Assembly: GCF_900115185.1 (NCBI RefSeq)
Contig: NZ_FOVN01000001.1
Coordinates: 434,001-498,000, forward strand
Direction of reading: 5' to 3'
Origin: Algorimicrobium echini
GTDB lineage: Bacteria; Bacteroidota; Bacteroidia; Flavobacteriales; Flavobacteriaceae
Length of the DNA stretch: 64,000 nt
Position numbers and translations under genes: made by a program. Shown here piece after piece: positions 1-64,000 of the stretch. Within the stretch, counting starts at the first letter, position 1, and each line of letters begins with the position of its first letter. Below the pieces are notes generated by a model. It had not been told where the DNA came from, ran no database searches, and worked only from the letters and a program-made list of their open reading frames with translations.

Positions 1-143
1 TCGGAATCGGTAAATTAATAACAAACTATTTAAAACCGAAATACCTTAAAAAAATAAGAAGTACGTGTTGTGTTTTGTTAGAGACATTAGCTTATAACAA
101 ACAATAAATCAACGCATAAATCGTTTACCCTAAAAAAAACATG

Positions 144-165
144 CGGTATAATTCTGTGTATACCG
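144..165 (+). promoter_or_regulatory. Inverted repeat before the copper-operon leader gene
   Basis: A 7-bp inverted repeat, CGGTATA (144-150) and TATACCG (159-165), is separated by 8 bases and ends 13 bases before the first start codon of the MbnP/MbnH operon. The left arm also contains TATAAT. It could be an operator or an RNA hairpin in the leader. No TAnnTTTG box was found in the 178 bases upstream of the gene. The symmetry is seen directly; the role is inferred. Confidence 0.35.
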
Positions 166-178
166 TAGTAAAAAACCT

Positions 179-1666
179 ATGAAAAAGAGACTTAAATTAC
201 CCCTATCTATCCAACTTCTATTTATTTGTGTAATTATTTTTACCACATTCCAGGCCTGCGATGATGAACCTGTAGACCCAGTTGTTATAGTAGATTCGGA
301 TGGTGATGGCATTCCTGATGGTGAAGATAATTGTCCAGAAGCATCAAATCCAAATCAGGAAGACACGGATAATGATGGCGTTGGAGATATTTGCGACACG
401 CCTGATATAACTGATTCGGATAACGATGGCATTCCAGATAGTGAAGATAACTGCCCTACAATTGCTAATCCAAATCAGGAAGATGATAATAATGATGGTA
501 TAGGAAACGCTTGTCAAGACACACCTGCCACAACACCGTTATTTGAATGTATTAACGGTATGGCTGGACCATATCCTTGTAATGGCTATAATTTAATGAG
601 CCATATTCCTATAAATATTTTAGGAGAACTAAATGCTGAAGGTAACGATTCTTGGGGCTGGACAGATAGCACAACAGGAAACGAATATGCCATAGTTGGA
701 ACAACTCAAGGAACAGCATTTATTAATGTCACAGACCCTATTAACCCTATATTTTTAGGACGTTTAGCATCTGCTAGCCCTGGAAATAGCGGAAATGTTT
801 GGCGAGACATGAAAGTATATAACAACTATGTTTTTATAGTTAGCGAAGCAAGTGGTCATGGTATGCAGGTTTTTGATTTAACTCGATTACGAAATGTAGC
901 AAATCCTCCAGAAAACTTTACTGCTGACACTCACTTTACCGGTTTTGGAAGTGCTCATAATATTGTAATTAATGAAGATTCTGGTTATGCCTATATTGTT
1001 GGAACAAGCCGTAGTGGCACTTTTGCAGGTGGTCCTTTATTTATTAATATTCAGAACCCATTAAACCCTATTAATGAAGGCGGCTTTTTTGGTTATTCAC
1101 ATGATGCACAAGTAATAAATTACAATGGACCAGACACAGACTATACTGGTCAAGAAATTTTAATTGGAAGTAATGAAAATGAAGTCGTAATTGTAAATGT
1201 AACTGACAAAGCAAATCCACAAATTATTTCAGATATCGCTTACAACAATATTGGTTATACACACCAAGGTTGGTTTACAGAAAATTTAAACTATTTTATT
1301 TTAGGTGATGAAATAGATGAACAGTCTTTTGGAGGCAACACACGAACCATTGTATTTGACTTTACCGATTTAGACAATCCAGCCTTTCATATGAATTACT
1401 TTGGCCCTACAGCAGCAATAGATCATAATGGCTACGTAAAAGGTAATACGTTTTATATAGCAAATTATTCAGCTGGTGTACGTTTTGTAGATATTTCTGG
1501 TATCGCTTCGGGAACAATGACTGAAGTAGGTTACTTTGACACTTATCCTGCTAATAACAGCACTAGTTTTCATGGTGCTTGGAATGTATACCCTTATTTT
1601 AACAGTGGAAATATTATAGTTAGTGACATTGAAGGCGGCTTATTTATAGTGCAAAAACAAAATTAA
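179..1666 (+). CDS. Choice-of-anchor B (LVIVD-repeat) lipoprotein with thrombospondin type 3 repeats
   Basis: This is a 495-residue predicted lipoprotein. A lipobox-like FQAC places the lipidated Cys at about residue 27. Residues about 38-115 hold two calcium-binding thrombospondin type 3 blocks ([23 protein letters not shown]). The remainder, about 120-490, is the choice-of-anchor B / LVIVD-type repeat domain, a probable beta-propeller with repeats such as [10 protein letters not shown] and [12 protein letters not shown]. It heads an operon with a repeat lipoprotein, an MbnP-like protein and a di-haem peroxidase; only 7 bases separate it from the next gene. It is probably anchored at the cell surface. 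A binding or scaffold role is inferred from the fold; no substrate can be read from the sequence. Confidence 0.85.
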
Positions 1667-1673
1667 AATCCCA

Positions 1674-2999
1674 TTGAGAATAAAAGTATTAAGTATTTTA
1701 ACAACATTATGTATTTTAGGCTGTTCATCTGATAATGGGACAACTCCAGAAGATGTTGCTATTTCAACGACAACCGTTACAACAGTTGGTGGCTCAAAAA
1801 ACGACAGCGGACAGTCCATCATAAAAACAACAGATGGAGGCTATGCTATCCTAGGCTTCACACAAAGTGCTGATGGTGATATTTCAGATAAATTCAATGA
1901 AAGTTATGATTATTGGGTACTAAAATATAGTGCTAATCATGATATGCAATGGACCAAAACCTATGGTGGATCTGGTGATGATCGTGGTGAAAAAATTGTA
2001 CAAACACGCGATGGTGGCTATGCTATTTTAGGCTATAGTGATAGTACTGATGGAGACATTACCGCAAACGCAGGTGCTCAAGACTATTGGTTAGCAAAAT
2101 TAGACTCCAATGGAAATCTAGTTTGGCAAGAAACCTATGGTTATAGTGGCGCAGATCGCGGAACCTCATTAGTAGTTACCAATGATGGCGGCTTCTTTAT
2201 AACAGGCATTTTAGATGTTACAGCTTCTGGAGGCGCAGGAAACACTAAAAATAACCAATTTAAACATGCTGGAGGTGATTATTGGGCCTTGAAATTAGAC
2301 AGTCAAGGAGCCATTGAATGGAGTAAATATTATGGTGGTAGTTTTACAGACTCACCCTTTGACGCTATTCAAACAACCGAAGGAGACTTTGTAATTGTTG
2401 GTTCGTCTGACAGTAACGATGTAGACATCTCTAACAATATTGGTGCTTACGATTTTTGGGTAGTTAAAATTTCTAATTCTGGAACCATTATTTGGGAGAA
2501 AAATTTTGGTGGTACTCAAATAGATGAAGCTCATGGCATCATGGATGCTGGTGATGGAAACTACCTCATTGTTGGAGACACACGCAGTGAAGATGTTCAA
2601 ATTTCTAATAATTTAGGGGCAGCCGATTTATGGCTCATAAAAATATCACCTTCTGGCAATTTAATATGGGAAAAAACTCTCGGAGGCAGTAATTTCGATG
2701 CAGGACGCTCCATTACTAAAGCCGTTACCAATGGTTTTATTTTAGCTGGAAACTCTAGAAGTTTAAATGGAAACCTAACAAGTAATTCCGGGCAAAATGA
2801 TGCTTGGATTTTAAAAGTTGATGCAAATGGTTCTGTTACCAATCAAAAATCTATTGGAGGTTCAGAAATTGATTTTTGCAATAGCGCTATTGAATTAGAT
2901 GACCAAACGATAGTTGGGGTTGGAGAGTCTAGCAGTAATGATGGTGATGTTTTAGTAAATAAAGGATTTTCAGATTTATTAATTATAAAAACAAAATGA
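1674..2999 (+). CDS. Repeat-rich lipoprotein, predicted beta-propeller
   Basis: This is a 441-residue predicted lipoprotein that begins with TTG. No in-frame ATG precedes the signal peptide, and the lipobox ILGC puts the lipidated Cys at residue 17. The mature part is a series of about seven repeats of roughly 50-60 residues, each with TTDGGYAILG-like and DYWVLK-like strands followed by W(T/E)K.(Y/F)GG. This resembles bacterial beta-propeller repeat proteins of the SBBP type. Its TGA overlaps the ATG of the MbnP-like gene (ATGA), so translation is probably coupled. It is probably surface exposed. Its function in the operon is unknown; a partner or scaffold for the copper proteins is a guess from position. 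Confidence 0.8.
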   Translation: MRIKVLSILTTLCILGCSSDNGTTPEDVAISTTTVTTVGGSKNDSGQSIIKTTDGGYAILGFTQSADGDISDKFNESYDYWVLKYSANHDMQWTKTYGGSGDDRGEKIVQTRDGGYAILGYSDSTDGDITANAGAQDYWLAKLDSNGNLVWQETYGYSGADRGTSLVVTNDGGFFITGILDVTASGGAGNTKNNQFKHAGGDYWALKLDSQGAIEWSKYYGGSFTDSPFDAIQTTEGDFVIVGSSDSNDVDISNNIGAYDFWVVKISNSGTIIWEKNFGGTQIDEAHGIMDAGDGNYLIVGDTRSEDVQISNNLGAADLWLIKISPSGNLIWEKTLGGSNFDAGRSITKAVTNGFILAGNSRSLNGNLTSNSGQNDAWILKVDANGSVTNQKSIGGSEIDFCNSAIELDDQTIVGVGESSSNDGDVLVNKGFSDLLIIKTK

Positions 3000-3766
3000 A
3001 AAAAATAATAGCAATATTTATAGTATCATGCATTCTATTTTCCTGTAGTGAAGATAACGATGACAACCTAATAGCTCCTTTACCTCAAGCAGCAATTACT
3101 TTTAATTTCACACATAATTGGGATGGTACCACCATCAATAACAACAATCTACAAACTGAAACCGTTATTAACGCACATGGAGAAGTCATGAGCATGACTC
3201 GTTTACGTTATTTAATTTCTCGGTTTGAGTTAACTAACGAAAACGGACAAACGTATCGTTTCAACGGATATAAATTTACCGATTTATCTGATGAGACAAC
3301 CTATAACTTTTCACCAGAAAATAATAACATTCCAATAGGAACTTATACCTTAAAATTTATCTGGGGTTTTAATGAAACAGACAATATAGATGGCGCCTAC
3401 ACTGACTTAAATAGTGCCTCATGGAATTGGCCAGCTATGTTAGGTGGTGGATACCACTTTATGCAATTTGATGGTATGTATAATGTTAATACAACAGCTA
3501 TGCCGTACAATTTTCATAATGGAACAGCGCGTGTCAGTATGGATGTTTTCGAACAAAATTTCGCTGAAATTGTACTCGAAACACCAATAACTATAATTAA
3601 TAATGCTTCCATTGAAGTGAAAATGAATATTGCTGAATTCTTTAAAAACCCAAACACTTGGGATTTAAATGTTCTAGATACACCTTTAATGCCGAATTAT
3701 GATGCTCAAAAAATGATGCAAGAAAATGTCTTAACGGTATTTTCTATTGGGAATATCACACAATAA
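2996..3766 (+). CDS. MbnP-like copper-binding lipoprotein
   Basis: This is a 256-residue lipoprotein (LFSC, lipidated Cys 17). The domain matches my recollection of the MbnP family, with a beta-sandwich containing FTHNWDGT (about 38-45), MTRLRYLISRF (about 67-77) and the signature SWNWPAMLGGGYHFM (about 142-156). His 40, His 154 and His 174 are candidate metal ligands. Trp 143 and Trp 145 lie in the region where family members carry an oxidised Trp. In characterised MbnP proteins, a Trp is converted to kynurenine by the partner MbnH, and this is needed for copper binding. The gene next door here encodes an MbnH/MauG-type di-haem enzyme, which supports the call. Copper handling in this organism is inferred. 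Confidence 0.8.
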   Translation: MKKIIAIFIVSCILFSCSEDNDDNLIAPLPQAAITFNFTHNWDGTTINNNNLQTETVINAHGEVMSMTRLRYLISRFELTNENGQTYRFNGYKFTDLSDETTYNFSPENNNIPIGTYTLKFIWGFNETDNIDGAYTDLNSASWNWPAMLGGGYHFMQFDGMYNVNTTAMPYNFHNGTARVSMDVFEQNFAEIVLETPITIINNASIEVKMNIAEFFKNPNTWDLNVLDTPLMPNYDAQKMMQENVLTVFSIGNITQ

Positions 3767-3776
3767 AACCACTAAT

Positions 3777-4847
3777 TTGTATAAATCAATAACATATATT
3801 TTAATCCTTTCCTGTGTTTTCTTAACTGCTTGTAGTGATGAAAATACGAATGAGTACGTTATTAAACCAACAGCTCAACCGTTAGACATTCCTCCGCTTT
3901 TCAATCAATTAATTATCAATCCAATAATTCCAATTGATAACCCGCAAACAGTTGAAGGAATTGCACTTGGTAAAAAATTGTTTTTTGATCCCATACTCTC
4001 TGTCAACAACACCCAGGCCTGTGCCTCATGCCACAGCCCACGAAATGCATTTTCAGATACCTCTCAATTTAGCGATGGCGTTAACGGTAATTTTGGCACC
4101 AGAAATGCCATGCCAATTTTTAATTTAGCCTGGAATTATGATGAGAAGTTCTTCTGGGATGGCAGTGTATTTAGTTTAGAGCATCAAGCTTTAGAACCTG
4201 TTGAAAACCCAATTGAAATGAATAATACTTGGGAAACTGTTATTTCTCGTTTACAACAACATCCAGAATATCCTAATTTATTCACCAATGCATTTGGCGA
4301 AGGTATTATAACAAAAGAAAAAGCCACCAAAGCCATTGCACAATTTGAACGAACGCTTATTTCGGCGAACTCAAAATTTGATAAATACCTATTAGGAGAA
4401 GTAACTCTTACACCCGAAGAAACCAACGGATTAAACGTTTTTATGGATGAAACACGAGGTGATTGTTTTCACTGCCATGGTAGCCCTAACAACCCACTTT
4501 GGACAGATAATAAATTTCATAACAATGGGTTGGACGCCACAATTACCGATTTAGGATTGGGTGCTGTAACTGGAGATCCTGCAGACAATGGAAAATTTAA
4601 ATCACCATCCCTACGTAATTTGGCTTACACAGCGCCATTTATGCATGACGGTCGTTTTCAAACTTTAGAAGATGTTATCAATCACTACAGCGAAGGACTA
4701 CAAAACTCTCCAACTATTGATCCATTGATGAAAAAAGTGGCACAAGGTGGCGTACAGCTTTCCGCACAAGATAAAGCAGATTTAATAGCTTTTTTACACA
4801 CCCTATCTGATCCCTCTTTCGTAAATAACCCAGCTTTCCAAAATTAG
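3777..4847 (+). CDS. MbnH/MauG-like di-haem cytochrome c peroxidase family lipoprotein
   Basis: This is a periplasmic di-haem c-type enzyme of the bacterial CcP/MauG superfamily. Two haem-binding motifs are visible: CASCH (about residues 82-86 of this start) and CFHCH (about 230-234). The C-terminal TAPFMHDGRF block is typical of the superfamily. I place the start at TTG 3777, because it gives a standard lipoprotein signal with Cys 19 (LTAC). An in-frame TTG at 3747 would add ten polar residues and overlap the MbnP-like gene. By analogy with MbnH it would oxidise a Trp of the MbnP-like protein to kynurenine. The alternative is a conventional hydrogen peroxide-reducing CcP. The axial haem ligand that separates the two was not assigned. 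Confidence 0.85.
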   Translation: MYKSITYILILSCVFLTACSDENTNEYVIKPTAQPLDIPPLFNQLIINPIIPIDNPQTVEGIALGKKLFFDPILSVNNTQACASCHSPRNAFSDTSQFSDGVNGNFGTRNAMPIFNLAWNYDEKFFWDGSVFSLEHQALEPVENPIEMNNTWETVISRLQQHPEYPNLFTNAFGEGIITKEKATKAIAQFERTLISANSKFDKYLLGEVTLTPEETNGLNVFMDETRGDCFHCHGSPNNPLWTDNKFHNNGLDATITDLGLGAVTGDPADNGKFKSPSLRNLAYTAPFMHDGRFQTLEDVINHYSEGLQNSPTIDPLMKKVAQGGVQLSAQDKADLIAFLHTLSDPSFVNNPAFQN

Positions 4848-4991
4848 TTTCAGTAAATTATTTATAGATGAAATTACTGTAATTTTCAAAATGTCATCAT
4901 ACTAAAAACTGGATTTTAGTGTATAACTTTTATCTATACATCTATCTGTTAATATCATGTTAGGTTATATGGTAATCCATGACTTATATTG

Positions 4992-4999
4992 TATATTTG
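4992..4999 (+). promoter_or_regulatory. Predicted -7 box TATATTTG for the SUF region
   Basis: TATATTTG matches the Bacteroidota -7 consensus TAnnTTTG and lies 31 bases before the ATG of the SufA-like gene. No clear -33 TTG was found at the usual spacing. The box also lies over an in-frame upstream ATG, which argues that the true start is the ATG at 5031. Confidence 0.5.
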
Positions 5000-5030
5000 C
5001 ATACTATTTAGAGCAAATCTAATTAAGACT

Positions 5031-5360
5031 ATGATAAAAGTATCTGAAACAGCAAAAAAGAAAGTCGTTGAATTAATGACTGAAGACGGCTACAACGCAA
5101 ACACGGATTATGTTCGGGTTGGGGTTAAAAGTGGTGGTTGCTCTGGTTTATCTTACGATTTAAAGTTTGATAAAGCCCAAGCTGATGGCGATAAAGTTTT
5201 TGAAGACAATGGTGTTAAAATCATTGTAGACAAAAAAAGCTTTTTGTACCTGATTGGTACCACTCTAGAATATTCGGGTGGCCTAAATGGTACTGGTTTT
5301 GTTTTTAATAATCCCAATGCCAATAGAACGTGTGGTTGTGGTGAATCATTTTCACTGTAG
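5031..5360 (+). CDS. sufA: SufA/IscA-like A-type iron-sulfur carrier
   Basis: This is a 109-residue HesB/IscA-family protein that carries or delivers Fe-S clusters in the cytoplasm. The three conserved cysteines are present: Cys 37 in GGCSG, and Cys 101 and Cys 103 in the C-terminal TCGCG. I chose ATG 5031, because the 14 extra upstream residues are not part of the family and their coding sequence overlaps a promoter box. It is the first gene of the SUF region and is followed 49 bases later by sufB. The family also contains ErpA and IscA; the name sufA rests on gene context. Confidence 0.88.
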   Translation: MIKVSETAKKKVVELMTEDGYNANTDYVRVGVKSGGCSGLSYDLKFDKAQADGDKVFEDNGVKIIVDKKSFLYLIGTTLEYSGGLNGTGFVFNNPNANRTCGCGESFSL

Positions 5361-5409
5361 TCCTAACAGTCTAACCTTTATCTTAAGGTAACTAAAAGAA
5401 AAAACACTC

Positions 5410-6858
5410 ATGAGTAAATATACTGAAGACGATTTAAGAGAAGAATTAAAAACCAAAGAATATGAATACGGTTTTTACACAGACATCAAATCTGACACCT
5501 TTCCAATTGGTTTAAATGAAGATGTTGTTCGTGCAATTTCTAAACGAAAAGAAGAACCAGAATGGATGACGGAATGGCGATTAGAAGCATTTCGTGTTTG
5601 GCAGGAAATGGTTGAGCCAGAATGGGCTAATGTTCATTACCAGAAACCAGATTTTCAAGCAATTTCTTACTATTCCGCTCCAAATAGCAAACCAAAATAT
5701 GACAGTTTAGATGAAGTAGACCCAGAATTACTAGAAACTTTTAAAAAACTTGGTATTTCTATTGACGAACAAAAAAAATTAGCCAATGTTGCCATGGATG
5801 TGGTAGTAGATTCTGTTTCCGTTGCCACAACTTTTAAGAAGACTTTAGGCGAAAAAGGGATTATTTTCATGAGTATCTCGGAAGCCATCAAAGAGCATCC
5901 GGAGTTAGTAAGAAAACATTTAGGAACGGTTGTACCTCAAAAAGATAATTTTTATGCCGCTCTAAATTCTGCTGTATTTAGCGATGGATCTTTCTGTTAT
6001 ATTCCAAAAGGGGTTCGTTGCCCTATGGAATTATCAACATATTTCAGAATTAATCAAGCAGGAACTGGTCAGTTTGAAAGAACATTAGTTATTGCTGACG
6101 AAGGCAGCTATGTAAGCTATCTTGAAGGTTGTACAGCTCCTAGTCGTGATGAAAACCAACTGCATGCAGCCGTGGTTGAGCTCATTGCTTTAGATGATGC
6201 TGAAATAAAATATTCTACAGTACAAAACTGGTATCCTGGAAATTCCGAAGGCAAAGGTGGTGTTTTCAATTTTGTAACCAAACGTGGTTTATGTGAGAAA
6301 AACGCTAAAATATCTTGGACACAAGTAGAAACAGGTTCTGCTGTTACTTGGAAATATCCAAGTTGTGTATTAAAAGGCGATAATTCTGTAGGCGAATTTT
6401 ACTCCATTGCTGTTACTAATAATTTCCAGCAAGCGGATACGGGAACAAAAATGATTCATTTAGGAAAAAACACTAAATCTACCATTATCTCTAAAGGAAT
6501 ATCTGCTGGTAAATCACAAAATTCTTATAGAGGTTTGGTACAAATAAGTTCACGCGCCGACAATGCTCGAAATTTTTCACAGTGTGATAGTTTGCTAATG
6601 GGTAACGAATGCGGCGCCCACACCTTTCCATACATTGAAGCTAAAAATAAATCGGCAATTATAGAACACGAAGCAACAACTAGTAAAATTGGTGAAGACC
6701 AAATTTTTTATTGCAACCAGCGTGGTATTGACACCGAAAAAGCCATTGCACTTATTGTAAATGGTTTTAGTAAAGAAGTATTAAATAAACTCCCAATGGA
6801 ATTTGCTGTTGAAGCACAGAAACTTTTAGAAATTAGTTTAGAAGGATCTGTAGGGTAA
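5410..6858 (+). CDS. sufB: Fe-S cluster assembly scaffold SufB
   Basis: SufB is the core scaffold subunit of the SufBC2D complex on which Fe-S clusters are built. At 482 residues it has the usual family length. Recognisable conserved blocks include the N-terminal KEEPEWM and [18 protein letters not shown] in the middle, [15 protein letters not shown] and YRGLVQI in the beta-helix core, and [13 protein letters not shown] near the C-terminus, where residues contacting SufD are found. It is followed 32 bases later by a small lipoprotein gene and then sufC. The assignment is secure. Confidence 0.97.
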
Positions 6859-6890
6859 TCAAGATAATCAATATTTTTTAGTGATATTTT

Positions 6891-7322
6891 ATGAAAAAAC
6901 TAGCCACAATTTTAATGTTATCTATCGCTTTCATTAGTTGTAAAAATGATAGTAAAACCGAAGAAACAACAATAGAAACAAAAACCATAAATGTAGACGA
7001 TCCTAATCGTACTGAAAAACAAAATGATGGATTAACGCTATTAAAAGGGGAATTTGTTTATTATGCTGATGCTGCTGTTTTACAAACACATCGTGAAGTA
7101 TATGGTGTTGTTATTGATGATAAAATGATGGAACTTAACAACATGGCAAAAGCCTACAAAAAAGAACCAACAGATTATGCCACAGTTTCCATTCGTGGAA
7201 AAGTAATACCAAAACCCGAAAACGAAGAAGGCTGGCCTTTTCGTGTAGAAATAAAAGAAATTTTAAGTGTTTCAGCTTCAAACCCTGAAACCAATAATGT
7301 AGTAAAATTGGAATCCAAATAA
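6891..7322 (+). CDS. Small lipoprotein encoded inside the suf operon
   Basis: This 143-residue predicted lipoprotein has the signal [17 protein letters not shown], with the lipidated Cys at about 17. It has a Thr/Glu-rich linker and a compact C-terminal domain of about 90 residues ([17 protein letters not shown], then [14 protein letters not shown]). I do not recognise a named family; the C-terminal half looks like a small beta-rich OB-like domain. It lies between sufB and sufC, ending one base before the sufC ATG, so it is almost certainly co-transcribed with the cytoplasmic SUF machinery although the protein is exported. Its role is unknown. Confidence 0.75.
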
Positions 7323-7323
7323 C

Positions 7324-8076
7324 ATGTTAAAAATAACTAATTTACACGCAAGTGTTGACGATAAAGCCATTTTAAGAGGCATTAATTTAGAAGTAAAACC
7401 AGGTGAGGTTCACGCTATTATGGGTCCTAACGGGTCCGGAAAAAGTACACTCGCTTCTGTTATTGCTGGAAAAGAAGAATATGAAGTAACAGATGGTACT
7501 ATTTTATTAGAAAACGAAAACATTGATGAACTAGCCGCTGAAGAGCGTGCCCACAAAGGTGTGTTTTTGTCGTTTCAATATCCAGTTGAAATTCCAGGAG
7601 TTTCGGTAACAAACTTTATTAAAACAGCCATTAACGAAACACGAAAATCAAAAGGACTTGAGGACATGCCTGCTAAAGATATGTTGAAATTAATACGTGA
7701 AAAAGCTGAATTACTTGAAATAGACAGAAAATTTTTATCACGTTCCTTGAATGAAGGTTTTTCTGGAGGCGAAAAAAAACGAAACGAAATTTTTCAGATG
7801 GCCATGTTAGAGCCTAAACTCGCCATTTTAGATGAAACTGATTCTGGATTAGATATTGACGCCTTACGCATTGTTGCTAATGGTGTTAACAAGCTTAAAA
7901 GTAAAGATAATGCCGTAATTGTTATTACGCATTACCAACGTCTGTTAGACCATATTGTTCCAGATTTTGTTCATGTATTATATAATGGTCGTATTGTAAA
8001 ATCAGGAACCAAAGAATTGGCTCATGAACTTGAAGAAAAAGGTTACGACTGGATTAAAGAAGAAGTAAACGCATAA
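7324..8076 (+). CDS. sufC: Fe-S cluster assembly ATPase SufC
   Basis: SufC is the ABC-type ATPase of the SufBC2D scaffold. At 250 residues it has family length. The Walker A motif GPNGSGKST is at about 34-42. The SufC-specific signature [14 protein letters not shown] is at about 146-159, and Walker [13 protein letters not shown] follows. ATP hydrolysis drives rearrangement of SufB and SufD during cluster assembly. It has one base of spacing from the preceding lipoprotein gene and a 146-base gap to sufD. Confidence 0.97.
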
Positions 8077-8222
8077 TAAGTTTAAAGTTTTATATTCAGA
8101 AATCAAGTTTCATAAAACAAGAATTTAGAATATAAGCTTAACTATTACAAATTAGCAAACAGCATTCTTTAGCAAGTACAGAATTACTGACCTCTGCTAA
8201 TGAACACTGAAAACAGAATGAC

Positions 8223-9536
8223 ATGGAATTAAAAGATAAATTAGTATCCTCATTTATGGCCTTCGAAGATCGTATTGACATCGATTCGCCAGTGCATGAT
8301 ATTAGAAGTGAAGCAATTAAAGCATTTGAAACTAAGGGTTTTCCTAGCAAAAAGGATGAAGCTTGGAAATACACATCACTAAATAGCATATTGAAACACG
8401 ATTATAGTGTATTTCCAAAACAGGAAAATGCACTAGATTATCAAGATGTGAAAAAGTACTTTATCCATGACATTGACACCTATAAAATAGTATTTATAGA
8501 TGGAAAATATTCTTCCTATTTATCTCAAACGACACATGAAGGTATTGATGTCTGTCTTATGTCTTCTGCTTTAAACAAGCCAAAATACCGCTTAATTATT
8601 GAAAATTATTTCAATAAAATAGCAACTAAAGATAGCGTAACATCATTAAATACAGCTTTTTCGCAAGAAGGTGCTTATATTCATATTCCAAAAAACAAGC
8701 TAGTAGCAAAGCCGATACAAATTATTCATTTTGCTACTGGAAACGAATCGGCTTTAATGTTACAACCACGTAATTTAATTGTGGTAGATGAAAATTCACA
8801 CGTACAGATTATTGAACGTCATCAAAGTTTAACAAACAATCCCGTACTAACTAACAGTGTCACTGAAATACATGCCAATAAGCGCGCCATTGTTGATTAT
8901 TATAAAATTCAAAATGATAATGAAAACGCCTCATTAATTGATAGTACGTTTATCAATCAGAAGCGGGAGAGTCATGCCTCGGTGCATACATTTTCATTTG
9001 GTGGAAAATTAACGCGAAACAACTTAAACTTTTATCAAAATGGCGAACGTATAGATTCCACACTAAAAGGTGTTACTATTATTGGCAATAAACAACATGT
9101 AGACCATAACACCTTGGTACATCATATAGAACCAAATTGTGAGAGTCATCAGGATTATAAAGGCATTTTTGGCGATAGTTCTACAGGTGTTTTTAATGGA
9201 AAAGTTTTAGTAAATAAAGAAGCCCAAAAAACAAACGCATTTCAAGCCAACAATAATATATTGGTGAGCGATAAAGCAAGTATCAACACCAAACCACAAT
9301 TAGAAATTTTTGCTGACGATGTAAAATGTTCACACGGTTGTACTATAGGTCAACTGGATGAAAGCGCTATGTTTTACATGCGTTCCAGAGGAATTCCAGA
9401 AAAGGAAGCCAAAGCTTTACTTATGTTTGCTTTTAGTAACAACGTATTAAGTTCAGTAAAAATTCCTGAAATAAAACAACGTATTACAAAAATTATTGCT
9501 CATAAATTGGGCGTTAATATTGGTTTCGATCTGTAG
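8223..9536 (+). CDS. sufD: Fe-S cluster assembly protein SufD
   Basis: SufD is the SufB paralogue that completes the SufBC2D scaffold and helps iron entry. The 437-residue protein shows the expected N-terminal helical region (FPSKKDEAWKYT), the right-handed beta-helix core and the C-terminal block CSHGCTIGQLDESAMFYMRSRG, quoted in part, which is diagnostic. The start ATG follows a 146-base gap that holds no other feature I can support. A 163-base gap separates it from sufS. Confidence 0.96.
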   Translation: MELKDKLVSSFMAFEDRIDIDSPVHDIRSEAIKAFETKGFPSKKDEAWKYTSLNSILKHDYSVFPKQENALDYQDVKKYFIHDIDTYKIVFIDGKYSSYLSQTTHEGIDVCLMSSALNKPKYRLIIENYFNKIATKDSVTSLNTAFSQEGAYIHIPKNKLVAKPIQIIHFATGNESALMLQPRNLIVVDENSHVQIIERHQSLTNNPVLTNSVTEIHANKRAIVDYYKIQNDNENASLIDSTFINQKRESHASVHTFSFGGKLTRNNLNFYQNGERIDSTLKGVTIIGNKQHVDHNTLVHHIEPNCESHQDYKGIFGDSSTGVFNGKVLVNKEAQKTNAFQANNNILVSDKASINTKPQLEIFADDVKCSHGCTIGQLDESAMFYMRSRGIPEKEAKALLMFAFSNNVLSSVKIPEIKQRITKIIAHKLGVNIGFDL

Positions 9537-9699
9537 ATAAAGTGTAAAATAGACTACCGTTATTTAATGGCATAACAACTATTTCTTGCTTGAAGCTATT
9601 TCGCGCTGTCTGCTTAACCTGTCCAACAACAGAGAGGTCAATTCAGTAATGAAAACAAAAAGGATCAAGCTGCTAATGTGGCTATTTTAAAACAACACT

Positions 9700-10914
9700 A
9701 TGTTTAACGTTGAAAAAATAAGACAAGATTTCCCCATACTTCAAAGACAAGTAAATGGAAAACCGCTAGTATATCTAGATAATGCAGCTACATCTCAAAC
9801 ACCACAACAGGTTATTGATGTTATTGTAGATTATTACAGTAATTTTAATGCTAATATCCATAGAGGTGTCCACACGTTAAGTCAGGAAGCTACTGATAAA
9901 TACGAAGCAGCAAGACAAACCATCCAAAAACATTTTAATGCCAAACATGCTCATGAAATTATCATGACGGCTGGTACAACACATGGTATTAATTTAGTTG
10001 CTAATGGATTTTCTTCTCTATTAAAAAAAGAGGATGAAATTATAGTTTCAGCATTAGAACATCATAGTAACATAGTGCCTTGGCAGATGCTTTGTGAAAA
10101 AACAGGAGCCACCTTAAAAGTGATTCCAATGAATACGGCTGGAGAACTAATCATGAATGATTACGACAGGTTGCTTACTAAAAACACCAAACTTGTTTTT
10201 GTAAACCATATTTCAAATGCTTTGGGCACGATAAATCCTATTGAAGCCATTATTAAAAAAGCGCATCAAGTTGGTGCAGCCGTTTTGATAGATGGCGCAC
10301 AAGCTTGTCCGCATATAAAAGCTGATATGCAGGCCTTAAATGTTGATTTCTATGTGGCTTCAGCACACAAAATGTGTGGTCCCACAGGGATTGGTTTTTT
10401 ATATGGAAAAGAAGCTTGGCTCCATAAATTACCACCTTATCAAGGTGGTGGCGAAATGATTGCTGACGTCACTTTTGAAAAAACTACTTATGCGGATTTG
10501 CCGCATAAATTTGAAGCCGGAACACCCAACATTTGTGGTGGTATTGCTTTTGGAGCTGCCGTAGATTACATGAACAACATAGGTTTTGCAGCTATTGAGA
10601 AATACGAACATGAACTTTTAGAATATGCCACAGCCGAATTACAAAAAATACAAAGCCTTAAAATTTACGGAACTGCAAAAAATAAAACGTCTGTTATATC
10701 CTTTAATTTAGAAGGCATTCATCCTTATGATATTGGTACACTTTTGGATAAAATGGGAATTGCCGTTAGAACAGGTCACCACTGTGCCCAGCCCATAATG
10801 AATTTTTATGATATTCCAGGAACTGTAAGAGCTTCCTTCGCCTTTTATAATACTAAAGCAGAAGTAGATGCTTTGATTACTGCTGTGAAAAAAGCACAAA
10901 TGATGTTATCTTAA
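9700..10914 (+). CDS. sufS: Cysteine desulfurase SufS
   Basis: SufS is a PLP-dependent group II cysteine desulfurase that releases sulfur from cysteine as a persulfide and hands it to SufE. The 404-residue protein has the PLP lysine in ASAHKMCGPTG (Lys 224), the PLP pocket block MTAGTTHGIN (about 89-98), and the active-site cysteine in RTGHHCAQP (Cys 362). The preceding gap contains only a 13-codon ORF. The sulfur acceptor sufE lies downstream after two small lipoprotein genes. Confidence 0.96.
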   Translation: MFNVEKIRQDFPILQRQVNGKPLVYLDNAATSQTPQQVIDVIVDYYSNFNANIHRGVHTLSQEATDKYEAARQTIQKHFNAKHAHEIIMTAGTTHGINLVANGFSSLLKKEDEIIVSALEHHSNIVPWQMLCEKTGATLKVIPMNTAGELIMNDYDRLLTKNTKLVFVNHISNALGTINPIEAIIKKAHQVGAAVLIDGAQACPHIKADMQALNVDFYVASAHKMCGPTGIGFLYGKEAWLHKLPPYQGGGEMIADVTFEKTTYADLPHKFEAGTPNICGGIAFGAAVDYMNNIGFAAIEKYEHELLEYATAELQKIQSLKIYGTAKNKTSVISFNLEGIHPYDIGTLLDKMGIAVRTGHHCAQPIMNFYDIPGTVRASFAFYNTKAEVDALITAVKKAQMMLS

Positions 10915-10928
10915 ATATTCAAATAATT

Positions 10929-11252
10929 ATGAAGTTAAAAAGCCTATTAGTAACCCTACTGTTTTTAGCAACTTTTTCTTGTCAAGAAACAAATTTAACC
11001 ACTGTGTATGTTGCTAACAAACAAGCAGACTGTGTTGGAGTTGGCCCACAAAAATGCCTGCAAGTAAAATTTGAAAATGATACCGAATGGTCCCTATTCT
11101 ACGATCAGATAGAAGGTTTTACATACGAAACAGGGTTTTATTATAAATTACAAGTTACTAAAGAAACTATTAGTAACCCACCAGCTGACGCTTCTAATAT
11201 AAAATACACCTTGGTAGAAGTTGTAAAGAAATCGACAACCAAAATTAATTAG
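10929..11252 (+). CDS. DUF4377 lipoprotein
   Basis: This is a 107-residue predicted lipoprotein (FSC lipobox, Cys about 18). The mature part matches DUF4377 as I recall it: DCVGVGPQKCLQVK, EWSLFYDQIEGFTYE, then NPPADASNIKYTLVEVV. DUF4377 often accompanies META domains, and the next gene here is a META protein. It starts 14 bases after sufS, so it is probably part of the same transcript. Its biochemical function is unknown. Confidence 0.78.
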   Translation: MKLKSLLVTLLFLATFSCQETNLTTVYVANKQADCVGVGPQKCLQVKFENDTEWSLFYDQIEGFTYETGFYYKLQVTKETISNPPADASNIKYTLVEVVKKSTTKIN

Positions 11253-11292
11253 TTTGGCCTTCTTTTTGCACATCTCATAAAAAACAACAATT

Positions 11293-12090
11293 ATGAAATA
11301 TATTAGTCTCTTTTTTACCTGCCTTTTTATATGTTCTTGTGGCAATGCTAAAGAAGCATCTGCAATGACAACCCAAACCGAACTTGCTGGAAATTATAAC
11401 ATCACTTCTGTATATGGAAACCAGCTAGACTCCAAAGATCTTTTAATTCGTTTTTCTTTAGAAAAAAAAATGATTTCAGGCTTTTCTGGATGTAATCAAT
11501 TTTCAGGAAGTTACGAAAACAAAGGAGCTGCTTTAAATTTTAGTCCTTTAGCAAGCACGCGAAAAATGTGTCGTCCTGAAGCAAACAAAACAGAACAAGA
11601 CATCCTAAAAGCATTAAATGAAACCATTCGTTTTACGGAAAACAATCAGGTCATTACTTTCTATGATTTAGACAATAAAGTTGTTATGACTTTAGCAAAA
11701 CCTGAACCCTCAAACTCACAAGTAGCAGACAAGCAAAAAGACTATAAAGTGGAGTATACTGCTATTTCTCGTGGTTCATATATGCTTATAAACTACGAGA
11801 ATAATAGCATTTCTTTTCAAAAAGAACGAAACAGTAAACCGCAAGTAAAAGCACTATCTAAATCCCAAATAGCTTCCTTAAATGCTAAAATTGGGGCTTT
11901 AAATCTCAATGAATTAGAAAGCTTAGAACCGCCTAGTAAAGCCCATCAGTATGATGGTGCTGCAATTGCAGGATTAAAAATATCTACAGGGAGTTCAAAT
12001 TATCAAACCCCTTCTTTTGATGCTGGAAACCCACCAAAAACTATAGAAGCTTTAGTTTCAGAATTAATAGGATATATTGAAAAGCCTTAA
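11293..12090 (+). CDS. META-domain (HslJ-like) lipoprotein
   Basis: This is a 265-residue predicted lipoprotein (ICSC, Cys about 16). Residues about 28-137 form a META/HslJ-type domain, with the hallmark FSGCNQFSGSYE and LASTRKMC blocks. The remaining 120 residues form a second, unnamed domain. META-domain proteins are envelope proteins linked in other bacteria to heat-shock or novobiocin resistance; the molecular role is not known. It lies between sufS and sufE with the DUF4377 gene. sufE appears to have its own promoter just downstream. Confidence 0.82.
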   Translation: MKYISLFFTCLFICSCGNAKEASAMTTQTELAGNYNITSVYGNQLDSKDLLIRFSLEKKMISGFSGCNQFSGSYENKGAALNFSPLASTRKMCRPEANKTEQDILKALNETIRFTENNQVITFYDLDNKVVMTLAKPEPSNSQVADKQKDYKVEYTAISRGSYMLINYENNSISFQKERNSKPQVKALSKSQIASLNAKIGALNLNELESLEPPSKAHQYDGAAIAGLKISTGSSNYQTPSFDAGNPPKTIEALVSELIGYIEKP

Positions 12091-12094
12091 ATAA

Positions 12095-12125
12095 TTGAAT
12101 AGCTACATTACTTATTGTATTTTTG
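12095..12125 (+). promoter_or_regulatory. Predicted sufE promoter
   Basis: A TTG at 12095-12097 and TATTTTTG at 12118-12125 are spaced by 20 bases, close to the Bacteroidota TTG-N19-TAnnTTTG pattern. The -7 box overlaps the in-frame TTG at 12123, so that codon is unlikely to be the start; ATG 12135 lies 10 bases past the box, giving a very short leader. Confidence 0.6.
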
Positions 12126-12134
12126 TATAAAATT

Positions 12135-12563
12135 ATGATGATGCAAATTGAAGATATACAGAACGAAATTATTGACGAATTTTCCATGTTTGAAGATTGG
12201 GAAGAACGCTACCAATACATGATTGACCTGGGGAAAGATTTACCTTTAATTGATGCCCAATACAAAACGGAAAATAATCTCATAAAAGGTTGCCAAAGTA
12301 AAGTTTGGGTACATGCTGATTTGGTTGATAACAAAATTATTTTTACCGCAGATAGTGATGCCATCATTACCAAAGGAATTATTGCAATCCTCATTCGGGC
12401 GTTTTCAAACCAAGAACCTCAAGATATTATAGCTGCTAACACCGAATTTATTGATAAAATTGGCCTTAAAGATCATTTATCACCAACCCGAGCTAACGGT
12501 TTAGTTAGCATGGTAAAACAATTAAAAATGTATGCTATTGCATATCAAACACAACTTAAATAA
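12135..12563 (+). CDS. sufE: Sulfur acceptor protein SufE
   Basis: SufE takes sulfur from the SufS persulfide and passes it to the SufB scaffold. The protein is about 143 residues. The catalytic cysteine is in NLIKGCQSKVW (Cys 53 from ATG 12135), preceded by the family block DEFSMFEDWEERYQY. Three ATG codons follow each other (12135, 12138, 12141) and any could be used. An upstream TTG overlaps the promoter box and was rejected as the start. Confidence 0.94.
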   Translation: MMMQIEDIQNEIIDEFSMFEDWEERYQYMIDLGKDLPLIDAQYKTENNLIKGCQSKVWVHADLVDNKIIFTADSDAIITKGIIAILIRAFSNQEPQDIIAANTEFIDKIGLKDHLSPTRANGLVSMVKQLKMYAIAYQTQLK

Positions 12564-12656
12564 TCTATTAGCAACTGTTGGTATTTAGTAATAAACCTAT
12601 TAACAATACGCAAATAGCTTAACAACGAATATTAGAAATAATAAACTTCAAAAAAC

Positions 12657-12980
12657 ATGAGTGAAACTATAGATACAACAGCTTTAGGAGAAAAAATAGT
12701 TCGCGTTTTAAAAACCATTTTCGATCCAGAAATTCCAGTAGACATTTACGAGTTAGGTTTAATTTACGACGTGTTTGTAAATGAAGATTATGATGTAAAA
12801 ATCTTAATGACTTTAACAACACCTAACTGCCCAGTGGCCGAAACCTTACCCCTTGAAGTGGAAGAAAAAGTAAAATCTTTAGACAGTGTTAAATCTGCTG
12901 AAGTAGAAATTACTTTTGATCCACCTTGGAGTCAAGATTTAATGAGCGAAGAAGCCAAATTAGAGCTAGGTATGCTTTAA
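12657..12980 (+). CDS. DUF59 / MIP18-family SUF protein (SufT-like)
   Basis: This 107-residue DUF59 protein has the family blocks FDPEIPVDIYELGLIYDV (about 22-39) and LTTPNCPVAE with the conserved Cys 58. In Bacteroidota and Firmicutes this protein is encoded with SUF genes and is implicated in Fe-S cluster maturation or delivery. It is separated from sufE by 93 bases in which I see no clear promoter. The exact step it performs is not established from sequence. Confidence 0.9.
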   Translation: MSETIDTTALGEKIVRVLKTIFDPEIPVDIYELGLIYDVFVNEDYDVKILMTLTTPNCPVAETLPLEVEEKVKSLDSVKSAEVEITFDPPWSQDLMSEEAKLELGML

Positions 12981-13094
12981 TTAGCCACTTCGATTCATAT
13001 TCCATGACATGTTGATTGTTTTTTAGAAATTTAGAGGTATATTTTTAAATCTGGAATCTTAAACGTTAAACTTTTAATTTTTTGAATCCTACAG

Positions 13095-14930
13095 ATGGCT
13101 AGATCCAGACTTAAATCCCTTAAAGACAAAGACAAAACAAGCTTAAAAAAATCCTTTAGTGCTTTAATATATATTCCACGTTTTTTTAAAGAAATATGGA
13201 AAACCAACAAAAAGCGTTTTATTTTATCAGCAATTTGTCGGCTTATTGGCGCTATTTTACCTGTATTAATCCTATGGGTTGGTAAAGTTATAATAGATGA
13301 AATTATACTTCAATCTACAATTGATGCTGTCAATTTCAATCGCCTTTGGACTTATGTTGCGCTCGAGTTTGGTTTAATTGTGCTATCCGATTTAATCAGT
13401 CGCGCTATTTCTTTAACTGACAATTTATTAGGTGACGCCTACTCCATTGATTCATCGGTTAAGATTATCAAAAAAACTAACCAAATTGATATTAGTTTAT
13501 TAGAGGATTCTGAATTTTATGATAAACTGGAACGTGCTCGTACACAAACTGCTGGTCGTGTTGGGCTTATGTCTAATGCCTTGGGCGAAATACAAAGTCT
13601 TATTTCTATAGCTACACTTGTAGCTGGTTTAATTTATTTTGAACCCTATCTCATCATTTTATTAGTTTTAAGTATTATTCCGTCCTTTATTAATGAAATT
13701 TGGTTTAGTCAGCAACAATACTCGTTAGCGCGCGGATGGACAGCCGAAAGACGTGAATTAGATTACTTACGTTTTATTGGTGCTAACAGCCAAACTGCTA
13801 AAGAAATTAAACTATTTGGACTAACGGATTTTATTGTAGACCGTTTTAAAAATCTTTCTCAAGAATATTACCAACTCAATAAAAAGCTAGCCGTTAAACG
13901 TTCAGCTTTGGGTTTTATTTTTAATATTTTGGGAACTTTAAGCTATTATGGTGCTTATATATTTATTATTTATCGGGTTGTATCTGGCGTCATTACACTT
14001 GGTGAATTAACGTTTCTATCAGGATCCTTCAATAGACTTACACGAAATCTTCAAGATTTCTTCGCTAAATTTACCAGAATTACAGAAAGCGCGCTCTATT
14101 TAAAAGATTACTTTGAGTTTATTGATTGGTCCATAGTTCCAAAATATGAAGAAAATCAACCTATTCCTGAAAAAATTGTATCTGGATTCGAATTCAGAAA
14201 TGTACATTTTTCATATCCTGATTCTGATCATGAGATTTTAAAAGGTGTAACCTTTACAATTTCTGCTGGTGAGAAAATGGCATTTGTTGGTAAAAATGGT
14301 GCCGGAAAAACAACGCTTACAAAATTACTATTGCGGTTTTATGAACCCACTTCTGGAGAAATTTTATTAGATGGTGTTAATATTAATCGCTTTAAAAAAG
14401 ACGATTATCAGAAATATTTTGGTGTTATTTTTCAAGATTTCTTTCGGTATGAATTTACCGTTAAGGAAAATATTGCAGTTGGAGATATTGCTGAATTAAA
14501 TAATCAAGAAAAAATTGAACATGCCGCCCAATTAAGTTTGGCTACTGAAGTAATTTCAGAATTAAAAAAAGGCTACAACCAACAACTAGGAAAGCGCTTT
14601 GCTAAAGGACAAGAGCTCTCTGGTGGGCAATGGCAGAAAGTAGCTTTAGCTAGAGCCTATATGAAAAATGCCGAAGTGTTGATTTTAGATGAACCAACCT
14701 CCGCATTAGATGCAAAAGCTGAAAGTGATGTTTTCAAGCGTTTTATTGGTTTAACACAAGGTAAAACGAGCATCATTATTTCGCACAGATTTAGTACTGT
14801 AAGGCAAGCAGATCGTATATTAGTATTAGAGGCCGGCAAAATTTTAGAAATAGGTACTCATAATCAATTAATGGCAAACAACGCTTTATATGCCCAACTC
14901 TTTCAATTGCAGGCTGAAGGCTATCAATAA
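13095..14930 (+). CDS. ABC transporter, fused permease and ATPase
   Basis: This is a 611-residue half-size ABC exporter. The N-terminal about 340 residues contain roughly six hydrophobic segments. The C-terminal nucleotide-binding domain has Walker A GKNGAGKTT, signature ELSGGQWQK and Walker B VLILDEPTSALD, with the H-loop IISHR. The substrate cannot be predicted; the family includes lipid, peptide and drug exporters. It stands between the SUF genes and the DUF2480 gene, with 114 bases before it. It may be a later insertion into an otherwise familiar SUF-DUF2480-DUF3078 neighbourhood (inference from recollection). Confidence 0.9.
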   Translation: MARSRLKSLKDKDKTSLKKSFSALIYIPRFFKEIWKTNKKRFILSAICRLIGAILPVLILWVGKVIIDEIILQSTIDAVNFNRLWTYVALEFGLIVLSDLISRAISLTDNLLGDAYSIDSSVKIIKKTNQIDISLLEDSEFYDKLERARTQTAGRVGLMSNALGEIQSLISIATLVAGLIYFEPYLIILLVLSIIPSFINEIWFSQQQYSLARGWTAERRELDYLRFIGANSQTAKEIKLFGLTDFIVDRFKNLSQEYYQLNKKLAVKRSALGFIFNILGTLSYYGAYIFIIYRVVSGVITLGELTFLSGSFNRLTRNLQDFFAKFTRITESALYLKDYFEFIDWSIVPKYEENQPIPEKIVSGFEFRNVHFSYPDSDHEILKGVTFTISAGEKMAFVGKNGAGKTTLTKLLLRFYEPTSGEILLDGVNINRFKKDDYQKYFGVIFQDFFRYEFTVKENIAVGDIAELNNQEKIEHAAQLSLATEVISELKKGYNQQLGKRFAKGQELSGGQWQKVALARAYMKNAEVLILDEPTSALDAKAESDVFKRFIGLTQGKTSIIISHRFSTVRQADRILVLEAGKILEIGTHNQLMANNALYAQLFQLQAEGYQ

Positions 14931-14936
14931 TTAAAT

Positions 14937-14944
14937 TAACTTTG
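14937..14944 (+). promoter_or_regulatory. Predicted -7 box TAACTTTG abutting the DUF2480 start
   Basis: TAACTTTG is an exact TAnnTTTG match and ends 4 bases before the ATG at 14949. Transcription starting a few bases downstream would give a leaderless or nearly leaderless mRNA. No -33 TTG at standard spacing was found. Confidence 0.5.
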
Positions 14945-14948
14945 TATT

Positions 14949-15455
14949 ATGGAAGAAGAAATAATTAATCGCGTAGCAAATAGCAAACTAATAACCTTTA
15001 ATTTAGAGGATTACTACCCAAAAGGTGAACGTGTAATATTAGATATTAAAAACTGGTTATTTGAAGATATTGTGCTCCGAGAAAAAGATTTTAGAGAACA
15101 GGTTAAAAACCATGATTGGCAACAGTATCAAGATGCCTATGTAGCTATTCAATGTTCAACAGATGCTATTATTCCTGATTGGGCTTATATGCTCATAACA
15201 CTTTCATTAGCATCCATTGCCAAAAAAACCATTTTAGGTAATTTAGAATTACTCGAAACAAGCCTTTATCAAGATATTATATCAAATTTAGATGTTTCTG
15301 AATTTCAGGACAAACCCATTATTATTAAAGGATGTTCAAAAAAACCGGTTCCAGTAAACGCTTATCTCATGATTACCAACAAACTAAAACCGGTTGCAAA
15401 ATCCATAATGTTTGGCGAAGCTTGTTCTAGTGTGCCATTATTTAAAAGAAAATAG
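14949..15455 (+). CDS. DUF2480 family protein
   Basis: This 168-residue cytoplasmic protein is of the Bacteroidota-specific DUF2480 family, as I recall it: EEEIINRVANSKLITFNLEDYYP at the N-terminus (quoted to show why the annotated start is kept), then DWQQYQDAYVAIQCSTDAI and KGCSKKPVPVNAYL. Two conserved cysteines (IQCSTD and KGCSKK) suggest a possible metal or redox role. The family is commonly encoded near SUF genes, as here. Function unknown. Confidence 0.85.
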   Translation: MEEEIINRVANSKLITFNLEDYYPKGERVILDIKNWLFEDIVLREKDFREQVKNHDWQQYQDAYVAIQCSTDAIIPDWAYMLITLSLASIAKKTILGNLELLETSLYQDIISNLDVSEFQDKPIIIKGCSKKPVPVNAYLMITNKLKPVAKSIMFGEACSSVPLFKRK

Positions 15456-15463
15456 TATTTTTG
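15456..15463 (+). promoter_or_regulatory. Predicted -7 box TATTTTTG for the DUF3078 gene
   Basis: TATTTTTG matches TAnnTTTG, begins directly after the DUF2480 stop codon and lies 35 bases before the next ATG. No convincing -33 element was seen. Confidence 0.45.
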
Positions 15464-15498
15464 TAGGGTTATTAATTACTAATTAATCCTTAAAACCT

Positions 15499-16434
15499 AT
15501 GAAAAGAATATTTACTATTGGTTTAGTGCTGCTTGCGACAGCCACGTTTTCGCAAACAAAAGAAGAATTAAAAGAGCAAAAAGCTGAAAAACAAGCCGCT
15601 GCTGATGCCTTACAAGCAGAAGCCGATGAGTTACAAAAACAAATTGATGCTTTCCCAGGTTGGAAATTTGGTGCTTTTGGTACCATTGGTGCTAGTTTTT
15701 CTGAATTCAATAATTGGTACGGCCAAGGAACACCTAACAATGCTTCAGGAAACATTACTATTACGGTTAATCCTTATGCCAAATTAGATCGTGAAAACTA
15801 TTTCTGGTACAACACAGGAAATATTAACTTAAGTTGGGTGAAATTTGATGATAAAGATGACCCAACAGATGATAATAGCTTTAGAGAAGCTAATGATGTG
15901 TTTAACGTAACATCCCTTTTTGGTTATAAAATAGCTAAAAATTTAGCAGCTTCTACACTTGCTGAATACCGAACTACACTTATTAACAACTTTAATGATC
16001 CTGGTTATTTGGATGTTGGTGTTGGTATAACGTGGACACCTCTAGAAAATTTAGTTGTTGTCGTACACCCTTTAAACTACAACTTTGTATTTGCTGATAA
16101 TGATGCAATTTTCGATTCTTCTCTAGGTGCGAAAGTCGTTGCTAACTATGGTCGTTCATTTGGAAAATTAGATTTCAACTCGAACCTATCGGCTTTTATG
16201 AGTTATGAGGATTCTAACTTATCTAACTGGACTTGGATTAACGCTCTTAGCTATAAGTTATGGAAAGGTATTGGATTAGGTTTTGAATTAGGCTTGAGAG
16301 ATAATAAACAAGAGGCTGTTAACTTTGCGTTTAAAGAGTGGGATCCTATGGGACTTGAAGCTCAACCAACCTTTGAAAACGTAGATAATGATTTACAAGT
16401 ATATTATACATTTGGTTTGAGTTATGCGTTCTAA
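15499..16434 (+). CDS. DUF3078 outer-membrane-like protein
   Basis: This is a 311-residue secreted protein with a signal peptide cut after about residue 19 (ATFSQ). A charged coiled-coil stretch follows (about 20-50, KEELKEQKAEKQAA), then alternating beta-strands rich in aromatic residues ending in YTFGLSYAF, a terminal Phe as in outer-membrane beta-barrels. It matches DUF3078 as I recall it. It is probably a porin-like outer-membrane protein. A strong terminator follows. Confidence 0.83.
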   Translation: MKRIFTIGLVLLATATFSQTKEELKEQKAEKQAAADALQAEADELQKQIDAFPGWKFGAFGTIGASFSEFNNWYGQGTPNNASGNITITVNPYAKLDRENYFWYNTGNINLSWVKFDDKDDPTDDNSFREANDVFNVTSLFGYKIAKNLAASTLAEYRTTLINNFNDPGYLDVGVGITWTPLENLVVVVHPLNYNFVFADNDAIFDSSLGAKVVANYGRSFGKLDFNSNLSAFMSYEDSNLSNWTWINALSYKLWKGIGLGFELGLRDNKQEAVNFAFKEWDPMGLEAQPTFENVDNDLQVYYTFGLSYAF

Positions 16435-16455
16435 AACCAATCCATTTTTATAATC

Positions 16456-16490
16456 AAAAAAGCTCCAAACATTTATGTTGGAGCTTTTTT
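16456..16490. terminator. Bidirectional intrinsic terminator
   Basis: AGCTCCAA (16461-16468) pairs with TTGGAGCT (16478-16485), extended by ACAT/ATGT with a bulged A and flanked by A5 and T7. It lies between the converging DUF3078 and penicillin-binding protein genes and can serve both. Confidence 0.85.
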
Positions 16491-16501
16491 TGTTTTAATC
16501 A

Positions 16502-18757
16502 TTAATCGCCTTTAAATTCTTTCGAAGTTTTCTTACGCTTAAATAGTTTTTTTAACCAACCATCTTCCTTTTCCAATTTACAATCTAAATCTTTTAAAAC
16601 GTCATTACTTGGTGTTTCAAAAGTGCTTTTGGTAATTGCGTTAAATTCAGAATCGTTGTTCAATCTCTGATAAAATTTGGCAAACATGGGTAAAGCCGAA
16701 TTAGCACCTTGACCCAAAGCCGTCGTTTTAAAACCGATGTTATAATTATCATTTCCTACCCAGGTAATAGTGACCAATTTGGGTGTAATGGCCACAAACC
16801 ATCCATCTTTATTATCTTGTGTGGTTCCTGTCTTTCCGGCTATAGCGTTAGTTAAATTATAAGTCGTTCGTAGTCGTGAAGCGGTACCGCTATTAACCGT
16901 TGTTTTCATCATTTCCAATAAAACCTGTCGGGTATAATTGCTATACGCTTGTTTTTCTAACATTTCCGGCTCAAAGTCAGCTATCACGTTACCGTTTTTA
17001 TCTTCAATCTTCGTTATCATGTAGGGTTTCACACCATAACTATTATTTACATAGCTGGCGTAAGCGCCTATTAATTCTATCAAATTTATTTCAGCAACAC
17101 CTAATGCTAAAGAGGGTTCTGTAGGCAATGCTTTAGTAATACCCATTTTTTGCGCTTGCTCTTGAACTTTAGAAATACCAACATCATTTAAAACTTTTAC
17201 GGCAATGGTGTTTACCGAATTACTCAACGCCATTTCCAGATTGTAATTAATATCTGTTTTCTCCTTGGGATCTTGTCCTGCATTGGTTGGTGTCCAGTTT
17301 TTGTAGTTGGTATAGGTTACGGCATCTATAGAATAATATGAACAAGGCTTCATACCGTTTTCAATAGCAGCTGTATATACAAAAGGCTTAAAGGTTGAGC
17401 CCACTTGACGTTCACTTTGAGACACGTGGTCATATTTAAAATAGCGATAATCTATACCACCAATATAGGTTTGGATGGCGCCCGTTTTTGGGTCGATGGA
17501 CAACATTCCTGTATTTAAAAGTTTAAGATAGTGTTGTAGACTATCTTTTGCTGAAAGCATTGCAGTACTATCACCTTTCCAAGAAAATACATCCATACTG
17601 TGTTTTACAGATAACGAGTCGTCTATCGCTTTTTCTGAAAGACCAGCTTTTTTTATACGCTGATATTCTGGTAGGCTTTGTAAGGTTTTTTTAAATACAC
17701 TTGTGTTGGATGTCCAAGGTGCATTTTTGCCATGTGATGCTTCATAAGCTGCTTGCAGTTTAGTAAGGTGTTCTTTCATTGCGTCTTCTGCCATGGTTTG
17801 CATCGTGGCATTTAACGTGGTGTAGACTTTTAATCCATCTTTATAAATATTATAAGCATCACCATTTGGCTTTTTATACGCTTTTAAAATCGTTTGAAGT
17901 TGTTGCTTAACCTGCGCTCTAAAATAAGGTGCTAATCCTAAATCGTGATTAAACGAATGATATTTAATAACGAGGGAATCCGTTTTAAGTGAATCAGCTT
18001 TTGCTCCTTTTAAATAGTTGTATTTCACCATTTGATCCAATACCACATTGCGTCGTGACTGACTTCTGGCAACCGATTTTCTGGGATTGAAATAGGTTGT
18101 TGCTTTTAAGGTTCCTACTAAGGTTGCAGCTTCTGGAATGGTTAATTGACTAGCCGATTTATTAAAAAATTTTTGCGAAGCACTTTCAATTCCATAGGTA
18201 TTATCTGGAAACGGAACCGTATTTAAATAGAGTGTTAAAATTTCTTGTTTGGAATACACATCTTCCATACGTTGTGCTACAATAGATTCTTTAAATTTAT
18301 TAATAAGCATACTAAACAATGCATAATCTTCCCGACCATATAAGTTTTTAGCGAGCTGTAGTGTTATGGTGCTTCCACCACCAGCCGATTTATCTTGAAG
18401 CAGTATATTTTTAAAAAACACACGCAACAAACTAATATTATCAATACCGTCATGTTCGTAAAAGCGAACATCCTCTGTTGCTACCAACGCATCAATCAAA
18501 TGTTTTGGAAACGCTTCATACGCCAATGGCTGCCTATCGTAAATATAAAATTTGCCAATTAATGTTTCATCTTGATCTAAAACTTGTGTAGCTTCTGCTT
18601 GTTTTAAAGTACTTAATTCTTCATGTGTTGGCACTTTTCCAAATAGCCCAAAATAAATACAAGCATACAAGGCAACAAAGAATAAAATAATACCAGCCAA
18701 TACCATTAGCGACCATTTTACCCATGTCTTTTTTAAAAATGCACGTACTTTACCCAT
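16502..18757 (-). CDS. Class A penicillin-binding protein 1A
   Basis: This 751-residue bifunctional peptidoglycan synthase has one N-terminal membrane anchor (about 15-37). The GT51 glycosyltransferase domain carries the catalytic glutamate in TEDVRFYEHDGID (Glu 95) and GGGSTITLQLAKN. The transpeptidase domain has the serine nucleophile in GSTFKPF (Ser 454 to Lys 457), an SVN motif (about 514-516) and KTG (642-644). A basic C-terminal tail follows. It is encoded convergently with DUF3078. A 451-base gap without genes precedes it. Confidence 0.93.
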   Translation of the reverse strand: MGKVRAFLKKTWVKWSLMVLAGIILFFVALYACIYFGLFGKVPTHEELSTLKQAEATQVLDQDETLIGKFYIYDRQPLAYEAFPKHLIDALVATEDVRFYEHDGIDNISLLRVFFKNILLQDKSAGGGSTITLQLAKNLYGREDYALFSMLINKFKESIVAQRMEDVYSKQEILTLYLNTVPFPDNTYGIESASQKFFNKSASQLTIPEAATLVGTLKATTYFNPRKSVARSQSRRNVVLDQMVKYNYLKGAKADSLKTDSLVIKYHSFNHDLGLAPYFRAQVKQQLQTILKAYKKPNGDAYNIYKDGLKVYTTLNATMQTMAEDAMKEHLTKLQAAYEASHGKNAPWTSNTSVFKKTLQSLPEYQRIKKAGLSEKAIDDSLSVKHSMDVFSWKGDSTAMLSAKDSLQHYLKLLNTGMLSIDPKTGAIQTYIGGIDYRYFKYDHVSQSERQVGSTFKPFVYTAAIENGMKPCSYYSIDAVTYTNYKNWTPTNAGQDPKEKTDINYNLEMALSNSVNTIAVKVLNDVGISKVQEQAQKMGITKALPTEPSLALGVAEINLIELIGAYASYVNNSYGVKPYMITKIEDKNGNVIADFEPEMLEKQAYSNYTRQVLLEMMKTTVNSGTASRLRTTYNLTNAIAGKTGTTQDNKDGWFVAITPKLVTITWVGNDNYNIGFKTTALGQGANSALPMFAKFYQRLNNDSEFNAITKSTFETPSNDVLKDLDCKLEKEDGWLKKLFKRKKTSKEFKGD

Positions 18758-19208
18758 TGAAATCTTGAAATATTTGAATCATCTATTTAGGTGAAATTTT
18801 ATTATTTAAACAAACCCGCTTTATATAGCTTTTGAAAGTGAAAAAACTATTAGTCTTATCTTTTGTGCATTGTCCAAAAAAGAAACAAAAAAGACTAGAC
18901 TTACCAACCCTTATCTAAATTTATCATTCGACGCCTAAATTTTAGGAACTCGCTTTGAAAACACTTATTAATTCATAATTTCGCTTGCTTAAACAGCCTA
19001 AAATTTTACGCCATTTACTCATGTATCAATATTTTATTTTTTGGTATTCGTAAATCTTCGATTTCATTTCAAATTTTACAATAAAACTTCGATGGGCCGA
19101 AATTGGAATATTTTAAAGCAAATCTTACAACATTGAATCACTGTTCGATACCAAAAACACAAAGGATTTAAAAACATTAATGAAACTCATTTAAGATACT
19201 AATGTGTT
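18758..19208. other. 451-bp gene-free region between hflX and the PBP gene
   Basis: No convincing gene was found in either strand. The stretch around 18870-19030 reads as a decayed ORF on the plus strand (HCPKKKQKRLDLPTLI followed by stops). It resembles a non-coding remnant that I recall seeing repeatedly in flavobacterial intergenic regions; that is recollection, not a search. A 7-bp inverted repeat TAGTCTT (18851-18857) and AAGACTA (18891-18897) is present. The PBP promoter must lie at the left end, but no TAnnTTTG box was seen. Confidence 0.4.
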
Positions 19209-20420
19209 TTATTCTTCTTCGTCGTAATCTGGATATAAAAAGTGATTATAAGGAAAACGGGTTACATGAATCTCACGAACCTCATCATAAACACGCTTTT
19301 TAAACTCTTTCATATTCTGCTTGTTTAAGGCCGAAATAAACAAGGCATTATTGCCTACCCGATTCATCCAGGTTTTTTGCCATTCTTGTAGCGAATAATG
19401 TGCTTCTGTCCGCTCTACTTCCAAATCGGTTTCATCATACGGTTCTGGTTGGTAAGCATCTATTTTATTAAAAACCATAATGGTTTCCTTATCTGCACAA
19501 CCTATTTCACCCAAAACCTTATTTACGGAATCAATATGTTCTTCAAAATTAGGGTGCGAAATATCCACTACGTGCAATAACAAATCGGCTTCGCGAACCT
19601 CATCCAAGGTACTTTTAAAACTATCTACCAATTGGGTTGGCAGCTTTCTAATAAATCCTACTGTATCGGTTAACAGGAATGGTAAATTCTGTATGACCAC
19701 TTTCCGAACCGTTGTATCTAATGTGGCGAATAGTTTGTTTTCGGCAAACACATCGCTTTTACTAATGGTGTTCATCAGTGTAGATTTACCAACGTTGGTA
19801 TAACCAACAAGTGCCACACGAACCATTTTACCACGATTACCACGTTGCACAGCCATTTGTTTATCTATGGTCTTAATTTTGTCTTTTAAGAGTGCTATTT
19901 TATCCCGAACAATACGTCTGTCTGTTTCAATTTCTGTTTCACCAGGTCCACGCATACCTATACCACCTTTTTGGCGCTCCAAGTGTGTCCACATACCTTT
20001 AAGTCGTGGCAATAAATATTCACATTGTGCCAATTCCACTTGGGTTCTGGCATAACTGGTTTGGGCGCGTTGGGCAAAAATATCGAGGATTAAATTGGTT
20101 CTATCAAGGACCTTACATTCCAGAATTTTACTGATATTTCGTTCTTGAGCAGCGGATAATTCATCATCAAAAATGGCGGTTCCAATATCGTTATCTTGAA
20201 TGAATTGACGGACTTCTTCCATTTTACCTTTTCCAATAAAGGTTTTTGGGTTTGGCATATCCATTTTTTGGGTAAAGCGTTTTAAAACCTCTCCACCTGC
20301 AGTGTAGGTAAGAAACTCTAACTCGTCTAAATATTCTTTAGATTTATCTTCGTCCTGACTTTTTGTAATAACGCCAATTAATACGGCACGTTCGTGCGTG
20401 ATATCTATTTTTTCTATCAT
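19209..20420 (-). CDS. hflX: Ribosome-associated GTPase HflX
   Basis: This is a 403-residue HflX-family GTPase, which binds 50S subunits and in other bacteria splits stalled ribosomes. The N-terminal domain contains ERAVLIGV and NPKTFIGKGKMEE. The middle region has RRLKGMWTHLERQKGGIGMRG-type sequence (quoted in part). The G domain has G1 GYTNVGKST, G3 DTVGFIRKLP and G4 NKID. I chose the ATG at 20420, because the nine extra upstream codons overlap the predicted promoter box. A plain C-terminal extension ends in DYDEEE. Confidence 0.94.
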   Translation of the reverse strand: MIEKIDITHERAVLIGVITKSQDEDKSKEYLDELEFLTYTAGGEVLKRFTQKMDMPNPKTFIGKGKMEEVRQFIQDNDIGTAIFDDELSAAQERNISKILECKVLDRTNLILDIFAQRAQTSYARTQVELAQCEYLLPRLKGMWTHLERQKGGIGMRGPGETEIETDRRIVRDKIALLKDKIKTIDKQMAVQRGNRGKMVRVALVGYTNVGKSTLMNTISKSDVFAENKLFATLDTTVRKVVIQNLPFLLTDTVGFIRKLPTQLVDSFKSTLDEVREADLLLHVVDISHPNFEEHIDSVNKVLGEIGCADKETIMVFNKIDAYQPEPYDETDLEVERTEAHYSLQEWQKTWMNRVGNNALFISALNKQNMKEFKKRVYDEVREIHVTRFPYNHFLYPDYDEEE

Positions 20421-20434
20421 AAGCTTTAAAAGTA

Positions 20435-20442
20435 CAAAGTTA
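20435..20442 (-). promoter_or_regulatory. Predicted hflX -7 box (TAACTTTG)
   Basis: Read on the minus strand this is TAACTTTG, a full TAnnTTTG match, 14 bases before the chosen ATG of hflX. It overlaps codons of the longer possible ORF, which supports the shorter start. Confidence 0.55.
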
Positions 20443-20475
20443 AACAATTGTAGGCAGTTTAATTTTTATATTTTT

Positions 20476-20526
20476 AACGCGATTGCTTAAATTTTTGAGT
20501 GTGATGCAAAAAAAACAGCCATAAAG
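20476..20526. repeat. Cassette left-end repeat R2, copy 1
   Basis: This segment, beginning AACGCGATTG and containing AAATTTTTGAGTG, ATGC, an A-run and CAGCCATAAAG, recurs in diverged form at 23063-23113. In both places it leads into the terminator of a minus-strand cargo gene. Copy 1 lies just upstream of the hflX promoter. The similarity was aligned by eye at roughly 80-85 percent. Confidence 0.7.
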
Positions 20527-20562
20527 AAAGAAGCGGTTATGCTTCTTTCTTTATGGCTGTTT
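20511..20562 (-). terminator. Intrinsic terminator of the first DUF6705-like gene
   Basis: A long perfect stem (ACAGCCATAAAGAAAGAAGC with its complement, loop GGTTAT) is flanked by A-runs on the left, which become a T-run on the minus strand. It lies 25 bases downstream of the minus-strand gene ending at 20587. Confidence 0.88.
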
Positions 20563-20586
20563 ACTCTTATAGTGTTTATTAATAAT

Positions 20587-21177
20587 TTATTGCTTATTAA
20601 CAATTATTTCAGTTGGTAGTGTAAAATTATAATTATAAGCAGGTTCTCCATCAAATCTTCCAGGAATTTCTTTTGGGTTCTCTATTTTCACATTTAATTG
20701 ATTTAAATTTCCCGATAAAAATTCAAAAGTTGCGTAACAATAACCTTTATTAAGTACAATGTCATTAAAAATAAATATTAATTTGCCATTTTCTACACAG
20801 CTTGTATACATCGGGTTTTCACTTGGGTTCTCGTTAACTGGACTAATAATTGAATTAACAATAAATGAATTTCCCGAGTCAATCGAATAGCTGTAGTTAC
20901 CAATCATATAGTCTTCGAATATTTTGTGTTCAGGAAAATATTTTTGAGTTACTTTGGTTAATTCGAATACCACTATTTGGTTCCCATTTTCCCATTTCCA
21001 AGTACCAATAAAGTCATTAAAAGTTCCGTTTAAATCAGAGAAATATGTATAGTTAGGCACATCTTCTTCCGTCAAACCACTACAAATATTTTCTGTTACA
21101 CTAGGAATAGGTGCTGGATTTTGACTATAAATGTTGATTCCTAATAGTAAAGCTAAGGTTATAAGTATTGTTTTCAT
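20587..21177 (-). CDS. DUF6705-like secreted protein (paralogue 1)
   Basis: This 196-residue protein has a Sec signal peptide (MKTILITLALLLGINIYSQ) without a lipobox. The body shares the layout of its two neighbours: an FSDLNGTFNDFIGTWKWENG block at about 46-65, then a YMIGNYSY-like strand and an ENGKLIFIF block. These match a flavobacterial family that I recall as DUF6705; the family name is from memory and this copy is the most divergent. It is the last of three tandem paralogues, each with its own terminator. Function unknown. Confidence 0.65.
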   Translation of the reverse strand: MKTILITLALLLGINIYSQNPAPIPSVTENICSGLTEEDVPNYTYFSDLNGTFNDFIGTWKWENGNQIVVFELTKVTQKYFPEHKIFEDYMIGNYSYSIDSGNSFIVNSIISPVNENPSENPMYTSCVENGKLIFIFNDIVLNKGYCYATFEFLSGNLNQLNVKIENPKEIPGRFDGEPAYNYNFTLPTEIIVNKQ

Positions 21178-21232
21178 GTTATGAAAATGTAGACTTGGGT
21201 TTCAACGTAAGATAACAGTAATTGTTGAAAAC

Positions 21233-21263
21233 AAAAAAGCCTCTCAAATGCATGAGAGGCTTT
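21233..21263 (-). terminator. Intrinsic terminator of the second DUF6705-like gene
   Basis: GCCTCTCA (21239-21246) pairs with TGAGAGGC (21253-21260) around a 6-base loop. On the minus strand it is followed by a run of Ts. It lies 17 bases after the stop codon of the gene ending at 21280. Confidence 0.88.
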
Positions 21264-21279
21264 AAAGTTTTAAAGTTAC

Positions 21280-21834
21280 TTATTGTTTTATCATGACATA
21301 CTTACCATAAGGTATTCTGCTATCTGTTGGTGAGCCTTCCGGTATTATAGAATAACTACCGGTTATAACTGCTTTTAAATCGTTAACGTTACTGTTTTGA
21401 GTATTAGGTATGGTTCTTAAAACAAGTTCACACTTTATATAATCTCTTACCGGATCATAAAGCGCTAGAAAAATACTTCGTTCATTAGGACCACAGTTTT
21501 CACAACCTGGTAAAAACTGGGATGGATTTATTCTGTTACCAAATATAAGGTGTTCTGATATATCCGAAGGATTACTATCAATATTCGTTAACGTATTGAC
21601 TAATTGATTTCCATTAGAATCTTTGTAAAGGTATTCTCCATATAGATAATCTGCATAAAAGGCTGGTATATTGCCTACACCATTATAATAATATTGTTCT
21701 TTTTTTCTAATAATAATTCTTAATTTTTCACTTCCGTTGTTATATTCCCAAGTTCCAATAAACCTATCAAAGTCATTATCAGTATCTTTATAATAGGCGT
21801 TAGCTGTATTAGCATAATCCGAGCCGTCATACAA
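21280..21834 (-). CDS. DUF6705-like protein (paralogue 2) with a decayed 5' end
   Basis: This is a 184-residue reading frame whose only start is a TTG inside what should be the mature protein. Read upstream in the same frame, codons for FIFSIVSCKAQSPIIS appear, clearly a lipobox matching SCKAQSP of paralogue 3, but a stop codon comes before any start. A possible ATG at about 21892 is in a different frame and runs into TAA. The gene has therefore probably lost its signal peptide start by small indels and may be a pseudogene. The body (KDTDNDFDRFIGTWEYNNG, FGNRINPSQF, PYGKYVMIKQ) is intact and closest to paralogue 3. Confidence 0.6.
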   Translation of the reverse strand: MYDGSDYANTANAYYKDTDNDFDRFIGTWEYNNGSEKLRIIIRKKEQYYYNGVGNIPAFYADYLYGEYLYKDSNGNQLVNTLTNIDSNPSDISEHLIFGNRINPSQFLPGCENCGPNERSIFLALYDPVRDYIKCELVLRTIPNTQNSNVNDLKAVITGSYSIIPEGSPTDSRIPYGKYVMIKQ

Positions 21835-21928
21835 AGATATTATGGGACTTTGCGCTTTACAAGAAACTATTGAGAAAATAAATTGGAGTTCTCATATCAC
21901 TAATTTAAAACTAATGTTAGTAAGATAG

Positions 21929-21983
21929 AAAAACAGCAGAAAAGTATGAACGGTTTGGGCACCACTTTTAACTGCTGTTTTTT
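21929..21983 (-). terminator. Intrinsic terminator of the third DUF6705-like gene
   Basis: AACAGCAG pairs with CTGCTGTT and AAAAGT with ACTTTT around a GC-richer loop. An A-run at the left edge becomes a T-run on the minus strand. It lies 22 bases after the stop of the gene ending at 22005. Confidence 0.75.
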
Positions 21984-22004
21984 ATTAAATAATTTTATCA
22001 GTTT

Positions 22005-22619
22005 TTATTCTTTAACCATTAAATACTCACCATAAGGTACTCTTATTGTAGAAGGTGAGTTTTCATCAGGTAACATTCCACCATGTGGAAATATTGTAGC
22101 TGTTATTTGTTCGTCTTGCCCGGGCACATTACCATCTTGTATATATCGCAGTACAGTGGAGACAGATAAATATGGACGTTCTGGGTCGCTAAAATATAGC
22201 TTTACCCTTCTTTCGTCAGGAGCGCAATCATCACATGCTACATATAAATTGTTTGGAATAATATAATTACCACCAATATTTGTGTTATCTAAATCAGTTT
22301 CTGTTTCAGTGATTAAAGGAAATGTATTTACAATTTCAACACCGTTGGTGGTGTATGAATATGCTCCGAACAACTCATCAGAATAGTATTTAAAACCATC
22401 GTAAACCATCTCTTTTTTTTCCAAAGTAATAGTAAAAGTTATTGTGCCTTCTGTGAAAATCCAAGTTCCTTCAAATTTATCAAGTTCATTATTTAAATCC
22501 TTTAAATAAGCTCCACTTGGTGTAGTAGTTGGAGCATCTAAACTAACGATTGGTGATTGTGCTTTACAAGATAAAGTTAGCCCTATTACCAATAAATTTA
22601 TATATATTATATTTTTCAT
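22005..22619 (-). CDS. DUF6705-like lipoprotein (paralogue 3)
   Basis: This 204-residue predicted lipoprotein has the lipobox LTLSC (Cys 18) and the characteristic SCKAQSPIVSLD start of the mature chain. The body has GAYLKDLNNELDKFEGTWIF (quoted in part), an YSDELFGAYSY strand, CDDCAPDERRVKLYF and a PYGEYLMVKE C-terminus. It matches my recollection of DUF6705. Paralogues 1 and 2 follow on the same strand, each behind a terminator, so each is probably transcribed separately or by read-through. Function unknown; such tandem arrays are common in accessory regions of Flavobacteriaceae (recollection). Confidence 0.72.
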   Translation of the reverse strand: MKNIIYINLLVIGLTLSCKAQSPIVSLDAPTTTPSGAYLKDLNNELDKFEGTWIFTEGTITFTITLEKKEMVYDGFKYYSDELFGAYSYTTNGVEIVNTFPLITETETDLDNTNIGGNYIIPNNLYVACDDCAPDERRVKLYFSDPERPYLSVSTVLRYIQDGNVPGQDEQITATIFPHGGMLPDENSPSTIRVPYGEYLMVKE

Positions 22620-22630
22620 TCTATTATTTT

Positions 22631-22788
22631 TTAATTACAAGGTTTTGGGTTTGCTAAAGTTCCATTATTATTTAAAGACAATTTTTCCCAAGTTTCTAAC
22701 TCGTTTGGGTTATTTAAATTGTTAGGTTTCAATTTATATAAAGAAACTCCTAATTCTAAATCATTCCGCAATAATCCAAACCTACTAA
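22631..22788 (-). pseudogene. C-terminal fragment of an unidentified gene, cut at the repeat edge
   Basis: On the minus strand an open frame of about 52 codons runs from the A-run at 22787 to a TAA at 22631. It encodes LLRNDLELGVSLYKLK, then NELETWEKLSL, and ends NPKPCN. There is no start codon: the frame begins in the homopolymer at the left edge of repeat R1. It is best read as the surviving end of a gene truncated when R1 was joined here. It lies upstream of, and in the same direction as, the DUF6705-like genes. I do not recognise the family. Confidence 0.55.
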
Positions 22789-23064
22789 AAAAAAAAAATG
22801 ATTAGAACTAGCTTTTTTGATGAATTATGTGCCGTTCATCAAATACCCAAAAAACCGTTACGGTTTTCCCGAAAAATGGTCCAGTTTCAGCACTTTGCCT
22901 TTTTGGCACTATGAGTTTTTGAGTATAAAGTCCATTTTTTAATTCCCAATTCATACTTTTAAGCAAACACTAAAATTAATGACCAGCAAGCAAAAGTCAG
23001 CAGATTCTCTTGGCACCTTTACTATTGCTTTTTACAATACCGAAAATCTATTTGATATTTATAA
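22787..23064. repeat. Repeat R1, copy A (EEP upstream region and first 28 codons)
   Basis: From the first base after the A12 run (22799-23064), 266 bases align without gaps to 24506-24771, with 7 mismatches counted by eye (about 97 percent identity). The copy contains the EEP gene's upstream region and start. It includes an AAAACCG-TTA-CGGTTTT hairpin and a TGCC-TTTTT-GGCA hairpin. Copy B leads into the full-length gene; this copy breaks off after GATATTTATAA. Confidence 0.95.
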
Positions 23065-23089
23065 TGCGTTTACTGAAATTTTTGAGTGA
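22979..23089 (+). pseudogene. Truncated 5' end of an EEP hydrolase gene
   Basis: The ATG and the first 28-29 codons are nearly identical to those of the intact EEP gene at 24686 (MTSKQKSADSLG, then FYNTENLFDIYN). The frame then runs into repeat R2 sequence (AFTEIFE) and stops after 36 codons. The catalytic core is absent, so this cannot be an active enzyme. It marks a duplication junction. Confidence 0.9.
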
Positions 23090-23113
23090 AATGCAAAAAA
23101 CAGCCATAAAGTT
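23063..23113. repeat. Cassette left-end repeat R2, copy 2
   Basis: This diverged second copy of the segment next to hflX (AATGCG, AAATTTTTGAGTG, ATGC, A-run, CAGCCATAAAG) is joined directly to the broken EEP fragment. As in copy 1, it leads into the terminator of a minus-strand cargo gene. Confidence 0.7.
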
Positions 23114-23146
23114 AGAAAGAGTTGAACCTCCTTCTTAATGGCTGTT
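23095..23146 (-). terminator. Terminator of the four-TM protein gene
   Basis: ACAGCCAT (23100-23107) pairs with ATGGCTGT (23138-23145), continued by an imperfect AAG..AAAGAG / CCTCCTTCTTA stem. The A-run on the left is a T-run on the minus strand. It lies 26 bases after the stop of the gene ending at 23172. Confidence 0.7.
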
Positions 23147-23171
23147 ATTAAGTAATACGTAATTAAATAGT

Positions 23172-23549
23172 TTAATAATATAAGTATTTGAGAGCTAATA
23201 CTGCAGCAGAAATACCTATAATAAAAATTGGTATTTTATTCTTCCAAGACCTCTTTCGGTAATAAGGAATAAGAATTATACAAAATGACAAAACACCAAT
23301 AATAGTAATCGTAATCAAACTTATGCTTTGTGAAAAATTTTCGGGTGATTTTATATTTCCGTTATATAAATAAACAAATCCTAGAATTGAAACGATAATT
23401 CCAATAAAAGAAATTAACACATTTGTTCTTATTATTTTAATAGGCTGTTTAGAAATTATCACTTTAAATAAATTCCATACAGGAATTATAGCCACAGTAA
23501 TAAAAATTACCACTTTAATAAAATCCCAAATAATCTTTTGATTTTCCAT
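23172..23549 (-). CDS. Small four-helix membrane protein, possible immunity protein
   Basis: This 125-residue protein has four predicted membrane segments (about 10-30, 42-62, 76-95, 106-124) and short basic loops (ISKQPIKIIRTN, PYYRKRSWKNK). It has no signal peptide and no enzyme motif. Its ATG is only two bases after the stop of the upstream lipoprotein gene, so the two are certainly co-translated. It resembles immunity proteins of membrane-active bacteriocins only in size, topology and position; no family was recognised. It is the last gene before a terminator. Confidence 0.65.
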   Translation of the reverse strand: MENQKIIWDFIKVVIFITVAIIPVWNLFKVIISKQPIKIIRTNVLISFIGIIVSILGFVYLYNGNIKSPENFSQSISLITITIIGVLSFCIILIPYYRKRSWKNKIPIFIIGISAAVLALKYLYY

Positions 23550-23551
23550 AT

Positions 23552-24244
23552 TTATATCAAATCCATACAGCTAGAAAAATCATATGCAGCAATAAGCACT
23601 CCAACTGGACCAATAAAATTGCGTAGCACCCTTTTTAAACCTTTAATTCCTAAAGATAAAATTGTTTCGGCAGTTATGGTAGAAGCAGAGCCACCTACAG
23701 CAGCACTTGCAAGAGCATCTCCTACAGCAACCAACAAATCTAAGCCGACTGCGGAGCCAAGACAACCAAGAATGTTCGGACCACCCATTCCACTAGCGTC
23801 AGCTTTAAAACCATTTAAGCCGCCGACCAAACCAATACCTACAAGAGCGATTCTTGGATCGTCATTACTACCAAAAAGATCCTTCATTAAATTAGGGTCA
23901 AAACCTAATTCATTTAAGGCTAAATTCGTTTTGTTAACCAAAGGCATTGTTATTTGTAAAGCCTCATTTACAGTTAAGTTTTCCAATTCATGGGAACTAT
24001 TTACTGATGTTTCAAAGAAACTTAAGACTAATTGTGCTTCATCAACCAGAGGTGTTATTTTGTTTAGAGCTTTAAGTTTTAAATCTTCAATAGATTTGGA
24101 ACTCATCCCTTCGTTCCTATTTAACTCACTATAATTAGGTGAATATATTTCATCATTATCATATTGACTGCAAGAGCTAAATAAAAGTAATACTGATGCA
24201 AAAAGCGACAAGTTCGGTTTTCTAAATATTTCAATAATGTTCAT
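23552..24244 (-). CDS. Lipoprotein with a glycine/alanine-rich hydrophobic C-terminus
   Basis: This is a 230-residue predicted lipoprotein (LFSSC, Cys 25). Residues about 26-130 form a charged, mostly helical region. Residues about 131-230 are rich in Gly, Ala and aliphatics, with a GLVGGLNGFKADASGMGG stretch, two cysteines (161 and 226) that could form a disulfide, and a cationic patch LGIKGLKRVLRNF. This C-terminal region looks like a helical, membrane-active peptide. Together with the four-TM protein encoded two bases downstream, it suggests a surface toxin with its immunity protein, but nothing in the sequence proves it. No family recognised. Confidence 0.6.
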   Translation of the reverse strand: MNIIEIFRKPNLSLFASVLLLFSSCSQYDNDEIYSPNYSELNRNEGMSSKSIEDLKLKALNKITPLVDEAQLVLSFFETSVNSSHELENLTVNEALQITMPLVNKTNLALNELGFDPNLMKDLFGSNDDPRIALVGIGLVGGLNGFKADASGMGGPNILGCLGSAVGLDLLVAVGDALASAAVGGSASTITAETILSLGIKGLKRVLRNFIGPVGVLIAAYDFSSCMDLI

Positions 24245-24685
24245 AATTTTTTAAATTTATGTAATAATTTTAGTTAATAATAATTGTTTGATTGGTATTT
24301 GTGAAAAAGAATTTTAATAACTTATTATTCACAATGACTCCATAGTTTTGAAATTTTTAATTAAAGAAGTTTTGCAATAATATTCCGTATCCAGAATAAA
24401 AAAACTGACGTCAGTTGTTGATATATCATGTCGTAGATAATCGATTCAGACTTCAAAACTAAACCAAATTATTTTCGATGCGGCAAACATAAAAAAAAAA
24501 AAAAATGATTAGAACTAGCTTTTTTGATGAATTATGTGCCGTTCATCAAATACCCAAAAAACCGTTACGGTTTTCCCGTAAAATGGTCCAGTTTCAGCAC
24601 TTTGCCTTTTTGGCACTATGAGTTTTTGAGTATAAAGTCCATTTTTTAATTCCCAATTCATACTTTTAAGCAAATACTAAAATTA
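24245..24685. other. 441-bp divergent region between the cargo lipoprotein and the EEP gene
   Basis: The left part (24245-24490) must hold the promoter of the minus-strand lipoprotein gene. A weak minus-strand candidate is TAGTTTTG at 24454-24461 with TTTG 22 bases further upstream, which would give a leader of about 200 bases. A perfect 14-bp palindrome lies at 24403-24416. The right part is an A15 run followed by repeat R1 copy B, the EEP upstream region. Confidence 0.5.
24403..24416. promoter_or_regulatory. Perfect 14-bp palindrome AACTGACGTCAGTT
   Basis: This palindrome has no spacer and lies about 160 bases upstream of the cargo lipoprotein start codon. It could be an operator. A few perfect 14-bp palindromes are expected by chance in 64 kb, so the evidence is weak. 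Confidence 0.25.
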
Positions 24686-24771
24686 ATGACCAGCACGCAA
24701 AAGTCAGCAGATTCTCTTGGCACCTTTACCATTGCTTTTTATAATACCGAAAACTTATTTGATATTTATAA
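24491..24771. repeat. Repeat R1, copy B (upstream region and 5' end of the intact EEP gene)
   Basis: This is an A15 run followed by 266 bases (24506-24771) that match 22799-23064 with 7 mismatches and no gaps. The match ends within the EEP gene at GATATTTATAA. Of the mismatches, five are within the coding part. Confidence 0.95.
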
Positions 24772-25651
24772 CGACCGTAGCAAACACGATCGGGATTATT
24801 TACCAAATTCTGAAAGACGTTGGACTAAAAAACGCTATCAAAATAAACTAGATAAAATTAGTTTGGCTATTTCTAAAATTGGTGAAACCAAATCCGAAGA
24901 TGCACCAAGTATTATTGGACTAGCCGAAGTGGAAAATGGTAAAGTTATCCGCGATTTATTAGATACTACGCATTTAAAAGGTATTCCCTACGGTTTTGTA
25001 CACTTTAACTCCAAAGATGAACGTGGTATGGATGTGGCGCTTATTTACAATACAACAGAATTTACAGTGACTCATTCAGAGATTTTTGAACTGATTTTTG
25101 AAAGATCCGAAGGAGGCGACGATTTCACACGAGACGTTCTTTTAGTTACTGGAAGTCTTAAAGGCGAAACCATTTCGATACTTGTGAATCATTGGGCTTC
25201 CAGACGAGAAGGCACACAACTATCTGAAGTGAAACGCTTACAAGCTTCCGAGAAAGTAAGCGAGATTATTAAGGATATACAGACGAAACAAACAGATGCA
25301 AAAATTATTATCATGGGCGATTTTAATGATGATCCACATTGTAAGAGTATTACCCAACTCACAGAAAATAATAACGTGTTCAACCCGATGAATACCTTAC
25401 AATCCTATAATCGTGGGAGTTTGGTGCACCAAAGAAAGTGGCATTTGTTTGATCAGATTATGTTTACGATGCCTTTTTTTGAATCGCGAGAAAACCATTT
25501 GGAATTTGATTCGGCCAATATTTTTGATGCCGATTTTTTAAAAGAATACAAAGGCAGACATAAAGGGACACCTTTTAGAACCTATGCTGGCAACAAGCAC
25601 AAAGGTGGTTATAGTGATCATTTTCCTGTTTATATGACCTTAAAAAAATGA
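24686..25651 (+). CDS. Endonuclease/exonuclease/phosphatase family protein, no signal peptide
   Basis: This 321-residue EEP-fold metal-dependent hydrolase shows the expected motifs in order: FYNTENLFD (about 17-25), GLAEVENG with the metal-binding Glu, DERGMDVALIY, VNHWASRR, MGDFNDDP and the C-terminal GYSDHFPVY with the catalytic Asp-His pair. Substrates in the family range from DNA and RNA to phosphoinositides and sphingomyelin, and the sequence does not tell which applies. No signal peptide is visible. A secreted paralogue is encoded 5 kb downstream. Its 5' end is duplicated at 22979. Confidence 0.88.
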   Translation: MTSTQKSADSLGTFTIAFYNTENLFDIYNDRSKHDRDYLPNSERRWTKKRYQNKLDKISLAISKIGETKSEDAPSIIGLAEVENGKVIRDLLDTTHLKGIPYGFVHFNSKDERGMDVALIYNTTEFTVTHSEIFELIFERSEGGDDFTRDVLLVTGSLKGETISILVNHWASRREGTQLSEVKRLQASEKVSEIIKDIQTKQTDAKIIIMGDFNDDPHCKSITQLTENNNVFNPMNTLQSYNRGSLVHQRKWHLFDQIMFTMPFFESRENHLEFDSANIFDADFLKEYKGRHKGTPFRTYAGNKHKGGYSDHFPVYMTLKK

Positions 25652-25813
25652 AGGGTAAACTGAAGAACGTTTCCGAATACTTTTAAAGATTATACGAAAC
25701 TTAAAAACCTGATTAGTGAGCTAAAACCGTCCCGACAAAGAACTTTTAGAACCTAGCGAGTAGACTTAAATTAGCCAGCAATTTGTAAATAAATAATTTG
25801 AATTTTTAATAAT

Positions 25814-26191
25814 TTAAACAGCTTGCCAGAGTATTACTGACAATAAAATGCAAGCAACAGGAAGCAACCAAAGCAAAAATATGGAGTGGTTTTGAGATTT
25901 CTTATTCAGCATTTTAGCATTTAGTACTTGACGCTTCCTTCCAGCATATTGCACCCAATTTTTAAAAAAAATAAAAATGGTGGCTATAATAAATAATACC
26001 CACGCTTTATCTTGAGACATGGTATTCATATTCATCTGGCTAGAAAAACCAGCAAAAAACATCCCTAATAACAACAAGATACAGCATTGTAAAATAGAAA
26101 TATAAACCGTAGCTAGTTGATTGGCTTTTTTGTGTTTTTTGTTTTTATAGTGTCTAAACAGGCTAAAAAAAAGAGAATCGAAAGTGGACAT
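25814..26191 (-). CDS. Small membrane protein of unknown function
   Basis: This 125-residue protein has three predicted membrane helices (about 29-47, 64-78 and 101-122) and a basic N-terminus (RHYKNKKHKKANQ). It has no recognised family or catalytic motif. It lies downstream of the DUF5689 lipoprotein gene on the same strand, separated by a terminator, so it is probably transcribed on its own. About 160 bases without features separate it from the EEP gene, which converges on it. Confidence 0.65.
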   Translation of the reverse strand: MSTFDSLFFSLFRHYKNKKHKKANQLATVYISILQCCILLLLGMFFAGFSSQMNMNTMSQDKAWVLFIIATIFIFFKNWVQYAGRKRQVLNAKMLNKKSQNHSIFLLWLLPVACILLSVILWQAV

Positions 26192-26215
26192 GAGTACAGA
26201 TATGGTATAAAAATT

Positions 26216-26249
26216 AAAAACCTGCTAAATGTAATCATTAGCAGGTTTT
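26216..26249 (-). terminator. Terminator of the TonB receptor / DUF5689 operon
   Basis: CCTGCTAA (26221-26228) pairs with TTAGCAGG (26238-26245), extended by ATG/CAT with one bulge. An A-run to the left is the T-run on the minus strand. It lies 23 bases after the stop of the DUF5689 gene. Confidence 0.82.
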
Positions 26250-26271
26250 AATAATATAAAATTAATAACTT

Positions 26272-27669
26272 TTATTCAGTTGCAAATACATTAAAGTTAT
26301 CTACTTGGTAAGCACCATCTAAAGATGTATCGGTTCCAGATCCTGTAACTTTAAAAGCAACATAAAGAGTACCTGTATAACCAGAAATATCAATTAAACC
26401 AGAGTCAACCATTTCATACCAGCTATTATCCATAGTTGGCAAGCTAGCAGATACTGGTTCCCATGTGGCAGCTAATACATCAGTTCCATCAAAATCAGTT
26501 GAAACAAATACTTCTAAAGTGTTTGCTTCTGACTCTAAATGGTGTTGAGCAGCTGTAAAGTTTAATCTTTCGTCTTCTTGAGCATCCATATCTATACCTG
26601 GTGACACTAACCAAGCAATATTTACTGGACTTCCTGAATTAAAAGTACTGAATTCAGTATAGCCATTGTTATCGAATATTTTCTCTCTCCAAACCCATGA
26701 ACCTGCTTCTGCAAAGTTTGTCCAACCTGGAATGTCTAAATTGGTATTGTTTGTTGCAGATTCAAAATCTTCACTAAAAATAGCAACTGCTAACGAGCAA
26801 CGGTTACCTTCAAGGTTTACATCATCAACAGAGTTTAATGCTAATACTACAGAGGCACCATCGAAGGTTTTGTTTACTACTGCCTTAAGAGTTCCATTTC
26901 CAGTAGGTAATAATTCGTTCTTAAATGTAGAGAAACCACTAGTTTCAAGGTTAATTGTAGTGTAATTTACACCTCCACATGATTGAAGTTGTCTTTTTGT
27001 ATCAAAATCTTCCATTGGATCAAAGTAACGCTTACCTGCTAAATTATCAGCAAACTCCACATTATCTAATTGTATAAACACACCAACAAGACTTGAGTTT
27101 ATTTGAGATACAGATACGCTTAATGGTACTATTTCTTCAGTAACAGGCGATCTAAAAACATGTGTTCTTGCACGAGTTTGTCCTAAACTTGTTACGGTTG
27201 TTCCGTATTGATCTGTTTCAATTCCACCTCCAATAGCAGTAACACCATTACCAACACGTTCTTCACCAATATATAAATCTTTTAAACTTACATAAACTTC
27301 ACGACCAAAGTTAAATTGATTATATAAGTCCACTTGATTAATTATTACTTTAATAGCAGTAGTTGGGCTTGAGGGACTATCTTGAAGATAAAATTCTTTA
27401 AAGAAATTTCCTGATTTATCTGAAGAAGACACATACCCTTTAATATAAATGTTTTCATCTATTGGCTCTAAAAAATCGCCTACAGAGTACATTGCTTTTG
27501 CTTCAGCTATTGAAATCTCTGTTCCATTAGCTAGTAAAGTGTTTAATCGTGCATTTTCTTCATCACCTAAACTTGTAGGTATGGTGTAATCGTCATCTTG
27601 AACACAAGATACAATAGCTAAACTAGCAACTATTGTTAATACTAGGGTTAAAAATTTATTTGTTTTCAT
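26272..27669 (-). CDS. DUF5689 and choice-of-anchor J domain lipoprotein
   Basis: This is a surface lipoprotein of about 465 residues (IVSC lipobox, Cys about 22). I chose ATG 27669 over an upstream in-frame TTG. Residues about 30-290 match DUF5689 as I recall it, an OB-like ligand-binding domain (NIYIKGYVSSSDKSGNFFKEFYLQD, quoted in part). Residues about 300-465 are a choice-of-anchor J jelly-roll domain (FSEDFES, GWTNFAEAGSWVW, DGAYQVDNFNV). It follows a TonB-dependent receptor by 37 bases and is probably its lid or substrate-binding partner. A secreted EEP hydrolase is encoded divergently from the receptor. Confidence 0.82.
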   Translation of the reverse strand: MKTNKFLTLVLTIVASLAIVSCVQDDDYTIPTSLGDEENARLNTLLANGTEISIAEAKAMYSVGDFLEPIDENIYIKGYVSSSDKSGNFFKEFYLQDSPSSPTTAIKVIINQVDLYNQFNFGREVYVSLKDLYIGEERVGNGVTAIGGGIETDQYGTTVTSLGQTRARTHVFRSPVTEEIVPLSVSVSQINSSLVGVFIQLDNVEFADNLAGKRYFDPMEDFDTKRQLQSCGGVNYTTINLETSGFSTFKNELLPTGNGTLKAVVNKTFDGASVVLALNSVDDVNLEGNRCSLAVAIFSEDFESATNNTNLDIPGWTNFAEAGSWVWREKIFDNNGYTEFSTFNSGSPVNIAWLVSPGIDMDAQEDERLNFTAAQHHLESEANTLEVFVSTDFDGTDVLAATWEPVSASLPTMDNSWYEMVDSGLIDISGYTGTLYVAFKVTGSGTDTSLDGAYQVDNFNVFATE

Positions 27670-27706
27670 AATCAATAATTCGTTTAATTAATTTTCTTTT
27701 TCGTTT

Positions 27707-30463
27707 TTAGAATCTAAAGTTAACATTTACAAAATAAGTTGCACCACGTCCATACCAATATTTTGGTCCAAACTGACGTTTAGGCGCTTGATTGTCAGCT
27801 AACAACTCTGTATAATTGGCATTTCTACCTTGTTCAAAACCACCTGTTTTATAGATTTCATCCAACAAGTTATTGACGCTAGCAAAAAGGCCGATGTAAT
27901 AATCGCCAACTTTCCAAGATTTTCCACCTGTTAAATTTACAGTAAAATAGGCATCAATCTCTTCTTGCTTTAATAATTCAGTTGCAATATCTTCATCATA
28001 ATTGTTAATTGGTAGACCATCATTAGCTAAATAAAAGTTCTGTGTTCTTAATAATGGGCTCACATCTATATAGGCATTTGCTAAATAGTTAACGGTTGCA
28101 CCAAAAAACCAGTAGTCTGGATCACGATATTCAAAACCTAATGAATACGCTTGTTGTGGACCACCTGCCACTTTATAATCTTTTAAATTAGATGTAAACG
28201 TTTGAGTTCTGCCCCTAGTACCAAAACTAGTTGATGTTAAATATAAATCAGGATTATTATCATAAGTATACTGACCTACAGATGCAACACCTTTTAATTT
28301 AATGGTTGGTGTTACTTGAGCCTCAATACCTAATTCCGCTCCAATATGTTTTTTATCTACACCTTGTAACACTTCCTGAACAAAAGCAGAAGTGTCATTG
28401 AATGCTTCATCTACGTTTGTTATACCATCCGCATAATAAAATGAAATTTCGTTGGCATCTTCAATTTTTGTGTAGAAACCTGTTAACTTCGCTTTTACAA
28501 TTGGTGATCTGAAAATATAACTAGCATCAAAAGCGGTAATTTTTTCTTCTGTAATATTATCAACCACACTATTATTGTCTCTTGAGTTTGAGTACGAGTT
28601 TCTAATTGTTGGCGCCTTTGTTAAATAACCACCGTTAACATCTATTAAATGTTTTCCTGTAATTTTATACGTTAAACCAGCTTTAGCACCAACTCCTGTA
28701 AAATTTAATTTTTCACCTTTTCCAAGCGATAAATTTCCTAGAAACGCGCTATTTTCCCAGAGTCCTTCACGCTGGTAGGTTGTACTTGTTAGACTTCCTG
28801 AAAGGTAAAAATCTACTTTACTATATTTAAATTGAGCTTGTGCATATCCTGAAATAATTTCTGAATAAATATTGTAGTTATAGCGATATTTATCACCCTC
28901 ACCAATAATACGGTTTGGATTTTGATTATCAAACTGAAACCCATCAAAAGCATCTACATTTAAATACCCAGTAGCACCTAACAAATCAATAATTTCTCCA
29001 AAATTTTCAGACTTTAAATTTTTGTAATTTATAGCGGCATTTAAAATAATATTCTGATTAATTTCGGTATTAAATATGGAGTTAACTGTTAATAGTTTGT
29101 CATCACTACGATCCTCATATAAGGCGTAGGCACCAGCTTCACCAACAGAAGCATTAGTTACGTTAGCATCCAGGATACGAGGCCAGTCAATTTGCCCATC
29201 ATTAATAAAATTTTGTTCAGCTATATAAGCTCCTGCATAATCAGGACCATCAGAATCCGCTAAAAAGTAGCTTGGTAAACTTTGGTAATACGCAGGACTT
29301 GGGTTTCCTCCACCTCCAAAGTCCAAACGGCTATTACCTATTTTACCGTACTGATAACCAACATTGGTATTTAAGGTTGTTTTACTATTAATGTCCCAAT
29401 AATGATTTAGCATAAAAATTGGCTCTTCAATTTCTTTGATTCGTGAATTTTTCTTTTCACCATCTAAATAGCCCCAATACTCATTATACTTAATATCTTT
29501 TAAATCATAAACCTCTTGGGTATTAGGCGATGACTTTCCACGACGGTTTGGCGTGTACATAGAAGTAAAATTCAAGCTATGTTTGTCGTTGATTTGCTTT
29601 TCAACAGCAACAAAAAATGAATTGGCATCATATAGTGTTGCATCTTGATAGCCTTCATTTCCCCAACGTCTTCCGCCCATAACAGCATAAGACCAACCAC
29701 CTTCAAGTAAACCAGAGGCATAACTAGCCATAACACGATTGGTATAACTTCTGTTAGAAGAAGAATAGGTAACACGACCACCTTCACGATATTGAGATGC
29801 ACGCACATTCATATTTGTAGTTCCTAAAATACCACCAAAGTTATAAGCAGAAGGAGCTAAACCAGTTGTTAATTCCTGATTACGTAGCATATCATTTAAG
29901 CCTCCCCAATTACTCCATTGTGGTCTACCATCATAAATTTTATTCATTTCAATTCCATTAACTAAAACAGAACCGTTTTCAGAATCTAAACCTCTTACTC
30001 TAAAAAAAGATGAACTCCACTCAAAAGCAGCGGTTCTTTGAAACACATCTTGCGATGATTGTAGTAAACCCGAAATATTATCAAGTCCGCCAGAATCATC
30101 ATCCAATTCATCTTCTGTTAATTGAATTGTAAATAAATCGGCTGATGTATCCCGTTCTAAAGTCATATCTGTAATATTTACCGTTTGACCTTCATTAATA
30201 ACAATTGGATACCTTTTAAAGATGTATTCATCTTTCGATATTCTTAAAATCTGCTCACCCAGTGGTAAATCTGATGTTAATTCAAACATACCGTTTTCAT
30301 CAGTTACTGTCGAAATTTGTGTCCCTTCTATAGTAACCGTTACATTTCTGATGGGATTAAAAGAAATAACATCTGTGACACTTCCTTTGACTATTGTTTG
30401 CTGTGCAAACGCAGTAATAGTCGCGAAAAATCCAAATAAAAAAACAATTAAACTTTTTTTCAT
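27707..30463 (-). CDS. TonB-dependent outer-membrane receptor
   Basis: This is a 918-residue outer-membrane transporter. It has a signal peptide ending AFAQ (about 21), a carboxypeptidase-like regulatory domain (about 23-110, VKGSVTDVISFNPIRNVTV), a plug domain (VRGLDSENGSVLVNGIEMN) and a C-terminal beta-barrel ending in Phe (VNFRF). The DUF5689 lipoprotein downstream and the divergent secreted EEP hydrolase suggest uptake of a product of phosphoester hydrolysis, such as nucleosides or phosphate compounds. This substrate is an inference from neighbourhood. Confidence 0.9.
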   Translation of the reverse strand: MKKSLIVFLFGFFATITAFAQQTIVKGSVTDVISFNPIRNVTVTIEGTQISTVTDENGMFELTSDLPLGEQILRISKDEYIFKRYPIVINEGQTVNITDMTLERDTSADLFTIQLTEDELDDDSGGLDNISGLLQSSQDVFQRTAAFEWSSSFFRVRGLDSENGSVLVNGIEMNKIYDGRPQWSNWGGLNDMLRNQELTTGLAPSAYNFGGILGTTNMNVRASQYREGGRVTYSSSNRSYTNRVMASYASGLLEGGWSYAVMGGRRWGNEGYQDATLYDANSFFVAVEKQINDKHSLNFTSMYTPNRRGKSSPNTQEVYDLKDIKYNEYWGYLDGEKKNSRIKEIEEPIFMLNHYWDINSKTTLNTNVGYQYGKIGNSRLDFGGGGNPSPAYYQSLPSYFLADSDGPDYAGAYIAEQNFINDGQIDWPRILDANVTNASVGEAGAYALYEDRSDDKLLTVNSIFNTEINQNIILNAAINYKNLKSENFGEIIDLLGATGYLNVDAFDGFQFDNQNPNRIIGEGDKYRYNYNIYSEIISGYAQAQFKYSKVDFYLSGSLTSTTYQREGLWENSAFLGNLSLGKGEKLNFTGVGAKAGLTYKITGKHLIDVNGGYLTKAPTIRNSYSNSRDNNSVVDNITEEKITAFDASYIFRSPIVKAKLTGFYTKIEDANEISFYYADGITNVDEAFNDTSAFVQEVLQGVDKKHIGAELGIEAQVTPTIKLKGVASVGQYTYDNNPDLYLTSTSFGTRGRTQTFTSNLKDYKVAGGPQQAYSLGFEYRDPDYWFFGATVNYLANAYIDVSPLLRTQNFYLANDGLPINNYDEDIATELLKQEEIDAYFTVNLTGGKSWKVGDYYIGLFASVNNLLDEIYKTGGFEQGRNANYTELLADNQAPKRQFGPKYWYGRGATYFVNVNFRF

Positions 30464-30524
30464 GCTAGAATTTATAATTAAAAAAATTGATACTTTGCGT
30501 TAAATGTTAATTAAATTAAGGCTG

Positions 30525-30532
30525 CAAATTTA
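30525..30532 (-). promoter_or_regulatory. Predicted -7 box (TAAATTTG) for the TonB receptor operon
   Basis: The minus strand reads TAAATTTG, matching TAnnTTTG, about 61 bases before the receptor start codon. No good -33 TTG was seen. It lies back to back with the box for the divergent EEP gene. Confidence 0.4.
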
Positions 30533-30552
30533 CATTATTTCTAATAAATATC

Positions 30553-30560
30553 TACTTTTG
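30553..30560 (+). promoter_or_regulatory. Predicted -7 box (TACTTTTG) for the secreted EEP gene
   Basis: TACTTTTG matches TAnnTTTG, 46 bases before the ATG at 30607. It is 20 bases from the opposing box of the TonB receptor, so the two transcripts may share regulation. Confidence 0.42.
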
Positions 30561-30606
30561 GCGCAAGAATTGTAATAACATAACTTAAACATAACAATAC
30601 AACTAC

Positions 30607-31659
30607 ATGAAAAATTTCAAAGTTTGGATTACTGTAATCCTTGTATGCTTAACTATAACTGTAAAAGCACAAGAAGGAAAGAAGTTTAAAATTCATACGG
30701 TAGCCTTTTATAATCTAGAAAATTTATTTGACACAATTAATGATCCTAATAAAAATGATGAGGCTAGCCCTATCATGGAAATGAGGGTAAACACTAGCGA
30801 TATTTATAAAAAGAAAGTATCTAATATGGCACGTGTACTTGCTGATATTGGTACAGATACAGCTAAAAATTCACCTGTAATTATTGGTGTTTCAGAGGTT
30901 GAAAATCAAGATGTTTTAGAGGATGTGGTTAATGACCCACAATTAATTTCAAAAGATTATGGCATTGTGCATTATGATTCGCCAGACCGTCGTGGTATAG
31001 ATGTGGGTTTACTATACCAGAAAAAATATTTTACACCTTTACACACCAGTAATCATGAATTAATTATTTTTGATGATAGTTCTCGCGAGCGTGTGTATAC
31101 CAGGGACCAACTTTTAGTTAGTGGAAAACTAGAAGGTGAAATGATTCATATTATTGTAAATCACTGGCCCTCTAGAAGCGGTGGTGAAGCAAGAAGCCGC
31201 CCAAAACGAGTTGCAGCAGCGAAATTGAGCAAAAAAATTATTGATTCCTTACAAACCATTGATCCATATGCTAAAATTATCTTGATGGGCGATTTAAATG
31301 ACGACCCTACTAATGAAAGTGTTAAAGAGGTTTTGGGAGCTAAAAAGGAAAAAGAAGATGTAGCACTTAAAGGCATTTATAATCCCATGGAAAACATGTT
31401 TAAAATGGGTTTAGGTTCTAATGCCTATAGAGATAGTTGGAGTTTATTTGATCAGGTATTAATAACACAACCTTTTTTAGAAAAAGATTATAGCTCGTTA
31501 CGTTTTTACCAAGCACATATTTTTAATAAAAATTACTTAGTTAATAAAAAAGGTCGTTACAAAGGTTATCCTTTACGAAGCTTTGCAGACGGAGGGTTTA
31601 CCGATGGTTTTAGCGATCACTTTCCGGCTTATATTTACTTAATTAAAGAAGTAAAATAA
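30607..31659 (+). CDS. Secreted endonuclease/exonuclease/phosphatase family protein
   Basis: This is a 350-residue exported EEP hydrolase with a signal peptide cut near VKAQ (about 21). Motifs: FYNLENLFDTIND, GVSEVENQDVL, DRRGIDVGLLY, VNHWPSRSGGEARSRP, MGDLNDDPTN and GFSDHFPAY. All metal-binding and catalytic positions of the fold appear present. It is clearly paralogous to the gene at 24686, which lacks a signal. It is transcribed away from a TonB receptor/DUF5689 pair, which suggests an extracellular nuclease or phosphoesterase feeding that transporter. Confidence 0.88.
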   Translation: MKNFKVWITVILVCLTITVKAQEGKKFKIHTVAFYNLENLFDTINDPNKNDEASPIMEMRVNTSDIYKKKVSNMARVLADIGTDTAKNSPVIIGVSEVENQDVLEDVVNDPQLISKDYGIVHYDSPDRRGIDVGLLYQKKYFTPLHTSNHELIIFDDSSRERVYTRDQLLVSGKLEGEMIHIIVNHWPSRSGGEARSRPKRVAAAKLSKKIIDSLQTIDPYAKIILMGDLNDDPTNESVKEVLGAKKEKEDVALKGIYNPMENMFKMGLGSNAYRDSWSLFDQVLITQPFLEKDYSSLRFYQAHIFNKNYLVNKKGRYKGYPLRSFADGGFTDGFSDHFPAYIYLIKEVK

Positions 31660-31680
31660 ACAGTCCTATTTTTAAATTAA

Positions 31681-31713
31681 AAAAGCGCCTTCTTAACTTG
31701 AAGGCGCTTTTTT
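31681..31713. terminator. Bidirectional intrinsic terminator
   Basis: AAAAGCGCCTTC (31681-31692) pairs perfectly with GAAGGCGCTTTT (31700-31711) around TTAACTT, flanked by A- and T-runs. It separates the converging EEP and small membrane protein genes. Confidence 0.92.
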
Positions 31714-31731
31714 ATTGGAACGTTATTGGAT

Positions 31732-32172
31732 TTAACCAATCCAAACTTGCCAAGGAATTTTAGCCAAAATAAGAATTAATGCTAGCGTGTAAAATACAGC
31801 AATCATTCTAAATTTTGCTTTTGAGGTTAATTTCTTTTTATGTTTAGAGTAGCCAATGGTTATTAAAGCAATGGCAATAATCATTGTTAATGGATGTTCA
31901 ATTATGTTGGAACGTAAGATACTGTCTTTCATAACAGCTCCCATACCCATATTGCTAATAACTGACATATAATCTGATACAAAGTAAAACACAATTCCTA
32001 AAAGTAGTTGAATATGTGAAACGATTAACGTAAAGAGTGATATTCTAAAATCTTTAGCAGAATATTCCTTTCCTGCCATACTTTTAACAATGGCATTTAA
32101 AGTAGCTACAACAAGGATGAAAAGCACCAAATAAGCCCATCCGGAATGAAGCATTTTTATGGTATTATACAT
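31732..32172 (-). CDS. Four-helix membrane protein, cytochrome b-like
   Basis: This 146-residue protein has four predicted membrane helices (about 11-30, 45-66, 93-107, 122-142). Histidines at 9, 53 and 93 sit near helix ends and could bind haem; similar flavobacterial proteins are often labelled cytochrome B in annotation, as I recall. No CXXCH motif is present. It stands alone between two terminators. Haem binding is a suggestion, not shown. Confidence 0.65.
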   Translation of the reverse strand: MYNTIKMLHSGWAYLVLFILVVATLNAIVKSMAGKEYSAKDFRISLFTLIVSHIQLLLGIVFYFVSDYMSVISNMGMGAVMKDSILRSNIIEHPLTMIIAIALITIGYSKHKKKLTSKAKFRMIAVFYTLALILILAKIPWQVWIG

Positions 32173-32221
32173 ATTTTAAAGTTTAATAGTTAGTATTACA
32201 AATGTACTAAATAAAGCCTAT

Positions 32222-32255
32222 AAAAAAACCGCTTCATAAACTGAAGCGGTTTTTT
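32222..32255 (-). terminator. Intrinsic terminator of the second TonB receptor gene
   Basis: A perfect stem AAAAAACCGCTTCA / TGAAGCGGTTTTTT has a 5-base loop TAAAC. It lies 18 bases after the receptor stop codon on the minus strand. Confidence 0.92.
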
Positions 32256-32273
32256 AGTAATATATTATACGGA

Positions 32274-34826
32274 TTAGAAGTTAAAGCGGATACTTGTGTT
32301 CCAAGTTCTACCATAACCAAATCTACCTGTATTATCTTTGTTAACACCTTTGTAGTTCTCTTCTGGGTTAGCAGAAGCTTGCGTGTTACCATTAACAGAT
32401 TCTAAATATACTTCGTCAAAAACGTTGTTTACGTTTAAACGGAATTGTAAAGAACTCTTGTTGTTTTCGCCCAATTGCATTTTATAAGAAAAGCCAAGAT
32501 CAACAGTATCATAAGAAGGCATAGATAATGTTTCCTTATCTAATGAACCAGTAGAGTAAATATCATTGTACCAATTCCAAGCAGCGTCAATACTTGTTCT
32601 TGGCAAAAACTCATAACTACCATTGATACCAGCAGTTACTTGTGCAGCACCACCAACATTAAAGCCATCAATAACAATTTCTTCTTCAGCTCCTACTTGA
32701 TTACCATCTTGATCAAATGTTCTTTCTCTTGCATTATCTTTAAATTGCCATTCGCCTAACGATAAAAATCCGTTTAAGTTTAATTTATCTAATGGACGTG
32801 TCATAACTTCTAATTCCACACCATAGTGAACCTGTTTAACACCTAATGTTTGGAAACTTAGAAAATCTTCAGCATTTTCACCATTCGTATTTACTAAAGT
32901 TCTATTGTCCCATGTAGTATGATACGCATTTAAGTTTGCCGAAATTGCTCTACCGCCATTAAATTGGTATCCAAATTCGAAACCAGTAATTTCTTCATTA
33001 TCAACTTCAGGAGATAATAACTCGTTACCACCTCTATTGTTTTGAAATAAAGTATCATGAAATGGTTGACGAGAATAGTAACCAGCATTAACGAAAACTT
33101 TATGCATTGAGCTAATTGTGTAGGCTGCACCAACTTTAAGGTTATACCCTAAATTATTTACTTTTTCAGAATCTTCAGACACACCCGCTTCTTGTACATT
33201 TATAAATTCTGTTCTTACATGCGATTGGTTAGATAAAGCTCCTTGAAAGAAAGCAGAAAAATTATCTTTAGCATATTCCAATTGACCAAAAACACCTGCA
33301 TAATTAATTTGCTCTTCGTAATCATATCCAAAACGCTGATCGTGCTCCGTATTAGGATTAAAGAATACTTCCCATGGATTGATTCCACCAGCTTCAGTTA
33401 ACTGATATGCACCACCGTTATACGTGCTAGAAGCATTCACGGCATCAACAGCAATAAACTCTCTCACATCTCTAAAATGGATTCCATTATAAAAACGAAC
33501 ATCCGCACCTACGTTAAAATTTAAAGTTTCTGTTAATTGATTATTATAGTTAGTTACAGCTCCATACCAGTTGTGGTTATTGTTAGATCCTCTAGCATAC
33601 AATAATTCATTTGTGTCTCTATCTGTAATAGATTGCGCAAAACTACCTCTACCCATAGAACCATAAAGAACTGTAGATAATGAAGAATCGTCATTAATAG
33701 TCCAATCCCAACTTAAGTTAGCAACTGGCTTGTGATAAATATTACGACCTCCTGGATACGCTCCTCCGTGTAATGTATTAGGACTGTTTACACCATTGTA
33801 AGTCCAAGAGTTATAACGTCTACCTCTTTCACTTTCTAAAAATGAACCAATGGATCCACTTCCTGCTACTGCATGCCATTGAGGTGCACCAGTTAATAAG
33901 AAGTTGAATGTATGGTCTTCAGTTGGTTGATAACCTACAGATAAAAAGTAGGTTTGCCCTTGTCCTTGTGTATTATCCACATAACCATCACCTTGCCAAT
34001 GACCTAATAGTCCTGAAAAAGACCACCCTTTATCACTCACACCTGTTGAGAAATAAGCTGTAGATTTAATGTAGTTATCATTACCTACCATTTGCTGAAC
34101 AAAACCACCTGCTTTTCTATCAATTGTTTTTGTTACAATGTTTACGGTACCACCAACAGAAGAAATTGCTAATTTAGATGCTCCCAAACCTCTTTGTACC
34201 TGGATAGCATTTGCTACTTCTGTAACACCTTGCCAATTAGACCAATACATCTTTCCGTCTTCCATACCATTTATTGGTTGACCATTCAATAAAAAAGCAA
34301 TATTTGTTTGATCGAAACCACGTAAAAACATTTGACCATCACCAAAACCACCTGATTGAAGTGTTTGTACAGAAGGTGTTGATTTTAATAAAACTGGTAA
34401 ATCAAAATTTCCAGATTTTTCCTGAATTTCTGCTGATCGGATTGTAGACACAGCAATTGGTGTTTGTCTATCTTCTGCTAAATCAATAACACCTGATCCT
34501 ACTATAACAATTTCTTCTAAAGAATTGTCGCCAACTAAAACAATACTGCCTAAATTTTTGTTCCCTGTTATTGTAAAAGTTTGAGTTTCGTAACCTACAT
34601 AAGAAATAACTAATGTAGCGTTCGTACTTTGAGTTGTAATTGTAAACTCACCATCAAAATTTGAAGACACACCATTAGTAGTACCTTTTTCAATGATGTT
34701 GGCACCAGGAAGTGGTGCGTTCATTTCGGCATCCATAATCGTACCAGTAACGGTACTTTGAGCCATTGCTATACCAGTAAACAAAAACGCTACTGCTAAA
34801 AATAATAATCTTGTAATTTTTTTCAT
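32274..34826 (-). CDS. TonB-dependent receptor with carboxypeptidase-like N-domain
   Basis: This is an 850-residue outer-membrane transporter. It has a signal peptide ending IAMAQ (about 22), a carboxypeptidase-regulatory-like domain (about 24-105, PLPGANIIEKGTTNGVSSNFDGEF, quoted in part) and a plug with FLRGFDQTNIAFLLNGQPINGMEDG (quoted in part). The beta-barrel ends in IRFNF. It is monocistronic: terminator behind it, and no SusD-like gene next to it. The substrate cannot be inferred; it may be a metal complex or small organic ligand as in other SusD-less receptors. Confidence 0.9.
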   Translation of the reverse strand: MKKITRLLFLAVAFLFTGIAMAQSTVTGTIMDAEMNAPLPGANIIEKGTTNGVSSNFDGEFTITTQSTNATLVISYVGYETQTFTITGNKNLGSIVLVGDNSLEEIVIVGSGVIDLAEDRQTPIAVSTIRSAEIQEKSGNFDLPVLLKSTPSVQTLQSGGFGDGQMFLRGFDQTNIAFLLNGQPINGMEDGKMYWSNWQGVTEVANAIQVQRGLGASKLAISSVGGTVNIVTKTIDRKAGGFVQQMVGNDNYIKSTAYFSTGVSDKGWSFSGLLGHWQGDGYVDNTQGQGQTYFLSVGYQPTEDHTFNFLLTGAPQWHAVAGSGSIGSFLESERGRRYNSWTYNGVNSPNTLHGGAYPGGRNIYHKPVANLSWDWTINDDSSLSTVLYGSMGRGSFAQSITDRDTNELLYARGSNNNHNWYGAVTNYNNQLTETLNFNVGADVRFYNGIHFRDVREFIAVDAVNASSTYNGGAYQLTEAGGINPWEVFFNPNTEHDQRFGYDYEEQINYAGVFGQLEYAKDNFSAFFQGALSNQSHVRTEFINVQEAGVSEDSEKVNNLGYNLKVGAAYTISSMHKVFVNAGYYSRQPFHDTLFQNNRGGNELLSPEVDNEEITGFEFGYQFNGGRAISANLNAYHTTWDNRTLVNTNGENAEDFLSFQTLGVKQVHYGVELEVMTRPLDKLNLNGFLSLGEWQFKDNARERTFDQDGNQVGAEEEIVIDGFNVGGAAQVTAGINGSYEFLPRTSIDAAWNWYNDIYSTGSLDKETLSMPSYDTVDLGFSYKMQLGENNKSSLQFRLNVNNVFDEVYLESVNGNTQASANPEENYKGVNKDNTGRFGYGRTWNTSIRFNF

Positions 34827-34858
34827 TGTATTAATAAGATTTGTTTTTAAATTTTCGG

Positions 34859-34866
34859 CAAAATTA
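34859..34866 (-). promoter_or_regulatory. Predicted -7 box (TAATTTTG) for the second TonB receptor
   Basis: The minus strand reads TAATTTTG, a TAnnTTTG match, 32 bases before the start codon. No -33 TTG at standard spacing was seen. Confidence 0.42.
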
Positions 34867-34992
34867 ACTCTTTAAAGCATATTAACATTACTTTAAAGTT
34901 AAGTTTTTATGCTCTTTATGAAGATATTAATAATTTAGCGTTGATAATCTGATAAAAAATAAAGCTATTAACAGGTTTTTCAACAAAAAAAA

Positions 34993-36633
34993 TCACTTTT
35001 TTAGATAATACTTTAATAATTTGGCAGTAGAGGTGTCATGATTGGCAAAAGTGTTATTTTTTATTTCTTGTAAAATATTTGTAGCCAATTGTTTTCCCAG
35101 CTCTACGCCAAATTGGTCATAACTAAAAATATTCCAAATAATACCTTGAACAAATATTTTATGCTCATAAAGTGCTATAAGTTTCCCTAAACTCTCTGGT
35201 GTTAGTTGTTTAATGAATATGGTGTTTGTTGGATTATTTCCTTCAAACACTTTAAAAGGCACTAAAGATTGAATAGTTTCTAGTTTTTTACCTTGTCTAC
35301 TATATTCTTCAAGCACTTCAGCTTCCGCTTTGCCATTCATTAATGCTTCCGTTTGTGCAATGAAATTAGATATTAATTTATCTTGATGCGCTTGATTTCC
35401 ATGAAGGGAATTAACAAAACCAATAAAATCGGCAGGTATAAGTTTGGTGCCTTGGTGTATTAATTGAAAAAATGCGTGTTGTGAATTCGTTCCAGGCTCA
35501 CCCCAAATTACAGTTCCTGTTTGATAGGATACTGGCTCGCCGTTTCTATCAATTGATTTACCATTACTTTCCATTATACCCTGTTGCAAATAGGTTGCAA
35601 ACTGATTTAAATATTGCGTATAAGGTATCACGGCTTCAGTTTCAGCATTAAAAAAATTATTATACCAAATACTGATTAAAGCTAAAACTACTGGTATATT
35701 TTCATTAAAAGGAGTTGTTTTAAAATGCGCATCCATTTTATGTGCTCCTTGTAATAGTTTATCAAAATTATCAAAACCAATAGATAAACTTATGGATAAA
35801 CCAACCGCGCTCCAAAGTGAAAACCTACCACCTACCCAATCCCACATTGGGAAAATATTATCAGCATGAATTCCAAACTCTTGCACACTTGAAACATTTG
35901 TAGAAACGGCTACAAAATGTTTTGCTATAGCTTCTTTTGGAGCAGATTTTAAAAACCAATCCCTAATTGTATTAGCGTTAGAGAGTGTTTCTTGTGTGGT
36001 AAACGTTTTTGATACAATAACAAATAATGTTGTTTCTGGATTGAGTTTTTTGACAATTTCACTCACATGATCGCCATCCACATTACTTACAAAATGCGTA
36101 GTTAAATGATTTGAATAATACTGTAAAGCATCTACAACCATAGCAGGACCCAAATCCGAACCACCAATACCAATATTTACCACATCTGTAAAAGGTTTCC
36201 CAGAATAACCTGTTAAATCACCTTTTACCACACGATTGGTGAAGATTTCTATCTGCTTTTTTACTGCATAAATTTCAGGTATAATGTTAACACCATTCAC
36301 TAAAACGGTAGTGTTTTTAGGCGCTCTCAAGGCTGTGTGTAGTACAGCACGACCTTCAGTTTCATTAATAATCTCGCCTGAAAATTGACTTTCAATAGCT
36401 TCTTGAAGTTTGGTTTCTTTGGCTAGCTTAATTAATAAATCAAGTGTTTTGTTCGTAATTCTGTTTTTTGAAAAATCGACAAAAAAATCATCCCACTCTA
36501 TTGAAAACGTATCTGCTCGCTTTGTATCGTTTGCAAATAAATCTGTCATTTTCTGATTTTTAATCTCTGAAAAATGCTCACGAAGACTTTGCCACGCTTT
36601 TGTGGTTGTTGGGTTAATTTTTGGTAAAGACAT
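34993..36633 (-). CDS. pgi: Glucose-6-phosphate isomerase
   Basis: This enzyme interconverts glucose 6-phosphate and fructose 6-phosphate in glycolysis and gluconeogenesis. At 546 residues it is a full-length PGI of the long bacterial/eukaryotic type. Recognisable blocks: [57 protein letters not shown] and [18 protein letters not shown], including the conserved catalytic Glu and His. It is 8 bases downstream of the M23 lipoprotein gene and is probably in the same transcript. Confidence 0.97.
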
Positions 36634-36641
36634 AAGTATAT

Positions 36642-37931
36642 TTAATCTAGTTGAGTAATTAAATCTTCTTCAGGCGTATGCTCTAAACCTTCAGACTTTT
36701 TAACTTGAATTGCGTCCAGTTGCGTTTTCAAAGGCTTAATAAAGTCTAAATATCGGGTTTTTAAACTATCGGAAATAGGTTCCGCTTCAGGAAGCTTTTG
36801 TTTAAAAGGATCTACCTGTTTACCATTTTTCCAAAAACGGTAACATACATGAGGTCCAGAGGTATTACCAGTCATACCTACCCAACCAATTACATCGCCT
36901 TGTTTAACATATTGCCCAACTTTTACATTTTGCTTCTTCATATGAAGGTATTGCGTTTCATAAGCGGAATTATGTCTAATTTTAACATAATTACCATTAC
37001 CTCTAGTATAGGCTGATTTCGTAACGGTTCCATTAGCTGTAGAGCGAATAGGTGTCCCTATATTAGCTGAAAAATCGGTGCCTTTATGTGGTCTGATTTT
37101 ATTTCCGTAAAGTGCAATACGCCTTTTTAAATTGTAGCGGGAGGAAATTCGTTTGTATTCAACTGGTGCTTTTAAAAAGGCACGACGTAAGTTTTTAGCT
37201 TCTTCGTTAAAATAGTCGGTTAAACCTTTAACGCTATCTGTTTCAAACTCGAACGCATAAAATGGTTCACTTTTATGATCAAAATAGGCTGCTTTAATTT
37301 TATCTATTCCAGCGTAAATAGTATCGTCAATATACTTGTCTGTGTAAATTATTTTAAAGTGATCTCCTTTTTGTAGTCGCGTAAAATCAATTGTCCATGC
37401 ATAAATATCGGACATTTTATAAGCTAATAATAAACTTTTTCCACCATCTGAAAGTGTTTGCGACAAATCACTATTAATAACACCTCCAAATTCTTTTTCA
37501 ACATAGGTTATTGGTTTTCTGCTAGTAAAAGCATGAATAGAATCTTTAAAATTTAAAACCACATATTCCTCACGATTTGGCTGATATATGAACGTTAGGG
37601 CTTGTTGCAAAGAATCTTTAGAACATAATACAGTATATGGCTTCCCTAATTGTAGTTTTCTAATATCGAAATCATTTTTGGTTTGTTCAGCGATTTGAAA
37701 AATTTTTGGATAGCCAATCTTGTAACGCTCCATAATAACACCAAAACTCTCACCTTTCCTAATAGTATCGCGTTTTACTACGTAATCGTTTAAGTTAAAG
37801 CCAAACTCTTTGAGTTCTTCTGGAGGAATAACAGCTGCAAATTCGTCTTCAATAACGGGTTCGGGTTTGTCGTCCTTACAACCCAAAAATGTTGCTAATA
37901 AGGCAAAAAGAATTATACATTCTCTCCCCAT
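36642..37931 (-). CDS. M23-family peptidase-like lipoprotein with altered zinc site
   Basis: This is a lipoprotein of about 429 residues. I chose ATG 37931 because it gives a clean lipoprotein signal with Cys 18 (TFLGC); longer starts at 37955 or 38009 lie deeper in kynA. A LysM/OapA-like module (about 50-100, [16 protein letters not shown]) precedes the C-terminal M23 domain. First-site ligands are present as RPHKGTD (His 282, Asp 286) and YLHM (His 330). The usual HxH is HVC (SGPHVCYRF, His 361 and Cys 363), so a zinc-ligand His is replaced by Cys. It could cleave peptidoglycan cross-links or act as a regulator. It overlaps the end of kynA by 19 bases. Confidence 0.85.
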
Positions 37932-38830
37932 TCTGCTAATTCTTGTTTGCTCCATAGTTCTGGAAAAAATATTCGTCTTTGATATTTTGGATGCATATAT
38001 TTTACCCATTCGCTTCCTCCTGTTGCTTCTGTTGTTTTACCTCCAATATTTAAATAATGATTGGCGGTGTTATAATGTGCCATAACCCACTTGATGTTAA
38101 CAGTATGGTCATAGTGACGCATGGCGTTTACTAAATCTTTATTCTTTCTAACCTCTACTGGTAACTCTTTAAATTTAGTCCAAAGATTACTTTTATTGTA
38201 GAATTTCGCAAATCTAATAAATTCCTCCTTGTATCGTTCTTCAAAAACTGTTAATAAATAGCTTTTTTTACCCGTTTTGTAGTCTTTTCCTGCTGCTTGC
38301 CAATATAAATGCTCAAAAGCATGCTCAAATGGTGTATTTCTGTCTATAGTTTCACGGAAACGATTATCAATTAAATTGATTAATTCTGTTGATGAAATTT
38401 CAATTTTTCGGTATTGTGCGCTTTGAAAACCACTAGCAGGTGTTAAAGTTGTTCGGAATTTATTGTATTGCTCCACTTCCATGCCTTCTCTCATAATTTC
38501 AAAAGAGGCGGTTAGCATATCGAAATAACGACTAACACGCATCAGTTTTGTAGAAAAGAAATCGGCTGTTAGCTTTTCTGCTGTAGCTACTTGGTCTATT
38601 TCCCAAAGTATCATTTTAAACAACAATTCATTTATTTGATGATACATGATAAACACCATTTCATCGGGTAAAACAGTTCGTTGTGTTTGTAAATCTAAAA
38701 GGGCATCTGTTTGAATATAGTCCCAGTAATTGATAGGTTTGCTATACAATAAACCTTGTAAATGGACTTGTAAGTCTTGTCCTAGATTATCAAATTTCTC
38801 TTTAAGTTGATTGGTTATTTCGTCATTCAT
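37913..38830 (-). CDS. kynA: Tryptophan 2,3-dioxygenase
   Basis: This haem enzyme opens the tryptophan ring to N-formylkynurenine, the first step of the kynurenine pathway. The 305-residue protein has YWDYIQTDALLDLQ near the N-terminus, HQINELLFKMILWE with the distal His, FRTTLTPASGFQSAQYR for substrate contacts, and a C-terminal HYNTANHYLNIGGKTTEATGGSEW (quoted to show the family block, in part the haem-proximal region). The ATG lies 4 bases after the DUF3108 stop. The other kynurenine-pathway genes are not in the window. Confidence 0.94.
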   Translation of the reverse strand: MNDEITNQLKEKFDNLGQDLQVHLQGLLYSKPINYWDYIQTDALLDLQTQRTVLPDEMVFIMYHQINELLFKMILWEIDQVATAEKLTADFFSTKLMRVSRYFDMLTASFEIMREGMEVEQYNKFRTTLTPASGFQSAQYRKIEISSTELINLIDNRFRETIDRNTPFEHAFEHLYWQAAGKDYKTGKKSYLLTVFEERYKEEFIRFAKFYNKSNLWTKFKELPVEVRKNKDLVNAMRHYDHTVNIKWVMAHYNTANHYLNIGGKTTEATGGSEWVKYMHPKYQRRIFFPELWSKQELAEWGENV

Positions 38831-38834
38831 GCTA

Positions 38835-39617
38835 TTAATTTTCTACTATAATTTTAAAAGGATGTTTAAGTCCTTTAAAGGCATCTAAATCTGCCCTTAA
38901 CGAACCTACAGCCAAGTCTGCTTTGATACGTAAAGGTATTCTATTTTTATCATTTGAAACCCACAATGTTAAGCTTTCTTCTTCCTTAAATACACGTCCT
39001 GCCATAACATATGGTCTAAATTTTAAGGTGTTTACTTTCCCAAAGTTTGTTTTAATAACTTCAGTGCCTAAATACCGTAATTTGAAACCATAATTTTCTT
39101 CATCAAAAAACATGTTTACTTGAACCTCATCATTTATTTTTAAATTATCAATATCTAAATTATTGCGCAAATAATAAAATGTAGATACCATATCCTGAAT
39201 ATTAGGTTGGGTATCAAACGTTTTTTTTCGGTTGTGTTTTATATTATTGACATGTGCCTTATTGTTGTTTTGGTCGAATTCTATTTCAATATTTTTGGTG
39301 TGACCACCTTCGTCAATATCTCTAATAAATTTATAAGGTACATTCAGTTTTTTATCAAAATAACTCTCATACCGATCTTTAACTTCAAAAAACCAGCTTA
39401 CTGCACCAGTTGTCCAACCCTTACCTACCACATGATAAACTGGCTTATTTTTATAGATAGATTCGTTTACAGTAAGGGTAGCTTCGCCAGCTTTCATCCA
39501 GCCACTGTAACTCATTTCAAAACGGAACCATTCACCTGTATCAAAGGCACTTTCTATCTGTGAGAATGCAGAATTTAAAGTAAAAATGGTAATTATTAAT
39601 ATTAGTATTTTTTTCAT
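38835..39617 (-). CDS. DUF3108 family exported protein
   Basis: This 260-residue secreted protein has a signal peptide ending at about residue 19 (NSAFSQ). It matches DUF3108 as I recall it: FDTGEWFRFEMSYSGWMKAGEATL at the start (quoted in part), VVGKGWTTGAVSWFFEVKDRYESY, and LTLWVSNDKNRIPLRIKADLAVGS. The family is widespread in Bacteroidota and of unknown function, probably an envelope beta-barrel-like or lipid-binding domain. It heads a cluster with kynA, the M23 lipoprotein and pgi. Confidence 0.85.
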   Translation of the reverse strand: MKKILILIITIFTLNSAFSQIESAFDTGEWFRFEMSYSGWMKAGEATLTVNESIYKNKPVYHVVGKGWTTGAVSWFFEVKDRYESYFDKKLNVPYKFIRDIDEGGHTKNIEIEFDQNNNKAHVNNIKHNRKKTFDTQPNIQDMVSTFYYLRNNLDIDNLKINDEVQVNMFFDEENYGFKLRYLGTEVIKTNFGKVNTLKFRPYVMAGRVFKEEESLTLWVSNDKNRIPLRIKADLAVGSLRADLDAFKGLKHPFKIIVEN

Positions 39618-39700
39618 AAGCTTGATTCTAATTGTAAATCACAACAGTAACGTTGTTTTTTATAAATGATTACAAATAGTATTCCAAAAATAGGAAACAA

Positions 39701-39733
39701 AAAAACTCTATCAGTTATTATGATAGAGTTTTT
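39701..39733 (-). terminator. Intrinsic terminator of hmgA-hppD
   Basis: AAAAACTCTATCA (39701-39713) pairs perfectly with TGATAGAGTTTTT (39721-39733) around GTTATTA. It lies 27 bases after the hppD stop on the minus strand. Confidence 0.92.
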
Positions 39734-39759
39734 ATAATATTCTTATAAATTACAGTTTG

Positions 39760-40923
39760 TTATAAGGTACCTCTTAATGCTTGCTCACGCTCGATAGATT
39801 CAAAAAGAGCTTTAAAATTACCTGCACCAAAACCTCTTGCTCCCATTCGCTGAATAATTTCGAAAAATAACGTGGGTCTATCTTCTACTGGTTTTGTAAA
39901 AATTTGTAACAAATAACCTTCTTCATCAGCATCAATCATGATCCCTAATGATTTTAGTTTTTCTATATCCTCACGCAATTCGTGGCTAAATTCTTCTAAA
40001 CGGCCTGGTACAGAATTGTAATAGGATTCAGGTGGCGTTGATAAAAACTCAACACCTCGCGAACGCAAATCAGAAACGGTTGAAATAATATCGTCGGTTG
40101 CCACTGCAATATGCTGAACACCTGGCCCTTCATAGAAGTCTAAATATTCCTCTATTTGCGATTTCTTTTTCCCTTCTGCTGGCTCATTAATTGGAAATTT
40201 AATACGACCATTTCCATTACTCATTACCTTACTCATAAGTGCTGAATATTCGGTATGAATTTGTTTGTCATCAAAAGATAAAAAGTTAACAAATCCCATA
40301 ATATCTTCGTACCATTTTACCCAGGTGTTCATTTCACCCCATCCTACATTTCCAACCATATGGTCTATAAATTTTAAACCTGTAGGTTTAGGATTATAGT
40401 CTGAATTCCATGCTACAAATCCTGGCATAAATTTCCCGTTGTAATTTTTACGTTCTACAAACATGTGTACGGTTTCTCCATAGGTATAAATACCTGCTCG
40501 AACGACTTCGCCATGTTCATCTTTTTCCACAGTTGGCTCCATATAGGATTTGGCTCCACGCTTGGTAGTTTCTTCATAAGCACTTCTGGCATCATCTACC
40601 CATAGAGCAACAACTTTTACACCATCACCATGTTTAACAATATGGTCGTTTATTGGCGATGAACTCGTTAAAGGCGTGGTTAATACCAAACGGATTTTGT
40701 CCTGTTTCAACACATAACTCACTTGGTCTTTTGATCCTGTTTCTAAACCGCAGTAAGCATAAGACTGAAACCCAAAGGCTGTTTTATAAAAATGCGCTGC
40801 TTGTTTGGCGTTTCCTACATAAAACTCAACGTAATCGGTCCCTAATAATGGCAAGAAGTCTTCAGCTCCTTCAAAAATTTTTTCTAATCCGTATTCTACT
40901 GATTTTATATTTTTTTTACTCAT
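39760..40923 (-). CDS. hppD: 4-hydroxyphenylpyruvate dioxygenase
   Basis: This Fe(II) enzyme turns 4-hydroxyphenylpyruvate into homogentisate in tyrosine breakdown. I chose ATG 40923 over an upstream in-frame TTG, giving about 387 residues. Two VOC domains are visible. Iron ligands are in FIDHMVGNV, GVQHIAVATDD and LFFEIIQRMG, and the C-terminal GFGAGNFKALFESIEREQ block is diagnostic. It lies downstream of hmgA, which uses its product, with 83 bases between them. Confidence 0.96.
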   Translation of the reverse strand: MSKKNIKSVEYGLEKIFEGAEDFLPLLGTDYVEFYVGNAKQAAHFYKTAFGFQSYAYCGLETGSKDQVSYVLKQDKIRLVLTTPLTSSSPINDHIVKHGDGVKVVALWVDDARSAYEETTKRGAKSYMEPTVEKDEHGEVVRAGIYTYGETVHMFVERKNYNGKFMPGFVAWNSDYNPKPTGLKFIDHMVGNVGWGEMNTWVKWYEDIMGFVNFLSFDDKQIHTEYSALMSKVMSNGNGRIKFPINEPAEGKKKSQIEEYLDFYEGPGVQHIAVATDDIISTVSDLRSRGVEFLSTPPESYYNSVPGRLEEFSHELREDIEKLKSLGIMIDADEEGYLLQIFTKPVEDRPTLFFEIIQRMGARGFGAGNFKALFESIEREQALRGTL

Positions 40924-41006
40924 AATAGTGTTTTCATTGATTTGCAAACTTGTTAATTAGATTGCGAATATCTTGTGATGTTAATTTAAAATTTATTTCA
41001 AAATTT

Positions 41007-42167
41007 TTAATGTTCTAGCCACGACTTGTAATAATCTTCATCTGCTATTTTTAAAGCATCCTCTGTAACTTGTAAGGGCTTAAAAGTATCAACCATGACG
41101 GCTAATTCTTTGGTTTCTGTTTTTCCAATGCTTCGTTCAGTAGCTCCAGGGTGTGGACCATGTGGGATTCCTGCCGGATGCAAGGATATGTGACCAGCAT
41201 CTATGTCATTTCGACTCATAAAATCGCCATCAACATAATATAACACCTCATCACTATCTATATTACTATGGTTGTATGGTGCTGGAATAGCTTCTGGATG
41301 ATAATCATACAAACGTGGTACGAAACTACAAACCACAAAGGCAGCGGTTTCAAAAGTTTGATGTACGGGAGGTGGTTGATGAATACGACCTGTTATTGGC
41401 TCAAAATCGTGAATTGAAAAAGCATATGGATAATTAAATCCGTCGTACCCTACTACATCAAACGGATGTGAGGCGTAAACCATCTCAAATATATCGTCTT
41501 GTTTTTTTACTTTTATTAAAAAATCACCTGATTCATTATGCGTTTCTAATTCATGTGGTTGTCTTAAATCGCGTTCACAAAATGGCGCATGCTCTAATAA
41601 TTGCCCAAACCAATTTCTATAACGTTTAGGCGTGTAGATTGGATGTTTAGACTCAACAATAAAGAGACGGTTATCTTCTGTATCAAAATCTATCTTATAG
41701 ATAATGCCACGCGGAATAACGAGGTAGTCACCATATTTGAAATCTAAATTACCAAGCATGGTACGTAGTTTTCCTGTTCCTTTATGCACAAAAATCAGTT
41801 CATCTGAATCTGTATTTTTATAGAAATAATCTTTGGTGGATTGTTTCGGAGCGGCTAAAATTATACTACAATCGCTATTAATTAAAATGGTTTTTCTACT
41901 TTCCAAATAATCCGTTTCAGGTTTTACCTGAAACCCTCTAAACCGGTACGATTGAATACTATTTGCTTTTGCTATTTTAGGAGCAACACTGTATTGTTTT
42001 TGTATTTCTTTTACTTGTGTTGGTCGTTGTTCATGGTAAGAGTTTGTGGACATCCCATCAAAACCAATAGTTCCAAAGAGTTGTTCGTAATATAAACTAC
42101 CATCCTGTTTTCTAAACTGGGTGTGACGTTTTGGAGGAATTTTTCCTAATTTATGATAAAAAGGCAT
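41007..42167 (-). CDS. hmgA: Homogentisate 1,2-dioxygenase
   Basis: This iron enzyme opens the homogentisate ring to maleylacetoacetate. At 386 residues it is of the shorter bacterial type. Visible family features: the cupin N-domain with FVHKGTGKLRTMLGNLDFKYGDYLVIPRG (quoted in part), RIHQPPPVHQTFETAAFVVCSFVPR with iron-binding His, and HPAGIPHGPHPGATE near the C-terminus with further ligands. It is the first gene of a two-gene unit with hppD. The 259-base gap upstream contains no gene and no clear TAnnTTTG box. Confidence 0.95.
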   Translation of the reverse strand: MPFYHKLGKIPPKRHTQFRKQDGSLYYEQLFGTIGFDGMSTNSYHEQRPTQVKEIQKQYSVAPKIAKANSIQSYRFRGFQVKPETDYLESRKTILINSDCSIILAAPKQSTKDYFYKNTDSDELIFVHKGTGKLRTMLGNLDFKYGDYLVIPRGIIYKIDFDTEDNRLFIVESKHPIYTPKRYRNWFGQLLEHAPFCERDLRQPHELETHNESGDFLIKVKKQDDIFEMVYASHPFDVVGYDGFNYPYAFSIHDFEPITGRIHQPPPVHQTFETAAFVVCSFVPRLYDYHPEAIPAPYNHSNIDSDEVLYYVDGDFMSRNDIDAGHISLHPAGIPHGPHPGATERSIGKTETKELAVMVDTFKPLQVTEDALKIADEDYYKSWLEH

Positions 42168-42426
42168 GTTTTTTAATTTTTAAATTGGGTGCTATTTTTA
42201 AAAAATACTTACAAATAGAACACCACATTATAAACTACATAAAGATACTAAAATAAATGTGAATAGACTGATAAACATTGGATTAGAACACCTATTCCAG
42301 GTGTCTATTATTCTGGATTTCTTTTAGTAAGAAACTGAAGATGGGTTAATAAATCTATCCAAAAATGTGTCATAACTCCACAAATATGAGAAAAAAATAT
42401 GACTTTTTAATGCATTGAAATGTACT

Positions 42427-44658
42427 TTAAAACCAGAAACCTAAATTAAAAAACCAGACCCCTTTTTTTACTTCTGGAGACCATGTGTATTTGGCTTCTA
42501 TAGGCCCTAAAAAGGTTTCAATAGAGTAACCAAGCACATAACCTGTGTAGTTTGGAGTTGTTATCCACTCACCTGAATCAAATATATTATCGGCAACATT
42601 AGCTAAATTTGCAGCAGCTATCAGGTGGTGTTTTTTAAACAATTCATAGTCAAAAGTCAACGTTGCTTTTACAAAACTATTCCCTGGTATTGACAAATAA
42701 TCGTATCCATAAAATGAGGTAAAATTATTTATTAAATTATTACCAAATCCTCCAAGTACAAAATCCAAATAGGGCGAGGTATCTTCACCAATCTTAAAAC
42801 CACCTTGCGTTGTTAAATTTCCAGAAAACTTACCAAAACTTTTAGCATATCCCATGGTTGCTTTTCCTATTGAAAATTCTGAAAAATCATTATTAAAATC
42901 TGACGAATAGAGATATAAGTGAAAATCGCCATCAAAAAAGAAGCCTTCATTTGGAAAATATTTATTGTCGTAAGTATCCAGTTTTAACTTTCCATAAACA
43001 CTTAAATAATCACTATTATCAAAAGTGCTTTCTTCTGTGCTTGTACTTGTTAAAATAGTTTCAGAAATAATTTTAAGGCGTTTGTGTTCAGCTCCCAACG
43101 TTAAGGCAAAATCGTTACCTAAAAGCGTTTGGGCATAAAACTGGTTGGTAAAGTCCGACAACTCTACATCCAATTTATTAACATTTATAGCCATTAAATC
43201 TTCATCTGACAAAAGGGATGCTGCTGGAACATTTTTTTTAAATTGATTGTATCGTGATGTGACACCGATACTCCAATAAAAACCCTTGTCTATGTAATAA
43301 TCAAAATTATACCGAATATTATCACCCAAAACAAAATCTAATGAAGCAACATCATCATTAAATACTAATCGTTTTCTAGTTAGATTTAATAAAACACCTG
43401 TTTTATAAAGGTCATCATAATGCAAACCAACCTTAAAGAAAGTACGTGTTTGTGTTTCTAAAACCGAAACGTCTAAATTATATTCACCGTCATTTTCAGT
43501 AGGATGCAACTGATAAACCACAGAATCAAAATTATTGGTGGCTGCTAAATTATTCACACCCTCTACAAAAGCAGTATATTCAATTTTCTTTTCTGGTTTT
43601 ATTTTTAATTTACCGATAACATAGGAACGAGAGTATTTATCGTTTCCAGTAATGTTAATGGTGTTAATCCGGATACTATCAATAACTTTTATAACGCTAG
43701 CCTTTTTGGGCTTAACAACCTGCTGTTTGACAATGTTGTTCAAATCGTCCATTTTCTTTTTTGTAGCTAGCTCGCCATTTTCAATAATTTTTCTCCCATC
43801 ACTAAAAGATATAACGGTATAATCTGTAATATCTGGTTTAATATAAATATCTGTTTTTTTTGCTTTTAACTTCATATCGTTAATGGTCCGATAATTATTT
43901 ATTTGAAGTATAATATCTGGAGCCGAACGCAATTCTTCTCTGGTAGCTAAATCGTCCTGAACATCTACACCAATAATAACATCCATTCCTTTTGCTTTCA
44001 GCTCATCTATAGGATAATTATTAACGACACCTCCATCTATTAATATTTGATTATCTATTACTACAGGTTGAAACAAGGATGGGAATGCACCACTAGCCAC
44101 TATGGATTGTGCTAAACTGCCTTTATCTAGAACCACAGCCTGACCTGTTTCTACATTAGTTGCTATACAGAAAAAAGGAATGGGTAACTTACTAAAATCT
44201 TCTATATCACTCACATGTAAGGTAAGTTTAGACAATAAGCTTAATGTATTTTGACCTCGTGATAAGGCTGAAGGCAATTTCAACTTAAACTTATCAAAAG
44301 GTAAGGTTACCGCATATTTTTCTGAATTATCGCGTTCGTAAAAGGTTTTTGCAGCTCGTGGTAAATTATCATTAATAATTTTATCAAAATCCACATCTCT
44401 AAAAATAGTGTCTATTTGTTTTCCTGAATATCCTGAAGCATATAAAGACCCTATAATAGCTCCCATACTGGTTCCTGCCACATAATCTACTCGAATACCT
44501 AAACTATCAATAACCTTCAAAACACCAATATGTGCCAAGCCTTTTGCGCCTCCTCCACTTAAAACCAAGCCGACTTTAATATCATTATCAGTGTCCTGGT
44601 TTTGAGAAAAACCAGTCATGAAGACAAACCAGCAAAAGACAATTAAACTATACTTCAT
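42427..44658 (-). CDS. Patatin-like phospholipase fused to POTRA and outer-membrane barrel (PlpD-like)
   Basis: This 743-residue protein has a signal peptide (about 1-18). The patatin domain (about 27-220) has the oxyanion GGGAKG (35-40), the nucleophile GTSMG (Ser 64) and the catalytic DGG (Asp 208). A POTRA-like domain (about 325-400, NTINITGNDKYSRSYVIGKL) and a 16-strand-type barrel related to BamA, ending in FNLGFWF, follow. This order matches type Vd autotransporters such as PlpD. It may expose a lipase on the cell surface or keep it in the periplasm. Its ATG overlaps the uvrC stop (ATGA), an unusual operon partner. Confidence 0.9.
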   Translation of the reverse strand: MKYSLIVFCWFVFMTGFSQNQDTDNDIKVGLVLSGGGAKGLAHIGVLKVIDSLGIRVDYVAGTSMGAIIGSLYASGYSGKQIDTIFRDVDFDKIINDNLPRAAKTFYERDNSEKYAVTLPFDKFKLKLPSALSRGQNTLSLLSKLTLHVSDIEDFSKLPIPFFCIATNVETGQAVVLDKGSLAQSIVASGAFPSLFQPVVIDNQILIDGGVVNNYPIDELKAKGMDVIIGVDVQDDLATREELRSAPDIILQINNYRTINDMKLKAKKTDIYIKPDITDYTVISFSDGRKIIENGELATKKKMDDLNNIVKQQVVKPKKASVIKVIDSIRINTINITGNDKYSRSYVIGKLKIKPEKKIEYTAFVEGVNNLAATNNFDSVVYQLHPTENDGEYNLDVSVLETQTRTFFKVGLHYDDLYKTGVLLNLTRKRLVFNDDVASLDFVLGDNIRYNFDYYIDKGFYWSIGVTSRYNQFKKNVPAASLLSDEDLMAINVNKLDVELSDFTNQFYAQTLLGNDFALTLGAEHKRLKIISETILTSTSTEESTFDNSDYLSVYGKLKLDTYDNKYFPNEGFFFDGDFHLYLYSSDFNNDFSEFSIGKATMGYAKSFGKFSGNLTTQGGFKIGEDTSPYLDFVLGGFGNNLINNFTSFYGYDYLSIPGNSFVKATLTFDYELFKKHHLIAAANLANVADNIFDSGEWITTPNYTGYVLGYSIETFLGPIEAKYTWSPEVKKGVWFFNLGFWF

Positions 44659-46448
44659 AAACTGTGATAATAATTATAAACTTTACTTGCTCGAGAAACT
44701 CCTATTATTGCCTCTAATTCACTTTTAGTAGCTTCCGAAACACGTTTGGCTGATTTAAAATGTTTTAATAAATCCACTACTGTTTTTTCACCAACACCTG
44801 GAATGGTTTCCAACTCTGTATTCAGTGCTGTTTTACTACGTTTATTTCGGTGGTGTTCAATTCCAAAACGATGTGCTTCATTCCGCAATTGCTGAATAAT
44901 TTTTAGAGTTTCACTTTTTTTATCTAAATATAAGGGAATTGGATCATCTGGATAGAATAATTCTTCCAAACGCTTCGCAATTCCGATTATCGCAATTTTT
45001 CCACGTAAATTTAAGGCATCCAAGCTTTTTAATGCGGAAGATAATTGCCCTTTTCCACCATCAATAATAATGAGCTGTGGTAAAGATTGTTTTTCATCTA
45101 GCAGACGTTTATAGCGCCTAAACACCACTTCTTCCATAGAGGCAAAATCATCTGGGCCTTCTACGGTTTTAATGTTAAAATGTCTGTAATCCTTTTTACT
45201 AGGTTTTCCATTTTTAAACACCACACAGGCTGCTACTGGATGTGTTCCTTGAATGTTAGAGTTGTCAAAACATTCTATGTGTCGTGGTTCAACTTGTAAA
45301 CGTAAATCAGCCTTCATTTGTGCCATAATACGATTTACATGCCTGTCTGGATCGGTTATTTTAACTTGCTTGAAACGTTCCATTCGGTAATATTTCGCAT
45401 TGCGAAGCGATAAATCCAATATGTGCTTTTTATCGCCTAATTTAGGAATAGTAATTTTTATTTCCTCACCCAAATCAACTTCAAAAGGAACATAAATTTC
45501 TTTGGAGTTAGAATTAAAACGTTGACGAATTTCTGTTATAGCAAGTTCCAACAACTCCTTATCGGTTTCATCCAATTTCTTTTTAATTTCTAATGTATGA
45601 GAACGAATGATAGAACCATATGAAACCTGAAGAAAATTGATATAACCGTAGCCTTCATCGCTCATAATTGAAAAAACATCCACATTGCTGATTTTTGGGT
45701 TTACAATGGTTGATTTAGCTTGGTAATTTTCAAGCACATCTATTTTTTCTTTTATTATTTGCGCCTCTTCAAATTGCATGTTTGCTGCTAATTCCTTCAT
45801 TTGACTTTTAAATTGAATCAAAGAGGTTTTAAAATTTCCTTTCAGAATTTCCTTAATAGACGCAATATTATCTTGATAGGAAGCTTCGGTTTGAAGGCCT
45901 TCACAAGGCCCTTTACAATTTCCTAAATGGTATTCTAGACAGACTTTATATTTTCCGGCGCTTATTTTTTCAGATGATAAATCGTAAGTACACGTGCGTA
46001 ATAAAAATAGCCCTCGTATTAAATCCAACAAAGTTGAAACGGTTTTCATGCTTGTGTAAGGTCCAAAATATTCAGATCCGTCTTTAATGACACGTCTGGT
46101 AGAAAATACACGAGGAAACCGTTCGTTTTTGATGCAAATCCATGGATATGATTTATCATCTTTCAATAATACATTATATCGTGGTCGGTACTTTTTTATC
46201 AGGTTATTTTCCAATAACAAAGCATCTGTTTCCGTATTAACCACAATATGTTTTATGCTAGCAATTTTTTTTACTAACACACGTGTTTTTCCACTATCAT
46301 GCGTTTTTGTGAAGTAAGACGTAACGCGTTTTTTTAAATTCTTTGCTTTACCTACATATAAAATCTTACCTTCGCTATCATAATATTGATAAACACCAGG
46401 CTCATTTGGTAAGGTTTTTAATTGTATTTCTAAAGCAGTTTTAGGCAT
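44655..46448 (-). CDS. uvrC: UvrABC excinuclease subunit C
   Basis: UvrC makes both incisions in nucleotide excision repair. From ATG 46448 the protein is about 597 residues. It has an N-terminal GIY-YIG nuclease (PGVYQYYDSEGKILYVGKA), a Cys-rich linker (CLEYHLGNCKGPC), a UVR motif (AANMQFEEAQIIKEKIDVLE), the RNase H-like nuclease with IECFDNSNIQGTHPVA and IIDGGKGQLS, and a C-terminal HhH (IPGVGEKTVVDLLKHFKS). The 25-codon longer ORF is rejected as start because a promoter box lies inside it. Confidence 0.96.
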   Translation of the reverse strand: MPKTALEIQLKTLPNEPGVYQYYDSEGKILYVGKAKNLKKRVTSYFTKTHDSGKTRVLVKKIASIKHIVVNTETDALLLENNLIKKYRPRYNVLLKDDKSYPWICIKNERFPRVFSTRRVIKDGSEYFGPYTSMKTVSTLLDLIRGLFLLRTCTYDLSSEKISAGKYKVCLEYHLGNCKGPCEGLQTEASYQDNIASIKEILKGNFKTSLIQFKSQMKELAANMQFEEAQIIKEKIDVLENYQAKSTIVNPKISNVDVFSIMSDEGYGYINFLQVSYGSIIRSHTLEIKKKLDETDKELLELAITEIRQRFNSNSKEIYVPFEVDLGEEIKITIPKLGDKKHILDLSLRNAKYYRMERFKQVKITDPDRHVNRIMAQMKADLRLQVEPRHIECFDNSNIQGTHPVAACVVFKNGKPSKKDYRHFNIKTVEGPDDFASMEEVVFRRYKRLLDEKQSLPQLIIIDGGKGQLSSALKSLDALNLRGKIAIIGIAKRLEELFYPDDPIPLYLDKKSETLKIIQQLRNEAHRFGIEHHRNKRSKTALNTELETIPGVGEKTVVDLLKHFKSAKRVSEATKSELEAIIGVSRASKVYNYYHSL

Positions 46449-46453
46449 ATCCT

Positions 46454-46461
46454 CAAAGGTA
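46454..46461 (-). promoter_or_regulatory. Predicted uvrC -7 box (TACCTTTG)
   Basis: The minus strand reads TACCTTTG, a TAnnTTTG match, ending 5 bases before the uvrC ATG. It implies a leaderless or nearly leaderless mRNA. No -33 TTG at standard spacing was found. Confidence 0.48.
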
Positions 46462-46583
46462 CTTATTTCTATATTTTTTAGGTTAAATTCGCCAAATAAA
46501 AACCTGTTAATTTTCACATACAAAATGTATTAAAAATATCACCATTTCACTAACTTGAGCCACTTTTTTAAAAAATTTAAATC

Positions 46584-47009
46584 ATGACAAAACAACTCAT
46601 AGGTAGGGTTGATAAAATAGACTTCCCATTACTTAATTTATTTGAAATTGATGCCAAAATAGACACAGGTGCATACACATCTGCAATTCATTGCTCTAAA
46701 ATAATTGAAGAAAATAACACCTTACGCTGTAAATTTTACAGTAAAGGTCATCCAAATTTTAGTGGTAAGGAAGTCCTTTTTACGGAATACACTCAAACGG
46801 ATGTAAAAAGTAGTAATGGATATAAGGAAAATAGGTTCAAAATAAAATCTGAAGTTATATTCTTTGGAAAAACATATAAGATTAACTTAACTTTAAGCAC
46901 ACGAGATGATATGAGATTTCCCGTATTAATTGGCCGCCAATTTTTAGCCAAAAAATTTTTGGTGGACGTGGACTTGCAAAATCTATCATTTAATAAAAAA
47001 CAATCATGA
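46584..47009 (+). CDS. RimB-like aspartic (ATP-dependent zinc protease family) protein
   Basis: This 141-residue protein of the PF05618-type family was first called ATP-dependent zinc protease. It carries a retropepsin-like active-site motif [12 protein letters not shown] (Asp 27, Thr 28, Gly 29) and a C-terminal [18 protein letters not shown] block. RimB of Pseudomonas, a protein of this type, trims glutamate tails added by RimK. Its TGA overlaps the ATG of the following RimK-like gene, which supports a functional link. It is the first gene of a four-gene operon. Confidence 0.82.
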
Positions 47010-47881
47010 ACATAGTTATCCTATCAAGGAATCCACATTTATATTCCACACAACGTCTAGTTGAGGAAGCAAAAAAGCGCGATCATCGTGTTGAAGTTAT
47101 CGACCCATTAAAGTGCGATATCATTATAGAAAGAGAAAAACCTACTATATATTATAAAGACCGTTATTTGGATTATGTAGATGCTGTTATACCTAGAATT
47201 GGCGCTTCCATTACTTTTTATGGCTGTGCTGTTGTAAGACAATTTGAAATGATGGGCGCATTCTCTATCGTGTCATCTGGTTCTATTTTACGTTCTCGGG
47301 ATAAGCTGAAAAGTCTACAACTTTTAAGTAAAGCAGGAATTGGGATGCCAAAAACTGTATTTACAAACTATTCTCGGGATGCTAAAGAAGTTTTGGCACA
47401 TGTTGGTGGCGCGCCAGTAATCATTAAATTACTAGAAGGAACTCAAGGTTTAGGTGTGGTTTTAGCAGAGACTAAAAATGCAGCTGAATCTGTATTAGAA
47501 GCATTTAATGGTTTAGAAGCACGGGTTATTGTTCAAGAATTCATTAAAGAAGCTAAAGGTGCTGATTTGCGTGCATTGGTAGTAGATGGCCAAGTGGTTG
47601 GCGCCATGAAACGCCAAGGGAAAGACGGTGAGTTTCGTTCTAATCTTCACCGAGGTGGTTCAGCCAACATCATTAAATTAAATGAAGACGAACTACGTTT
47701 AGCTATGGAATCTGCACGAGCCTTAAAACTACCGGTTTGTGGCGTAGATATGTTACAATCAGCAAGAGGTCCTTTGTTATTAGAAGTTAATTCAACACCT
47801 GGTTTAGAAGGTATTGAAGATGCTACAGGGAAAAATATTGCCAAAGCTATTATTTCGTTTATTGAGCGTAACAAGAGATAA
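47006..47881 (+). CDS. rimK: RimK-family alpha-L-glutamate ligase (ATP-grasp)
   Basis: This 291-residue ATP-grasp enzyme adds glutamate through peptide bonds; in E. coli it acts on the C-terminus of ribosomal protein S6. The pre-grasp domain includes [17 protein letters not shown]. The grasp domain has [53 protein letters not shown] and the metal-binding [14 protein letters not shown]. It is close to E. coli RimK in length and motifs. Translation is coupled to the RimB-like gene before it, and the AstE-like gene starts two bases after its stop. Confidence 0.93.
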
Positions 47882-47883
47882 AT

Positions 47884-48882
47884 ATGTCGCAGAAAGTCAT
47901 TACCATTTTGGGTGAAAATATTGAGCCAGGCAAAAGCTATGAGCTTAATTTTGATGTAGCTAAACTCCACACCGCATCCTCTATTGATGTTCCTATAATT
48001 ATAGAACGCGCTAAAAAACCCGGCCCTACCGTTTTACTGACTGCTGGTATTCATGGAGACGAATTAAATGGTATTGAAATTGTACGGCAACTCATTGCAA
48101 AAGGCATCAACAAACCAAAATGTGGAACAATTATTTGTATTCCCATTATCAACATTTTTGGTTTTATAAATTTAAGTCGGGAATTTCCTGATGGCCGCGA
48201 TTTAAATCGGGTTTTCCCTGGTTTAAAAAATGGGTCTTTAGCCAGTAGAGTTGCTTATAAACTAGTAAATGAAGTACTTAATCAAGCCGATTATGTATTA
48301 GACTTTCATACTGGAGGTGCTGGACGCTTTAATGCACCTCAAGTCCGTATTGCTAAAAACAGCAACAGACTGGATGCATTAGCAAAAACTTTTGGAGCCC
48401 CTTTTGTTTTGTACTCTAAAAATTTAAAAAAATCATTTAGAGAAACAGCCTACAAAGCAGGCATAGCGACACTATTGTTTGAAGGGGGAAAATCGCATCA
48501 TATTGATATAAATATTACTAATACAGGTGTTAATGGTGCCAAACGCGTATTACATAGTTTGGGCATGCTAGGCTCCAAATTTAAAGTAAGTGAACCCAAA
48601 CAAAAACCAGTTTTTATAATGGCTAGTAAATGGCAACGTGCCAGTTATTCTGGTATGTTTAAAGCCTCGGTTACTACTGGAGCCAAGGTTAAGAAAGATG
48701 ATATCTTAGGAAATATTACCGATCCATACGGCAAATTCAATCACTTTGTTCGGGCAGAAAGTTCTGGATATATTATCAATGCAAATGAATCGCCATTAGT
48801 ATATCAAGGTGATGCTTTGTTTCATATTACAGCACGCTTAAAGCAGCATCCTATTAAACAGATTGAAAATGACGAAATCTGA
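47884..48882 (+). CDS. Succinylglutamate desuccinylase/aspartoacylase family (M14-type) protein
   Basis: This 332-residue zinc-dependent deacylase has the zinc ligands in AGIHGDELNGIE (His and Glu) and DFHTGGAGR (His). The catalytic Glu is in LLFEGGK, and a C-terminal beta domain ends SPLVYQGDALFHI. Family members remove acyl or amino-acid groups from small amides. Its place directly behind the RimB-like and RimK-like genes suggests it processes a glutamylated or N-acylated product of that system, but the substrate is unknown. Confidence 0.85.
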   Translation: MSQKVITILGENIEPGKSYELNFDVAKLHTASSIDVPIIIERAKKPGPTVLLTAGIHGDELNGIEIVRQLIAKGINKPKCGTIICIPIINIFGFINLSREFPDGRDLNRVFPGLKNGSLASRVAYKLVNEVLNQADYVLDFHTGGAGRFNAPQVRIAKNSNRLDALAKTFGAPFVLYSKNLKKSFRETAYKAGIATLLFEGGKSHHIDINITNTGVNGAKRVLHSLGMLGSKFKVSEPKQKPVFIMASKWQRASYSGMFKASVTTGAKVKKDDILGNITDPYGKFNHFVRAESSGYIINANESPLVYQGDALFHITARLKQHPIKQIENDEI

Positions 48883-49432
48883 ATTACGAAAAATCTATAA
48901 ACAAAAACGGCAAGCACATTCAGCTGAAACTATTGACAATTTAAGCCTACAAATTGCCAATAATCTTTTAGAATTACCTATTTGGGAGTTTTCTTACTAT
49001 CATATTTTTCTGTCGATTACCGAACAAAAAGAAATAAATACCGATTATATATTAAGTATTCTCTCCGGAAAAGATAAACATACAATCATTTCAAAAAGTG
49101 ATTTTCAAACCACTAAATTGACGCATTTTTTATTGACCGATGCAACAATTATTAAAAAAAACGCATACAACATTCCAGAACCTATTGATGGGATTCCGAT
49201 TGCTTCAAATGTTATAGATGTCGTGTTTATTCCGTTATTAGCATTTGATAAGCACGGCCATCGTGTAGGTTACGGAAAAGGGTTTTATGATGGTTTTCTG
49301 AAAGATTGTAAACCCGAAACGATTAAAATAGGACTTTCCTTTTTTGAAGCCGAAAGCCATATTGAAGGCATTTTTGAAAACGATGTGCCTTTGGATTTTT
49401 GTATCACACCAACTAAAACCTATCGGTTTTAG
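48869..49432 (+). CDS. 5-formyltetrahydrofolate cyclo-ligase
   Basis: This enzyme converts 5-formyl-THF to 5,10-methenyl-THF using ATP. From ATG 48869 the protein is about 187 residues. Features: basic N-terminal SELRKIYKQKRQ, the ATP-binding C-terminal block VFIPLLAFDKHGHRVGYGKGFYDGFL, and VPLDFCITPTKTYRF. It overlaps the end of the AstE-like gene by 14 bases, so translation is coupled. The longer ORF from TTG 48863 adds only two residues. It is convergent with the M23 gene, with just two bases between them. Confidence 0.92.
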   Translation: MTKSELRKIYKQKRQAHSAETIDNLSLQIANNLLELPIWEFSYYHIFLSITEQKEINTDYILSILSGKDKHTIISKSDFQTTKLTHFLLTDATIIKKNAYNIPEPIDGIPIASNVIDVVFIPLLAFDKHGHRVGYGKGFYDGFLKDCKPETIKIGLSFFEAESHIEGIFENDVPLDFCITPTKTYRF

Positions 49433-49434
49433 CT

Positions 49435-50250
49435 TTATAACCGTTTATATTCTGTTTTTTCTATTAGAAATTGAATAGGTTGATCATCACTAATCTTGAA
49501 TTTTGTTTCTAGTGTTTTTCTGCCTTTTAAGGTTTGAATAAACACAACAAAATGTAAATGTGGTCCTGTAGACCAACCTACATTTCCACTTTCAGCAATA
49601 AACTGGTTTTTTTCAACAACATCACCTTTCTTTACTTTAGCGCCTTTCCGTTTTATATGTGTATATTCAGCAAAAGTACCATCGTCATGGTAAATAATAA
49701 TTTTATTATTAAACTCCTTGCAGTCCTGTGTTGTACAGTTTTTACTAAATTTATCTACAACCTCAACAACCAAACCACCTCGCGCCGCAAGAATTGGAGT
49801 GCCAATTGGCATGGAAAAGTCTAAAGCATTCTCATTAGCATGAGATAATTTCCCATTATATCCTTGAGAAAGCATATAAGCTTCACCCTTCTGGAATGGC
49901 AAAGCATATGGATACTCTTTTTCGTAATCTTTTAAATAATGATCACCATAATTATAGGTGGTACTTCCACTAACACCATATTTTCCTTTTTTAATTTGTG
50001 TTAAGGTTGTTAGCTTAATGTTTTTAGTATTGGCAGGAAGAAGGAAGATTTTATCATTTCCTTCGGAAGATTTTAAATTTTTTAATTTAAAACTAACTTG
50101 AATTGAAACTGGAATAGGTTCATTATTATCAACATAAAATTCATAACCGTTTTCTATATTTTCGTAACGAGATGCTACATCTAACTGTGCAAATAAGCTT
50201 GTTGAAATAAGACACGCCCAGATAAAAAAACTAGCTTTTTCTAAATTCAT
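49435..50250 (-). CDS. Secreted M23-family peptidase
   Basis: This 271-residue exported protein has a signal peptide ending at about residue 22 (SLFAQ). The C-terminal M23 domain (about 130-250) has HANENALDF supplying His and Asp ligands, YTHIKRKG with a catalytic His and an intact GPHLHF with both His. The zinc site is therefore complete, unlike in the other M23 protein of this window. The N-terminal 120 residues form a beta-rich domain. It is probably a cell-wall hydrolase in the periplasm. Its stop lies two bases from the stop of the convergent cyclo-ligase gene; no terminator is visible between them. Confidence 0.88.
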   Translation of the reverse strand: MNLEKASFFIWACLISTSLFAQLDVASRYENIENGYEFYVDNNEPIPVSIQVSFKLKNLKSSEGNDKIFLLPANTKNIKLTTLTQIKKGKYGVSGSTTYNYGDHYLKDYEKEYPYALPFQKGEAYMLSQGYNGKLSHANENALDFSMPIGTPILAARGGLVVEVVDKFSKNCTTQDCKEFNNKIIIYHDDGTFAEYTHIKRKGAKVKKGDVVEKNQFIAESGNVGWSTGPHLHFVVFIQTLKGRKTLETKFKISDDQPIQFLIEKTEYKRL

Positions 50251-50299
50251 GTTTCAAGTTTTTGAGTCAATATTTATCTAAATTATCTAATATATAAAA

Positions 50300-50914
50300 T
50301 TAAGCAAACGCACGTTTATTAAATACAATTAGCAACCCAAAGCCTGTACTGATAGCCATATCAGCTACATTAAAAACGGGTTCAAAAAAGGTAAAATATT
50401 CACCACCATAAAAAGGCAACCAATCTGGCAAATAGCCTTTCCACAAGGGGAAGTACAACATATCAACTACCTTGCCGTGTAAAAAACCATCATAACCACC
50501 ATTTGCAGGCATAAAACTAGCTACTTGACCATAGCTATCATCAAATATAACACCATAAAAAACGGAATCAATAATATTACCTAAAGCACCAGCAAATATT
50601 AGTGCAACTGCCCAAATTAGTATTTGCGACTGTTGCTTTTTTGTAGCATCATAGAGCCAGTAACCTATTCCAAAAATGGCAACAATCCTAAAAAGAGTTA
50701 ATGAAATTTTAGCTGTTCTATCTGATATAAAGCTAACAAAATCGCTAATTTTAGTACCCCAAGCCATACCATCATTTTCAATAAAATAAATTTTAAACCA
50801 ACTAAAAACAGTCACATCCTCACCCAAAACAAAATGAGTTTTTATATATATTTTGCTTACTTGATCTATAAGTAAAATGAAAATTATGAAAAGAATGGAT
50901 TTTTTTAAAGACAT
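50300..50914 (-). CDS. lspA: Signal peptidase II (lipoprotein signal peptidase)
   Basis: LspA cleaves signal peptides of lipidated prolipoproteins in the inner membrane. At 204 residues it is somewhat longer than proteobacterial LspA, with an extra segment of about 30 residues (about 122-152) typical of Bacteroidota. Four predicted membrane helices are seen. The catalytic aspartates are in GALGNIIDSVFYG (Asp 116) and FNVADMAIS (Asp 185). It fits the many lipoproteins encoded in this window. It lies 54 bases downstream of the DUF4097-like gene. Confidence 0.95.
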   Translation of the reverse strand: MSLKKSILFIIFILLIDQVSKIYIKTHFVLGEDVTVFSWFKIYFIENDGMAWGTKISDFVSFISDRTAKISLTLFRIVAIFGIGYWLYDATKKQQSQILIWAVALIFAGALGNIIDSVFYGVIFDDSYGQVASFMPANGGYDGFLHGKVVDMLYFPLWKGYLPDWLPFYGGEYFTFFEPVFNVADMAISTGFGLLIVFNKRAFA

Positions 50915-50968
50915 AATAGGTTTTAGTTCGTTAGAACTATTTAAAATTGAAGCACAAAAATAGCACTA

Positions 50969-51592
50969 TTATTGGGTTTTTGTTACCCTAATATTTCCAT
51001 TTATAGAATTTAGTGTTAGTTGCTTGGTACTTACTGGTATTTTATCTTGCTTTATAGTACCGTTTTTGGTGTATAAGTCCAATTTTCCAGAGTGTGTTTC
51101 CAATTCTATATTGCCATATAAAGTATCTACATGCAAACTTCCAGAATAATTTTCAGCTGAAAAATGACCATTTAATAATTCGGCTGTTAAGTATTTAAAA
51201 TTCCCCTTTGCAAAAACAGATGCAATATCGCTAGTGATTGTTACTGTTAAATTTTCAGGAATTTCTATCGTTAATTCGAGGGAGATTTTTTTATGAGCTG
51301 CCAGTTTATCATCTGGTTTCACAAACAAAGGTTGGTAAGCACTTCCAATAAACAGTGTATCATTTTCTTGACGTGTTTGCAATACAACTTGTTCATTATT
51401 TTCGCCTTCTACCTGTAAATCCATTGATACAGTTTGTATTGGTTTTGTGGCTATTTTTATTTTAAAAATGGTATTTCCTGAAATATCTATAGTAGCTACT
51501 TCAGAAGCATCAACAACCCGTTGCATCCCTTTCTGTCCAAAAACTGGAATATAAAATATAAAAAACCATATGACTACTAAACCTATTTTCAT
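50969..51592 (-). CDS. Exported DUF4097-like beta-repeat protein
   Basis: This 207-residue secreted protein has a signal peptide (about 1-19, VFGQ). The mature chain is a series of short beta-strands (LTVTITSDIASVFAKG, FKYLTAELLNGHFSAENYSG, LHVDTLYGNIELETHSG) like the parallel beta-helix of DUF4097 / putative adhesin domains. No catalytic motif is seen. It lies between the DksA-like gene and lspA on the same strand, with a terminator before it. Function unknown. Confidence 0.7.
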   Translation of the reverse strand: MKIGLVVIWFFIFYIPVFGQKGMQRVVDASEVATIDISGNTIFKIKIATKPIQTVSMDLQVEGENNEQVVLQTRQENDTLFIGSAYQPLFVKPDDKLAAHKKISLELTIEIPENLTVTITSDIASVFAKGNFKYLTAELLNGHFSAENYSGSLHVDTLYGNIELETHSGKLDLYTKNGTIKQDKIPVSTKQLTLNSINGNIRVTKTQ

Positions 51593-51597
51593 ATAAC

Positions 51598-51630
51598 TAA
51601 AAACGCTTCAATAAATATTGAAGCGCTTAT
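51598..51630 (-). terminator. Terminator of ileS and the DksA-like gene
   Basis: CGCTTCAAT (51604-51612) pairs with ATTGAAGCG (51617-51625) around a 4-base loop. An A5 run at 51599-51603 becomes the T-run on the minus strand. Confidence 0.75.
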
Positions 51631-51649
51631 TATTTTAATATTATAAGTA

Positions 51650-52033
51650 TTACTGTTGCATGTTTTTAGCTTCAATACTTAACGTTGCATGAGGCACCAA
51701 CTTTAAACGCTCCTTGGCAATTAATTTGTTGGTTACACGACAAATACCATATGTTTTATTTTCAATACGAATTAACGCATTCTTTAAATCGCGAATAAAT
51801 TTCTCCTGACGAATGGCTAATTGGGCATTCGCTTCTTTACTCATGGTTTCACTGCCTTCTTCAAACGCTTTAAATGTTGGCGATGTATCATCGGTTCCAT
51901 TATTTAAATCGTTCATGTAAGCACTTTTTATAAGCTCTAAATCGTGTTTTGCTTTTTCTATTTTTTCTTGAATAAGCGTTTTGAATTCAGCTAAATCTTT
52001 ATCTGAATATCTAACATTGACATCTTCTCCCAT
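51650..52033 (-). CDS. TraR/DksA-like protein lacking the zinc-finger cysteines
   Basis: This 127-residue protein has the DksA layout: an N-terminal helical coiled coil (about 10-90, KDLAEFKTLIQEKIEKAKHD) and a C-terminal region TYGICRVTNKLIAKERLKLVPHATLSIEAK (quoted in part). The DksA zinc finger normally has four cysteines; here only Cys 98 remains. Such zinc-less forms are common in Bacteroidota as I recall. It may act on RNA polymerase in growth control like DksA. It starts 4 bases after the ileS stop, so it is co-transcribed with ileS. Confidence 0.83.
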   Translation of the reverse strand: MGEDVNVRYSDKDLAEFKTLIQEKIEKAKHDLELIKSAYMNDLNNGTDDTSPTFKAFEEGSETMSKEANAQLAIRQEKFIRDLKNALIRIENKTYGICRVTNKLIAKERLKLVPHATLSIEAKNMQQ

Positions 52034-52037
52034 ATTC

Positions 52038-55000
52038 TTAATGTTTTTTAATAGACAATTTGGTTGTTATTGCATCAAACGCAATATCTATACCAGCTTC
52101 AATTTCTTCTTTTAGTTCTAAAGTTTCTGTTAGTGTTTCTGCTTTAATATACGCTAAATTTTTAGTAACTGCTACTAAAATTTCATCATGTTTTTTAATG
52201 AAAACGTCTATTCTATCAGTTACTTCAAAACCAGAGTCTTTACGCAAATTTTGAATACGATTAACTAGTTCTCGCGCAACACCTTCAGAACGTAATTCTT
52301 CTGAAATTGTTACATCTAAAGCCACGGTTAATGCGCCTTCATTTGCCACTAACCAGCCTTCAATATCTTGCGAGGTAATTTCTACATCTGCGCGTTCCAA
52401 AGTAATGTTTTTTCCGTTAATTTCAACATCAATTTCACCCTTTTGCTCGATTTTTTTAATATGATTAGCATCAAATGCCTGTATCGCATTCGCAATCAAC
52501 TTCATATCTTTACCAAAACGCGGTCCAAGAGTTTTGAAATTCGGTTTAATTTGTTTTACTAAAATTTCAGAAGCATCTTCTAATATCTCAATTTCCTTAA
52601 TGTTCACCTCATGTTTTATAAGGTCTGAAACAGCTAAAATTTCTTCTTTTTGCTGTTCGCTATCCACTGGAATCATGATTTTTTGTAATGGTTGACGCAC
52701 TTTAATTTTCTCTTTAGCACGTAAGGATAAAACCAATGAGGATATTGTTTGTGCGGCTTCCATTTTTCGCTCTAATGATTTATCAACAAAACTGGAGTCA
52801 AATTTTGGAAAATCGGCTAGATGCACACTTTCAAACCCTTCTTTTTTAGTGACCGCATTTAAATCCATATACAGCCTGTCCATAAAGAACGGTGCAATTG
52901 GTGCTCCTAGTTTAGCAATCGTTATCATGCAGGTGTAAAGCGTTTGATAGGCTGATAATTTATCGGTTTGGTAATCACCTTTCCAAAAACGTCTTCTGCT
53001 TAAACGCACATACCAGTTACTCACGTAATCCTGCGTGAAATCTGAAATAGCACGAGCCGCTTTAGTTGGCTCATATTCTTCATAAAATTTATCGACTTTC
53101 TCAATAAGCGTATGTAATTCCGAAAGAATCCAACGGTCTAATTCTGGGCGTTCTTCCAATGGAATTTCCGCTTCTTGATACGTGAAATTATCTAAGTTAG
53201 TATATAAACTAAAAAACGAATAGGTATTATAAAGGGTTCCGAAGAATTTACGTTTCACTTCTTCTATACCTTCTAAATCGAATTTTAAATTATCCCACGG
53301 ATTGGCATTTGCTATCATATACCACCGTGTGGCATCTGCTCCGTAGGTTGATAAGGTTTCAAACGGATCTGCAGCATTACCTAAACGTTTGGACATTTTC
53401 TGACCATTTTTATCCAGAACAAGTCCGTTAGAAACCACATTTTTATAGGCTACGGAATCAAATACCATAGTTCCAATAGCATGTAGTGTATAGAACCAAC
53501 CTCTAGTTTGGTCTACACCTTCAGCTATAAAATCGGCTGGAAATGATTTGTTTTCGTCAATTTTATCTTTGTTTTCAAATGGATAATGCCACTGTGCATA
53601 AGGCATGGAACCCGAATCGAACCACACATCAATTAAATCTGCTTCGCGATTCATTGGTTTTCCTGAAGCCGAAACCAATACGATGTTATCCACAATATTT
53701 TTATGTAAATCTATTTTTGCATAGTTTTCATCCGAATTGTTTCCGACTTCAAAATCTTCAAAAATAGCTTTTGAAAGCACACCAGCTTCTACAGCTTTAG
53801 CCATTTCAGTTTTTAATTCTTCAACGGACCCAATACAAATTTCTTCTTTACCATCTTCGGTACGCCATATTGGTAATGGAATTCCCCAATAACGGGAACG
53901 TGATAAATTCCAATCGTTGGCATTGGCTAACCAATTTCCAAAACGACCGGTTCCTGTCGATTTTGGCTTCCAATTTATGGTTTCGTTCAATTGGAACATT
54001 CGGTCCTTAACATCGGTTACTTTTATAAACCAAGAATCTAATGGATAGTATAAAATAGGTTTATCAGTTCGCCAGCAATTTGGATAACTGTGTTTGTATT
54101 TTTCAACTTTAAAGGCTTTGTTTTCTTCTTTTAGTTTAATGGCTAGTTCCACATCTATGGAGCGCTCTGGTGCTTCGCCATCTGCATAATATTCGTTTTT
54201 TACATATTTACCAGCAAATTCACCCATTTCTGGACGAAATTTACCTTGTAAATTAACTAATGGTACTAAATTTCCATTCTCATCTTTTACTAATAATGGT
54301 GGAACTTCTGGTGTAGCTTGTTTGGCTACCAAGGCATCATCTGCTCCAAAGGTTGGTGCAGTGTGTACAATTCCAGTTCCGTCTTCAGTTGTTACAAAAT
54401 CTCCAGCTATAACTCTGAATGCATTTTCAGGATTATCATTTGGTAGTGCAAATGGCAATAATTGCTCATAAGTAATTCCAACTAAATCAGCTCCAATAAA
54501 TTCTTTAACCACGAAATAAGGAATCTTTTTATCGCCAGATTTGTAGTCTAATAATTCCGGTTTTGTTTCAACACGTTTAAATTTTCCATCAAACTGATTG
54601 TTTACTAGCGGTTTTGCCAACACCACATTTATAGGTTCAAACGTGTATTGGTTATAGGTTTCAACTAACACATAATCAATTTTTGGACCAACGGTTAATG
54701 CCGTATTGCTTGGCAATGTCCAAGGTGTGGTTGTCCAAGCTAGGAAGTAAATATCGCCTTCATTCTTCAAGAAATCTGGTAACGAATTTTCATTCGCTTT
54801 AAACTGTGCTACAACCGTTGTATCTGTAACATCTTGATACGTTCCTGGTTGGTTTAACTCATGAGAGCTTAATCCTGTTCCTGCTTTTGGCGAATACGGC
54901 TGAATGGTATAGCCTTTATAAATTAAGTTTTTATTATATATTTCTTTTAATAGCCACCAAACCGATTCCATGTATTTTGGCTCGTAGGTTATATATGGAT

Positions 55001-55442
55001 TATCCATATCCACCCAATACCCCATTTTTTCGGTCAGGTCGTTCCAAACGTCTGTATAACGCATAACGGCTTTACGACAAGCAGCGTTATAATCTTCCAC
55101 GGAAATGGTTTTCCCAATATCTTCTTTAGTAATACCTAATTCTTTTTCAACACCCAGCTCAATAGGTAAACCATGTGTATCCCAACCAGCTTTACGCTTT
55201 ACTTGATACCCTTTCATAGTTTTATAACGTGGGAAAATATCTTTAATAGCACGTGCTAAAACATGGTGCACACCTGGCAGTCCATTTGCAGAAGGCGGTC
55301 CTTCAAAAAACACAAATGGTTTAGCGCCTTCACGAGTGGTGACACTTTTTTCAAATACGTTATGTTGTTTCCAGTAATCAAGAATATCCGTTGCCACTTG
55401 TGGCAAGTCAAGTCCTTTGTATTCAGGGAATTTATTACTCAT
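52038..55442 (-). CDS. ileS: Isoleucyl-tRNA synthetase
   Basis: This class I synthetase charges tRNA-Ile. The protein is about 1134 residues and of the long, eukaryote-like type found in Bacteroidota. The HIGH-type motif appears as PGVHHVLARAIKD. The editing domain has WTTTPWTLPSNTAL. The KMSKS motif is present as GQKMSKRLGN. An anticodon-binding C-terminal part follows. I chose the second ATG (55442, MSNKFPEYKGL) as the more usual start; ATG 55454 adds four residues. The DksA-like gene follows within 4 bases. Confidence 0.95.
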   Translation of the reverse strand: MSNKFPEYKGLDLPQVATDILDYWKQHNVFEKSVTTREGAKPFVFFEGPPSANGLPGVHHVLARAIKDIFPRYKTMKGYQVKRKAGWDTHGLPIELGVEKELGITKEDIGKTISVEDYNAACRKAVMRYTDVWNDLTEKMGYWVDMDNPYITYEPKYMESVWWLLKEIYNKNLIYKGYTIQPYSPKAGTGLSSHELNQPGTYQDVTDTTVVAQFKANENSLPDFLKNEGDIYFLAWTTTPWTLPSNTALTVGPKIDYVLVETYNQYTFEPINVVLAKPLVNNQFDGKFKRVETKPELLDYKSGDKKIPYFVVKEFIGADLVGITYEQLLPFALPNDNPENAFRVIAGDFVTTEDGTGIVHTAPTFGADDALVAKQATPEVPPLLVKDENGNLVPLVNLQGKFRPEMGEFAGKYVKNEYYADGEAPERSIDVELAIKLKEENKAFKVEKYKHSYPNCWRTDKPILYYPLDSWFIKVTDVKDRMFQLNETINWKPKSTGTGRFGNWLANANDWNLSRSRYWGIPLPIWRTEDGKEEICIGSVEELKTEMAKAVEAGVLSKAIFEDFEVGNNSDENYAKIDLHKNIVDNIVLVSASGKPMNREADLIDVWFDSGSMPYAQWHYPFENKDKIDENKSFPADFIAEGVDQTRGWFYTLHAIGTMVFDSVAYKNVVSNGLVLDKNGQKMSKRLGNAADPFETLSTYGADATRWYMIANANPWDNLKFDLEGIEEVKRKFFGTLYNTYSFFSLYTNLDNFTYQEAEIPLEERPELDRWILSELHTLIEKVDKFYEEYEPTKAARAISDFTQDYVSNWYVRLSRRRFWKGDYQTDKLSAYQTLYTCMITIAKLGAPIAPFFMDRLYMDLNAVTKKEGFESVHLADFPKFDSSFVDKSLERKMEAAQTISSLVLSLRAKEKIKVRQPLQKIMIPVDSEQQKEEILAVSDLIKHEVNIKEIEILEDASEILVKQIKPNFKTLGPRFGKDMKLIANAIQAFDANHIKKIEQKGEIDVEINGKNITLERADVEITSQDIEGWLVANEGALTVALDVTISEELRSEGVARELVNRIQNLRKDSGFEVTDRIDVFIKKHDEILVAVTKNLAYIKAETLTETLELKEEIEAGIDIAFDAITTKLSIKKH

Positions 55443-55584
55443 AATTTCATTCATTCGTTTCGACCCGCGAAATTAATGATTTTTAGAGAAATAGCGACCT
55501 AAAATTAGTATTAAATCCGATACCGTTTTTTTAGAATTTAATTCTTAATTGTAATTATTCCAGTGATTTTACATGAGTTGCATT

Positions 55585-58500
55585 CTAATTAATTATTACC
55601 TTTTTTGTAAATCCACCGAATTCTGTCTCAATCTTAAATAAATATACACCTGTTTGTAACGTAACTGGTATTGTAATTCGGTGATCATTTGAGTCCATTT
55701 TTTTCAGTTTTATTTGTTGCCCTAACATATTGTACATTGTAAGTGTTTTTAATTGTAAGTTTTCAGGATTCACCAACACAATGGTTTTATTAGTTGAATT
55801 GTAAAAAACGACAAATTCATTTTGGAGAGTATAATCATTGACTGACAATGTTGCGGGAACATCAAAAACAATTTTAAACCGGTTGTTTATCTCACCAGAT
55901 TCTACGGTTGTTAGGTAATTAGAAGCTCTTAAATTATGGTAAGTATCGCCATCTTTTAAATAAATTTCTGTATTATCTGGAATATGTTCTAAACTATCTA
56001 TAGTAATTTCAATTATTCCACCTTGACTTGTTTTTATAGTAAGCGGTAAAACCACTGTATCTAAAATAGCGTCTATACCTTGAATAAGATAATCTTTGCC
56101 TTCAATTTTCCAGTACATGTCTTCAGGATTAACCTCATTTAATTCGCCATCAAAACCCCAATCTACTCCTGTTGTTGCGTTTTCATCAACAGTTAAAAGC
56201 AATTGTCTTTTATAATTATTTGGAGATAGGTATCCAATTCTCAATTTTGGTCTGGTATCGTTATTTTCCATTTCAGAAATATCTGAATTTGATCTAAAAA
56301 ACCATGAATTAGCGTTATCTGAACCTTCTTTTACAAACGCACGTTGTTGGTTATTAAATACTATATTCCCACCTGTATTGGCTACTACAAAAAAACCTTG
56401 AGCAACAGGAATAAAGCGTTTTGGCGTTTTTGTAGCCATTCCGTTTGGACTTACATCGTTATCTGGTTGTGCCATAATTCCAGCTAAAGGCGGTGTGCCT
56501 CCTGACAAATTATACAGACCATAACCACCTTGATATTCGGCAGTTATATGCGATCCACCTCCAAAATGCTCCCAGAAATAAAGCGTTCCAGAAATGACAT
56601 TCTCATTATCTAATAAAAATTTATAACTATCAATAGCCGAAGGATATGGATTTCCTACTAAATAATCATTCCCTGAAAATATAGGCAACTCAATAGTTCC
56701 ATTATTTGGCTTCCCAATAAAAGTATAGTTCTGATAATCTGTTTCCGGCCCTGCACTAGTACCTTTCATGGTGTAACCCGTACCAACTTTTAAGGCATCT
56801 GTAAGGCGAATTTGTTGCCAATCGGCATAACTATCGCTTGGTAAGTTATCAAATTTGTATAACCAATATTTTGCAATTCTCATGGGAGACGTGGCACCAT
56901 TATATCCACCAACAAATGAAATAGGCTGAGGGGTATTTGGTTGTGTTCCATCCTTTAGTATCTCTTGAATTTTAAAGGTTTCGGTTCCGTTTATAATTGA
57001 ACTAGTTGCGCTGGAATGAACTGGAGATGACCAGTAATTGTATGTAAACATATTAACTGTTCCTTGTTGATCACGCTCTATTTTTCCTGATGGCGAAACG
57101 TATAGTTTGCTATTGAATGTTTGGATTAGTTGCGACTCGCCTTCCAAATCAATTTGACCATTTAATTGCAAATACCAACTATTATACAACCCGGAATTGT
57201 CCTTAATTGAAAACTCCTGACTTGGGTCAACTTGAAGTCCAACCATGCCTTGCGTTTTAGAGACGTTTAGGTTGTGCTTAATGTGGACAATTGATGCGTT
57301 TTCTGGATTATTACCTTTGGAAGTGATATCCCAAACCGAGCCATGCAGCCATGTATTTGTGTCCGTCCAATCGCCATTAGCTTTTGTAATGTATGGTAAA
57401 GGTGCTGTTTGGAGATAAATGTTTTTTACATTGTAAATTTTAGCCCCTAAAATAGTATCCAACTGACTTGGATTTGTTTTTTTATCATCTAGAATATCAT
57501 CCTGATAGCCATTCATTTTATAATAACGGATTAAGCTATTACTAATAGCTGATGAAATTTCTTGGGGAATAACTTGGCCTTGGTTAAAATTACTTGATGT
57601 GTTCGTTTCCCCTAATTCTTGGTACACCATCCGTTTTACCTCAAGGGTTGTTAGGGCTCTATTAAAAACACGTACCTCATCAATTTGACCTTTAAAGAAT
57701 TGATTATCGCTTAAATTATTTCCAATCCTAAATTTAGAAGTGTCATTTGAAACACCTCCAGAATCCAAACTATCTACTTGCACGCCATTGAAGTATAAAA
57801 CAGATTTATTAGAATGGGTTGAAACAGCAACGTGTGTCCAAATATTCTCTGAAATAGGATCTGAAAATAAACGGTCACCGTTTATGACTGCAACAATCCG
57901 GTTGGCTCTATTTATTCTGATATGAAACCTATTCTGTCCGGCAATACGTTGGTTATTATTTTGAGTATTATTACCAACATCTTTTTTAAAGAAGGCCATG
58001 ATTGTTGCATCATCAGAATTAAGGATATTCTCATCTTCTACATAATCGTTTCGTCCGTCAAAATATAAGCTATAACTATTATTTAAATCGCGTGGTGAAC
58101 CAAAAACCTTGTCATTTCCATCTCTTGAGCCCATAACGCCATCACCATCGCCATCTGCTGTGTCATCAATTAGCCCATCGTTATTAGTATCTAAATTGGC
58201 ATAAATAGTGCTATGAATATCATAGGTACGTGTTATATTATTGTAGACATCTAAATAATCTGGTTTACCGTCATTATCGGAATCTGCCGTATAGAATGGT
58301 TCTGAACCCTGTCCATCGTTCCCGTAAGCCGTAGCAAAATCTGCACCTTCATTATAATTCTCAAAAAAATCGAAAACGTCTAAAATACCATCACCAAAAT
58401 ATTCTATCGTGCCATCGCCATTGGTATCTTTTATTCTAAAGCGTTCAGAATCTATTCCATTTCCAACACCATTACCAGATATATCACCATCACCATTTAC

Positions 58501-60222
58501 ATAATCTAGATCTGTAGAATTTTGGTTTCCAACACCAGATTCATCAACATCAAATATGCCATCATTATCGCTATCTAAATCTAGATAATTTGGAATCCCA
58601 TCTCCATCCGTATCTGGAATTGAAAGCCCTTCTAGACTATCTAACATACCATTATTATTCGCATCGTTACTCGCCGTTAATGGACTGTCAATTTTAGCCG
58701 TTCCGTTACTGTTAGCTCCAAACCCTGCTTCTACTATATCTGGTATCCCATCGTTATCGCTATCCAAATCGAAAACATCAGCAACACCATCACCATCAGT
58801 ATCGCAAAGTGTTTGCTGTATTTTAATATCGTCTATGGCTAAATCATTTCCCAAACCACCTGGTGCATTATTAATAAATTGCACAATAAATTGGGATTCC
58901 GTTGTAACAATGGCTTCGGGTTCAAAAAGTTGCCATTCGGACACATCGCAGTCATTCCCAGAATTACAGCGTAAAATATCACCTGTTGAATATTCTGAAA
59001 TTAAAGTATCGTCTGTTTTTAAAAACCGAACGGTAATATTTGGTTTAATCCGACTACCTGTTTCTGGATCCAATCCATTTGCCGGAAAAGCACTGTCCTT
59101 ATTATCAATATTCATAACCCAAAAGCTATAGGTTATAGGCACACCTGGTAATGTTCCTGTGATGCTAGTTTCATAAAATACGCCAGGATCTACATCGGCA
59201 TTAAAAATAGCCATGTTACCAAATTCACTATTGTCATTATCGGCATCGTCAGGTGTATGATCCTTTACATTTCCCCAAGCAAACCAAGCATAACTTGCTA
59301 TAGCATCATAATTTCCTGCACCATAATTTTCGCCTTCAATACCATCTGTAATTTTATGATTTATGGTGTATTCACCATCATTTAAATTTCTATCATTTAA
59401 GGATGGACAATCTGCGGTATTGGGACGTGATGTGCCATCTTCTATACAATATGAAGTAGAAGCTGTATATAATGAGCTTATTCCATTTCCACGACCTGGC
59501 CCTACGCCAAATGTTTCGTTTAAAAATTTATAATTTGCTGTTGTGCTGGAATTGGTTGCGTTACACGCCAACTCTTCAACACGATCTGGAATACCATCAT
59601 TATCATCGTCAATGTCTATATTATCCTTTACGCCATCGCCATCGCTGTCATAAAAATTTTGATTGGTAACATTAACAATATTTACAGAATAATCTTCAAT
59701 CTCACCGGCTTTATAATTCATATCACAGGAAATATAAGTTTGATTATCATTGGTATCGCGAAGTCCAATACGCATTCTTGTAGATGCTAATACAGCCGTA
59801 TTTGGAACAGATATTCGGATTGGGACCGTTGTTATTCCGGAATTATTTCCTTGGAAAGGAAAAACAAAATTTTCACCTGAATCCTCAAAACTGCCATTAT
59901 CATTAAAATCAACCCACACTCGTAACTGATTTCTTACACTATTACTATTCCATGTATTAAGATTTACCGTGACTGTTCCATTTGCTGTCTCACCTCGATT
60001 GAGATTTGTAGACTCTGTTGCTGAAAAATCAGAATAGCCTCCAGTAGTTCCGTTGGAGTTTTTGACTATCGTTTGGAAACTGATTTGTGAAATATAATAG
60101 GTATTGTAATTACCTATATTTCTTGGTGTGCAATAAGTTTGTGCTTGCATTCGCCATGGAAAAAAAGCTAAAAAAAAGACAACAGAAAATACTGTAAACT
60201 TGTAGCATGTAGTTTGGGACAT
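55585..60222 (-). CDS. Giant T9SS-secreted protein with GEVED, TSP3 and LamG domains
   Basis: This 1545-residue exported protein has a signal peptide (about 1-27, RMQAQ). A GEVED-type domain (about 30-185, AGEIEDYSVNI) is followed by several calcium-binding thrombospondin type 3 stretches (DSDGDGVKDNIDIDDDNDGIPD, quoted in part, about 190-220 and 470-735). Next come a LamG/concanavalin-like domain (about 740-880, YFDGRNDYVED, WTHVAVS, GQIDEVRVFNRAL), a long region of unassigned beta domains and a C-terminal type A T9SS sorting domain (about 1470-1545, MYNMLGQQI, LQTGVYLFKIET). It is probably a surface adhesin or matrix protein. Monocistronic. Confidence 0.88.
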   Translation of the reverse strand: MSQTTCYKFTVFSVVFFLAFFPWRMQAQTYCTPRNIGNYNTYYISQISFQTIVKNSNGTTGGYSDFSATESTNLNRGETANGTVTVNLNTWNSNSVRNQLRVWVDFNDNGSFEDSGENFVFPFQGNNSGITTVPIRISVPNTAVLASTRMRIGLRDTNDNQTYISCDMNYKAGEIEDYSVNIVNVTNQNFYDSDGDGVKDNIDIDDDNDGIPDRVEELACNATNSSTTANYKFLNETFGVGPGRGNGISSLYTASTSYCIEDGTSRPNTADCPSLNDRNLNDGEYTINHKITDGIEGENYGAGNYDAIASYAWFAWGNVKDHTPDDADNDNSEFGNMAIFNADVDPGVFYETSITGTLPGVPITYSFWVMNIDNKDSAFPANGLDPETGSRIKPNITVRFLKTDDTLISEYSTGDILRCNSGNDCDVSEWQLFEPEAIVTTESQFIVQFINNAPGGLGNDLAIDDIKIQQTLCDTDGDGVADVFDLDSDNDGIPDIVEAGFGANSNGTAKIDSPLTASNDANNNGMLDSLEGLSIPDTDGDGIPNYLDLDSDNDGIFDVDESGVGNQNSTDLDYVNGDGDISGNGVGNGIDSERFRIKDTNGDGTIEYFGDGILDVFDFFENYNEGADFATAYGNDGQGSEPFYTADSDNDGKPDYLDVYNNITRTYDIHSTIYANLDTNNDGLIDDTADGDGDGVMGSRDGNDKVFGSPRDLNNSYSLYFDGRNDYVEDENILNSDDATIMAFFKKDVGNNTQNNNQRIAGQNRFHIRINRANRIVAVINGDRLFSDPISENIWTHVAVSTHSNKSVLYFNGVQVDSLDSGGVSNDTSKFRIGNNLSDNQFFKGQIDEVRVFNRALTTLEVKRMVYQELGETNTSSNFNQGQVIPQEISSAISNSLIRYYKMNGYQDDILDDKKTNPSQLDTILGAKIYNVKNIYLQTAPLPYITKANGDWTDTNTWLHGSVWDITSKGNNPENASIVHIKHNLNVSKTQGMVGLQVDPSQEFSIKDNSGLYNSWYLQLNGQIDLEGESQLIQTFNSKLYVSPSGKIERDQQGTVNMFTYNYWSSPVHSSATSSIINGTETFKIQEILKDGTQPNTPQPISFVGGYNGATSPMRIAKYWLYKFDNLPSDSYADWQQIRLTDALKVGTGYTMKGTSAGPETDYQNYTFIGKPNNGTIELPIFSGNDYLVGNPYPSAIDSYKFLLDNENVISGTLYFWEHFGGGSHITAEYQGGYGLYNLSGGTPPLAGIMAQPDNDVSPNGMATKTPKRFIPVAQGFFVVANTGGNIVFNNQQRAFVKEGSDNANSWFFRSNSDISEMENNDTRPKLRIGYLSPNNYKRQLLLTVDENATTGVDWGFDGELNEVNPEDMYWKIEGKDYLIQGIDAILDTVVLPLTIKTSQGGIIEITIDSLEHIPDNTEIYLKDGDTYHNLRASNYLTTVESGEINNRFKIVFDVPATLSVNDYTLQNEFVVFYNSTNKTIVLVNPENLQLKTLTMYNMLGQQIKLKKMDSNDHRITIPVTLQTGVYLFKIETEFGGFTKKVIIN

Positions 60223-60372
60223 CGTATTAATTAGTTAAATTATGTTATTCACCCTACCTACGAAAAATTACAGATTGCGGTTTTTAGGAATAAAAAAAAT
60301 CTGTTTTTAGATAGAAAACACATGCTAGTTATGTATAAAACAGCCTAATTTAAGTACTTATTTTACATTCAT

Positions 60373-60984
60373 TTAACGGGTAATAATAGGTAAAATCATA
60401 GGTCCTAAAATTAGAAACCATAATATATAACTCGCTATCGAAGCGGGAAGAGCATACATGATAATTTGTTTCCGCATACATGGATTGCAGGTTTTGAAAA
60501 ACAGCACAAAAGCCATCATTAAAACGCCAAAATTTTTCAGCAAACTTATCCATTGAGATAGCGTTTCAAGTAAAAAATATTCAGGATACGCAATAAAATC
60601 TAATAACCGTTCTAGAGTTTCAAATAATTGGAAAGAAAAAACAGCAAGTAAAATCCAATCCATATATTTAAAATTCTGCTTCGTATGAATGCGTTTGTAT
60701 AAAATTATTGAAGCTATAATAGAAAGAATAAAGAAGAAGTTAGATACCACGGAATAAAAGAAATCAAATTGGAGTCCTAAAACTTTTTGAGTCTCCAAAA
60801 TTTCTTGACAACCAATTAACCATCCGAGATAGTTATAGGTGTAAATATCAGAAAGGGCTCCCGAATTTAAAACGGCATCGAAAGTTATAAAGGTTATATT
60901 ATAGAACTGCGTTTTAATTGGGAAAAACAGCAAAAACAAACACAAAACAAACAGGTGTTGTTTGGAAATTTTAATCGCTTTCAT
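60373..60984 (-). CDS. Polytopic membrane protein of unknown function
   Basis: From ATG 60984 this protein has about 203 residues and roughly five membrane helices. A CNPC pair (KTCNPCMRK) sits near the C-terminal third and could bind a metal or form a disulfide. No family recognised. It lies 10 bases after the radA stop and is probably co-transcribed with it. The longer frame from 61011 overlaps radA and lacks support. Confidence 0.62.
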   Translation of the reverse strand: MKAIKISKQHLFVLCLFLLFFPIKTQFYNITFITFDAVLNSGALSDIYTYNYLGWLIGCQEILETQKVLGLQFDFFYSVVSNFFFILSIIASIILYKRIHTKQNFKYMDWILLAVFSFQLFETLERLLDFIAYPEYFLLETLSQWISLLKNFGVLMMAFVLFFKTCNPCMRKQIIMYALPASIASYILWFLILGPMILPIITR

Positions 60985-60994
60985 AGAAATATTG

Positions 60995-62356
60995 TTACAC
61001 AATAAACCCAACCAAATCCTCTATTTTAGAAATCAGTTGAATTTTTATTGTTGCATTCTTTAAGGCTATTTTATTGTATTTAGATACAAATATGGTTGAA
61101 AAACCTAATTTTTCGGCCTCAAGAATGCGTTGTTCCACACGTTGAACCGGTCGGATTTCTCCAGACAAACCAACTTCGGCAGCAAAGCAATAATCTTTTG
61201 GTAATGATACATCTTCATTGGATGATAAAATGGCAGCAACTACTGCTAAATCTATAGCTGGATCGTCCACAGATATACCACCTGTGATATTTAAAAACAC
61301 ATCTTTAGCACCTAAACGAAAACCGGCTCGTTTTTCTAAAACCGCCAATAACATATTTAATCGTTTCGCATTAAAACCTGTAGCACTACGTTGTGGCGTT
61401 CCGTAAACGGCTGTACTCACCAATGCTTGAACCTCAATCATTAATGGACGCATACCTTCCAAGGTTGCCGAAATGGCATTACCTGATAAATCTTCATCTT
61501 TTTTAGAAATTAGTATTTCTGAAGGATTAGAAACCTCACGCAATCCGGATCCTTGCATTTCATAAATACCCAATTCATTGGTAGAACCAAATCGGTTTTT
61601 ATTTGCCCGTAAAATCCGAAAAACATGATTCCGATCACCTTCAAATTGTAACACCGTATCTACCATATGTTCCAAAATTTTAGGACCAGCAATATTGCCG
61701 TCTTTGGTGATATGTCCAATTAAAACAACAGGTGTTGCGGTTTCTTTAGCAAATTTAATGAGCTCGGTTGTGCATTCTTTAATTTGAGAAATGCTTCCAG
61801 ACGAAGACTCGATATAATCGCTATGTAGGGTTTGAATAGAATCTACAACCACAATATCGGGTTCTAGCTCTTCAATTTGCTTAAAAATATTTTGTGTTTT
61901 CGTTTCAGTTAAAATGTAGCAATGATTACTACTTGGATTAATACGTTCCGCACGCATTTTTATTTGTTTCTGGCTTTCTTCCCCTGAAATATATAATGTT
62001 TTGTAAGGTAGTTTTAAAGCAATTTGTAACAGCAAAGTACTTTTTCCAATACCTGGTTCACCACCTAGTAGAGTTAAAGATCCTGGCACAATACCACCAC
62101 CTAAAACACGATTAAATTCAGCATCGCTTGTTTGCATACGTGCTTCTTGTGAGGTATCAATTTCGTTAATTAACAAGGGTTTGGAAACGCGCTTATTATT
62201 TGACGATGTTGGAGTTTTCCAATCACTTTTTTCAGGTTTTTGAATGACTTCTTCTGCAATCGTATTCCACTCTTTACAAGCTGTACATTGCCCTTGCCAT
62301 TTACTGTATTGCGAACCACAATTCTGACAAAAAAATGTTGTTTTTACTTTAGCCAT
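60995..62356 (-). CDS. radA: DNA repair protein RadA
   Basis: RadA is a RecA-like, Lon-related helicase that aids branch migration in recombinational repair. From ATG 62356 the protein has about 453 residues. It has an N-terminal zinc finger CQNCG and CTACK, Walker A GGEPGIGKST, the RadA-specific KNRFG (ANKNRFGSTNE) and a C-terminal Lon-like domain (GGISVDDPAIDLAVVAAILSS, quoted in part, and AAEVGLSGEIRPV). Four upstream residues of a longer frame were rejected. Confidence 0.96.
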   Translation of the reverse strand: MAKVKTTFFCQNCGSQYSKWQGQCTACKEWNTIAEEVIQKPEKSDWKTPTSSNNKRVSKPLLINEIDTSQEARMQTSDAEFNRVLGGGIVPGSLTLLGGEPGIGKSTLLLQIALKLPYKTLYISGEESQKQIKMRAERINPSSNHCYILTETKTQNIFKQIEELEPDIVVVDSIQTLHSDYIESSSGSISQIKECTTELIKFAKETATPVVLIGHITKDGNIAGPKILEHMVDTVLQFEGDRNHVFRILRANKNRFGSTNELGIYEMQGSGLREVSNPSEILISKKDEDLSGNAISATLEGMRPLMIEVQALVSTAVYGTPQRSATGFNAKRLNMLLAVLEKRAGFRLGAKDVFLNITGGISVDDPAIDLAVVAAILSSNEDVSLPKDYCFAAEVGLSGEIRPVQRVEQRILEAEKLGFSTIFVSKYNKIALKNATIKIQLISKIEDLVGFIV

Positions 62357-62444
62357 TATCTTACCCATCCTCTCAAAAGGAGAGGAATTATTTACAATTA
62401 AAAAATAATTTTACTTTTAGCTTTAGAATTGTTTAAATTCTAAA

Positions 62445-63593
62445 TTAATATCCAAAATCTGCTTTAATGGCATCTGCACGACGTAACATTTCATCTTTGG
62501 TAATACCACCTATTTCTTGCAACACGTAAGCTGTTTGATAAGCTTTCATAGCTTTTTTTGGTTCGCCAGTTTCTTCGTAAAAACGGGCTATGTAATAATT
62601 TCCTAGAAGTGTATCTGGATATTCTTTTCGTGCTATTTTTCCTAATTCTTCAAAATATTCAAATTTTTCAGTTTTGTTTATAGCTGCTTCAATAGCATTA
62701 AAATCGTTTATTAAAATAGGCTTATCAATGTCAAATAAATCTAAAATAGTTTGATATTTTTCTGTCAAATAAGTCACTGGAGAGTCTTCTAACTTCAAAA
62801 TGGTATCCTTAAATTCTGTTTTGCTGATAGGCTGAAAAACAAAGAAAATATCCTCTAAAGCATTTGGAATAGCATGTGCTGGCAATGCGTAATGTGTTGC
62901 CTTGTCAAATGAATCAAAGGTGTATAGAAAGTTTTTGTTCTCAATGCTTGACACAGCAGTATGTAAGGCATCTGTCCCTTCCTTAAGTTTGGCAATATCA
63001 TTAGCCGATGTTGCTAAATAGTAAAACGTCTTCCGTTCAACTTTTGGTAATTTCTCCGTTAAATAGGTTTGCATATCTGGTGCTAAATCAGGACTAATTG
63101 CAATATAAGCTTGAAATAATGGTTGTGCTTTTAATAGAAAATAGTTCATGAAATTAGCTGTGCGATCATGACCTATTATTACACGGAAATTAACTGTTCT
63201 AAAGGTGTCATCAATATAATTGAGTAACTCCATTCCTAAAAACTCGTAAAATGCTGCACCAGTTTCAATAGGCAATGAGTTTTGCTCGGAATACATGACA
63301 TCTGCCGAACGACTATCCACTTGGTTTACGCCTACAACAATACTTTCAGGCATATCTTCCCAATAGGAATAATAATCTACATTTCCAGCAACGGCTTCAA
63401 ACATATAGTCGCCATCCAAGACTACAATTACAGGGTAAGCCTTTTCTGTATTAGCATCATAACCGCGTGGTAATTGAATTTTAATTTCTCGTGTGGTTCC
63501 AAGTTTAGCAGACTCCAAAGGGTGATAAATAACTTGGGAATTGATAGTAAAAACACTAAAAAAAAGAACAAATAAAAAGGCTAGTTTTTTCAT
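62445..63593 (-). CDS. Alpha/beta-hydrolase-fold (esterase D-like) protein lacking the Ser nucleophile
   Basis: This 382-residue exported protein has a signal peptide (about 1-19, FTINSQ). Residues about 25-270 have the esterase/EntF-like fold: REIKIQLPRGYDANTEKAYPVIVVLDGD (quoted in part), SIVVGVN, and DKATHYALPAHAIPNAL with a late His. The nucleophile elbow reads IIGHDRTANF, so the expected GHSxGG serine is Asp 143. A C-terminal TPR-like region (about 330-380) follows. It is probably a non-catalytic or differently working envelope protein. Confidence 0.78.
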   Translation of the reverse strand: MKKLAFLFVLFFSVFTINSQVIYHPLESAKLGTTREIKIQLPRGYDANTEKAYPVIVVLDGDYMFEAVAGNVDYYSYWEDMPESIVVGVNQVDSRSADVMYSEQNSLPIETGAAFYEFLGMELLNYIDDTFRTVNFRVIIGHDRTANFMNYFLLKAQPLFQAYIAISPDLAPDMQTYLTEKLPKVERKTFYYLATSANDIAKLKEGTDALHTAVSSIENKNFLYTFDSFDKATHYALPAHAIPNALEDIFFVFQPISKTEFKDTILKLEDSPVTYLTEKYQTILDLFDIDKPILINDFNAIEAAINKTEKFEYFEELGKIARKEYPDTLLGNYYIARFYEETGEPKKAMKAYQTAYVLQEIGGITKDEMLRRADAIKADFGY

Positions 63594-63679
63594 GATTAAG
63601 CTGTAAAATATTTAGGGCAAGTTATGAAAATATGCCTAAATATTTAATGGTATTAAAAAGAAATAATATCTGAATAAGA

Positions 63680-64000
63680 CTAGGAATTTTTTTCTATTAC
63701 TGGCTTGTTCCTATTAAAAATAGGTAAGTACACTAAAGACAAACCACCGAACAAAATAATGAGTAAGGTTTGCGAAGTCCAAATAATCCAACCAAAAGCA
63801 ATACTTGGCGCTTCGGGAATAGCAAAAATAGAAAATGCTGCATATATGGCAATTGGATACGAGCCAATACCACCATTGGTAGCTGCAATACTGAAGGTTG
63901 CTGATATGAATCCTATTAATATAGCACCAATTGTTACTCCGTTTAAAGCTTCAACTGAAAAAGAGGTTGTATAAAACATAAGGACGTACATTACCCAAAT
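63680..64000 (-). CDS. Flippase-like (LPG synthase TM family) membrane protein, partial
   Basis: This is the C-terminal part of a polytopic membrane protein; the frame stays open to the window edge (IWVMYVLMFY and onward), so the N-terminus is missing. About 107 residues are visible with three membrane helices. The block FSIAATNGGIGSYPIAIYAAFSIF resembles the lysylphosphatidylglycerol synthase transmembrane / UPF0104 family. It is probably a lipid flippase-type protein. The ATG at 63991 is internal, not the start. Confidence 0.72.
   Translation of the reverse strand: MWVMYVLMFYTTSFSVEALNGVTIGAILIGFISATFSIAATNGGIGSYPIAIYAAFSIFAIPEAPSIAFGWIIWTSQTLLIILFGGLSLVYLPIFNRNKPVIEKNS

What the first reader, a model, noticed from the sequence alone, without database searches (positions are those of the whole stretch)
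20468..24773. Two stacked cassettes with shared ends and unrelated cargo between hflX and EEP
Reading from hflX: repeat R2, terminator, minus-strand cargo 1 (three DUF6705-like genes), then R1; then R2 again, terminator, minus-strand cargo 2, then R1 and the intact EEP gene. Each unit begins with R2 and ends with R1, but the cargo differs completely. This is what one expects if two alleles of one locus, with alternative cargo, were joined in tandem by unequal exchange, or if one copy of a tandem duplication had its cargo replaced. No recombinase is visible, so the exchange would rely on the host.
Basis: partly seen in the sequence, partly recalled or inferred. Interest (0 to 1): 0.75.

Follow-up and report, generated by a model that had tools for sequence, protein, structure and literature searches.

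The report
Stacked toxin-immunity cassettes beside EEP gene
A marine bacterium carries, back to back between two housekeeping genes, two gene cassettes that look like old and newer weapons-and-antidote modules, joined in a way that left a broken piece of the neighbouring gene between them as a scar.

Summary
The two units are real. R1A and R1B are 97% alike over 288 nt and include EEP codons 1-29; R2A and R2B are about 79% alike. They are not mobile-element ends: R1 is cargo promoter plus EEP 5' end, R2 an older EEP 5' remnant plus a terminator-like hairpin. Cargo 1 is a putative orphan immunity array. In 32 of 40 surveyed regions a DUF6705 gene directly follows a large ORF, often a lipoprotein, with a C-terminal HxH..SxxD (JAB/JAMM-like) motif; in the window only a 44-codon stub of that toxin remains, and a toxin profile found none in the genome. 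Cargo 2 (lipoprotein plus four-TM protein) is a less certain toxin/immunity pair. Of 12 relatives with hflX next to EEP, 10 are empty and 2 hold DUF6705 cargo. EEP codons 1-29 are shared by the window and B. algoritergicola but not by the latter's empty sister. Best model: a second allele was added by homology-anchored illegitimate recombination at about 10 nt of microhomology, the route proposed for Vibrio T6SS immunity arrays. The toxin/DUF6705 pairing was not found in print. New variant of a known kind.

The parts
19209..20447 (-). hflX, fixed flank
   Evidence: ORF; orthologues 75-98% identical in 12 relatives; name from the finding, not scanned
20464..20510 (+). R2A: remnant of the old EEP promoter and first codons
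   Evidence: aligns with EEP 5' region of empty relatives G001, L009, L010
20513..20562 (.). bidirectional terminator of cargo 1
   Evidence: 22-nt perfect inverted repeat; terminator scan, both strands
20587..21177 (-). c1a, DUF6705, putative immunity gene
   Evidence: PF20448 E=3.9e-19; 95% identical protein in B. myxarmorum hflX locus
21236..21263 (-). terminator after c1b; resembles the hairpin next to tsf in B. algoritergicola
   Evidence: only exact copy of this pattern in the genome
21280..21834 (-). c1b, DUF6705, putative immunity gene; signal-peptide part out of frame
   Evidence: PF20448 E=6.9e-25; 91% identical to a gene in the tsf locus of B. algoritergicola (L116)
22005..22619 (-). 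c1c, DUF6705, lipobox-like start, putative immunity gene
   Evidence: PF20448 E=3.7e-39
22634..22765 (-). C-terminal stub of a deleted JAB/JAMM-like toxin gene
   Evidence: hmmsearch with 40-toxin profile over six frames of nine loci, E=1.4e-4, reaches the profile end, directly upstream of c1c
22777..22978 (.). R1A non-coding part: cargo-1 promoter region with palindrome at one mismatch (22858-22874), and EEP leader
22979..23064 (+). truncated EEP copy, codons 1-29
   Evidence: 96.6% identical over 29 aa to intact EEP
23051..23066 (+). junction between EEP codon 29 and R2B, about 10 nt of near-identical sequence in both parents
   Evidence: sequence and alignment
23051..23100 (+). R2B: EEP 5' remnant of the second allele
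23098..23149 (.). terminator-like hairpin of cargo 2, imperfect
   Evidence: not called by the scan
23172..23549 (-). c2a, 125 aa, four hydrophobic segments, putative immunity protein
23552..24244 (-). c2b, 230 aa, lipobox-like start and Gly-rich hydrophobic C-terminus, putative toxin
   Evidence: one weak relative in 148 other genomes
24395..24685 (.). R1B: cargo-2 leader and promoter with perfect palindrome TTACGGNNNNNCCGTAA (24565-24581), and EEP leader
24686..25651 (+). intact EEP gene, fixed flank and recombination anchor
   Evidence: PF19580 E=4.8e-98

Best explanation
The hflX-EEP spacer is an insertion hotspot for promoter-led antagonism cassettes in Bizionia. Cassette 1 began as a secreted lipoprotein toxin with a JAB/JAMM-like C-terminal domain plus DUF6705 immunity genes. 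Its toxin has since been deleted down to a C-terminal stub, which leaves the promoter directly in front of an orphan immunity array; the array would protect against relatives that still make the toxin. Cassette 2 is a lipoprotein, probably a membrane-active or bacteriocin-like toxin, with a four-TM partner, probably its immunity protein. The stack formed when DNA from a strain carrying cassette 2 at the same site recombined by homology in R1/EEP at one end. At the other end it joined illegitimately at ATATTT(A/T)TAA within EEP codons 26-29. EEP stayed intact and a 29-codon EEP scar remained between the cassettes. Shown: duplication, scar, stub, DUF6705-toxin linkage, patchy occupancy, and sharing of the EEP 5' end between the window and L007 against the tree. 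Inferred: toxicity, immunity, foreign origin of the second allele, and the recombination route.
For: DUF6705 directly follows an ORF of at least 300 aa with H.H..[SAG]..D in 32 of 40 regions, one per genome. All 12 toxins or toxin pieces found earlier, without use of that motif, have it too. The four intact G053 paralogues are 85-100% identical over 200 aligned residues, 70-75% over the next 40, then 8-41%. Toxin stub in the window, E=1.4e-4. No toxin match at E<=0.01 in the own genome. Sister species L007 and G001 differ, one filled and one empty (support 0.994). EEP codons 1-29: L007 against G001 25 mismatches of 87, rest of gene 81 of 879, p=1.1e-6; window against L007 8 of 87. R2A/R2B differ far more than R1A/R1B. 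Neighbour-gene ends are also repeated across cassettes at pheS (L118) and secDF (L184). R1-led stacks recur on C17 of the own genome (L040) and in G001 (L051). The same route is proposed for Vibrio T6SS arrays (PMC5361080).
Against: No relative with cargo 2 alone was found (0 of 12). L008, also occupied, does not share the EEP 5' end with the window more than the rest of the gene (p=0.9). A repeat of neighbouring sequence across the cassette showed in only 2 of the 40 survey regions (L181, L184, 50 nt or more, E<=1e-6). No experiment shows toxicity or immunity. DUF6705 model: pLDDT 61, no significant PDB match. Single-sequence toxin model failed, pLDDT 34. The toxin profile had no meaningful match to PDB sequences and no Pfam or NCBIfam match over cutoff. 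Cargo 2 has no family assignment.
Confidence: 0.62

Rival explanations
1. Tandem duplication inside one genome of a single R2-cargo-R1-EEP5' unit, followed by replacement of the cargo in one copy.
For: Two units in the same order; R1A and R1B 97% alike.
Against: R2A and R2B should then be about as alike as R1A and R1B unless R2B was replaced too; they are 78.6% alike, near the 80.6% of R2A against B. algoritergicola. The leaders just upstream of the shared promoter also differ. It needs two events where one suffices.
Confidence: 0.2
2. Campbell-type integration of a circle carrying cargo 2 and R1-EEP5' by one homologous crossover, so that the cassette moves through its own 288-nt flanking repeats.
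For: Cargo 2 is flanked by 288-nt direct repeats; joining across them in a script gives an EEP frame of 321 codons without internal stops. A similar repeat layout is seen at pheS and secDF. It gives the same final product.
Against: No circle was looked for or could be seen here. The R2B remnant shows that cargo 2 once sat at a hflX-EEP site, which direct transfer from such an allele explains with one step less.
Confidence: 0.15
3. DUF6705 genes and cargo 2 are ordinary surface or regulatory lipoproteins of one regulon; R1 is only a shared promoter and no antagonism is involved.
For: R1-like promoters also precede Porph_ging (GLPGLI-type) genes and a conserved short ORF. No activity is known.
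Against: Constant N-terminus, variable C-terminus, conserved putative metal site, adjacent multi-copy DUF6705 genes, toxin stubs and patchy distribution are the usual signs of polymorphic toxin loci.
Confidence: 0.15

Closest known systems
T6SS effector-immunity displacement arrays of Vibrio cholerae (Kirchberger et al. 2017, PMC5361080; abstract, start of text and section 13 seen)
   Same: A new effector-immunity module enters next to a conserved anchor, the older module keeps its immunity genes and loses its effector, effector 3' ends can remain, and homology-facilitated illegitimate recombination is the proposed route.
   Different: No T6SS gene was seen in window 17000-29000 (by reading). 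Each module brings its own promoter, and the displaced module keeps its promoter, terminator and a piece of the anchor gene.
Polymorphic toxins with Tox-JAB-1 and Imm65 (Zhang et al. 2012, PMC3482391; only passages found by term seen)
   Same: Bacteroidetes, C-terminal JAB-like domain with E, HxH, S, D, and a lipoprotein immunity protein.
   Different: There the N-terminus carries RHS repeats and the immunity family is Imm65. Here no RHS match was found in the nine toxins scanned and the partner is DUF6705. Homology of DUF6705 with Imm65 was not tested.
Integron cassette arrays (recalled; the comparison is also drawn in PMC5361080 section 13)
   Same: Stacking of same-orientation cassettes next to a fixed anchor, with older ones displaced outward.
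   Different: No integrase-like ORF was seen in window 17000-29000 (by reading); attC sites were not searched; each cassette has its own promoter.

Membership tests
Polymorphic toxin system | Constant N-terminus joined to variable C-terminal domain among paralogues | tested here: met
   Four intact of seven G053 loci: 85-100% over 200 aligned residues, then 8-41% after a 70-75% step
Polymorphic toxin system | Immunity gene directly downstream of toxin | tested here: met
   DUF6705 directly downstream in 32 of 40 regions and 34 of 54 DUF6705 clusters; in the window the toxin is only a stub
Polymorphic toxin system | Toxicity neutralised by the cognate immunity protein | not testable with these tools
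   needs experiment
JAB/JAMM domain | Conserved Glu, HxH, Ser, Asp | tested here: met
   E38, H74, H76, D104 invariant, S101 at least 90% in 40 sequences. 32 of the 40 were picked by the HxH..[SAG]xxD motif, so for those only the Glu is an independent result; 12 of 12 toxins or pieces found without the motif have it
JAB/JAMM domain | Deaminase-like JAB fold or a database match | tested here: inconclusive
   no Pfam or NCBIfam match over cutoff, no PDB profile match of value, failed model
Tox-JAB-1/Imm65 | RHS repeats in toxin N-terminus | tested here: not met
   no RHS family at E<=1 in 8 intact toxins and 1 partial one
Tox-JAB-1/Imm65 | Imm65 partner | not tested
   no Imm65 sequence was at hand
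Effector-displacement immunity array | Immunity genes kept without their effector beside a second module | tested here: met
   that cargo 2 is such a module is inferred
Effector-displacement immunity array | Anchor homology on one side and illegitimate joint on the other | tested here: met
   R1/EEP homology and 10-nt microhomology joint
Integron | Integrase next to the array | tested here: not met
   no integrase-like ORF in window 17000-29000 (by reading of the ORF list)
Integron | attC sites between cassettes | not tested
   no attC search was made

The most novel reading that the evidence does not exclude
Flavobacteria may carry an integrase-free cassette system. Each toxin-immunity module carries its own regulated promoter plus a copy of the end of the neighbouring housekeeping gene. 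That copy serves as landing homology and repairs the gene on arrival, so modules stack at fixed sites (hflX-EEP, tsf, a thioredoxin-like gene, pheS, secDF) and leave gene-end scars that record each arrival.
Probability: 0.38. Interest if true: 0.75.

Novelty: new variant of a known kind. Interest (0 to 1): 0.6.

Why it matters
It gives a testable role to DUF6705, a family of unknown function. It points to a toxin/DUF6705 pairing spread over many Flavobacteriales. It also offers a locus where the order of arrival of weapon modules can be read from scars of a neighbouring gene. The recombination route by which immunity arrays grow, proposed for Vibrio, could be tested here at a locus without secretion-system genes around it.

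Tried and rejected
Rejected: R1/R2 as ends of a transposon (no transposase-like ORF in 17000-29000 by reading; no inverted repeats bounding the units; R1 spans a start codon). Integron (no integrase ORF seen). Rfam: the four hits in 20400-24800 are weak miRNA-family matches to the perfect terminator hairpin, all below gathering scores. PADLOC: no hit in six proteins. Structure search with the DUF6705 model: best E 0.079, none at E<=0.001. Single-sequence fold of the L007 toxin C-terminus failed. Profile searches of PDB sequences gave nothing of value. Literature (CC-licensed PMC only): DUF6705 in 0 papers; Imm65 in 2, 1 relevant; palindrome core in 3 unrelated papers; three broader searches led to the two papers cited; Bizionia plus toxin gave 10 papers, listing only seen, none plainly on this. 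The palindrome with one mismatch allowed is not enriched in the own genome (13 sites against 17 for the reversed control); exact sites are (42 against 0 in six Bizionia genomes; in the 34 other genomes 20 against 12). ComEC and DprA are present, but E. coli has both too, so they say little.
Full report
WHAT IS THERE. Between hflX (minus) and EEP (plus) lie two units. R1A 22777-23064 and R1B 24484-24771 match at 97% over 288 nt; R2A and R2B match at 79-84% over 50-nt pieces and 78.6% over 98 nt. Cargo 1 is three DUF6705 genes; cargo 2 is a 125-aa protein with four hydrophobic segments and a 230-aa protein with a lipobox-like start. R1 includes the EEP start codon and 29 codons, so unit 1 ends in a truncated EEP fragment. 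R2 aligns with the promoter and first codons of EEP in relatives with an empty site, so it is an older EEP 5' remnant followed by a terminator-like hairpin.

RELATIVES. Thirteen EEP relatives were fetched. Ten of them (L007-L016) have hflX next to EEP; L017-L019 show no hflX in the stretch held and were dropped. Two more with the pair came from genome searches: G001/L042 and G018/L026. L028, L029, L030 and L032 show EEP without hflX in short stretches and were also dropped. Of these 12, ten have no cargo (the ends of the hflX and EEP matches lie at most 216 nt apart) and two have it: L007 B. algoritergicola (a toxin gene, two intact DUF6705 genes and broken pieces of another, about 4.1 kb) and L008 B. 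myxarmorum (three DUF6705 genes, about 2.5 kb). None has cargo 2. An hflX tree puts occupied L007 with empty G001 (0.994), then the window (0.895), then empty L009 (0.986), then occupied L008 (0.528), so occupancy is patchy. In EEP codons 1-29 L007 differs from its sister G001 at 25 of 87 sites but in the rest of the gene at 81 of 879 (p=1.1e-6); against the window it differs at 8 of 87. The other tests: window-G001 p=0.0096, window-L007 p=0.15, window-L009 p=0.35, L007-L009 p=0.22, window-L008 p=0.9. So the 5' end of EEP goes with the cassette for the window and L007, but L008 gives no support.

WHAT R1 IS. The non-coding part of R1 has relatives elsewhere in all six Bizionia genomes searched. 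In the loci read they mostly stand in front of genes that read away from R1: DUF6705 or toxin operons, small Cys-rich lipoproteins with TM partners, Porph_ging (GLPGLI-type) genes, or a conserved short ORF; L058 could not be read. In transcript orientation R1 has a palindrome TTACGG-N5-CCGTAA, a poly-T tract and, in winA, winB and several other rows, a TAnnTTTG box; that this box is the Bacteroidetes -7 element is recalled. Exact palindromes number 42 in six Bizionia genomes against 0 for the reversed pattern. R1A has one mismatch in the palindrome, R1B none.

WHAT CARGO 1 IS. Of 60 genomes (this one included) 7 have DUF6705; of 395 in the order (this one included) 58 have it. I took one region from 40 of those 58 genomes: the best match of each, except G213, where the best match lay at a contig start and another cluster was taken. 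G000, G028 and G053 had been looked at before; 15 were not fetched. Of the 40, 32 have an ORF of at least 300 aa with H.H..[SAG]..D in its last 300 aa directly upstream (under 250 nt) of a DUF6705 gene. The eight others: L161 has such a toxin with two genes between; L170 a 499-aa lipoprotein with a variant motif; L176 a lipoprotein without the motif; L175 and L183 broken pieces; L173 a short piece near a contig end; L180 a contig edge; L182 none. By cluster: 34 of 54 intact with motif, 4 short with motif, 2 long without, 9 short without, 4 with nothing near, 1 at an edge; a simple lipobox pattern is met by 21 of the 34. Among 69 other ORFs of that size 9 match the motif, 3 of them of the same toxin family. 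Forty C-termini share invariant E, H, H, D and Y and nearly invariant S, F and C; 32 of the 40 had been picked by the motif (L158 and L177 were left out), so for those H, H and D are not independent, but the 12 toxins or pieces found without it all have it. The four intact G053 paralogues are 85-100% identical for 200 aligned residues, then 70-75%, then 8-41%. This is the polymorphic-toxin layout, so DUF6705 is most likely the immunity family. In the window a profile of these toxins finds a stub at 22634-22765, E=1.4e-4, between R1A and c1c. A genome-wide search with the profile found nothing at E<=0.01 in G000, G001, G004 or G005, one match in G002 and two in G003; it missed the stub too, so it sees only larger pieces. 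In L008 one frame just before the first DUF6705 gene ends in a similar tail, but the profile did not score it. c1b's signal-peptide part is out of frame. The array is mosaic: 20510-21263 matches L008's hflX locus at 89.5%, and 21169-21889 matches the tsf locus of B. algoritergicola at 86.8% and L007's hflX locus at 81.3%.

WHAT CARGO 2 IS. c2b has one weak relative in 148 other genomes (G110, 30% over residues 1-115, E=1.1e-4). There too a 233-aa protein with hydrophobic C-terminal segments is followed by a 135-aa protein with three hydrophobic segments, and the pair sits between the intact end of a class II tRNA synthetase gene, read as pheS (PF01409), and a degenerate second copy of it (201 nt, 71%). 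Two further lipoprotein-plus-TM cassettes are stacked on C17 of the own genome (L040), with 384 columns repeated at 88%. A toxin/immunity pair is the likeliest reading but rests on analogy.

HOW THE STACK FORMED. EEP codons ending GATATTTATAA run straight into the R2B sequence at 23051-23066, where the parental left end reads ATATTTTTAA. R1/EEP homology on one side and a microhomology joint on the other is what homology-facilitated illegitimate recombination would leave, the route proposed by Kirchberger et al. for Vibrio immunity arrays (PMC5361080, section 13). A like scar is seen in L184 at a SecDF gene (100 nt, 96%: its last 12 codons, stop and a hairpin), and L181 has an 84-nt intergenic repeat across its cassette (79%), but these are 2 of the 40 survey regions. 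Several others (L151, L156, L169, L175) repeat toxin 5' ends between stacked modules instead. Joining across the 288-nt repeats gives a full EEP frame of 321 codons, so loss of cargo 2 by one crossover should be possible.

KNOWN OR NEW. Zhang et al. 2012 (PMC3482391, passages) describe Tox-JAB-1 with RHS N-termini and the lipoprotein immunity family Imm65 in Bacteroidetes, and polyimmunity loci. DUF6705 is in no paper of the library searched, which holds only openly licensed papers. I file this as a new variant of a known kind.

Noticed in passing
L040 (G000:C17:250000-258000), 1783-4725: A second stack of two R1-led cassettes (lipoprotein plus small membrane protein each) in the same genome, with 384 columns repeated at 88% that reach the hairpin beside the neighbouring thioredoxin-like gene.
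   Followed up: partly
L048, 1799-2062: At the corresponding site of B. algoritergicola only the 87-aa membrane gene is left behind an R1 element, as if its lipoprotein had been deleted.
   Followed up: no
L072 (G000:C8:282500-288000), about 2707-2723: A perfect copy of the R1 palindrome, with a second half-copy, lies just 3' of a response regulator gene (PF00072) next to a histidine kinase gene (PF02518); a candidate regulator of the regulon.
   Followed up: partly
L041, L055, L056, L057: The palindrome region is conserved in four Bizionia genomes upstream of a short ORF with a signal-peptide-like start; the L057 stretch is partly N.
   Followed up: no
L053, 244-1992: An R1-led cassette pairs a small Cys-rich lipoprotein with a CAAX-protease-family membrane protein (PF02517, E=1.1e-7) and a 65-aa membrane protein; such proteases serve as bacteriocin immunity elsewhere (recalled).
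   Followed up: partly
L109, 2936-3397: An ORF made of STLRGGG-type heptad repeats lies about 1.1 kb upstream of a broken toxin gene in G053.
   Followed up: no
window 24565-24581: Read on the minus strand the palindrome with its T-run also scores as a weak terminator (6-bp stem), so it may act as RNA rather than as an operator.
   Followed up: no
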